This document shows, in pieces, positions 1-38,642 of a stretch of 38,642 nt of DNA; position 1 is the first letter of the stretch, and each line of letters begins with the position of its first letter. The position numbers and the translations under genes are program-made. Under the pieces are notes generated by a model. The model had not been told where the DNA came from. It did not search any database and saw nothing but the letters and a program-made list of their open reading frames with translations. This DNA is from Pedobacter sp. (lineage in GTDB: Bacteria; Bacteroidota; Bacteroidia; Sphingobacteriales; Sphingobacteriaceae), in contig JACMOW010000173.1 in the NCBI GenBank assembly GCA_014377775.1, forward strand, positions 1-38,642. The letters run 5' to 3'.

Positions 1-228
1 ATATATAAGTTATCGTACACGAATAGTGATAATTGATTTTAATGAGAAGTAGTATTGTTGTGAAGGCACTGATTTGATATAAAAATTATTATTCTATGTT
101 CATGAGTTTGGAAGAAAGTAATTTTAGTTGCTAGAACAACGTTTTCACAAGCATTTTTTTTAATAAAGTACAAATTAACTTCTATTTATTAGATCGAATT
201 CCTATCTTCGAAAAATAGACTTTTTATT
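1..228. other. AT-rich non-coding left edge
   Basis: I see no reading frame with coding character here. The stretch is AT-rich and leads into the DUF1080 gene at 229. A box TATCTTCG at 203-210 is one base off the Bacteroidota -7 consensus TAnnTTTG, but no -33 TTTG lies at the right distance, so I do not call a promoter. Confidence 0.4.
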
Positions 229-1002
229 ATGAAATGTTATTTTTTAATGGCTGTAATCGCTTTAACTGCTAGTCAATCGCTTACAGTTAATGCTCAAGAA
301 AAGCCAAAGCCAGCTGATACTGAATTTTATACCCCAATACCAGCTGTAGTTACGCCTGGCGTAATGAATAACGCCCCTTCAGATGCGATTATTTTATTTG
401 ATGGAAAAAATTTAAACGAATGGGTAAGTGTAAAAGATAATGGTCCTGCTAAATGGATTTTGAATAATGGTGTATTTACAGTTGATAAAAGTACTGGTAA
501 CATCGAAACCAAAAGAAAATTTACAAATTACCAGTTGCACATCGAATGGCAAATCCCCTCGAATATAACTGGAGAAGGCCAAGCAAGGGGCAATAGCGGT
601 TTATTTTTAGCATCAATTGGAAGTAATGATTTAGGTTATGAATTACAGATTTTAGACTCTTATAATAATAAAACTTACACCAATGGTCAGGCAGGTAGTA
701 TTTATAAACAAACCACACCTTTGGTAAATGCAAATCGTAAGCCAGGTGAGTGGCAAATTTACGATGTAATTTGGACAGCACCTGTGTTTAACGTGGATGG
801 TAGCTTAAAAAGTGCAGCTAGGGTTTCTGTTTTGTTTAATGGGGTATTGATACAGAACAACTTCGAACTAAAAGGGCCAACTCAATATATTGGTCAAGCT
901 AGTTATGAAAAAGCACACGGTGCGAGTCCGATTAAGTTACAATCGCATGGCGATAAAAGTGAGCCCATCAGCTTCCGCAACATTTGGATAAGAGAATTAT
1001 AA
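229..1002 (+). CDS. secreted DUF1080 (3-keto-disaccharide hydrolase-like) protein
   Basis: 257 residues. A signal peptide covers about residues 1-23, ending VNAQ before EKPKP. The rest is one DUF1080 domain (PF06439): the opening IILFDGKNLNEW, then GNSGLFLAS, a YELQILDS strand, and the closing ISFRNIWIREL are typical. The fold is a concanavalin-like beta sandwich; some relatives hydrolyse 3-keto-glucosides, which is family knowledge and not proven here. The export signal places it in the periplasm or outside the cell. It is followed after 13 nt by a MazG-like gene, so the two may be cotranscribed, although their functions are not obviously linked. Not part of the PUL operon downstream. Family assignment is firm, substrate unknown. 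Confidence 0.88.
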   Translation: MKCYFLMAVIALTASQSLTVNAQEKPKPADTEFYTPIPAVVTPGVMNNAPSDAIILFDGKNLNEWVSVKDNGPAKWILNNGVFTVDKSTGNIETKRKFTNYQLHIEWQIPSNITGEGQARGNSGLFLASIGSNDLGYELQILDSYNNKTYTNGQAGSIYKQTTPLVNANRKPGEWQIYDVIWTAPVFNVDGSLKSAARVSVLFNGVLIQNNFELKGPTQYIGQASYEKAHGASPIKLQSHGDKSEPISFRNIWIREL

Positions 1003-1015
1003 ATAAGAATAACGA

Positions 1016-1489
1016 ATGAACGATTTAAAAGCATTAAGCCAAGTAGCAGAGTTTCATAGTACCTTTAAACATCCGATAATAGCTGAACCGGCTATACCTA
1101 GCGAAGAGCGGAGCCAATTACGAATTGAATTATTAGCCGAAGAGCTTAAGGAATTGCAAGAGGCCGTAAACGATAATAATCTAGTTGAAATAGCTGATGC
1201 ATTATGCGATTTACAATATGTGCTGGCTGGGGCAGTATTAGAATTTGGTTTAGGTGAGAAGTTTAAAGCATTATTTGATGAAGTTCATCGCTCTAACATG
1301 AGCAAAGCTTGTAAAACGGTGGAAGAAGCCAATGCAACGATTGCCCACTATAAAAATAAAAGCAATGTAGACGCGCATTACAAGGAAATAGATGGCTTGT
1401 TTTTGGTATATCGAGATGCAGACCATAAAACTTTAAAATCAATTGCTTATTCGCCTGCTGATTTGAAGACTATCGTTGAGAGTGCATAA
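1016..1489 (+). CDS. MazG-like nucleotide pyrophosphohydrolase
   Basis: 157 residues, cytoplasmic, no signal peptide. An all-alpha MazG/PRA-PH-type module is visible: E42-E43-x-x-E46 followed by E58-x-x-D61 and D65, the acidic residues that bind Mg2+ and the triphosphate in this superfamily. The N-terminal helix (FHSTFKHP) and the stretch EVHRSNMSK are typical of the single-domain 'phosphoribosyl-ATP pyrophosphohydrolase-like' family found in many bacteria. Likely role: hydrolysis of a (d)NTP or modified nucleotide to NMP and PPi; the exact substrate cannot be read from sequence. True HisE/HisI is less likely because no histidine genes are nearby. It begins 13 nt after the DUF1080 gene and ends 43 nt before the MaoC-like gene. 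Confidence 0.82.
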   Translation: MNDLKALSQVAEFHSTFKHPIIAEPAIPSEERSQLRIELLAEELKELQEAVNDNNLVEIADALCDLQYVLAGAVLEFGLGEKFKALFDEVHRSNMSKACKTVEEANATIAHYKNKSNVDAHYKEIDGLFLVYRDADHKTLKSIAYSPADLKTIVESA

Positions 1490-1532
1490 AAAAACAATTT
1501 AACAATTAACTTGTTAACCAAAAATCAAAACT

Positions 1533-1997
1533 ATGTTAATAGTAAATAGTCACCAAGAATTTGAAACGTATTTAGGTAAGGAAATAGGTATATCACAATG
1601 GCACACGATCGATCAAGCACAGATCAATAAGTTTGCAGACGCTACCTTGGATCATCAATGGATCCATGTTGATCCAGCCAAAGCGGCTTCCGAAGGTCCA
1701 TTTAAAGCCACAATTGCTCATGGTTATTTAACCTTATCACTTATTCCATACTTATGGAAACAAATAGCTGATATTCGCAACATAAAAATGGAGATTAACT
1801 ACGGGATCGAAAGTTTTAAATTCGGGCAGGCTGTAGTGGTAGATAGCCGAGTTTGCCTAAAGGCGAAATTAAAATCGATTGCAAATTTAAGAGGCATTAC
1901 CAAGGTGATTATCGAGGCTATTTTGGAAATTGAGGGACAAACAAAACCTGCATATACTGGCGATGTGATGTTTTTATATCATTTCAACTCGTTATAG
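1533..1997 (+). CDS. MaoC-like hot-dog dehydratase/enoyl-CoA hydratase
   Basis: 154 residues, cytoplasmic. The core motif FADATLDHQWIHVD (from residue 34) contains D40 and H45, with the D-x4-H spacing of the catalytic dyad of (R)-specific enoyl-CoA hydratases, followed by IAHGYLTLSL, which shapes the acyl tunnel. The length is usual for single-domain MaoC proteins. Expected reaction: reversible hydration of a trans-2-enoyl-CoA to the (R)-3-hydroxyacyl-CoA. The physiological substrate is unknown, and no other fatty-acid or polyhydroxyalkanoate gene lies in the window. It follows the MazG-like gene by 43 nt, and the membrane sensor gene starts 44 nt after its stop, so the sensor may be partly read through from here. 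Confidence 0.85.
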   Translation: MLIVNSHQEFETYLGKEIGISQWHTIDQAQINKFADATLDHQWIHVDPAKAASEGPFKATIAHGYLTLSLIPYLWKQIADIRNIKMEINYGIESFKFGQAVVVDSRVCLKAKLKSIANLRGITKVIIEAILEIEGQTKPAYTGDVMFLYHFNSL

Positions 1998-2041
1998 ACT
2001 TGTTCGAGGTTTTTTCGTGTGCGTAGGTATTGCTAATTGAA

Positions 2042-3967
2042 ATGTTTAAAAGACACTTTAAAATTTTATTAATTATTGGTTTTTCATTTTTCTATAAAAA
2101 TGTCTGTGCACAAAAAGCGGTAACTATTGCCGATAATATGAAAGAGCATATGTTTAAGGCTGATGAAATTATTTGCCTTGAGGACCCAAGTAACCAGCTT
2201 ACCTTTGCAACGGTTTGTAGCGCTAGCTATCAGAGTAAATTTATTCCAAACATTAGTTTTTATCCTAAAAATTATAATCGTTCTTCCGCTTATTGGTATA
2301 GAATAAAAGTTTCTTTTAACAAAGAACTTAAAAGACCAGCGGTAATTGAGTTTTTTGATCAAATTACTGACTATATAGAAGCTTATCTTCCTGATGGAAA
2401 GGGCGGCTACATCAAAAGTTTTGCTGGAGCAGATTTATATTTCCCAAATCGTTTATATCAACATAAAAATTTTGAGTTTACGATAAATAGTACAAAAGTA
2501 GGAGAGCAGTTCTATTACTTTAGAATAAAATCTAAAGATCAAGTGAATGTAATTATTGTTTACAGAAGCATAGATCGTTTTATTGGGTATGCCCTTTCTG
2601 AGTACTTTACTTTTGGTTTTTTTTATGGTATGATTGTGATTTTCAGTTTTCACAATTTACTTATGTTCATCGCTGTAAAAAGGCGACAATATCTTTTTTA
2701 CATTCTATATATTTTAAGTGTTGGCTTATATGAAATGTCTTCAGATGGGATCGCATTTCAATATTTATGGCCAAACCACCCAGTTTGGAACGAGTATGCT
2801 TATGGTATAGCTTTGTTTTTTTTAAGCTCTTTTGGATTGATTTTTACGAAAGAATTACTACATGTTAAAATAAAGGCACCTGCCTTAAATAAAGCGATTA
2901 ATTTGATATTGGTTATTCGTCTACTTTTCTTTTTGGTTTGTTTATTTTATAATAATGATTGGTTTAAATATAAATTCTTAGAGTTTATACCATTGTCGCT
3001 ATGTTTTTTTACTGGTATTTATATATGGTGGAAAAAACAGTATGGGCCGGCCCGCTTTTTTGTACTGGGCTACTTTTTTCTTTACGTAGGCTTCATTATT
3101 AAGATTGTTCATATTTTGGGATGGTCTAGAACGATAATTGGAAATGTGCTGGGATATTATAGTCTAAGTTTTGGATTTTTATTAGAAATGTTGTTTTTAT
3201 CATTCGCAATTGGCGATCAGGTAAGGCTATTGAAAAGGAAAAAAGAAAAGGTTCAGAAACAAATTATAACCCAAATGCAGTTAAATGCCGAGCTCAAGGA
3301 TAAAGTAAATCTAGAATTAGAAACAAAAGTAGAAGAACGCACGAGGGAAGTACAACAAAAATCGAAAGAACTTCAGCAAAAAAACATTACAATCGAAGAT
3401 CAAAATGAAGAGTTGCTGGCCATAAATTCGTTATTAGAACAACAAGCTGAGGAAATTTCTAGAATGAATATTCTACTAGAAACGGATAATATTACTTTAA
3501 AAACAAACATCGAAAAAGTAACAAACGCACGAATAAATGCTACAGAGCTTGATTTTGAAGAATTTAGTCAAAAATATCCAGATCGTGATTCCTGCTATAA
3601 GTTTTTAGCCGATATGAAATGGGAAAATGGTTATTCCTGCGTCAAATGTAATAATTTAACCTATTGTAATGGTAAATTACCATTTAACCGCCGATGTACT
3701 AAATGTGCATATGAAGAGTCTGTATTACAACGTACCATTTTCGAAAATAGCCGAATACCTATCAATAAGGCATTTTATTTAGTATATTTAATTTACGATC
3801 ATAAAGGTGCCATTTCATCACATAAATTGTCAGAAAAGCTGGGCATTAGGCAAAGTACTTGCTGGACTTACGCTTCGAAAGTTAAAAAAATAATGGAGGA
3901 GCGTAAAAAAGATATCAAAGGTATAGGTAAAGCAGGTTGGAGTAGGTTGGTGCTAGAAAAATATTAA
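2042..3967 (+). CDS. 7TMR-DISM membrane sensor fused to IS1595-transposase-like zinc ribbon/HTH
   Basis: 641 residues from ATG 2042; an in-frame TTG at 2030 adds four residues but the ATG gives the better signal peptide (1 to about 24, ending NVCAQ). Order of parts: 7TMR-DISMED2-like beta ectodomain (about 25-175), seven hydrophobic helices (about 182-395), a charged coiled coil (about 395-500, rich in E/K/Q with ELKDKVNLELETKVEERTREV), then a zinc ribbon with C533-x2-C536, C542 and C552-x2-C555, followed by TIFENSRIPINKAFYLVYLIYD and an HTH (KLSEKLGIRQSTCWTY). That C-terminal block matches the N-terminal DNA-binding region of IS1595/ISXO2 transposases; the DDE domain is missing. Histidine kinase, GGDEF, LuxR and LytTR outputs, the usual partners of 7TMR-DISM, are absent. 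Probably a one-component membrane-bound transcription regulator of the PUL that begins 241 bp downstream. The domains are seen; the target and ligand are inferred. Confidence 0.85.
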   Translation: MFKRHFKILLIIGFSFFYKNVCAQKAVTIADNMKEHMFKADEIICLEDPSNQLTFATVCSASYQSKFIPNISFYPKNYNRSSAYWYRIKVSFNKELKRPAVIEFFDQITDYIEAYLPDGKGGYIKSFAGADLYFPNRLYQHKNFEFTINSTKVGEQFYYFRIKSKDQVNVIIVYRSIDRFIGYALSEYFTFGFFYGMIVIFSFHNLLMFIAVKRRQYLFYILYILSVGLYEMSSDGIAFQYLWPNHPVWNEYAYGIALFFLSSFGLIFTKELLHVKIKAPALNKAINLILVIRLLFFLVCLFYNNDWFKYKFLEFIPLSLCFFTGIYIWWKKQYGPARFFVLGYFFLYVGFIIKIVHILGWSRTIIGNVLGYYSLSFGFLLEMLFLSFAIGDQVRLLKRKKEKVQKQIITQMQLNAELKDKVNLELETKVEERTREVQQKSKELQQKNITIEDQNEELLAINSLLEQQAEEISRMNILLETDNITLKTNIEKVTNARINATELDFEEFSQKYPDRDSCYKFLADMKWENGYSCVKCNNLTYCNGKLPFNRRCTKCAYEESVLQRTIFENSRIPINKAFYLVYLIYDHKGAISSHKLSEKLGIRQSTCWTYASKVKKIMEERKKDIKGIGKAGWSRLVLEKY

Positions 3968-3986
3968 AAAAATTCTTGCTTTTTTT

Positions 3987-4154
3987 ATTGCGAATAAAGC
4001 GTATCAATACAAAATTTTATGATTTTATTAATTGTCACAATTACAGTTAGTTATCAATTATTTGTATTGCGGATTAAGTGCGTCAAATTTATTGTAACTA
4101 ATTAAATATCAGTTATTTACATGTGATTTTATTTGTAAATCTAATTTGTATTGC
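3987..4154 (+). repeat. repeated motif between sensor gene and susC1
   Basis: Two 21-nt direct repeats that agree at 16 positions lie at 3987-4007 and 4066-4086 (ATTGCG-n-AT-n-AAG ... TCAA). ATTGC recurs at 4150-4154. The 9-mer TTTGTATTG occurs at 4061-4069 and 4146-4154 and, inverted, at 4005-4013. Copies are 79 and 84 bp apart. These could be binding sites for the upstream regulator; no protein-binding evidence exists in the sequence itself. Confidence 0.4.
4029..4043. promoter_or_regulatory. 15-bp inverted repeat, candidate operator
   Basis: TAATTGT-C-ACAATTA is a perfect 7-bp inverted repeat around a single base, in the gap upstream of susC1 and between the longer direct repeats. The symmetry suits a dimeric regulator. 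The sequence is AT-rich, so chance occurrence is possible. Confidence 0.35.
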
Positions 4155-4164
4155 ACTATATTTA
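4132..4164 (+). promoter_or_regulatory. candidate PUL promoter for susC1
   Basis: TTTG at 4132-4135 is followed after 21 bp by TATATTTA at 4157-4164, one base off the Bacteroidota -7 box TAnnTTTG. Transcription would begin near 4171, about 38 nt before the susC1 ATG. The imperfect -7 box would fit a promoter that needs an activator. Confidence 0.4.
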
Positions 4165-4208
4165 CATCACCAAATTTTTTGGAAGATTAATTAACCAAAT
4201 TAAACTGT

Positions 4209-7200
4209 ATGACTAAAATTCTACTAAGGAGAATTTTGCGGAGAATTTATGTAACACTACTCTGGTGTTTATTTCTGCAAATTAGTGCTTCAGCAACTTT
4301 TGCAAAAGGCATAACAGCATCAAACAAAGTTATAATTCATAAACTTGATTTCCGATCCGTTAAGATCAATGAATTAGGGAATGGTTTTGTTTTAGATGTT
4401 ATTGGTATTGTAAAGGATGCGAGTGGCAATCCAATACCCGGTGTTGGAGTTAAGGTTAAAGGAACTCAGAATGGTTTCGTAACCGATGGCAATGGAAAGT
4501 TTACTTTGAAAAACGTAGACAAGGATGCGATTATCGTAATTTCTAGCATTGGCTTTAAACCGCAAGAAATTGTATTAAAAGGACAAACCAATTTGGAAAT
4601 TACCTTAGAAGAAGATTTAAAAGGGCTCAATGAGATTATTGTTGTAGGCTATGGTGCACAAAAAAAATCTACTTTAACTGGAGCAGTTTCTCAAATAGGA
4701 GCAGATGACTTAATGAAATCTCCTACGCCAAACCCAACTAATAGCCTAATTGGAAGACTTCCTGGCTTATTAGCGGTTCAAACTAGCGGTCAGCCCGGTG
4801 CTGATGCTTCTACCATCAAAATACGTGGTGTGGCTACTTATGGAGCTAATGCAAACGCAATTGTTGTGGTTGATGGAATTGAAAGACCAAGTTTTGCTGA
4901 TGTAGATCCAAATGAGATCGAAACGGTTTCGATTTTAAAAGACGCATCATCAACTGCAGTTTATGGTTTAAAAGGAGCGAATGGCGTAATTGTAATTACC
5001 ACTAAAGCAGGTAAGATAGGGAAACCCAAAGTATTTTATTCTGGAAACTATGCTGCACAAACGTATACTGGTTTAGCTGTTGGGTTGCCTGCTTACGAAA
5101 ACGCATCATTGCTAAATCAATCTTATCTAAATGATAACAAAGGTGCACCTTTTACAGCTGCCGAAATTCAAAAATTTCAAGATCATTCTGATCCACTTGG
5201 TTATCCAGATGTTCAATGGTTCGATTATTTAACAAAAAGGTATTACTCACAAACGCAGCATAATATCAATATCAATGGGGGTACTAAGTTTTCGAAGTAT
5301 TTTGTTTCTGCGGGTTATGCTTTCCAAGATGGCATTTTCAAAAAATTCGAATCACCGTATGGTATTAATTCTGTTCCCAATTATAGTAGATATAATTTCC
5401 GTGCAAATGTCGATTTAACGCTAAATAAAGATTTTGTAGTAGGGATTAAATTAGGTGGTCGTTTTGCTAACCGATATCAACCCTCGGGGTTGTTATCGGG
5501 ATCGGTATTTTCTTATGATACCATTGAAGGGATGATTTCACGTATCTTGCAAGTTCCAGCCTATGCTTATGCACCTACTTTACCAGATGGAAGGATAACG
5601 GCCAATCCAAATGTAGGTACCAATATTTGGAATCCTCTGGCAGTAATTACTCGCTTTGGTACACGAAATGACGATATCAACACGATAGAGAGTACATTTA
5701 ACTTAGACTATAAATTAGGATCTTTAACTAAAGGTTTAGCATTTAAAACTATTTTCGCCTTCGATTCTTACTACAATAACGTTGAACGTAGAAATGCAAA
5801 CTGGGCTGCATATGTATACAATGCGCAAACTGGTGCCGTAACTTTATCAACCGATACACGTAACCGTAACGAGCCTTTAGGCGGAGTTCAAAATGGAGGT
5901 GTTACTACAGGAAGCACTAATATGAACATTCAATCTGGTTTTACTTACAACAGAGACTTTGGTAAACACAATTTGGATGGTTTAATTTTAGGTACACGTT
6001 CGCTGATTCGTTCAACTGGAGAAACATCCTTTACAGCTCCACCAAAAGCTGCGCAAGGTTTGGTAACCCGCTTAAGATATAATTTTGATTCTGATCGATA
6101 CATTGTTGAAGCTAGTGGAACTTATAACGGTTCTGAAAACTTTGCGCCTGGCTTAAAATATGGTTTTTTCCCAGCAGTATCAGCAGGGTGGACATTAACC
6201 AACGAGCCTTATTGGAAAAAGAATAATATTTTAAGCTATTTTAAATTAAGAGGTAGTTATGGTTTAGTGGGTAATGATAACGTTTCTAATAATCGTTTTT
6301 TATTCCTTACAAGTTATTCTGGCAATACTGCCGCCCCATTTGGAAACCCATTATCGATTACCAATTATCCAACCTTGTTTATTGGTGATAATGCATTGGG
6401 TAATGGCCTGGTAACCTGGGAAACAGGAGTTAAAAGCAATATCGGTTTTGAATCTCGTTTTTTAAAGGATAGATTAAAATTAAATATCGATATTTTTGAA
6501 GAAGATCGTAAAGATATTTTAACCCCATCCTTAAGTGGTTCAGCACTTTTTGGCCATAGCTATCCATTCTTTAACAAAGGCGAAGTCTACAATAAAGGTT
6601 ACGAAATTGAGATGGATTATCAGGGCCAGATTGGTCAGGTTTTAATTGGTTTAAATACTCAATTCTCTTATGCAAAAAATACCATCATTGAAAATGATGA
6701 ACCAGATGGTACGCCAAATTACTTAGCTAAAAAAGGTAAAAGTGTGGGTCAATTTATTGGTTATGTAAACGATGGTTTCTACAAAGATGCAGCCGATATC
6801 GCATCATCCGTTAAACAACAAGGTTTTAATCCAATACCTGGTGATTTGAAATTTAAGGATTTAGATGGCGATGGTTTGATAACAACATTAGATCAAACTT
6901 CAATTGGACACACGAATACGCCAGAATACATTTACAGTTTTAGTCCTCGATTTGCATACAAAGGCTTTAGTATGTCTGTATTATTTCAAGGTGCTGCACA
7001 TATAAGCTCCAATGTAATTTTAAGCGAGCAAAATAATGGTCAGCAAATGTATCCTCATATGCTTAACGCATGGACTCCTACTAATGCTGCTACGGCAACA
7101 TGGCCAGCATTGCACTCAAGAGGAACCGCTTCATTAAATTATGCGTTAAACGACTTTACCCTTCAAAATGGTGCTTATCTGAAAATAAGAAATGTGGAGA

Positions 7201-7409
7201 TGTCTTATACTTTACCAAAAGAATGGGTAGCTAAGCTAAAATTGAATAATATAAGAGTGTTTTTGAATGGAACAAATCTGTATACTTGGACTAAATTTAA
7301 GATGTATCTAGATCCAGAAAATCTGAACGTTGTTAATCCCGCGTTTCCAATCCAAGCACTTTATCCAACTTCAAGAGTTTATAATGTTGGTTTAACAGTT
7401 AATTTTTAA
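4209..7409 (+). CDS. SusC/RagA-type TonB-dependent outer-membrane transporter (first pair)
   Basis: 1066 residues. After an N-terminal hydrophobic export segment (about 12-33) comes a carboxypeptidase-regulatory-like domain (about 64-133, GIVKDASGNPIPGVGVKVKG), the SusC signature EIIVVGYGAQKKSTLTGAV (142-160), a plug domain ending SILKDASSTAVYGLKGANGV, and a long beta-barrel finishing in VGLTVNF with a terminal phenylalanine. No STN domain precedes it and no FecI/FecR pair is nearby, so control by an anti-sigma cascade is unlikely. Imports oligosaccharides across the outer membrane with the SusD lid encoded immediately downstream (its ATG directly follows this stop). First gene of the PUL; the substrate is probably a glucuronate-containing glycan, judged from the neighbouring enzymes. 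Confidence 0.96.
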   Translation: MTKILLRRILRRIYVTLLWCLFLQISASATFAKGITASNKVIIHKLDFRSVKINELGNGFVLDVIGIVKDASGNPIPGVGVKVKGTQNGFVTDGNGKFTLKNVDKDAIIVISSIGFKPQEIVLKGQTNLEITLEEDLKGLNEIIVVGYGAQKKSTLTGAVSQIGADDLMKSPTPNPTNSLIGRLPGLLAVQTSGQPGADASTIKIRGVATYGANANAIVVVDGIERPSFADVDPNEIETVSILKDASSTAVYGLKGANGVIVITTKAGKIGKPKVFYSGNYAAQTYTGLAVGLPAYENASLLNQSYLNDNKGAPFTAAEIQKFQDHSDPLGYPDVQWFDYLTKRYYSQTQHNININGGTKFSKYFVSAGYAFQDGIFKKFESPYGINSVPNYSRYNFRANVDLTLNKDFVVGIKLGGRFANRYQPSGLLSGSVFSYDTIEGMISRILQVPAYAYAPTLPDGRITANPNVGTNIWNPLAVITRFGTRNDDINTIESTFNLDYKLGSLTKGLAFKTIFAFDSYYNNVERRNANWAAYVYNAQTGAVTLSTDTRNRNEPLGGVQNGGVTTGSTNMNIQSGFTYNRDFGKHNLDGLILGTRSLIRSTGETSFTAPPKAAQGLVTRLRYNFDSDRYIVEASGTYNGSENFAPGLKYGFFPAVSAGWTLTNEPYWKKNNILSYFKLRGSYGLVGNDNVSNNRFLFLTSYSGNTAAPFGNPLSITNYPTLFIGDNALGNGLVTWETGVKSNIGFESRFLKDRLKLNIDIFEEDRKDILTPSLSGSALFGHSYPFFNKGEVYNKGYEIEMDYQGQIGQVLIGLNTQFSYAKNTIIENDEPDGTPNYLAKKGKSVGQFIGYVNDGFYKDAADIASSVKQQGFNPIPGDLKFKDLDGDGLITTLDQTSIGHTNTPEYIYSFSPRFAYKGFSMSVLFQGAAHISSNVILSEQNNGQQMYPHMLNAWTPTNAATATWPALHSRGTASLNYALNDFTLQNGAYLKIRNVEMSYTLPKEWVAKLKLNNIRVFLNGTNLYTWTKFKMYLDPENLNVVNPAFPIQALYPTSRVYNVGLTVNF

Positions 7410-9134
7410 ATGATGAGAAGAAATTATAAAATATATACAGCAGTTGTTTTATTAACGCTCTGTTTCGTTTCTTGTAAAAAGGACTTCTTGGAAAGAACGC
7501 CGGGGGTGGCGTTAACTGAAGACGAAATTTTTGCAGATCCTGCGCAAGCGGCTAGATTTGCCGATAATGCCTATAATTATACCATTACAAAATATGTACG
7601 TTTCAATGATCACCGTGGCACAGTATCTCAGGCTTCTGACGAAGCTGTTTCGGGGAATTCGGAAGGTACAGTAACCTCATTAAACCGTGGCTTGTACCAT
7701 GAGCATGCTACACAAGCAAGTTTGAACGATATTGGTGATGTATACAGAAGAATGTATGCAGGTATAGCCATCACTAATAAAATGCTATCCAAAATTGCCA
7801 TCGTTCCACCTGCTCCAACTGCTACTGTCCCAATTTTTGACCCAAAACGTGTAGAAGGAGAAATGAGATTTCTTCGTGCTTTATCTTATTTCGAGTTAAC
7901 GAAGAGGTTTGGTGGTGTTCCATTGGTAGATAAAGTGTATGAGGTAAATGATGATATTAATCTTCCTCGTAAAACTTTTGCAGAAATTACGGCATTTATT
8001 TTAAAAGATATAGAAATAGCGGTTACCAAATTGGGAACCGACGCGGATTATGGAGTGGCCAATTATGGTCGACCAACAATAGGTGCAGCGCAGGCCTTAA
8101 AAGCACGTGTATTGTTATATGCAGCTAGTCCATTAAATAATCCGACAGGGGATAAAGCAAAATGGAAAGAAGCCGCAGATGCTGCATTAGCTTTGATGGA
8201 TGGTAGATATACTTTGCAAACTACTTATGGTGATATTTTAAATGTTCCCAACTCTCCAGAGTACATCATGATCAGAATTAAAGGAAATACACCGTTGGCT
8301 GGCGAAATGATGCAAGATTTCTCCATGTCTCCAGGCTCTGGCGGTGCACAAGGACAAATGAATCCTACGCAAAACCACGTAGATATGTACGAAATGGCAA
8401 ATGGATTACCAATCACTAATCCTGCATCAGGCTATGATCCTCAAAAACCATATGTAGGCAGAGAACCTCGTTTTTACAATAACATTATTTATAACGATTT
8501 ACCTTGGCAAGGTGGTAAAATAGAAATGTGGTCTACTTTGCAAGGTACAGCTACTGTATATGGTAAGGATTGGAATCCGGGTAACATTACTTATACGGCA
8601 ACCCGATATTACTGTAAAAAATATTGGCCAGAAGTGTATAGAACAGTGGGTGGAAGTACCACTTTGCTTAACTATGTTTACTTCCGCTATGGCGAAATAT
8701 TATTAAATTATGCAGAAACGCAAAACGAATTCTTAGGTACACCAGATGCGAGTGTTTATAATGCCTTAGTATTACTTCGTGCTAGAGCAGGAATTGCAAA
8801 AGGTACAGGAACCTATGGTTATGGGCTAAAGGATAACATGACAGCTTCCGAGATGCGTGAAGTGATTAGACACGAACGTGCTATTGAATTATCTTTCGAA
8901 GATCACCGTTGGTACGATATTATGCGCTGGAAAATCGGTTCTTCAACCATTGCAGTACCAATGATGGGTATGGATGTTTTCAAAAAGACAGATGGATCAT
9001 TTACCTACACACCAATTGTATTGGGTACAGGTTTCCAAAAAACATGGGCCGAAAAACAAAACCTTTATCCCATTCCTAGAACAGAAATTTATAAAAGTAA
9101 AGGGGTACTTACGCAAAACCCAGGTTGGGAATAG
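7410..9134 (+). CDS. SusD/RagB-family surface glycan-binding lipoprotein (first pair)
   Basis: 574 residues. Signal peptide with lipobox LCFVSC, lipidated at C22, followed by KKD, as in surface-exported Bacteroidota lipoproteins. SusD hallmarks: FLERTPG near the N-terminus, the helical region GEMRFLRALSYFELTKRFGGVPLV, TIGAAQALKARVLLYAASP, and the C-terminal block IRHERAIELSFEDHRWYDIMRWKIG, ending NLYPIPRTEI..LTQNPGW. It caps the SusC1 transporter and binds the incoming glycan at the surface. The gene starts at the base after the susC1 stop, so translation is probably coupled. The next gene, susC2, follows after 41 nt. Confidence 0.96.
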   Translation: MMRRNYKIYTAVVLLTLCFVSCKKDFLERTPGVALTEDEIFADPAQAARFADNAYNYTITKYVRFNDHRGTVSQASDEAVSGNSEGTVTSLNRGLYHEHATQASLNDIGDVYRRMYAGIAITNKMLSKIAIVPPAPTATVPIFDPKRVEGEMRFLRALSYFELTKRFGGVPLVDKVYEVNDDINLPRKTFAEITAFILKDIEIAVTKLGTDADYGVANYGRPTIGAAQALKARVLLYAASPLNNPTGDKAKWKEAADAALALMDGRYTLQTTYGDILNVPNSPEYIMIRIKGNTPLAGEMMQDFSMSPGSGGAQGQMNPTQNHVDMYEMANGLPITNPASGYDPQKPYVGREPRFYNNIIYNDLPWQGGKIEMWSTLQGTATVYGKDWNPGNITYTATRYYCKKYWPEVYRTVGGSTTLLNYVYFRYGEILLNYAETQNEFLGTPDASVYNALVLLRARAGIAKGTGTYGYGLKDNMTASEMREVIRHERAIELSFEDHRWYDIMRWKIGSSTIAVPMMGMDVFKKTDGSFTYTPIVLGTGFQKTWAEKQNLYPIPRTEIYKSKGVLTQNPGWE

Positions 9135-9175
9135 CCAGTTAATTAATCTAACACTAATAAAGATATTATTCAATT

Positions 9176-12100
9176 ATGAAATTATCAAAATATATAGTAG
9201 GTCTTCTTTTTTTATGGATGGCTGTACTAAACGTTTATGGGCAAAGGCCTGATGAACAAATAACGGTAAAAGGAAAGATTATCGACCAAGATAAAAATCC
9301 ATTACCAGGGGTAACAATTTCTATTCAAGAAGATAAAAAAAATAAAACTACAAATACAGACGCTAATGGTAATTTTAGTATCGAAGCTACAACCAGTGAT
9401 GTATTGGTTTTTAAGATGATTGGTTATGGTACAATGTTTAAGCCGGCTGGCGAAATAAATGAAGGAACGTTAATACTTAAGAAAGCACTTATAAATGCCG
9501 GCGACGATGATAATGTGTACATCCCATTTGGAGTAAGAAAAAGAAGAGAGGTTACCGCAACAATAAGTACAATCACAGCTGATAATCTTCCTCAAATTCC
9601 TTCTTCTTCGTTAACCAACGTGTTTACGGGTAGGTTGGCAGGTTTAAATATTTATCCGAGTGGTTCTCAGCAACCTGGATTTGATGTTTCTAGTTTCTTA
9701 ATTAGAGGCCGTTCATCTTATAACAGCAATCAAGATCCATTGATTTTGGTAGACGGAATAGAGCGTGATTTTAAATCGATGGATTTGGGCGAAATTGAAA
9801 GCGTAAGTATTTTAAAAGATGCGGCAACTTTAGCGTGGTATGGAATGTATGCCGCAAATGGTGTGGTATATGTAAAAACTAAACGTGGAAGTGCTACCTC
9901 AACAAAAGTAACTTTTGATGCACAAGCTGGTTTACAAGCGCCATTAAACATAGCAACACCACTCGATTCTTATAGTTATGCTTCTTTATATAATGAGGCA
10001 TCAATAAACAGCGGTGGTACTGCGATTTATGGTGCTGGAGCTTTGCAGGCCTATCAGGATGGATCAGACCCTATTAAATATCCAAGCAACAATTTTGTGA
10101 AAGATTTTACCAAAAGCGTTGCGCCAACTCAGCGTTATGTGGCTTCGGTAACTGGAGGAAATGCTTTTTTAAGGTATTATACATTACTAAGTGCCTACCA
10201 GCAAGGCGGCTTTTACAAAGGTGGTTATAACGAAACGTATGATGCCAATACAGATTTTAGCAGATATAATCTACGTACAAATCTAGATTTACACGTAAAT
10301 AAAAATCTAGATGTTTCTTTAGATATTGGTGGTAGAATTACCAATTTACGCATTCCTAATCAGGGAACCACTGCATTTTTAAACGCTGTTTATAGTACAC
10401 CTGCCAATGCATTTCCCATTTTAAATCCGAATGGATCTTACGGCGGTACTTCTATTTTTAATGCAAGTAATCCACGTGCCATGCTCGAAGCAAGAGGGGC
10501 AAGTACGGATTTGATCCGTAATATGATTGCCACCATTAGTGCGCGTCAAAAAATGGATGGAATTTTAAAAGGATTGTCGGCAGAAATATATTATGCATAT
10601 GATATTGCGGGTGCTTACCGTTCAGGTTTTTCTCAATCATATGCCACGCAAGAATTACTTCCAACGGGATTATATGCCACTTATGGCACAGCTTCAAAAG
10701 TTGATTATCAAGCTAACGCTTTCTCGGGTAACCTCAGAAAAGGCGAGTTTTGGGGTGGTTTAGATTACGATAGGACATTTGGGAAGCATGATATTAAATT
10801 TAGTACCAGAACATCCAGACAGAATTATTCTTCTTTTGGGAACCTTGATGTTAGACGTGAAGGAATTTCTAACCGTTTATCTTATGGTTACAATCAAAAA
10901 TACTTTATTGATTTAATAGGTGCCTATTCAGGTTCTGAGAATTTTATGCCAGGACGCAGATTTGGATTTTTCCCGGCAGTTTCTGCGGGTTGGATTATCT
11001 CTGATGAGGACTTTATGAAAAGTTCAAGCTCGTTTCTTGATTTCTTGAAAATTAGAGCTTCTTATGGTATAGTAGGCAATGATGCCATTACCTTGCCAAG
11101 AAGATTTGCCTTTAATGACTTTTTTCAAAGAAGTACAACAGGTTATACGTTCGGAACTGGTTTTACTGGCGTAAATGGGAGTGCACAAATTTCTCTAGCT
11201 AACCCGTTTTTAACTTGGGAGAAAGCTTATAAAACAAGCGCTGGTTTTGATGCTAAATTATTTAAACAATCTCTTTCTATCAGTGCTGATTATTTTTATG
11301 AAGACAGGAAAGATTTAACTACTGGATCATTACTGCCTAATGTTTTGGGTCAAACCCTAGTGGTTGTTAACGAAGGTGAAGCTTCATATAAAGGTTTTGA
11401 AGCCGCTATTAATTACAATAAAAAAATTGGTACTGTAGATGTAAATGTTTTTGGAAACTATACCTATCAGGTAAGTAAAATATTAGCCATCAACGAGGCG
11501 GCTAATCTCCCAGCTTATCAAAAATCATTAGGGCATCCTATCACAAGCGTAATTTCTACTGCGGCAACTGCAAATAATGGAGCGTCATACACGAGTAATA
11601 TGTATATTTCTAATGGTATTTTCCAGTCACAAACTGAAATCGATGCTGCGCCGAAACAATTATTAGCAAAAGATGTAAAACCAGGTGACATTAAATATGT
11701 AGATCAAAATGGTGATGGTATCATCAACGGGCTTGATGTGGTGAGAACAGATTTCAATTTTGTGCCAAAATCAGTTTATGGCTTTGGGGCTTCTATAGCA
11801 ATTAAAGGATTTGATCTTAATTTTTTACTTCAAGGTACGATGGGCAGTTCAATTACCATTCAACAAATTGTTAATGCCGGTAATACAAACAATGGTTTCT
11901 TAAACCAATACAGTGTTGATAGATGGACGACAAGCAATACCAATGCGCCATATCCGAGATTACTGTTAGCAGATCGTGGTAACAATACCGTGGCTTCCGA
12001 TTTTTGGATCCGCTCTGGCGACTATTTACGCTTAAAAAATATAGAATTAGGCTACTCATTACCAACCGCCTTTGTTAAAAAACTTAAACTTTCTCAGTTC

Positions 12101-12244
12101 AGGTTTTATGTTGGCGGCTTAAATCTATTCACATTTGATAAACTAGGAAACTTGGATCTTGATCCAGAACTCCCAGAATCAGGTTATAATTCATCCTATC
12201 CTTACATGAAAATTTATTCGTTCGGTATCAATTTGAAATTTTAA
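9176..12244 (+). CDS. SusC/RagA-type TonB-dependent transporter, divergent (second pair)
   Basis: 1022 residues. Signal peptide about 1-23 (ending NVYGQ), carboxypeptidase-regulatory-like domain about 29-104 (VKGKIIDQDKNPLPGVTISI), then a plug domain and a barrel ending FGINLKF. It is a clear SusC homologue but departs from the usual signatures: the VVGYG motif is replaced by YIPFGVRKRREVTATI, and the normally conserved ATAIYGSRGANGV region reads AATLAWYGMYAANGVVYV. Such divergent second SusC proteins often sit beside a classical one in environmental Bacteroidota. It probably handles a different oligosaccharide of the same polysaccharide. The partner susD2 begins 5 nt after its stop. Confidence 0.95.
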   Translation: MKLSKYIVGLLFLWMAVLNVYGQRPDEQITVKGKIIDQDKNPLPGVTISIQEDKKNKTTNTDANGNFSIEATTSDVLVFKMIGYGTMFKPAGEINEGTLILKKALINAGDDDNVYIPFGVRKRREVTATISTITADNLPQIPSSSLTNVFTGRLAGLNIYPSGSQQPGFDVSSFLIRGRSSYNSNQDPLILVDGIERDFKSMDLGEIESVSILKDAATLAWYGMYAANGVVYVKTKRGSATSTKVTFDAQAGLQAPLNIATPLDSYSYASLYNEASINSGGTAIYGAGALQAYQDGSDPIKYPSNNFVKDFTKSVAPTQRYVASVTGGNAFLRYYTLLSAYQQGGFYKGGYNETYDANTDFSRYNLRTNLDLHVNKNLDVSLDIGGRITNLRIPNQGTTAFLNAVYSTPANAFPILNPNGSYGGTSIFNASNPRAMLEARGASTDLIRNMIATISARQKMDGILKGLSAEIYYAYDIAGAYRSGFSQSYATQELLPTGLYATYGTASKVDYQANAFSGNLRKGEFWGGLDYDRTFGKHDIKFSTRTSRQNYSSFGNLDVRREGISNRLSYGYNQKYFIDLIGAYSGSENFMPGRRFGFFPAVSAGWIISDEDFMKSSSSFLDFLKIRASYGIVGNDAITLPRRFAFNDFFQRSTTGYTFGTGFTGVNGSAQISLANPFLTWEKAYKTSAGFDAKLFKQSLSISADYFYEDRKDLTTGSLLPNVLGQTLVVVNEGEASYKGFEAAINYNKKIGTVDVNVFGNYTYQVSKILAINEAANLPAYQKSLGHPITSVISTAATANNGASYTSNMYISNGIFQSQTEIDAAPKQLLAKDVKPGDIKYVDQNGDGIINGLDVVRTDFNFVPKSVYGFGASIAIKGFDLNFLLQGTMGSSITIQQIVNAGNTNNGFLNQYSVDRWTTSNTNAPYPRLLLADRGNNTVASDFWIRSGDYLRLKNIELGYSLPTAFVKKLKLSQFRFYVGGLNLFTFDKLGNLDLDPELPESGYNSSYPYMKIYSFGINLKF

Positions 12245-12249
12245 TTATT

Positions 12250-13998
12250 ATGAAGATGAAAAAAAATATTTGTTACTTATTTACGGCTGTAATGCTAATC
12301 GTTACAGGCTGTGAAAAAGATAGCTTTCTTCAAGACGGTAAGTTTAGTGGAACAGATAATATTACTGAAGATCAGCTTTGGGCAAACCCTGATTATGCTC
12401 GATTATTTTTAAACAATGTATACGCATCACTTAGTGATCGATATAACTTAGACGATGGCGCTTTATTGGCGTCAGGTTCTGACGAAGCGGTGAATTCTAA
12501 TTTAAACTCCTCCATCACTACGTTAAATAATGGTACTTGGAGCCCAGTAAAAACATTTGATGATGTTTATGCCAGTATGTATAGCGGCATTAGAAAAGCC
12601 AATATGTTTTTGGAGAAAGCAGATGGAAGCGCAATTATTCCTTTAGATGAGTTACTTCCTGCAAACGTTGCAGCCAATCAAACCTATGATTCACAAATTC
12701 AACGCTTACGTGGTCAAGCTTTCTTTTTAAGAGCATTTTTCGAATTTGAATTGCTCAAACGTTATGGTAGTTTTATCATCGTAACTAAAACATTATCTGT
12801 TACCGAAAACTTAGATCTACCTAGAAATTCTTTCGATCAGTGCGTACTTCAAATTTCGGCTGATTGTGAAGAAGCGATTACTAGATTACCTTTATCACCA
12901 ACAGAGTGGAATACAACTAACCGTGGTAGAGCTACAGGTACTGCGGCAATGGCACTTAAAGCAAGATTATTATTGTACGCAGCAAGTCCACAATATAACA
13001 CAAGTGGCGATCCGGCAAAATGGCAAGCAGCAGCTGATGCAGCTAAAAGATTAATGGATACTGGTAAACATGCCTTACACAACTCTTATCCAAATATTTG
13101 GTTATGGAACGTCAGCGCGTTTAATATAGAAACCATTTTTGCAACTAGTACCTTAAATACAGTTACAATTGAGCAAAATAATGCGCCAATTAGTTACGAT
13201 GCTGCAAACGGTCGTACAAATCCTACGCAAGAGTTTGTAGACGCCTTTGAAATGAAAGCAAGTGGGAAACCAATCTTAGAGGCAGCATCTGGATATAATG
13301 AAGCAAACCCATACACTGGTCGTGACCCTCGATTGGGCTTTACTGTTTTATTTAACACGGCATCAGTACAACCACTGTTGCCTGCAAACAGCTTTAAAAG
13401 TAAACCAGTTGAAACTTTTGTAGGCGGTAAGGATGGCTTAGGCTTAAATGTGAATGCAACTAAAACGGGTTATTATATGCGTAAATATTTAAGCGAAAGT
13501 GCAGCATGGGCCGGAACAATAACCAATATTCGTAGGCCATGGATCTTTTTTAGGTATGCAGAAGTTTTATTAAACTATGCCGAAGCATTAAATGAAGCAC
13601 AAGGACCAGTTGCATTATCAGAAATTTTAAGAACAGTTAATTTAGTTAGATCCAGAACAGGTGTAGCCATGCCGGCATTGCAAACTACCGATCCATCTGG
13701 TATCGCTTATGTTGCAGCAACAAAAGAAGAATTGCGTAAACGTATTCGTAATGAGCGCAGAGTAGAATTGTGTTTTGAAGAACATCGTTTTTATGATGTT
13801 CGCCGTTGGAAAGAAGGTGAAACTATCTTCAATGCTCCAGTTACGGGAATGAGAATTACACCAACTTCTGCAACTACTTTTACTTATACAAGATTTAATG
13901 CAGAGAATAGGACTTTTACAGCAAAAAATTACCTTTATCCAATTTCACAAAATGAATTGAATAGGGCACCAGCACTTAAACAAAATGCTGGCTACTAA
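12250..13998 (+). CDS. SusD/RagB-family surface glycan-binding lipoprotein (second pair)
   Basis: 582 residues. Lipobox IVTGC with lipidation at C21 followed by EKD. SusD features: LRGQAFFLRAFFEFELLKRYGSFII, AAMALKARLLLYAASPQYN, ILRTVNLVRSRTGVAMP and IRNERRVELCFEEHRFYDVRRWKEG, ending NYLYPISQNELNRAPALKQNAGY. Lid partner of the preceding divergent SusC. A second in-frame ATG lies two codons downstream; either start leaves the signal peptide intact. The beta-glucuronidase gene follows after 12 nt, so binding proteins and enzymes are in one operon. Confidence 0.95.
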   Translation: MKMKKNICYLFTAVMLIVTGCEKDSFLQDGKFSGTDNITEDQLWANPDYARLFLNNVYASLSDRYNLDDGALLASGSDEAVNSNLNSSITTLNNGTWSPVKTFDDVYASMYSGIRKANMFLEKADGSAIIPLDELLPANVAANQTYDSQIQRLRGQAFFLRAFFEFELLKRYGSFIIVTKTLSVTENLDLPRNSFDQCVLQISADCEEAITRLPLSPTEWNTTNRGRATGTAAMALKARLLLYAASPQYNTSGDPAKWQAAADAAKRLMDTGKHALHNSYPNIWLWNVSAFNIETIFATSTLNTVTIEQNNAPISYDAANGRTNPTQEFVDAFEMKASGKPILEAASGYNEANPYTGRDPRLGFTVLFNTASVQPLLPANSFKSKPVETFVGGKDGLGLNVNATKTGYYMRKYLSESAAWAGTITNIRRPWIFFRYAEVLLNYAEALNEAQGPVALSEILRTVNLVRSRTGVAMPALQTTDPSGIAYVAATKEELRKRIRNERRVELCFEEHRFYDVRRWKEGETIFNAPVTGMRITPTSATTFTYTRFNAENRTFTAKNYLYPISQNELNRAPALKQNAGY

Positions 13999-14010
13999 TA
14001 AAACTTAACT

Positions 14011-15843
14011 ATGTTCAACTTAAGAAATAGCTTACTTACCATTTGCTGGTTACTTTTTTCTGTAACCTGTTACAGCCAAGTTAGCACGCTACAAAATATT
14101 CAATCGCGTAAAACTTTAAGTCTAAACGGCAAATGGAACTATATCGTTGATCCTTATGAAAATGGATATTATGACTACAGGCACGATCCTTTCGATCAAT
14201 CAAAAAGTGGAAGTGGTGGTTTTTATGATGATAAAGTTCAAAAAGACAAGACCGAACTAATTGAATATAATTTCGACCTTTCTCCTCAAATGAATGTGCC
14301 AGGCGATTGGAATTCACAATCAGAAAAACTTGAATTGTATGAAGGTACAGTTTGGTTAAGGAGAAAATTTAATGCCGAACCCCTAAAAGACAAACGGTAC
14401 TTTATTTATTTTGGAGCGGTTAATTACGAAGCTCATGTTTATTTTAACGGTAAGAAACTGGGCGTCCACAAAGGGGGCTTTACACCTTTTCAGTTTGAAG
14501 TAACGGATAAAATAAAAGCTGGTGAGAATTCGCTAGTGGTTAAGGCCGACAATACCCGTAAGCCTGATGAAATACCAACGGTAAATACAGATTGGTGGAA
14601 CTATGGTGGAATTACCAGAGATGTTTTTTTGGCTGAAATGCCTGTACACTTTATGAACGATTATAAACTACAACTTGCAAAAGGAAGTACGAGCTTGCTT
14701 AATTTTTCGGTGCAGTTGGCTGATGCAACGGCTGGACAAAATATTATTCTTTCAATTCCTGAACTGAAACTCGAAAAAACATATACTACAGATACAGAGG
14801 GTAAAGTTAATCAGCAATTAACCATTAATAAATTGAGTTTATGGTCGCCTGAAAACCCAAAACTTTACGCCGTAAACATCAAGTCGAATGGAGAAAATAT
14901 TCAAGATAAAATTGGTTTTAGAACCATTGCGGTAAAAGGCAATAATATTTTATTAAATGGGAAGTCTGTTTTTTTAAGAGGGATTTCTATTCACGATGAA
15001 AACCCATTATTGGCCGGTAGGTTACGATCTGAAGGCGATATGCGCATGATGTTACAGTGGGCTAAAGAAATGAACTGTAATTATGTGCGTTTAGCACATT
15101 ATCCACACAATGAGGAAATGGTTAGGTTGGCTGATGAGATGGGTATATTGGTTTGGGCAGAAGTGCCAGTATATTGGACTATTTCTTGGACAAACCCAGT
15201 AACTTATGCCAATGCGAAGCAGCAACTTACAGATTTAATTGTGCGCGATAAAAACCGTGCAAGCGTAATTGTATGGTCGGTTGGTAACGAAACTCCATTA
15301 AGTGAGCCTCGCCATCTGTTTATGGGTAATTTAGTAGATGTTGCCCGTACATTAGACGATACACGCTTGGTTGCTGCGGCACTTGAAGTGCATAGAGAAG
15401 GAAACACTATAATTTTAAACGATCCTTTGGGAGAAAAGATCGACCTCGTAAGTTTTAATGAATATGCAGGTTGGTATTGGGGCGGTACGCCGAGTGAAAT
15501 TACTCGATATTCTTTTAATATTAAATACAATAAGCCTGTGGTAGTTACCGAATTTGGTGGTGATGCTTTAGGTGGTTTTCATGCCGATGCAAATACACGT
15601 TGGAGCGAAGAGTATCAAGAGGCTCTATACAAGAATCAAATCACCTTATTGAGTAAAATTGATGCATTAAGAGGTATGACCCCATGGATCCTAACTGATT
15701 TTAGATCGCCAAGAAGACAGCATCCAGTATACCAAAATTTTTGGAACCGTAAAGGGCTGATTTCAGAAACTGGTAAAAGGAAATTAGCATTTTTTGTGCT
15801 TAAAGATTTTTATAATCAAATGCAAATTAAATATAAATATTAA
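14011..15843 (+). CDS. GH2 beta-glucuronidase, exported
   Basis: 610 residues with a signal peptide about 1-22 (ending VTCYSQ). Domain order is that of GH2: sugar-binding jelly roll (about 30-210, VNYEAHVYFNGKKLGVHKGGFTPF), immunoglobulin-like domain, then a TIM barrel. The acid/base is E427 in VGNETP and the nucleophile E514 in VVTEFGG. N579-R-K581-G near the C-terminus matches the N-x-K motif that holds the glucuronate carboxylate in beta-glucuronidases, and its distance from the nucleophile (65) is close to that in E. coli UidA (62, from memory). This argues for uronate rather than galactoside specificity. Position in the operon, 12 nt after susD2, fits release of terminal beta-linked glucuronic acid in the periplasm. 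Confidence 0.9.
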   Translation: MFNLRNSLLTICWLLFSVTCYSQVSTLQNIQSRKTLSLNGKWNYIVDPYENGYYDYRHDPFDQSKSGSGGFYDDKVQKDKTELIEYNFDLSPQMNVPGDWNSQSEKLELYEGTVWLRRKFNAEPLKDKRYFIYFGAVNYEAHVYFNGKKLGVHKGGFTPFQFEVTDKIKAGENSLVVKADNTRKPDEIPTVNTDWWNYGGITRDVFLAEMPVHFMNDYKLQLAKGSTSLLNFSVQLADATAGQNIILSIPELKLEKTYTTDTEGKVNQQLTINKLSLWSPENPKLYAVNIKSNGENIQDKIGFRTIAVKGNNILLNGKSVFLRGISIHDENPLLAGRLRSEGDMRMMLQWAKEMNCNYVRLAHYPHNEEMVRLADEMGILVWAEVPVYWTISWTNPVTYANAKQQLTDLIVRDKNRASVIVWSVGNETPLSEPRHLFMGNLVDVARTLDDTRLVAAALEVHREGNTIILNDPLGEKIDLVSFNEYAGWYWGGTPSEITRYSFNIKYNKPVVVTEFGGDALGGFHADANTRWSEEYQEALYKNQITLLSKIDALRGMTPWILTDFRSPRRQHPVYQNFWNRKGLISETGKRKLAFFVLKDFYNQMQIKYKY

Positions 15844-15872
15844 TCATCCTATTTTTATGTTTTAAATATAAA

Positions 15873-17402
15873 ATGAAAGAAAAACAATTTTTATTCAAAT
15901 TAAAAGCAATATCATCAAGCTTAGTCCTAGTGTTGTGTTTTACAACTTCCTTTAGTCAAACCAAATGGGAGTCTGAATATGTTAAAATTCAAAAAAATGG
16001 AAAACTACAATATATTCCCGATGAAATGGGTAACATCATACCTGATTTTAGCAACGTTGGTTATCATCAAAATGCAAAAGCGATACCGAAAGTAAAAGTA
16101 GTGACTACACTTTCGGCAACTGGCGATAATGATCAACAAAAAATACAACAAGCGATTGACGATTTAGCCCAAAAACCGGCAGATCAGAATGGTATCCGTG
16201 GTGCGATTTTATTAAAAAGGGGAATCTATAAAATATCAACAAGCCTAAAAATATCAACTAGCGGAATTGTGCTACGTGGAGAGGGCAACGAGACTAAACT
16301 AATTGCTACTGGTAGCAGTCAACGGAAAATGATTATTGCCTCTGGAACAGGAAAGATAGTTGAAACGCCTCATACAAGAACTAAAATTAGCACTGATTAC
16401 GTTCCGGTGGGCGCAAAGAGCTTTCAGCTTACTTCTGTTGATGGATTAAAAGTAGGCGACCAAATTATAGTATTTAGAGCAGGAACAGACAATTGGATCA
16501 AAGATTTGAAAATGGACCAGATTGCGCTTGCAGAAGGTACGGTACAATGGAAGGGAGTTGATTACAATTTCGAATTTGAAAGGATCATTACAGCAATTGA
16601 AGGCAATACCCTATTTTTAGACAATCCGATTGTATTGGCCATGGAAACGAAATACGGTGGTGCTGAGATTTATAAATACACTTTTGAAAGTAGAATTACG
16701 GAGGTTGGGATAGAAGATATGTTGCTTGAATCGGAATATGCGAGCGATACCGACGAAGAACATGGATGGGATGCTATTTCTTTCAATAAGATAGCCAATA
16801 GTTGGATAAGTGGGGTAACTAGTAAATATTTTGGCTATTCGTGTGTAAATCTTGGTAATGAAAGTAAGCAAATTACCGTTAAAGACAGCAAATGTCTTGC
16901 ACCAAAATCACAGATTATTGGTGGAAGAAGGTATTCATTCAATAACGACGGACAACTCAATCTTTTTATCAATTGCTTTGCATCAGAAGGAAGACACGAT
17001 TATGTAACCGGGGCAAAAGTACGCGGACCAAATGTATTTTTTAACTGCATATCAGTAAATGCGAAGTCTGATATTGGTCCACACCACCGTATGGCTGTAG
17101 GTACGCTTTTCGATAACGTAACTACAGATGGAGAAATAAATATTCAAGATAGAGGAAATTGGGGCACAGGACATGGTTGGTCTGGCATAAATCAGATCCT
17201 ATGGAATTGCACAGCAACAAAAGCCGCAGTTCAAAATCCTTATGTGGGTGGTAAAAATTATGCCATTGGGTTTACCACTCAAAAATACGAAGGTCGCCTT
17301 AAGGGAAGGCCCGATGGTATTTGGGAAGGGCAAAATAAGAAGGGCTTAAATCCATCTTCATTATATTTAAAACAGGTAAAGGAAAAATTAAAAGGAATAT
17401 GA
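15873..17402 (+). CDS. exported right-handed beta-helix protein, polysaccharide lyase candidate
   Basis: 509 residues. Signal peptide about 1-29 (ending TTSFSQ). Residues about 75-130 resemble the start of Pectate_lyase_3 proteins (DNDQQKIQQAIDDLA ... AILLKRGIYKIS), and the remainder shows the short strand repeats of a parallel beta-helix (WISGVTSKYFGYSCVNLGN, NVFFNCISVNAKSDIGPHHR, EINIQDRGNWGTGHGWSG, ILWNCTATKAAV). R and H/K residues in the GPHHR and RGNWGTGHGW segments could be catalytic, but I cannot assign them to a named PL family. The GH88 gene overlaps its stop by 4 nt, and GH88 enzymes act on the unsaturated uronate ends that lyases make; that makes this the best lyase in the locus. 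Function is inferred from fold and context. Confidence 0.72.
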   Translation: MKEKQFLFKLKAISSSLVLVLCFTTSFSQTKWESEYVKIQKNGKLQYIPDEMGNIIPDFSNVGYHQNAKAIPKVKVVTTLSATGDNDQQKIQQAIDDLAQKPADQNGIRGAILLKRGIYKISTSLKISTSGIVLRGEGNETKLIATGSSQRKMIIASGTGKIVETPHTRTKISTDYVPVGAKSFQLTSVDGLKVGDQIIVFRAGTDNWIKDLKMDQIALAEGTVQWKGVDYNFEFERIITAIEGNTLFLDNPIVLAMETKYGGAEIYKYTFESRITEVGIEDMLLESEYASDTDEEHGWDAISFNKIANSWISGVTSKYFGYSCVNLGNESKQITVKDSKCLAPKSQIIGGRRYSFNNDGQLNLFINCFASEGRHDYVTGAKVRGPNVFFNCISVNAKSDIGPHHRMAVGTLFDNVTTDGEINIQDRGNWGTGHGWSGINQILWNCTATKAAVQNPYVGGKNYAIGFTTQKYEGRLKGRPDGIWEGQNKKGLNPSSLYLKQVKEKLKGI

Positions 17403-18580
17403 ATCTGAAAATTAATTTACTAGCATTACTCGTAATGTCATGTTTTTACCCAATGGCACAACAAGTTAATGTGGCAAAAGCTTTCGAATTGGCTGCAAAG
17501 CAAACCCATGTACTTATCCATAATGTAGATTCAGCAAGAAAAGTAAGACCTACACTCGTTTCGCCTCGCACGGTAGAGAAGGGCGTTTTTAAAATGGTAA
17601 ATTCTAAAGATTGGACAAGTGGTTTTTTCCCCGCAGAGTTATGGTATTTCTACCAATATACAAAAGATAAAAAATGGCTTACCTTGGCTAAAAAGTACAC
17701 CGAAGATATTAAAAAGGAGCAGTTTAATAAAGGAACTCATGATTTGGGCTTTATGATCTATTGCCCTTTTGGGAATGGTTATAGATTAACAAAAGATACC
17801 GCTTACAAAGGCGTAATTATACAGGCTGCAAAATCACTTTCTACTCGATTTAATGCCAAATCGGGTGTAATTAAATCGTGGGATCACAATGGCGATAAGT
17901 GGAAATTTCCAGTAATTATCGATAACATGATGAATTTGGAGTTGTTGTTTGAAGCTTCAAAATTTACCAACGACCAATCTTTCGCTAAAATCGCAATTAG
18001 CCATGCAAACACTACGATGAGAAATCACTTCAGACCCGATTTTAGTTCATGGCATGTAATCGATTACGACACTTTAAGTGGAAATGTGCGTAATAAGCTA
18101 ACTGCACAAGGCTATGCGAACGAATCTGCGTGGGCACGTGGACAGGCTTGGGGTTTATACGGCTATACCTTATGTTATCGCTATACCAAAAATTTGGCTT
18201 ATTTAGCACAAGCTGATGGCATTGCAGGTTTTATATTAAGCAATAAAATTACCCCAGCTGATGGTATTCCTTATTGGGATTACAACGACCCAGCTATTCC
18301 AAACACATCTAGAGATGCTTCAGCTGCGGCAATTATAGCTTCTTCTCTATACGAACTAGCAAAATATAGTAAGCAAGGTGCTGAATATAAAGCAGCTGCT
18401 GATAAAATTTTAGTTTCTTTAAGCACGTTGTATATCAGCAAGCCAGGCACAAACTACGGGTTTCTCTTAGAACATAGCACGGGTCATCACCCTGCTAAAT
18501 CTGAAATTGATGTACCAATCAATTATGCAGATTATTACTATTTAGAGGCACTTTTAAGACATCAGAATTTTAAAAAATAG
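17399..18580 (+). CDS. GH88 unsaturated glucuronyl hydrolase, exported
   Basis: 393 residues. Signal peptide about 1-21 (ending YPMAQ), then an alpha6/alpha6 barrel of the GH88 type. The two key aspartates are visible: D115 in GTHDLGF and D175 in VIIDNMMNLELL, 60 apart, matching the pair (Asp88/Asp149) of the Bacillus UGL enzyme as I recall it. SAWARGQAWGLYGYT and SRDASAAAIIASSLYEL are further family hallmarks. It removes 4-deoxy-L-threo-hex-4-enopyranuronate from the non-reducing end of lyase products by hydration of the double bond, giving a ketone sugar acid. The ATG overlaps the previous TGA (ATGA), indicating translational coupling with the beta-helix protein. GH105 is an alternative, but D115 context and length favour GH88. 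Confidence 0.93.
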   Translation: MNLKINLLALLVMSCFYPMAQQVNVAKAFELAAKQTHVLIHNVDSARKVRPTLVSPRTVEKGVFKMVNSKDWTSGFFPAELWYFYQYTKDKKWLTLAKKYTEDIKKEQFNKGTHDLGFMIYCPFGNGYRLTKDTAYKGVIIQAAKSLSTRFNAKSGVIKSWDHNGDKWKFPVIIDNMMNLELLFEASKFTNDQSFAKIAISHANTTMRNHFRPDFSSWHVIDYDTLSGNVRNKLTAQGYANESAWARGQAWGLYGYTLCYRYTKNLAYLAQADGIAGFILSNKITPADGIPYWDYNDPAIPNTSRDASAAAIIASSLYELAKYSKQGAEYKAAADKILVSLSTLYISKPGTNYGFLLEHSTGHHPAKSEIDVPINYADYYYLEALLRHQNFKK

Positions 18581-18586
18581 ACACCT

Positions 18587-20008
18587 ATGAATTTTTTTTT
18601 TAAATACTCAATAATTTTACTAGGCTTAACTACTCCAGTTTTAGCACAAGATAGTTTGGATTTTACACAGAAGGTAGCGGTTCGTAAAGTATTAAAAAAT
18701 TCGTCTGTAAATGCTTCATTTACGCCTTATGGAGAATTTTCTACACGTACATTGGCCAGTTTAAGTGGGTTTAAAACAAAAAAAGTTAAAACGAGTTTGT
18801 ATGGCGGTCGATTAGATAAAAAAGAGAAAGCCACAGGGTTTTATTACACTAAAAAAATTAATGGGCGTTGGTGGGCTATTGATCCCGATGGGTATTATTT
18901 TATTCATAATGCGATGAATGCGTTGAGTATGGGTAACTCTGATCGTAATAAAGCTGCATTTGCTACGCTTTATGGCACTGAAATCAGTTGGATCACCAAA
19001 ACCCAGCGAATGCTTAAAAATAATGGCTTCAATGGTACAGGTGCATGGTCTAATACTAAAGTGCTTACCCAATCGCCTTTACAAAAAACCAAGCCTTTGG
19101 CTTATACCATTAACCTCGATTTTATGAGTGCCTATGGAGATAAAAGAGGGGGTACCTATCAAGTTCCCGGACATAAGGGCTATCCAAACAACGTAATTTT
19201 TGTTTTCGATCTTGATTTTGAAACTTTCGCCGATCAACATGCTAAGAAATTGATGGCAAATCAGAACGATCCAAATTTGTTCGGTTACTTTTCGGACAAC
19301 GAAATGCCTTTAGGTATTAAAAACTTAGATGGCTACCTCACTTTACCAAATCAGGAAGACCCGGGTTATTTGGTGGCAAAAAAATGGATAGATGAGAGAG
19401 GTATAAAATCTAATGCTATTACCGATACCGATAGATTGGCTTTTTTAAGTATAGTTGCTGAAAAATATTTTTCCATTGTTGCAAAAGCAATAAAAAAATA
19501 CGACCCTAATCATATGTATTTGGGCTGTAGATTTCATGGTCAACAAGGTAATTTGGCCGAGCTATGGAAAGTTGGTGGGAAATATATTGATGCCATTTCC
19601 ATGAATTATTATAACGCGTGGACACCAGACCAAAAGCTGATGGCAAAATGGGAAAGCTGGTCGGGCAAACCTTTTATTATCACCGAATGGTATGTAAAAG
19701 GAGATGACTCAGGTTTAGAAAATACTGCAGGCGCAGGTTGGGTAGTTAAAACTCAGTTAGACAGAGGGTTATTTTATCAGAACTTTACCTTAAGTTTAAT
19801 TGAATCGAAGAATTGTGTGGGTTGGCATTGGTTTAAATATATGGATAACGACCCTTTACAAAAAGGGGCTGAACCCTCTAATACGAATGCAAATAAGGGG
19901 GTGACTAACAATAATTACGAACTATATACTCCATTAATGGACAAGATGAAAGCGTTAAATTTTCAAATGTATCCCCTAACTGATTTTTTCGATAAGAAGA
20001 AGAAATGA
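18587..20008 (+). CDS. exported clan-A glycoside hydrolase, beta-agarase-like
   Basis: 473 residues. Signal peptide about 1-20 (ending PVLAQ). The segment NGRWWAIDPDGYYFIHNAMNA followed by a TIM barrel resembles proteins annotated as beta-agarase (GH50-like). The likely acid/base is E239 in GYFSDNEMP and the nucleophile E367 in FIITEWYVKGDDSG, both on predicted strand ends. The C-terminal part (CVGWHWFKYMDNDP) is also typical of the group. No sulfatase, galactosidase or anhydrogalactose gene accompanies it, so agar is an unlikely substrate; it may cleave a glucuronate-linked backbone. Six nt separate it from GH88. The family is only moderately certain and the linkage unknown. Confidence 0.75.
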   Translation: MNFFFKYSIILLGLTTPVLAQDSLDFTQKVAVRKVLKNSSVNASFTPYGEFSTRTLASLSGFKTKKVKTSLYGGRLDKKEKATGFYYTKKINGRWWAIDPDGYYFIHNAMNALSMGNSDRNKAAFATLYGTEISWITKTQRMLKNNGFNGTGAWSNTKVLTQSPLQKTKPLAYTINLDFMSAYGDKRGGTYQVPGHKGYPNNVIFVFDLDFETFADQHAKKLMANQNDPNLFGYFSDNEMPLGIKNLDGYLTLPNQEDPGYLVAKKWIDERGIKSNAITDTDRLAFLSIVAEKYFSIVAKAIKKYDPNHMYLGCRFHGQQGNLAELWKVGGKYIDAISMNYYNAWTPDQKLMAKWESWSGKPFIITEWYVKGDDSGLENTAGAGWVVKTQLDRGLFYQNFTLSLIESKNCVGWHWFKYMDNDPLQKGAEPSNTNANKGVTNNNYELYTPLMDKMKALNFQMYPLTDFFDKKKK

Positions 20009-20155
20009 GATCATGCCTAAATTTATCTTATAACGGAAGAAACAATGAGGGTTATGCACCCAATGGAATGCCCTCGAGGCCCGGGGATGATAAATTATGT
20101 TGTCTGATGACAAAGTAGCCTCGGGATGATAAGAAATACACTATAAATAAGAAAT
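20009..20155. repeat. intergenic gap with degenerate GTCATCCC-type repeat
   Basis: This gap interrupts an otherwise tight operon. GGGATGATAA occurs at 20084-20093 and again at 20123-20132, each preceded by a CTCG-containing stretch; read on the minus strand these are TTATCATCCC units like the intergenic GTCATCCCGAG repeats common in Bacteroidota. A small hairpin TTGTC-TGAT-GACAA lies at 20100-20113. No promoter is evident before the GH10 gene. Confidence 0.4.
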
Positions 20156-21226
20156 ATGAAAATATACCAAAACCTAACTCTGGCGCTCTTCTTGAGCTTC
20201 TCTTTAGGTTGCGCCAAAAAGGAACAAACCGCTATTAACCCTCCATTGGTTCCCTCGCCAACGACAACAGGTTCGTTAAAAGACATGCCTTTTCCTTTCG
20301 GAGCGGCGGTTAATGTGTCGTTACTGCGAAACAATGTACAATATAAAGAATTGGTAATCAAAGAATTTAGTAGCATCACTGCCGAAAATGCAATGAAATT
20401 TAACGCATTGCATCCTTCAGAAACCACGTATAGTTATACAGATGCTGATGAAATCGTAGCTTTAGCACAAGCAAATGGTAAGCGCGTTCATGGTCATACC
20501 TTAAACTGGTATAAATCGCTCCCTACATGGGTAACCAATTTTCAGGGCGATACCCAAGCATGGGAAAATTTATTAAAAATGCATATCCAAACTGTAGTTG
20601 GTCATTTTAAAGGTAAAGTGGCATCGTGGGACGTAGTAAACGAGGCATTCGAAGACGATGGTACGTATCGCAATAGCATTTGGGTGCAAAAATTAGGTGC
20701 CGATTATATTGCACGTGCTTTTCAATACGCTAATCAAGCCGATCCAGATGCATTGTTGTTTTATAATGATTACGGACACGAGTACAATGCGATAAAACGT
20801 ACTGCCATATTAAATTTGGTGAACAACTTAAAAAGTAGAGGTATACCTATCCATGGTGTGGGCATGCAAATGCATACACGTTATAATCAAACTGATGCAA
20901 ACATTACTTCAGCAATTACTTCAGTTGCTGCCACAGGATTAAAAGTTCACATCTCAGAATTGGACGTTGTGCTAAATCCAGATAACGTAGCTACTTTAAG
21001 TTACACCACAAGCTTAGCCGATCTGCAAGCAGCGAAGTATAAATCTATCGTAAAAACCTATTACAGTATTCCGAAAGCCCAGCAATTTGGAATAACTACT
21101 TGGAATGTAACCGATGCTGATAGTTGGATTCCCACAACATATAGCAGACCAGATTGGCCGCTTCCATTCGACCGTAATTATGTACGTAAAGCGGCTTATC
21201 AAGGAATATTGGATGGGGTTAAGTAA
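20156..21226 (+). CDS. GH10 endo-beta-1,4-xylanase-like lipoprotein
   Basis: 356 residues. Lipobox SFSLGC with lipidation at C19. A complete GH10 barrel: ENAMKF (conserved substrate lysine), VHGHTLNWYKSLPTWV, acid/base E163 in WDVVNEAFED, nucleophile E268 in HISELDVV, and TWNVTDADSWIP near the C-terminus. One deviation: the usual HTLVWH has Y in place of the second histidine. It should cut beta-1,4-linked xylose (or a mixed backbone) at the surface or periplasmic membrane face. No alpha-glucuronidase, GH43 or acetyl esterase accompanies it, so this is not a full glucuronoxylan set. It follows the agarase-like gene by 147 nt and may belong to the same transcript. Confidence 0.92.
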   Translation: MKIYQNLTLALFLSFSLGCAKKEQTAINPPLVPSPTTTGSLKDMPFPFGAAVNVSLLRNNVQYKELVIKEFSSITAENAMKFNALHPSETTYSYTDADEIVALAQANGKRVHGHTLNWYKSLPTWVTNFQGDTQAWENLLKMHIQTVVGHFKGKVASWDVVNEAFEDDGTYRNSIWVQKLGADYIARAFQYANQADPDALLFYNDYGHEYNAIKRTAILNLVNNLKSRGIPIHGVGMQMHTRYNQTDANITSAITSVAATGLKVHISELDVVLNPDNVATLSYTTSLADLQAAKYKSIVKTYYSIPKAQQFGITTWNVTDADSWIPTTYSRPDWPLPFDRNYVRKAAYQGILDGVK

Positions 21227-21239
21227 GGTTCATAGGTTG

Positions 21240-21395
21240 TGGGGTTCGATGCATAATCAATTAGTTAAAAATAACCTTTGCGCTTTTTGTGTGCTTTGCG
21301 GTTAAAAAGTATTGAACCATTAAGGGGTTTAGGGTAAAACACAAAAGACTTATACTTTCTAAGCTGCCTTAAACTGTAAAAACAAAAACCTTAAC
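21240..21395. repeat. CTTTGCG-type intergenic repeat before GH3
   Basis: The gap between the GH10 and GH3 genes carries CCTTTGCGC..TGTGTGCTTTGCGGTTAAAA at about 21270-21307, with two CTTTGCG units, then AACCATTAAGGGG and later ACACAAAAG, which pair imperfectly with the first half. AAACCTTAACGGGTTAA follows. It looks like a decaying intergenic palindromic element of the kind scattered through Bacteroidota genomes. No clear promoter or terminator seen. Confidence 0.45.
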
Positions 21396-21412
21396 GGGTT
21401 AAAAAACAATTT

Positions 21413-23632
21413 ATGAAGAAAATTAACAGCCTCATCCTAATTTTAAGCCTCGGATTGGCATCAAGCGTTAGCGCACAAAAGAAAACCATCGATCAACGCG
21501 TAGATTCGGTAATGAAACTCATGACCTTGAAAGAGAAAGTTGGCCAACTGAATCAATATTCGGGCAGGGAAGTAACAGGCCCATCGAGCGATCGTAAAAA
21601 CTATCTCTTAAATGACATTAAAAATGGCATGGTAGGGTCAATGTTAAATGTAAAAGGGGTGAAGGATACCCGCGAAATTCAAGCAATTGCACTGCAATCG
21701 CGCTTAAAAATTCCGATGTTATTTAGTTTAGATGTAATTCATGGTTATAAAACCGTTTTCCCTATCCCTTTGGCCGAGTCGGCCTCGTGGGATATTGATG
21801 CCATTCGCGCTACGGCACATGTTGCAGCAGCAGAAGCGGCGGCTTCGGGCATTCATTGGACATTTGCCCCCATGGTTGACATTGCCCGCGATCCACGATG
21901 GGGTAGAGTAATGGAAGGAGCCGGTGAGGATACATATTTAGGTTCAGTTATCGCAAGAGCACGTGTTTTAGGCTTTCAGGGCAATAAACTAGGTGCGGTT
22001 GACGGAATTATGGCTTGCGCTAAGCATTTTGCAGCTTATGGCGCCTCAATGGCTGGTAGAGACTATAACCCGGTTGATATGAGTGAACAGCAGTTACACG
22101 AAATCTACTTACCTCCTTTTAAGGCAGCAGCCGACGCGGGTGTAGCTACATTTATGAATTCGTTTAACACGCTAAATGGTATTCCTGCAACTGGAAATTC
22201 CTATTTACAGCGCGATATTTTGAAAGGCGCTTGGGGTTATAAAGGTTTTGTAGTGAGCGATTGGGGCTCGATAAAAGAAATGTTGCCTTGGGGATTTGCC
22301 ACTGATTTAAACGAAGCCGCGAAATTTGCCATTGAGGCGGGTAGCGATATGGACATGGAGAGCGAAGCTTACAAGAAAGAACTCGAGAGTTTAATTAAAA
22401 GCGGGAACGTAAATGTGAAGGTGGCAGACGATGCAGTGCGGAGAATTCTATACAAAAAGTTCGAATTGGGTTTGTTCGACGATCCATATAAATTCTCTGA
22501 TGAAAAACGGGAAGCGAAAGTAATGAACGACCCTTCGTATCAGAAAATTGCTTTAGCTGCGGCTCAAAAATCCATCGTTCTGCTTAAAAATAAGGCAAAT
22601 ATCTTGCCTTTGCAGAAAAGTATGCAACGAATTGCCTTAATTGGCCCGCTGGTAAATGCAAAAAGAGATCAGGCGGGTAGTTGGGTGGTTTATGCCGATA
22701 CGGCGAATATCGTGAGTGTGAACGAAGGCATGCGTGCTAAATTCGGCAATGCGCAATTTAGCTATTCCGAAGGCACTTCCATTACCGATACAAGCACGGT
22801 AGGTTTTAATATGGCCATTACCACCGCTAAAAATGCAGATGTAGTGGTAATGGTATTGGGCGAAAACTGGGACATGAGCGGCGAATCGAAGTCACGCACC
22901 GATATTAGTCTCCCTGGCAAGCAAGAAGAACTATTTAATGCCATTAAAGCAACAGGTAAGCCTGTAGTGGTGGTAATGATGGCAGGCCGACCGTTGGTTT
23001 TTAATAATATTGCCGATAAGGCCGATGCCATTGTGTATGCTTGGTTTTTAGGCGATCAAGGTGGGAATGCCATTGCCGATGTGTTAAGTGGCGATTATAA
23101 TCCGTCTGGCAAGTTGCCAATGAGTTTTCCGCGTAATGTGGGTCAAATTCCTATTTTTTATAATCATTATAATACGGGGCGACCAGTTACAAAATCTAAC
23201 GATATTCGCTATAAATCGGCCTATATCGATTCGCCAAACGATCCACGTTTTGCATTTGGCTATGGACTAAGCTACACTTCTTTTGCATACAGCGATTTAA
23301 AATTAGCGCAGGCTAGCGTAATTAAAGGGCAGACGATGAAGTTAAGTTTTACATTAACCAATACAGGTAAAGTAACTGGAGAAGAGGTAGCTCAATTGTA
23401 TATTCAAGATAAAGTAGCTTCGCTGGTGAGGCCCGTAAAAGAATTAAAAGATTTTGCCAAGGTGAAGTTAAATTCAGGCGAAAGTAAAGTAATCAACTTT
23501 GAATTAACACCTGCTAAATTAGCTTTCTATAAAGAAAAATTTGGGTGGATTACTGAGCCAGGAATATTTAAAGTAATGATTGGCGGATCTTCTGACGAGA
23601 TTAAGCTAGAAGGGGATTTTAAATTACGCTAA
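21413..23632 (+). CDS. bglX: GH3 beta-glucosidase (BglX-like), periplasmic
   Basis: 739 residues, close to E. coli BglX. Signal peptide about 1-21 (ending SVSAQ). N-terminal barrel with SLDVIHGYKTVFPIPL, FAPMVDIARDPRWGR, and MACAKHFAAYG; the nucleophile is D283 in VVSDWGS. The second alpha/beta sandwich holds GENWDMSGESKSRTDISLPG with the probable acid/base glutamate, followed by a C-terminal fibronectin-III-like domain (TLTNTGKVTGEEVAQLYI). It releases terminal beta-linked glucose or xylose from short oligosaccharides; GH3 members of this shape include both glucosidases and xylosidases. Same strand as the PUL, 186 nt after GH10, with the repeat element in between, so it may have its own promoter. 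Confidence 0.93.
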   Translation: MKKINSLILILSLGLASSVSAQKKTIDQRVDSVMKLMTLKEKVGQLNQYSGREVTGPSSDRKNYLLNDIKNGMVGSMLNVKGVKDTREIQAIALQSRLKIPMLFSLDVIHGYKTVFPIPLAESASWDIDAIRATAHVAAAEAAASGIHWTFAPMVDIARDPRWGRVMEGAGEDTYLGSVIARARVLGFQGNKLGAVDGIMACAKHFAAYGASMAGRDYNPVDMSEQQLHEIYLPPFKAAADAGVATFMNSFNTLNGIPATGNSYLQRDILKGAWGYKGFVVSDWGSIKEMLPWGFATDLNEAAKFAIEAGSDMDMESEAYKKELESLIKSGNVNVKVADDAVRRILYKKFELGLFDDPYKFSDEKREAKVMNDPSYQKIALAAAQKSIVLLKNKANILPLQKSMQRIALIGPLVNAKRDQAGSWVVYADTANIVSVNEGMRAKFGNAQFSYSEGTSITDTSTVGFNMAITTAKNADVVVMVLGENWDMSGESKSRTDISLPGKQEELFNAIKATGKPVVVVMMAGRPLVFNNIADKADAIVYAWFLGDQGGNAIADVLSGDYNPSGKLPMSFPRNVGQIPIFYNHYNTGRPVTKSNDIRYKSAYIDSPNDPRFAFGYGLSYTSFAYSDLKLAQASVIKGQTMKLSFTLTNTGKVTGEEVAQLYIQDKVASLVRPVKELKDFAKVKLNSGESKVINFELTPAKLAFYKEKFGWITEPGIFKVMIGGSSDEIKLEGDFKLR

Positions 23633-23644
23633 CGTTTACGTAAC

Positions 23645-23652
23645 TATTTTTG
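23645..23652 (+). promoter_or_regulatory. candidate -7 box before uxuA
   Basis: TATTTTTG matches TAnnTTTG exactly, in the 100-nt gap between GH3 and uxuA, leaving a leader of about 75 nt. No good -33 element is visible, so confidence is low. Confidence 0.3.
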
Positions 23653-23732
23653 TGTGAATTTTATTTTTCAGCTATCTTAGGCGATGCTTATTTAAGCACT
23701 CTGTTTTGATACTAAATACTTGATACTGAAAA

Positions 23733-24896
23733 ATGAATAAACTCGAACAAACTTGGCGCTGGTATGGCCCGATAGATCCGGTAAGCCTACAAGATGTTAA
23801 GCAATCAGGTGCTACAGGCATTGTAAGTGCTTTACACTATATTCCACACGGCGATGTATGGCCACTGGCTGATATCAAAGAACGCAAAGCCATTATCGAA
23901 GCGGCGGGTTTAACTTGGTCGGTAGTAGAAAGTGTGCCTGTGCACGAAGCGATTAAAACCCGTAGGGCAGATGCTGAAAAGTATTTAGAAAATTACAATG
24001 TTTCCTTAAAGAATTTGGCCGAATGCGGTTTAAAAACCATCTGTTATAATTTTATGCCAGTATTAGACTGGACTCGTACGCAGTTAGATTTAACCATGAC
24101 CGATGGTTCTAAAGCCTTGTATTTTAACTGGACGGATTTAGCCATCTTCGATCTTTATATTTTTAAACGCGAAGGAGCGGCTGCCGATTATGATGCCAAT
24201 ATTTTAGCAAAGGCTGAGGCGAAATTTGCGAAAATGACGGCTGAGGAGTTAAGCGAACTTCGTGTTAATATATTGATGGGCATTCCGAACGAAAAGGAAA
24301 TCGAAATTGAGACGTTACGCGCAAGCATAAACGAATATAAGGAGATTGGCAGAGAAGGATTAAAATCAAACTTAGCGTGGTTTTTAAATGGTATTGCCAA
24401 AACCTGTACCTCGAACGGTATCAAAATGACCATTCATCCCGACGATCCACCTTACTCTATTTTAGGGTTGCCGCGTATTGCGAGTACAAAATCCGATTTA
24501 GTTGATATTTTACGAAGCGTAGATCAGGAATTTAATGGTATTTGCTATTGCACAGGTTCTTTAGGGGCTGGAATGGATAATAATCTAGTCGAAATTTTTG
24601 AAGCGGTGAAAGAACGAGTTTATTTTCTGCATTTGAGGAATGTAACGAAAGACGAAGAAGGTAATTTCTACGAGGCAGATCACTTAGGTGGTGATGTGAA
24701 TATGTATGAGGTGATGAAGGTAGTAACATCCGAAAATGCAAAGCGATCAACGCCAATGCCTTTCCGACCAGATCATGGCCATCAAATGCTTGATGATTTG
24801 AATAAAGTAACCAATCCGGGTTATTCGGCTATTGGTCGGTTACGCGGCTTGGCCGAGTTAAGAGGTTTGGAGATTGGGGTAACGGGGAATTACTAG
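23733..24896 (+). CDS. uxuA: mannonate dehydratase
   Basis: 387 residues (E. coli UxuA 394), cytoplasmic. Characteristic stretches: start EQTWRWYGPIDPVSL, SALHYIPHGDVWP, CYNFMPVLDWTRT, KMTIHPDDPPYSILGLPRI, GICYCTGSLGAG, and the closing MPFRPDHGHQML. The H, C and D residues in these segments bind the catalytic metal. It dehydrates D-mannonate to 2-keto-3-deoxygluconate in the glucuronate pathway (UxaC, UxuB, UxuA, KdgK, Eda). UxaC and UxuB are not in the window and must be elsewhere. Its place at the end of the PUL is the strongest sign that the glycan supplies glucuronate. Confidence 0.96.
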   Translation: MNKLEQTWRWYGPIDPVSLQDVKQSGATGIVSALHYIPHGDVWPLADIKERKAIIEAAGLTWSVVESVPVHEAIKTRRADAEKYLENYNVSLKNLAECGLKTICYNFMPVLDWTRTQLDLTMTDGSKALYFNWTDLAIFDLYIFKREGAAADYDANILAKAEAKFAKMTAEELSELRVNILMGIPNEKEIEIETLRASINEYKEIGREGLKSNLAWFLNGIAKTCTSNGIKMTIHPDDPPYSILGLPRIASTKSDLVDILRSVDQEFNGICYCTGSLGAGMDNNLVEIFEAVKERVYFLHLRNVTKDEEGNFYEADHLGGDVNMYEVMKVVTSENAKRSTPMPFRPDHGHQMLDDLNKVTNPGYSAIGRLRGLAELRGLEIGVTGNY

Positions 24897-24939
24897 TAAC
24901 ATTTTTCAAAAAATACTTCAAATATTACATTAGAAGTTA

Positions 24940-24947
24940 TATCTTTG
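24940..24947 (+). promoter_or_regulatory. -7 box of the tRNA-Arg promoter
   Basis: TATCTTTG is an exact TAnnTTTG match, about 48 nt before the mature tRNA 5' end. The following CAACG and spacing are usual for stable-RNA promoters of this phylum. A matching -33 TTG is not obvious. Confidence 0.55.
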
Positions 24948-24994
24948 CAACGTTAACAAAAAATGGTCATTTATGATCATTTCTTGTTTGATAC

Positions 24995-25068
24995 GCATCC
25001 ATAGCTCAGCTGGATAGAGCAACGGTTTTCTAAACCGTAGGTCATAGGTTCGAATCCTATTGGGTGTA
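24995..25068 (+). tRNA. tRNA-Arg (anticodon UCU)
   Basis: 74 nt with a full cloverleaf. The acceptor stem GCATCCA/TGGGTGT has five Watson-Crick and two G-U pairs; the D arm has GCTC/GAGC; the anticodon stem ACGGT/ACCGT encloses loop TTTCTAA, so the anticodon TCT is at 25029-25031; the T arm is ATAGG-TTCGAAT-CCTAT. The discriminator is A and CCA is not encoded. Reads AGA codons. Confidence 0.97.
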
Positions 25069-25079
25069 CTTTGAAGACT

Positions 25080-25106
25080 CGAGGGCATTTTTCGGCCCTC
25101 GTTTTT
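25080..25106 (+). terminator. intrinsic terminator of tRNA-Arg
   Basis: Stem CGAGGGC (25080-25086) pairs perfectly with GCCCTCG (25095-25101) across an 8-nt loop and is followed by TTTTT. It lies 11 nt beyond the tRNA. Confidence 0.9.
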
Positions 25107-25158
25107 GTTTTAAGATCCTACAACTCGTTGTTAATCTGATAAATAAGGTGCATTGCTT

Positions 25159-25549
25159 GGTTGTTTTTGTGGCTCGTAAAGCCTCATTCTAAAAAACTAG
25201 TTTTTCTGGAAATAAAAAATTTTTCTTTTTTTCTCAATATCTGCCTCTATGTACATCAGATACAGTTTTTTGAGGTTTTCAACCACATGGTAGATTAATC
25301 CACTCGCATTCGAATAATCACTCATTTTATGCTGGTTTTTTGCAAGGCCCGCCTCTAGTCTAATTAGGTTATCCTCTGCGTTTTTCTTCATTTTTTTAAA
25401 GTCATCAGACTCGATGTCGCCATTCAATAGCAATTCCCTCCCCTTTGTAATCTTGTTGTCCTGTCCCGTGATCTTGGAGATAATTTCCATTTTTTGCTTA
25501 AGGTCTTGTTGTTCCCCATCTCTAAAAAAAGTATATTCTCTGTGCTGTC
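25159..25549 (-). pseudogene. remnant of a large serine recombinase (C-terminal part)
   Basis: A minus-strand frame from 25547 down encodes REYTFFRDGEQQDL ... KGRELLLNGDIESDDF ... LIRLEAGLAK ... IEADIEKKRKIF, which resembles the coiled, C-terminal region of Bacteroidota serine recombinases. After KRKIF the frame ends with YFQKN-stop at 25197, but another frame continues as FPEKLVF, stop, NEALRATKTT (25159-25212), as expected for the family's tail (FPEKL). So there is a frameshift and a nonsense codon, and the catalytic N-terminal domain is missing: a TGA at 25548-25550 precedes the frame. It lies between tRNA-Arg and an SDR gene that looks foreign, so it is probably a relic of an integrated element. 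Homology is from memory of the family. Confidence 0.6.
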
Positions 25550-25603
25550 AAACATTTTGTGCTTTACTTCTGTTGAAAGGGAATATCACAATCTCATTTT
25601 ATC

Positions 25604-26590
25604 ATGGAAATAATAAAACCAATAGCTTTCCCATTAGCTAACAAGACCGTAGTGATTACTGGTGCATCTAGTGGAGTTGGTCTAGCAACCGCAGAAGTGT
25701 TCGCAAAAGCTGGTTGTAATCTGGTCCTGGCCTCAAGGGGCAAAGAGGCACTTGGTAAAGCGGTGGAGTGTTGCCAAGGTTTTGGAGCGATGACTTCTGG
25801 GATCCCAACGGATATGTCCGACTATGAGCAGGTACAGCACCTAGTTAATCAGGCTTTGATGCCAACTGGAAAAATTGATTTTTGGGTGAACAATGCTGGG
25901 GTGATGGCAAGCGGAAAGTTTGAGGAAATCCCGATAAAGGTCAGCCATCAGGTGGTAAAGACTAATCTTTTTGGCTATATGAATGCAGCACATTTGGTGA
26001 TTCCAATCTTCAAACAGCAGGGTTACGGTGTACTGATCAACAATGTTTCCATTGGCGGATTTATGCCAGCGCCCTACAGCGCGGTGTATTCGGCGACCAA
26101 GTTTGGGATCAAGGGTATGATGGAATGTTTGCAGGGAGAATTATCAGATGAACCCAATATCCATATCTGCAACCTTTATCCGCAGATCCAGCGGTCAACG
26201 GGCAACATGCATTCGGCAAAATATTCTGGGTTGGACTTTAAGATTCCGCCATTTGCGGCAGATCCCAGGGATACTGCCCAGCAGTTATTAAACTTGGCGC
26301 TAAGACCACAAAAGGACAAATTTCCGGATTTCACTTCCTGGGGTCTAAAAACCATGCATAGCCTGTTTCCTAAGGTACTGGTCAACATGGCTTCTGCTGG
26401 AATGCGCCTGCTAATGGAAATGAAAGATGGAGAACCGACCAGCGGTAACGTACTTGAGCCTTCAAAAGCTCCGCATGAAATCTATGGAGAAAGCTTGTTT
26501 CCTGTTCCATCTGGGAAAACCAAATTGGCGCTGGGTGTGGGATTGGTTTTAGGTATGGGACTTTTGCTGCTTTCTGGAAAGCGAGATTAG
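25604..26590 (+). CDS. short-chain dehydrogenase/reductase with C-terminal membrane anchor
   Basis: 328 residues. Rossmann fold with cofactor motif TGASSGVG (19-26), NNAG (96-99), and the catalytic triad S149, Y162 and K166 in YSATK. The region after the fold (about 225-300) is longer than in minimal SDRs, and residues about 305-325 (LALGVGLVLGMGLLLLSG) form a predicted membrane helix, so the enzyme is probably tethered with its domain in the cytoplasm. Arg45 after the second strand suggests NADP(H). The substrate is unknown. By eye its codons use more G and C at third positions than the neighbours, and a recombinase remnant lies just upstream; acquisition by transfer is likely. Confidence 0.88.
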   Translation: MEIIKPIAFPLANKTVVITGASSGVGLATAEVFAKAGCNLVLASRGKEALGKAVECCQGFGAMTSGIPTDMSDYEQVQHLVNQALMPTGKIDFWVNNAGVMASGKFEEIPIKVSHQVVKTNLFGYMNAAHLVIPIFKQQGYGVLINNVSIGGFMPAPYSAVYSATKFGIKGMMECLQGELSDEPNIHICNLYPQIQRSTGNMHSAKYSGLDFKIPPFAADPRDTAQQLLNLALRPQKDKFPDFTSWGLKTMHSLFPKVLVNMASAGMRLLMEMKDGEPTSGNVLEPSKAPHEIYGESLFPVPSGKTKLALGVGLVLGMGLLLLSGKRD

Positions 26591-27180
26591 CTAAAATGTA
26601 CTAAACAAAGGGAGAGGAGATTTTTGGTATTGTTGATGATTCGGTGGTTTCGGTCTGATCCGCCTGTAGGTTGACAGTTTTGGAATAAACCTCATTCCAT
26701 ATGAAAGAAAAGATGCTGAGAACGCCGCACTTAATTCTGTTGTTTGTTCATCAAGGTTGGGATAGCCTATTGATAAATAAGTATGAAAGGGTTTAAGCCA
26801 TATACCCCAATTATCGGCCTCACTTTACCAGAAATGGGCCAAGTATTCCTTTTTTAATTTTTGCCATACTGTTGCTATTTAATAGCGTATAATAGAAGGT
26901 ATTACTCCCCAATAGAAACAATACTAATATAGATGTATTATTCTGGTACTGTTTGATATTTGTTTATATTAGTACAAACCCAACCCAAATTAAACCTAAA
27001 GAAAAGTCATAAATGTATTAGCCAGTGCTGCCCAGTCTATTCTTCTCCTTCTTTCCTTTAAGTATATCTACCTCGCTTTACACAAAAGGGGATAAAATTA
27101 AACCAACAAATAAAATACGCACCAAGTTTTGGACTCTGCAGATTGATTGTCTATTTTGCCGTCATACAATTTAGATAAAT
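26591..27180. other. 590-bp gap without a supported gene
   Basis: Both strands carry many stops. Small plus-strand frames exist at 26701-26796 (31 codons, starting MKEKMLRTPHL) and 26783-26857 (24 codons), neither with recognisable content. The composition shifts from the GC-richer SDR back to AT-rich DNA. Together with the recombinase remnant it may be the decayed end of an inserted segment. I found no second copy of the tRNA-Arg 3' end here. Confidence 0.5.
27128..27158 (+). promoter_or_regulatory. candidate promoter for the DUF808 gene
   Basis: TTTG at 27128-27131, then 20 bp, then TATTTTG at 27152-27158. The -7 element is one base short of TAnnTTTG. Transcription would start about 15 nt before the ATG. 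Confidence 0.35.
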
Positions 27181-28047
27181 ATGGCTTCGGGTTTCTTTGC
27201 GATTTTAGATGATATAGCGGTTTTAATGGACGATGTGGCGATGGCTGCAAAAATAGCAACAAAAAAAACGGCGGGCATATTGGGAGATGATTTGGCAGTA
27301 AATGCTGAGAAAGCAACTGGTTTTCTTTCGTCGAGGGAAATTCCGGTGCTTTGGGCAATTACCAAAGGTTCTTTTATCAATAAGTTAATTATTGTTCCAG
27401 TTGCATTGTTGTTAAATATATTTTTTCCAGTAGCGATTAAGGTTATTTTAATTCTTGGAGGATTTTATCTGGCCTACGAGGGAGTAGAAAAAATAGTTGA
27501 ATACTTTTTCCATCAATCTAAACCGGTTCATAAAGCGGCGACCGAAGTTATTCAAGATGATATGGCTGCTGAAAGGGCAAAAGTAAAATCAGCCGTAACC
27601 ACCGATTTCATCTTGTCGGTAGAAATTGTAATTATTGCTTTAGGAACTGTACTCGAAAGTAGCATGACTTTACAAATACTAACGGTATCGGTAGTCGCGC
27701 TTTTGGCAACAATTGGAGTTTATGGTATAGTTGCACTCATTGTTAGGATGGATGATGCTGGATACAGATTAATTAAGTACGCCAAAGAAAAGAGCATCCT
27801 TTCTCATGTTGGCAACATTCTCGTTAAATCACTACCTGTGATTATTAAACTGTTGAGTGTGGTAGGAACAATTGCACTAATTTTAGTTTCTGGTGGTATT
27901 TTTGCACATAACATTGCGTATTTACACGATTTGTATCCTGCATTGAATTCGATGGTAAAGGAGTTTGTAATCGGACTAATTGCCGGATTACTTCTGGTTG
28001 CAGTAATGGCTTTTGTAAAAAAAATCATTTCTACATTTAAAAAATAA
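27181..28047 (+). CDS. DUF808 family inner-membrane protein (YedI-like)
   Basis: 288 residues. The start MASGFFAILDDIAVLMDDVA and the stretch TKKTAGILGDDLAVNAEKATGF are the signature of DUF808 (E. coli YedI). Several hydrophobic helices follow: about 70-100, 140-160, 165-185, 215-240 and 260-280. EKIVEYFFHQ and KSAVTTDFILSVEIVIIALG are also conserved in the family. Function is unknown in all members I know; it is an integral inner-membrane protein. No clear functional link to the neighbouring GH97 gene. Confidence 0.93.
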   Translation: MASGFFAILDDIAVLMDDVAMAAKIATKKTAGILGDDLAVNAEKATGFLSSREIPVLWAITKGSFINKLIIVPVALLLNIFFPVAIKVILILGGFYLAYEGVEKIVEYFFHQSKPVHKAATEVIQDDMAAERAKVKSAVTTDFILSVEIVIIALGTVLESSMTLQILTVSVVALLATIGVYGIVALIVRMDDAGYRLIKYAKEKSILSHVGNILVKSLPVIIKLLSVVGTIALILVSGGIFAHNIAYLHDLYPALNSMVKEFVIGLIAGLLLVAVMAFVKKIISTFKK

Positions 28048-28068
28048 AAGTATGCAGTAGATACTTTT
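28046..28068 (+). terminator. AT-rich hairpin after the DUF808 gene
   Basis: AAAAGTAT (28046-28053) and ATACTTTT (28061-28068) form a perfect 8-bp stem with a 7-nt loop starting within the stop codon. The stem is AT-rich and the following tract is CTATCTCTTT, so it would be a weak terminator at best. Confidence 0.35.
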
Positions 28069-28114
28069 CTATCTCTTTAGTATTATGTACTTTACTGCCT
28101 TTAATGGGGCATGA

Positions 28115-28213
28115 TTTTTGGATTTTCCGAATCCTAAAGCAGAAAGGCTAAATGAGCAGCCAGTTGCAGATCTTACACATTTAGAACTGGCAGAAGAAAA
28201 GGTAAATAAATAG
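28115..28213 (+). pseudogene. orphan coding-like tail, possible gene remnant
   Basis: One frame reads FLDFPNPKAERLNEQPVADL continuing to THLELAEEKVNK and a TAG at 28211. It has the mixed charged composition of a real protein but is preceded by a TGA at 28112 and lacks an ATG. Either a 3' gene remnant or a very small gene with a TTG start (28118). I do not recognise it. Confidence 0.2.
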
Positions 28214-28228
28214 AATCTCATTAGATAA

Positions 28229-30412
<2,184 letters not shown>

Positions 30413-30706
30413 TTGTCAGTCTTATCAAACTTTTGTGCGATCAAGAACTACCTATAGAATTAAAAATGCCACAAATTATTTAAGTAAACTAAAGTGAGCC
30501 TACGCTTTCGAAATTATTAGATAACAATTAATTTATGTTAACACAAAATAAAATTTGATTTGTGCTAAATTTTTGTCATTAACTTGAATTTGTAAAATAA
30601 TTGGGTGATTGATCTCTAATTATCTTTAACCTGATTCGTTGTCCTTTAATAAAATTATTTTATAGTAAAACAAAATGTAATTAATCTGTTTTATCTTTAT
30701 CGCTAG
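30413..30706. promoter_or_regulatory. 294-bp gap with inverted repeat and two TATCTTTA boxes
   Basis: TTAACACAAA (30538-30547) and TTTGTGCTAA (30559-30568) form an inverted repeat matching at 9 of 10 positions with an 11-nt spacer. Two identical TATCTTTA boxes lie at 30621-30628 (TTG 17 bp upstream at 30601) and 30692-30699, the latter only 7 nt before the helicase ATG. The first is the better promoter candidate for the helicase gene. Confidence 0.3.
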
Positions 30707-33631
30707 ATGAAGAAAAATGATGATTTCATTAATACGCAGTTAGATTATAGTAAACTTGCGCCGATTCTTAAGGTCGACAAAGCCGCAATCCTACCGCTAG
30801 CTAATCATCACCAAACTGAAATGTTGCTCATTTTTAGTCGACACCGTTACTACAGGCATTTGGTTATCGAGCTGGCAACGGCCAAACGTACTCAAAATGG
30901 GAAACTCAAAAATCCTCTTACTTTTCTCGATTCGCTAGATTTGGTGTGGAAGACAGAAAAACAGCTGGAGCTTAAATTTTTTACTGGTGTATCTCGGTTC
31001 AAGAATAATTATGAGGGCAAAGTGGCGTCAGATTTAGATGCACTAAAAGCCATTATAAAAAATCCATTGAACCTCCACTTTTACGTACATGATGAAAAGG
31101 AATCGTCAACCGTTAATGCCAGTTCACTTGTTGCTAAAAAAATCTCCAATTTAAAGCTAAATCTTGAGCTTTCGGTAGACGAAAGGGGTGATAATTTTGA
31201 GGTTTCAGGGCTGCTACATCTTAATGGTATAGCTTCTGCTATAGAAGATGTTCAACTCCGTTACCACTACTTTATTGAGGTTAAAAATCACTTGTACCTG
31301 ATCGATAATCCTTATTTTTTGAGTGCGATAGATTTCTTTAAGCAACATCAAAATAACTTGGTGATTGATCGGTTTGAGTACGAAGAATTCCAGCAAAATA
31401 TCTTATCAAAACTGGAAGAGAAGATCAAGATTAACTATTCCTATTTAAAAAGGGCTACAAAAAAGCAGCGAATTGAGCAGGGCTTTGATCTAGATAATGA
31501 ACAAATCATTTATCTTTCCGAATCCGAAGATTTTGTGCTCATTACTCCTGTTATTCGCTATGGTAACTTAGAAATACCCGTTATTTCTCAGAAACAAATT
31601 CTATCTAAGGATAAAAGAGGGCAGTTATTTACGCTTGCGCGTGATGAAGAAAGAGAACTCCAATTCATTACCACGATCGCAAAAATGCACCCATATTTTA
31701 TGGAGCAAGCTGGTGAGTTTTTTGATCAAAGGCATGCCGATTGTTTTTACATGCACCGCAAGCATTTTTTGGAGTCGGATTGGTTTCTGGCAGCATTCGA
31801 AACGTGGAGGAGTAAAGGGATCGCTATTTTGGGATTTAACGAGTTAAAGAACAATAAACTTAGTTCATATAATGCCCAAATCTCTATCAACGTAATTAGT
31901 GGTGTAGATTGGTTCGAAACTGCCATAAAAGTGAAATTTAATAAACAAACTGTTTCCTTAAAGCATCTTCATAAATCAATTAGAAACAAAAGCAAGTTTG
32001 TGCAATTGGATGACGGCACAATGGGGATTTTGCCAGATAAATGGTTGGAAAAGTTTGAAGGCTATTTTGGAGCAGGAGACATTGTAGCTGATTTGCTGCA
32101 TACCCCAAATATTAATTATGCAGCCGTAGAAGAACTGTATGAAGAAGAGCTTCTTGATTTGGAAACGAGGGAGCGATTAAAACTTTATCGATCCAAGCTA
32201 TCGGATTTCGAAGCCATACAAAATATCGAAGTTCCGAAGGAACTGAATGCTACTTTGCGCGGCTATCAGAAGGAAGGACTAAACTGGCTTAATTTTTTAG
32301 ATGGTTTTAATTTTGGTGGTTGCCTTGCTGATGATATGGGGTTAGGTAAAACGATCCAAATATTAGCTTTTATGCTGTTGCAGCGAGAAAGGGTTAGTCA
32401 GAATACCAACTTAGTAGTGGTGCCTGCCTCATTGGTGTTTAATTGGCAACAGGAAATAAAGAAGTTTGCACCCACGTTAAAAATGCTAACGGTTTATGGT
32501 TCAGATCGTGCAAAGTCGATTGCCGATTTCGATCGTTATGAGGTGGTGCTCACGTCATATGGAACTTTACTTTCTGATATTAGTCTACTTAAAAATTATC
32601 GATTTAATTATATCTTTCTTGATGAATCGCAAACCATTAAGAATCCAGATTCGCAGCGTTATAAGGCTGTTAGGCTGCTTAGGTCGCGCAACAAGGTGGT
32701 GATGACTGGTACGCCAATTGAAAACAACACTTTTGATTTATACGGGCAATTTTCTTTTGCGTGTCCAGGACTGCTAGGCAGTAGAGAACAATTTAAACAG
32801 TTGTACTCCGTTCCAATTGATCAATTTAAAGACAGTAGGCGTGCCGATGATTTACATAAGCGAATACATCCTTTCTTACTTAGGCGAACCAAAGAGCAGG
32901 TGGCTAGCGAACTTCCCGATAAAACAGAGATGGTAATTTATTGTGAGATGGGACTGCAGCAACGTGAAATTTATGAGAGCTGCCGAACTGAGATTAGGGA
33001 TTATTTGATGGGTTCAGCTGAAGATGAACTTACCAAAAGTAGCATGCATGTATTACAGGGCATCACTAAATTGAGGCAGATTTGCAATTCTCCGGCTATA
33101 TTAAGCAAAGAAAAATACTTTGGAGAAGCCTCAGCAAAAATGGATGTGTTGATAGAGCAGATCGAAAGCAAATCGCGACACCATAAAATTCTGGTGTTTT
33201 CGCAGTTTGTAAGTATGCTCGATCTTGTAAAAGTAGAATTAGTAGCACGCAAGATTGAATTTAGTTACCTCACGGGTCAAACCAAGGATAGAGCTGCCGC
33301 AGTTGGTTCCTTTCAGAATCACCCAGAAGTAAGGGTATTTTTGATCAGCCTAAAGGCAGGAGGAGTAGGGCTTAATCTAACTCAGGCAGATTATGTTTAT
33401 TTAATTGATCCATGGTGGAATCCTGCGGTAGAAAACCAAGCGATCGATAGGGCATATCGTATAGGGCAACATAAAAATGTAATGGCCATTCGTTTAATCT
33501 GTCCAGATACCATTGAAGAAAAAATCATGCTGATGCAGGAAAATAAGAAAGAAATTGCGAGTGGTCTAATAAAAACAGAAGCATCTATTTTTAAATCGCT
33601 AACGAAGAAAGATTTGTTGGATTTGATATAG
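30707..33631 (+). CDS. SNF2-family DEAD/DEAH-box helicase
   Basis: 974 residues, cytoplasmic. The C-terminal half is a Swi2/Snf2 ATPase: Walker A DDMGLGKT (542-549), DESQ at 639-642 in place of DEAH, MTGTPIENN (motif III), LLRRTKEQVASELPDK, and motif VI region NQAIDRAYRIGQ (911-921). The N-terminal 500 residues match the poorly described region found in bacterial HepA-like SNF2 proteins and carry no SWIM zinc finger that I can see. Such ATPases translocate on double-stranded DNA to remodel protein-DNA complexes; RapA-like roles in RNA polymerase recycling are possible but the length and layout differ from RapA. No defence genes such as a nuclease or phospholipase-D partner are adjacent, so I see no reason to call it part of a defence island. 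Confidence 0.93.
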   Translation: MKKNDDFINTQLDYSKLAPILKVDKAAILPLANHHQTEMLLIFSRHRYYRHLVIELATAKRTQNGKLKNPLTFLDSLDLVWKTEKQLELKFFTGVSRFKNNYEGKVASDLDALKAIIKNPLNLHFYVHDEKESSTVNASSLVAKKISNLKLNLELSVDERGDNFEVSGLLHLNGIASAIEDVQLRYHYFIEVKNHLYLIDNPYFLSAIDFFKQHQNNLVIDRFEYEEFQQNILSKLEEKIKINYSYLKRATKKQRIEQGFDLDNEQIIYLSESEDFVLITPVIRYGNLEIPVISQKQILSKDKRGQLFTLARDEERELQFITTIAKMHPYFMEQAGEFFDQRHADCFYMHRKHFLESDWFLAAFETWRSKGIAILGFNELKNNKLSSYNAQISINVISGVDWFETAIKVKFNKQTVSLKHLHKSIRNKSKFVQLDDGTMGILPDKWLEKFEGYFGAGDIVADLLHTPNINYAAVEELYEEELLDLETRERLKLYRSKLSDFEAIQNIEVPKELNATLRGYQKEGLNWLNFLDGFNFGGCLADDMGLGKTIQILAFMLLQRERVSQNTNLVVVPASLVFNWQQEIKKFAPTLKMLTVYGSDRAKSIADFDRYEVVLTSYGTLLSDISLLKNYRFNYIFLDESQTIKNPDSQRYKAVRLLRSRNKVVMTGTPIENNTFDLYGQFSFACPGLLGSREQFKQLYSVPIDQFKDSRRADDLHKRIHPFLLRRTKEQVASELPDKTEMVIYCEMGLQQREIYESCRTEIRDYLMGSAEDELTKSSMHVLQGITKLRQICNSPAILSKEKYFGEASAKMDVLIEQIESKSRHHKILVFSQFVSMLDLVKVELVARKIEFSYLTGQTKDRAAAVGSFQNHPEVRVFLISLKAGGVGLNLTQADYVYLIDPWWNPAVENQAIDRAYRIGQHKNVMAIRLICPDTIEEKIMLMQENKKEIASGLIKTEASIFKSLTKKDLLDLI

Positions 33632-33651
33632 GCCATATTTTTTGCTGAGTA

Positions 33652-34038
33652 ATGCTTAATTTAGCTAAACACACAAAAAAAATAATTAGGAAACCTTTAA
33701 ATTTTCTATGTTTTTTGGGCATCTGCATGTTCTTGTCTACATGTTCTATTAGTGGTCCAACGTATTTTGGGGCCAGTTATCCGCCAACGGATACCGTTCA
33801 AATTTTTTATGATACCAAAGATATTGGACGACCTTATAAAGTGATTGGTCGTATGGTTGCGCCAACTAGCGGTTCTGAACGAGGTAATGAAATAACGAAA
33901 TTGCGTTTAATAGCGAGAGCAAAAAAGGCAGGGGCTAATGCAATTGTGTTCTCTGATATTATTTGGCAAACCCATGAAGGCACGTTGCCTGATGATCTTT
34001 TTATAAAAGCAGAAGCTATATTGTTTACAGAAAAATAA
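33652..34038 (+). CDS. small lipoprotein of unknown function
   Basis: 128 residues. Hydrophobic signal sequence with lipobox MFLSTC, lipidated around C31. The mature part contains YKVIGRMVA and, near the end, RLIARAKKAGANAIVFSDI, a pattern also seen in YbjQ-like and related small beta-alpha domains. I do not recognise a characterised family. It follows the helicase by 20 nt and may share its transcript; it converges with the NIPSNAP gene, which ends 20 nt further on. Confidence 0.75.
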   Translation: MLNLAKHTKKIIRKPLNFLCFLGICMFLSTCSISGPTYFGASYPPTDTVQIFYDTKDIGRPYKVIGRMVAPTSGSERGNEITKLRLIARAKKAGANAIVFSDIIWQTHEGTLPDDLFIKAEAILFTEK

Positions 34039-34058
34039 TTTAATTTGGTAAATCCGCC

Positions 34059-34832
34059 TTAAATATCTGAATAATCAGTAGGGTACAAAAACTTGGCGTC
34101 GTTTTTTGAGACATTATTTTTGTAATTGGGCATAGTGGAAAGTTCCTTCCAATAGGCATCCGCTCCAAAAGCTTTCCAATGCGCATCTCGATCTACTTTA
34201 TTTTCAAATGTAGTTAAATACATTAAATTAGGCATTCTGCTACCTGCAACAACTTCTCCATAAAAAACAGCATTAAAACCTAAACGTTTAAATAAGCCAA
34301 TTTCATTGCCTTTATTAAACATTTCTATTTTATTTTTAGCAAGAGCTTCTGTATAGCTTTCGTAACTTCTTAATTCGTAAATACGCGTTTTATTGGGGGA
34401 GCTAAGTGTCGGCATTGTAAATTTTGGATGCCCGTTAAAAGCATTCATTAAAATGATTTCTATTCTTTCATATGGCGGATTAGAATAGATAGCGTCAAGG
34501 TAACTTTTCCCAGCAATAAGGTAATCTTTGTCATTAGCTAGCTTCTTCGAAAGTTTATTCAAATCTTTGTATGAACGGAAAGGGATGAAAACATAAATTA
34601 ACTTTTCTTCAGCAGAAACAATTGGCTTAAACACGCCCACTTTGTCGATTCCTGCCTTGTGCAATGCCGGTAAATAAGCTTTTGTTAAAAATTCGTCAAT
34701 CTTATCTTCCTGTTGTGCTGTTTTGATATGATATATTTTTAACTGATAAAATTCTTTTTGCGCAGATAAAGCTGATACGCTTAAAGTTAAAATACAGAAG
34801 AGGGAAAAGCTGATGCAGTTAATTTTCAACAT
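34059..34832 (-). CDS. exported NIPSNAP-family protein
   Basis: 257 residues. Signal peptide about 1-24 (ending SALSAQ). Two ferredoxin-like alpha/beta domains follow; the second begins RIYELRSYESYTEALAKNKIEMFN and continues with MYLTTFENKVDRDAHWKAFGADAYWKEL, the NIPSNAP hallmark. The first domain (FYQLKIYHI) is a weaker copy of the same fold. Exported NIPSNAP proteins are common in Bacteroidota but none has a settled function. It is divergent from msrA, sharing a 53-bp intergenic region. TACATTTA on the minus strand at 34849-34856 is a possible -7 box. Confidence 0.9.
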   Translation of the reverse strand: MLKINCISFSLFCILTLSVSALSAQKEFYQLKIYHIKTAQQEDKIDEFLTKAYLPALHKAGIDKVGVFKPIVSAEEKLIYVFIPFRSYKDLNKLSKKLANDKDYLIAGKSYLDAIYSNPPYERIEIILMNAFNGHPKFTMPTLSSPNKTRIYELRSYESYTEALAKNKIEMFNKGNEIGLFKRLGFNAVFYGEVVAGSRMPNLMYLTTFENKVDRDAHWKAFGADAYWKELSTMPNYKNNVSKNDAKFLYPTDYSDI

Positions 34833-34857
34833 GAGAAAAAATTAAGCTTAAATGTAC

Positions 34858-34865
34858 TAATTTTG
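34858..34865 (+). promoter_or_regulatory. -7 box of the msrA promoter
   Basis: TAATTTTG matches TAnnTTTG exactly, 20 nt before the msrA ATG, in the divergent 53-bp gap shared with the NIPSNAP gene. It leaves a leader of only about 14 nt. Confidence 0.5.
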
Positions 34866-34885
34866 TTGTTTAAAAGAAAATACCT

Positions 34886-35377
34886 ATGAATATCGAAAAA
34901 GCCATTTTAGCAGGCGGTTGCTTTTGGGGAGTTGAAGAATTATTTCGTCATTATCCAGGTGTAATTTCAACAGTGGTTGGTTATACTGGTGGAGATGTAA
35001 CTAATGCAACTTACCGAGACCACGGAACACATGCCGAGGGTATTGAAATTACTTTCAACCCATCAACATTAACTTATCGTAAATTACTTGAATATTTTTT
35101 CCAGATACACGATCCAACTACACGCAACAGACAGGGAAACGATATCGGTATCTCTTATCGTTCTGCCATTTTTTTTGTGGATGAAATACAACGTGAAACG
35201 GCTAAAACCCTAATCTCCGAAATGGAAGCTTCAGGTGTATGGCCGGGAAACATCGTAACCGAGGTAGTTCCAGCAGGTGATTTTTGGAATGCAGAAGAAG
35301 AGCATCAAAATTACTTACAGAAGCAGCCGTACGGCTATACTTGCCATTTTGAACGACCAGATTGGAAACTAAGTTAA
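34886..35377 (+). CDS. msrA: peptide-methionine (S)-S-oxide reductase MsrA
   Basis: 163 residues, cytoplasmic. The catalytic motif GGCFWG has C12 as the nucleophile; [32 protein letters not shown] and YRSAIFF are family hallmarks. The usual GHAEAVEV segment reads THAEGIEI here. A second cysteine lies close to the C-terminus ([10 protein letters not shown]) and could be the resolving residue. It reduces methionine-S-sulfoxide in oxidised proteins with thioredoxin. No MsrB is fused or adjacent. Confidence 0.96.
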
Positions 35378-35384
35378 TAGATTA

Positions 35385-35413
35385 TGTCATCCAGCGTACG
35401 ATCGAAGGGTCTG
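35385..35413 (+). repeat. degenerate GTCATCC-type intergenic repeat
   Basis: TGTCATCCAGCGTACGATCG followed by AAGGGTCTG resembles the widely scattered Bacteroidota intergenic sequence that reads approximately GTCATCCCGAGCGTAGTCGA. It lies just after msrA and has lost a few bases relative to that form. The resemblance is from memory. Confidence 0.4.
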
Positions 35414-35460
35414 AATTTTAAATAAAATACAAATATTACTTTTTATTCAATAATATTTCG

Positions 35461-35468
35461 TATATTTG
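35461..35468 (+). promoter_or_regulatory. -7 box of the cold-shock gene promoter
   Basis: TATATTTG matches TAnnTTTG exactly, 23 nt before the ATG at 35492. The leader would be only about 17 nt, far shorter than the long cold-sensing leader of E. coli cspA. Confidence 0.55.
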
Positions 35469-35491
35469 TACTTTATTTAAAAAAAAATATA

Positions 35492-35683
35492 ATGCAACAA
35501 GGAACAGTAAAATTTTTCAATGAAACAAAAGGTTTTGGATTCATCACACCAGCAAATGGCGATGCCGAAATTTTTGTACACGTATCAGGTTTAATCGATA
35601 GCATTCGTGAGAATGACTCAGTAAGCTATGATGTAGAGCAAGGCAAAAAAGGCCTAAACGCAGTTAATGTTAAGATAGACTAA
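35492..35683 (+). CDS. CspA-family cold-shock protein
   Basis: 63 residues forming one cold-shock OB-fold domain. RNP1 is KGFGFI and RNP2 is EIFVHVS, with the aromatic residues that stack on single-stranded nucleic acid. It binds single-stranded RNA and DNA as an RNA chaperone. Monocistronic: it has its own promoter box and a strong terminator directly after it. Confidence 0.96.
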   Translation: MQQGTVKFFNETKGFGFITPANGDAEIFVHVSGLIDSIRENDSVSYDVEQGKKGLNAVNVKID

Positions 35684-35708
35684 GAGATTATCCTTCATAA
35701 ATTGAGAG

Positions 35709-35735
35709 TCCCGATGAAAATCGGGATTTTTTTTT
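35709..35735 (+). terminator. intrinsic terminator of the cold-shock gene
   Basis: Stem TCCCGAT (35709-35715) and ATCGGGA (35720-35726) closed by a GAAA tetraloop, followed by nine T residues. A textbook rho-independent terminator. Confidence 0.95.
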
Positions 35736-35742
35736 GCAAAAA

Positions 35743-35778
35743 TATGTACCGTTTAAATTATAATTTAAACGGTACATA
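35743..35778 (-). terminator. 36-bp perfect palindrome at the end of the PorP/SprF gene
   Basis: Positions 35743-35778 are a perfect palindrome centred between 35760 and 35761, without any loop. On the minus strand it is followed by TTTTTGC, so it works as an intrinsic terminator. Its upstream half encodes the last residues YVPFKL, and the stop codon TAA (35758-35760) lies at the centre. Confidence 0.75.
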
Positions 35779-36648
35779 CAAGGCCACTTCAAATGTACCC
35801 CCAGTTAACCCTCGTATTTCTGATGGTTCATTGTTATATAAACAATGTATTTTAAAGTTTCGACGGTAATCATAACCAAAACCTAAAGTTGTGCTTCTAT
35901 TCGTATGATAAAGAACAGAGAAATCAATCGATTTGTTAAAAGCAATTTTTAATCCAGCGTCGAAATAATCTGACAAGCCATTAATCTGCCTGTAGCCTCC
36001 TAGAATATTAAACGTGAAGTTTTCTTTATTTTCGATAACATAATTAGCTAATAAAGTTATGCCCGCACGATCCACAGATTTTAAACCATTGGTCTTCCTT
36101 AGATTTCGATTTAGATTGTACAAAGAAGCTTGTATTTCAAATGATTTGAAAGTAAAAGTAGTTCCAAATCCAGCCCTAAGAATATCTTGGTGACTGTCTC
36201 CAAAAGTGAGTAAACTAGGGTCTATAGTTTTGTTTGGAGTAATCGACTCGTCGTAAATCAAGTCTTCACTTAAATACCCAGCAGAAATACCAAATCTAAT
36301 AGATATATCATTCGTAAAGGGCACTAAATAACTATAGGATCCTATAACCGATGTTCTACTAAGTAGTCCAGCTTTATCATTAAATAATAATAAACCAAGC
36401 CCCATTCTTTTATTAATTGGGGTATTTACTGTAACAGTATAAATTTGTGGAGAGCCAGGTAGTTTATTCCATTGAGAATTAAAATTTGCTGAAAAGATGC
36501 TGGTAGAATCTGATCCAGCTTTTGCGCTATTGAATAAAAAAGAATTTTCAAAAAATTGACTTTTTAATGGATTAATTTGAGCCATTAATTTAGTAATGGG
36601 CGCTGATATTAAAATGATACCAATAAATAGTATGCTAATGTTTTTCAT
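35758..36648 (-). CDS. PorP/SprF-family T9SS-associated outer-membrane protein
   Basis: 296 residues. Signal peptide about 1-23 (ending KLMAQ). Residues INPLKSQFFENSFLFNSAKAG at the mature start, then repeated amphipathic beta strands (MGLGLLLFNDKAG, IRFGISAGYLSE, ILRAGFGTTFTF, FTFNILGGYRQI), are characteristic of PorP/SprF proteins, 14-stranded-type barrels that anchor T9SS substrates of type B. The last strand gives FEVALYVPFKL. It begins 2 nt after the stop of the upstream adhesin gene on the same strand, the usual pairing of a large gliding-type adhesin with its own PorP/SprF partner. Confidence 0.93.
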   Translation of the reverse strand: MKNISILFIGIILISAPITKLMAQINPLKSQFFENSFLFNSAKAGSDSTSIFSANFNSQWNKLPGSPQIYTVTVNTPINKRMGLGLLLFNDKAGLLSRTSVIGSYSYLVPFTNDISIRFGISAGYLSEDLIYDESITPNKTIDPSLLTFGDSHQDILRAGFGTTFTFKSFEIQASLYNLNRNLRKTNGLKSVDRAGITLLANYVIENKENFTFNILGGYRQINGLSDYFDAGLKIAFNKSIDFSVLYHTNRSTTLGFGYDYRRNFKIHCLYNNEPSEIRGLTGGTFEVALYVPFKL

Positions 36649-36650
36649 AT

Positions 36651-38642
36651 TTATCTAACAATTGTAATAAATCCTTTTCTTGTAATTGTTTTCTTATCCA
36701 AAAAGCTGATGGTGTAATAATAGGTGCCTTCCTCTAACAAATTTCCATTCACTCTACCATCCCAATTATTATCATAATTTCTAACAGTAAAGAGAATTCT
36801 ACCTGATCTATCAAATATTTTAAGAATATGGTCGGGTAAAGATTTGATGTCATCAATAACCCAAAAATCATTAACACCATCACCATTTGGAGAAAATACA
36901 TTAGGAAGTGGTGGTATATCCTCTTTTACAACAATAGTGATTTGTGCCGTACTACTACATCCATTTGCATTAAAAGCAGTAACAGTATAGGTTGTTGTTA
37001 ATAATGGTTTAACTGTTGGACTAGCTATGTTTAAGCTTGCACCAATAAGCCCTTCTGCTGGCGTCCATTCATAGCGTAAGCCTCCAGAAGCAGTTAAAAC
37101 TACTCCCTCACCTTTAATTAAAATTGTATTATTTACAGTTATTTTCGCTAGAGGCAAAGCTGTTGTAGTTACTGTAAAGGTATTTGATATAGCTTCACAT
37201 TCTAAAGCATTTCTAACACGAACACTATAATTGCCAGCTTGAGTAATGTTTAGGCTTGTACCAGTGGCACCATTAATCGCTGAATTATTCAAAAACCATT
37301 GATAAGAAGTTCCTGAAGTAGAATTAAGTACACCTGATGAACCTATGCATAATGTGCTTGATCCACTTACTACAGCGACAAAAGGTACAGCTGGTTGCGC
37401 AATTACAGCAGTTACACTTATCTTAGTATTATTCGCATCGATTACATTTACAATATAACTGCCCGAAGGTAAATTAGCAAATATACTCAAACTAGTATAG
37501 TTGGTATTGCCAACACCTAAGCTAAATAGATAGGGTGAAGTTCCTCCACTAGCAGTTATTGCAAAGCCCCCTGTTGGTGATCCGAAGCACATTACATCAG
37601 TTTTGTTAATGATAGTAGCTGTTAAAGTTAGAAGATCAGCAATCGTAACATTAAATGATGTGGCTTTACCACTAGAATCTTTAACTATAAAAGTATATGA
37701 GCCAGCTGCTAAACTGCTAAAGTTTGGAGAAGATTGAAAATTGACTCCATCTTTACTAAATAAATAACCACCTGAACCACCGCTCGCTGCTAACGTTATT
37801 GAGCCCGTACTTTGACCACTAATCGCAATATCAGTTTTTGAAACCAAGTTTATTTTCAGCACATCATTTACAGTTATCACTAATGGGAAGGTTTTACTTC
37901 CACCAGAGTTGGTTGCTGTTACGGTATAAATTACTGTGCCGATTACAATAGTAGGCGTTCCAGAAATAGTTCCTGTTGTAGTATTGAACACTAAACCAGC
38001 AGGCAATCCTGGACTAATCGAGTAGCTAGTTACAGTTCCGCCTGATACTGTAGGTGTTAGGGTAGTAATTGTAGACCCTACGGTAATTACGTTCGGTGTA
38101 GGGTATGACAAACCGCTAGGTGATACTGCGTTTACAGTAATAGAAACATCAAATATTCTATTCCCGCTACTACTTATTGCAGTTACAGTATAGACTGAAG
38201 TTCCCGTTACTGCTGTAGCAGTACCCGAAATTGCACCTGTAATGGTATTGAACGTTAAACCTGCTGGTAAATCAGGACCAATTGAATAGCTGTTTACTAT
38301 TGCGCCCGTGATTGTTGGAGTAAGCGTTGAAATGGTTGCCCCTACAGTGTACACATTAGGAGTATTGTATGTGAATATGCTAGGTATTACCGTTATTACA
38401 ATACCAAATGTTAAACTTCCACCAGAATTTGTTGCAGTAACGGTGTATGTTCTTATTCCTGTTGCTACAGTAGGTGTTCCAGAAATAGTTCCTGTTAAAG
38501 TATTTAATATAAGACCAGCAGGAAGAGCTGGACTTACAGCGTAACTTACTACTTGTCCAAATACAGTTGGAAATAATCTGGTGATTGCTACGCCTACAGT
38601 ATATACATTAGGCGTAGTATAAGCAAGTCCGCTAGGTGCTAC
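36651..38642 (-). CDS. T9SS type B sorted repeat adhesin, 5' end beyond the window
   Basis: 663 codons visible; the frame is open to the right edge (first codon 38640-38642), so the gene is incomplete at its N-terminus. From the edge inward: about three putative-Ig (He_PIG-like) repeats, each with TPNVxTVG, SxSPxLPAGL, TGTISGTPT and YTVTATNSGG, spaced 84 and 88 codons apart; two SprB-type repeats (SGGSGGYLFSKDG, SGGTSPYLFSLG); an Ig-like domain with a cysteine pair (TLCIGSSG ... ALECEA); a PKD-like domain (LTASGGLRYEWTPAEGL); and the C-terminal gliding-motility/CHU_C sorting domain (VFSPNGDGVNDFWVIDD ... GTYYYTISF). It should be secreted through the T9SS and held at the cell surface by the PorP/SprF encoded 2 nt downstream. 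Confidence 0.92.
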   Translation of the reverse strand, partial: VAPSGLAYTTPNVYTVGVAITRLFPTVFGQVVSYAVSPALPAGLILNTLTGTISGTPTVATGIRTYTVTATNSGGSLTFGIVITVIPSIFTYNTPNVYTVGATISTLTPTITGAIVNSYSIGPDLPAGLTFNTITGAISGTATAVTGTSVYTVTAISSSGNRIFDVSITVNAVSPSGLSYPTPNVITVGSTITTLTPTVSGGTVTSYSISPGLPAGLVFNTTTGTISGTPTIVIGTVIYTVTATNSGGSKTFPLVITVNDVLKINLVSKTDIAISGQSTGSITLAASGGSGGYLFSKDGVNFQSSPNFSSLAAGSYTFIVKDSSGKATSFNVTIADLLTLTATIINKTDVMCFGSPTGGFAITASGGTSPYLFSLGVGNTNYTSLSIFANLPSGSYIVNVIDANNTKISVTAVIAQPAVPFVAVVSGSSTLCIGSSGVLNSTSGTSYQWFLNNSAINGATGTSLNITQAGNYSVRVRNALECEAISNTFTVTTTALPLAKITVNNTILIKGEGVVLTASGGLRYEWTPAEGLIGASLNIASPTVKPLLTTTYTVTAFNANGCSSTAQITIVVKEDIPPLPNVFSPNGDGVNDFWVIDDIKSLPDHILKIFDRSGRILFTVRNYDNNWDGRVNGNLLEEGTYYYTISFLDKKTITRKGFITIVR

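Follow-up and report, generated by a model that had tools for sequence, protein, structure and literature searches.

The protein encoded at positions 2042..3967 (+ strand) of the analysed Pedobacter contig combines a 7TMR-DISM receptor with an IS1595-type zinc-ribbon/HTH head, and its sequence and surroundings make it quite probable that this protein is a one-component factor which binds two direct repeats and likely activates the adjacent PUL. The stretch of DNA studied (hereafter the window, 38,642 nucleotides) is the entire contig, and all its features given below lie on the + strand. Found beside such genes in many related bacteria, the fusion would represent a little-noticed class of sugar-locus regulators.

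The reading frame starts with the ATG at 2042 (a TTG at 2030 is a possible upstream start), stops at 3967 and comprises 641 aa. Its front consists of a DISMED2 periplasmic domain, the predicted sensor (2174..2557, residues 45-172; 7TMR-DISMED2, PF07696, 81.9 bits vs. a Pfam cut-off of 22, E 5e-23), and of the seven-helix DISM membrane domain (2600..3220, residues 187-393; 7TMR-DISM_7TM, PF07695, 140.6 bits vs. 29, E 8e-41), the helices of which are present in the structural model. With the extracellular and the 7TM domain both above their cut-offs, the protein belongs to the 7TMR-DISM family, which was reportedly described in a 2003 paper. A coiled-coil/signalling-helix linker follows (3227..3478, about residues 396-479), predicted as one helix; in the structural model a single helix spans residues 374-479, and confidence is low at 472-501, between the coil and the head. 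The preliminary description, which had proposed a 7TMR-DISM receptor joined to a coiled coil, was thus right on this point. The whole-protein model (pLDDT 78.9, pTM 0.53) is poor at 472-501, and a model of the head only is confident (pLDDT 88.5, pTM 0.81). In the same genome, a sister DISM gene (L003) encodes the same DISMED2 and 7TM front followed by HisKA, HATPase and receiver domains. The V-ERT-E motif of the regulator linker is also seen by eye in the sister protein L002. No histidine kinase, receiver or AraC domain was found in the regulator among Pfam matches up to E 1, and Pfam revealed no Sigma-70 region or FecR domain in it either. Several homologues bear the database names chromosome partitioning protein ParA or LadS-like kinase, which find no support in their domains.

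The head consists of an IS1595-type zinc ribbon (3584..3709, residues about 515-557, with Cys 533, 536, 552 and 555) and an IS1595-type HTH (3746..3919, residues 569-626). The regulator's own match to Zn_ribbon_IS1595 stays below the curated Pfam cut-off (18.8 vs. 25.4 bits, E 0.0016), and the zinc-ribbon assignment is therefore made through its relatives and a matching transposase: among relatives sharing this architecture, 28 of 31 close ones match the ribbon model at E<=0.01, and three of five distant ones do so above the Pfam cut-off. The four cysteines are cysteine in 78 of 79 aligned rows, the remaining, truncated row having a gap. Residues 569-626 match the NCBIfam model transpos_IS1595 (NF033547) through model positions 1-61 of 215, again below the cut-off (30.3 vs. 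75 bits, E 3.6e-7). Furthermore, a full IS1595 transposase of 302 aa (L150; head plus DDE domain, NF033547 161.9 bits vs. 75) matches window positions 3533-3901 with its residues 9-131 (43% identity, E 1.1e-33); the NF033547 and L150 matches together identify the regulator's HTH as the N-terminal HTH of IS1595 transposases. As the frame stops 15 residues past the IS1595 match, which reaches only position 61 of the 215 of NF033547, the DDE domain is absent, as had been stated in the preliminary description, and in the genome of the window (88% complete) PF12762 (DDE_Tnp_IS1595) has no match. The IS1595 origin proposed there for the zinc ribbon and HTH is thus borne out by the transposase and the relatives, although not by a Pfam score of the regulator's own ribbon above the cut-off; NF033547, L150 and the head profile run across the phylum identify the C-terminal part as IS1595-type and not as an unrelated zinc ribbon.

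Applied to 247 genomes across the phylum, this head profile gave matches in 34. Seven of the matches listed lie in long frames: one is the window's, the five scanned are 7TMR-DISM proteins, and the seventh (G035) matched the full-length profile. The other listed matches lie in frames of 108-368 aa and are transposases and short pieces; no other type of sensor carrying this head was seen among the matches listed for these 247 genomes. Stand-alone zinc-ribbon/HTH proteins of 137-203 aa without DDE domain (L136, L137, L139, L141, also L120, L123 and L127) were encountered as well, and in the tree the first four, which come from four genomes, group in a single clade; these proteins are possibly independent domestications or broken transposases. 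In one genome (G457; L119, L155-L169), 16 matches to the head profile fall in diverged frames of transposase length (~306-339 aa); NCBIfam classifies the one scanned as an IS1595 transposase.

In a tree of heads (149 reduced to 104 at 90% identity), a single branch (support 97/84), which was recovered in 99% of 200 bootstrap trees, sets the 52 fusion heads apart. The classes in this tree are set by frame length alone: 52 heads stem from frames >450 aa, including the window's, 43 from frames of 250-450 aa and nine from shorter ones. Judged by this topology, the receptor-head fusion arose by one capture; the tree, with its few columns and long branches, singles out no nearest transposase clade. 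Among 7998 scored database proteins, 1815 are homologues, the presence of the head having been checked in part of them. The full-length profile has matches in 222 of the 301 family genomes, many of them weak and due to other DISM proteins, and at least 146 strong full-length matches were found in at least 107 of these 301 genomes. Named genomes yielded 238 matching stretches; the best 80 of these were kept and gave 79 loci, so that close relatives dominate this sample. Tandem pairs of regulator genes occur at L023, L043, L102 and L106 (L102 and L106 are apparently identical in location to L043 and L023); the L043 pair is followed by a gene for GH18.

The regulator genes are associated with susC. 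Among the 79 loci, susC is the next gene (>=140 aa, own gene calls) in 43, a divergent susC lies upstream in four further ones, and susC or susD is found elsewhere within 8 kb in nine; 21 have no susC within 8 kb, one ends with its contig and one yielded no regulator frame. In the window's genome, 22 susC genes exceed the TIGR04056 cut-off, i.e., ~1% of the genes (gene number estimated from 3.17 Mb), and the linkage of the regulator to susC far exceeds chance. The survey of neighbourhoods suggested in the preliminary description thus came out in its favour, though for 21 of 79 loci susC was not within 8 kb. In six more loci, of which ~1.4-1.5 kb downstream was viewed, susC is reached in L114 (same genus), L117, L118 and L122 (another family), and no susC was detected by profile within this distance in L115 and L116; three of five distant members run into susC. 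Ten neighbours from seven of the 21 susC-less loci encode GH30, two GH16, sulfatase, GH3, GH5, chondroitinase B, DUF5916/CBM9, a cytochrome c-like protein and an MFS transporter.

On reading the intergenic DNA, we noticed a directional motif, TGnGnnTnAAGCGTATCA, between the regulator and its target gene. It often occurs as two direct repeats, with starts 77-79 or 86-94 bp apart, in front of a Bacteroidetes-like promoter, and behind the target-proximal box there is a second block resembling ATCAGTTATTTATG. In the 69,150 bases examined downstream of the regulators (78 loci), the octamer GCGTATYA was found 68 times, vs. 3.6 occurrences expected from the remaining 1.23 Mb of the same loci, and 65 of the 68 copies point at the target. 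At least one downstream copy is present in 48 of 78 loci, and in 52 of 78 if 700 bp upstream are added on the other strand; in the flanks scanned, the exact octamer is absent from 26 of 78. A matrix was built from 15 distinct sites, contributed by 15 of the 16 Pedobacter-type loci, and applied to the 62 other loci. At score 10 it gave 62 matches in 33 of these loci (7.2 matches expected), at score 12 still 50 matches in 29 loci (3.45 expected), and 29 of the 62 have no match at score 10. All 48 downstream matches are on the + strand, and 12 of the 14 upstream matches are on the - strand, on the side of the divergent target. Some of the motif-less loci carry variants, and others may use other sites. 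In the 301 genomes, the paired pattern occurs at 134 places (about 57 for the reversed control, by own count); 40 are within 2.5 kb of a regulator among the 146 matches listed, 37 of them downstream and co-oriented, and 94 are not near any regulator among these matches. The motif is also present where the target is not susC, e.g., in the GH30/GH16 cluster of L063. Part of the intergenic likeness could be due to common ancestry. A conserved and oriented motif between regulator and target gives, at the level of sequence, independent support for the regulator reading.

The motif is absent from the distant members L115, L117, L118 and L122, and L116 has one partial copy. That distant members mostly lose the motif but keep susC would be expected if head and operator change together. 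L117, L118 and L122 have a common block AGCAA(A/T)CGATTTCGGA between regulator and susC, recognized by eye, which is a candidate operator of another subfamily. The identity per segment (six segments, 76 relatives) is highest in the HTH (72%) and lowest in the sensor (45.5%; the short tail, with 48%, was set aside in this ranking), which fits an operator common to the relatives and ligands that differ.

In the window, box A1 (3988..4007; TTGCGAATAAAGCGTATCAA), a predicted operator half, lies 21 bp past the regulator's stop. Its 18-base core matches the motif exactly and is the sole exact match in the whole genome; if two mismatches are allowed, the motif is found at 24 places in the genome vs. 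seven for the control. A weaker conserved block recognized by eye (box B1, 4040..4056) comes next, then a degenerate second copy with three mismatches in the 18-base core (box A2, 4067..4086) and another conserved block (box B2, 4105..4123; AATATCAGTTATTTACATG). The spacing from A1 to A2 is 79 bp, as in the orthologues; note that box A2 alone is at chance level (five matches vs. 3.46 expected). Downstream of the boxes is a predicted susC promoter (4132..4165): TTTG (4132-4135), 21 bp and TATATTTAC (4157-4165), which resemble the consensus of Bacteroidetes promoters. The A and B boxes are upstream of the predicted -33 element and do not overlap it, and susC starts at 4209. Rfam had no match in 3850-4300. 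A derivation of the operator from transposon ends was considered and is not claimed. In an IS clade near the regulators (L150, L176, L183), the left end TAGAATAAGGCG resembles by eye AATAAAGCGTAT of the operator. For 11 strings compared with mono-nucleotide shuffles, p was 0.042 for L150, 0.106 for L183 and 0.46-0.87 for the other nine; in a scan of 16 strings, one L150 string, lengthened by hand with four T, reached p 0.0025, and its partner end 0.067. The matrices were built from sites chosen for the exact octamer, a choice that works against such transposon ends.

The predicted targets are the first SusC/SusD pair (4209..9134; Pfam, TIGR04056) and the rest of the PUL (9176..24896), which encodes by Pfam a second SusC/SusD pair, GH2, a GH88-like protein, GH10, GH3, UxuA and others. 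Because of the presence of GH10, GH2, GH88-like, GH3 and UxuA genes, the ligand may be a xylan or glucuronoxylan fragment. In the Pfam scan of the window's 23 other ORFs >=100 aa (three antisense overlapping ORFs were left out), no HTCS, ECF/FecR or AraC gene was found; for this set of ORFs, and for the window only, the earlier statement that the PUL has no such regulator beside it holds. Two ORFs, 18587-20008 (473 aa, within the PUL) and 33652-34038 (128 aa), had no Pfam match.

DISM receptors are known to sense a small molecule with their periplasmic domain and to relay the signal through the coil. In the Pedobacter protein, DISMED2/7TM would sense a periplasmic glycan fragment, and the signal would travel through a coiled coil like the one by which the sister protein feeds its histidine kinase. 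Two heads would thereby come into the register required for binding the two repeats, immediately upstream of the -33 element, and RNA polymerase would then be recruited. As a DNA-binding head replaces the kinase output of the sister protein, the protein is most simply read as a one-component regulator bound to the membrane, which probably activates. The one-component reading of the preliminary description has gained from the IS1595 match, the susC linkage and the oriented motif, and activation is preferred to repression only because the boxes sit upstream of the predicted promoter.

The same protein and operator could also work the other way, as a repressor released by the ligand, or the head might have to be cut from the membrane to act; transposase heads are generally known to bind DNA without being activators. 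This alternative seems rather unlikely to us, because the boxes are located upstream of the predicted -33 element and not over it, and no conserved protease partner gene was seen beside the regulator in a general view of the neighbourhoods. Binding of the repeats by the head is itself a prediction, and with 29 of the 62 test loci lacking a match at score 10 one may ask whether the receptor acts on another partner (protein, RNA or chromosome), the repeats being bound by an unlinked PUL regulator. However, the motif tracks the regulator family in position and strand across genera, also at non-susC targets, its single exact copy in the genome argues against a global regulator, and neither another regulator among the window ORFs scanned nor an Rfam match in 3850-4300 was found, making such an arrangement improbable. 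The transposon origin of the head would also fit a chance or decaying receptor-transposon fusion without function, but this is hardly credible: it is already contradicted by conservation, as there are at least 146 full-length matches in at least 107 of 301 family genomes, the tree gives one origin, and the cysteines and the HTH are conserved at 52-60% overall identity. The reading as a membrane-bound, repeat-binding activator is preferred.

Two sources name HTCS, ECF/anti-sigma and SusR-like proteins as PUL regulators (PMC10766802, PMC3878776), and the latter predicts direct repeats with long spacers also for SusR and HTCS. With SusR-like regulators, as presented in PMC3878776, the fusion shares a membrane sensor with a cytoplasmic DNA-binding domain (here deduced topology and binding) and a long-spaced direct-repeat operator (here predicted, 77-79 or 86-94 bp). 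It differs in its DISMED2/7TM sensor and its IS1595 zinc ribbon and HTH, the comparison being one of architecture and operator and not of head sequence. According to PMC3878776 and PMC10766802, HTCS are likewise membrane-anchored PUL regulators with a direct-repeat operator, whereas the fusion has no kinase, receiver or AraC domain. IS1595 transposases have the HTH and, judged by relatives and the L150 alignment, probably the zinc ribbon in common with it (43% identity to L150), but the fusion lacks DDE, has a receptor in front and adjoins PUL genes; 7TMR-DISM histidine kinases (e.g., L003) possess the same DISMED2 and 7TM domains with a kinase/receiver output instead of a DNA-binding head. 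According to the preliminary description, known 7TMR-DISM proteins mostly end in other outputs. This stands for the transposase-derived output, which is new, but a DNA-binding tail as such has a precedent, as the ChiS-family DNA-binding domain is drawn at the C-terminus behind sensory domains including 7TMR-DISM (PMC8092284, Fig. 5 legend). By its description, that domain is a different, proteobacterial one, and section 10 of that paper reports no PUL link for it. In the literature on 7TMR-DISM, IS1595/transposase domestication and PUL regulation, in a search whose scope excluded most subscription papers and preprints, the fusion was not found. What is new is the transposase-derived output on a PUL-linked receptor, which would work like SusR but with another sensor and a captured head. 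The same long-spaced repeat geometry with another head suggests that this geometry belongs to membrane-bound dimers.

We lean, by a narrow measure, towards a broader proposal: that PUL regulators comprise, in addition to SusR, HTCS and ECF/anti-sigma, another widespread class, spread over Sphingobacteriaceae, Chitinophagaceae, Spirosomataceae and other families, in which a 7TM receptor carries an IS1595 head captured once and reads long-spaced direct repeats like the operators of unrelated membrane regulators, the operator geometry being set by membrane tethering itself. This raises the general question of whether membrane-bound regulators need long-spaced direct-repeat operators. The capture of transposases into transcription factors is best known from vertebrates, and the fusion, if the reading is true, would be a clear example from bacteria, with a transposase's DNA-binding part as the captured piece. 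Many sugar loci of Pedobacter, Mucilaginibacter, Chitinophaga and Dyadobacter (the one in the window has no HTCS, SusR or sigma factor of its own among the ORFs scanned) would also gain a regulator open to testing, together with a predicted binding site, and regulons would become readable from sequence.
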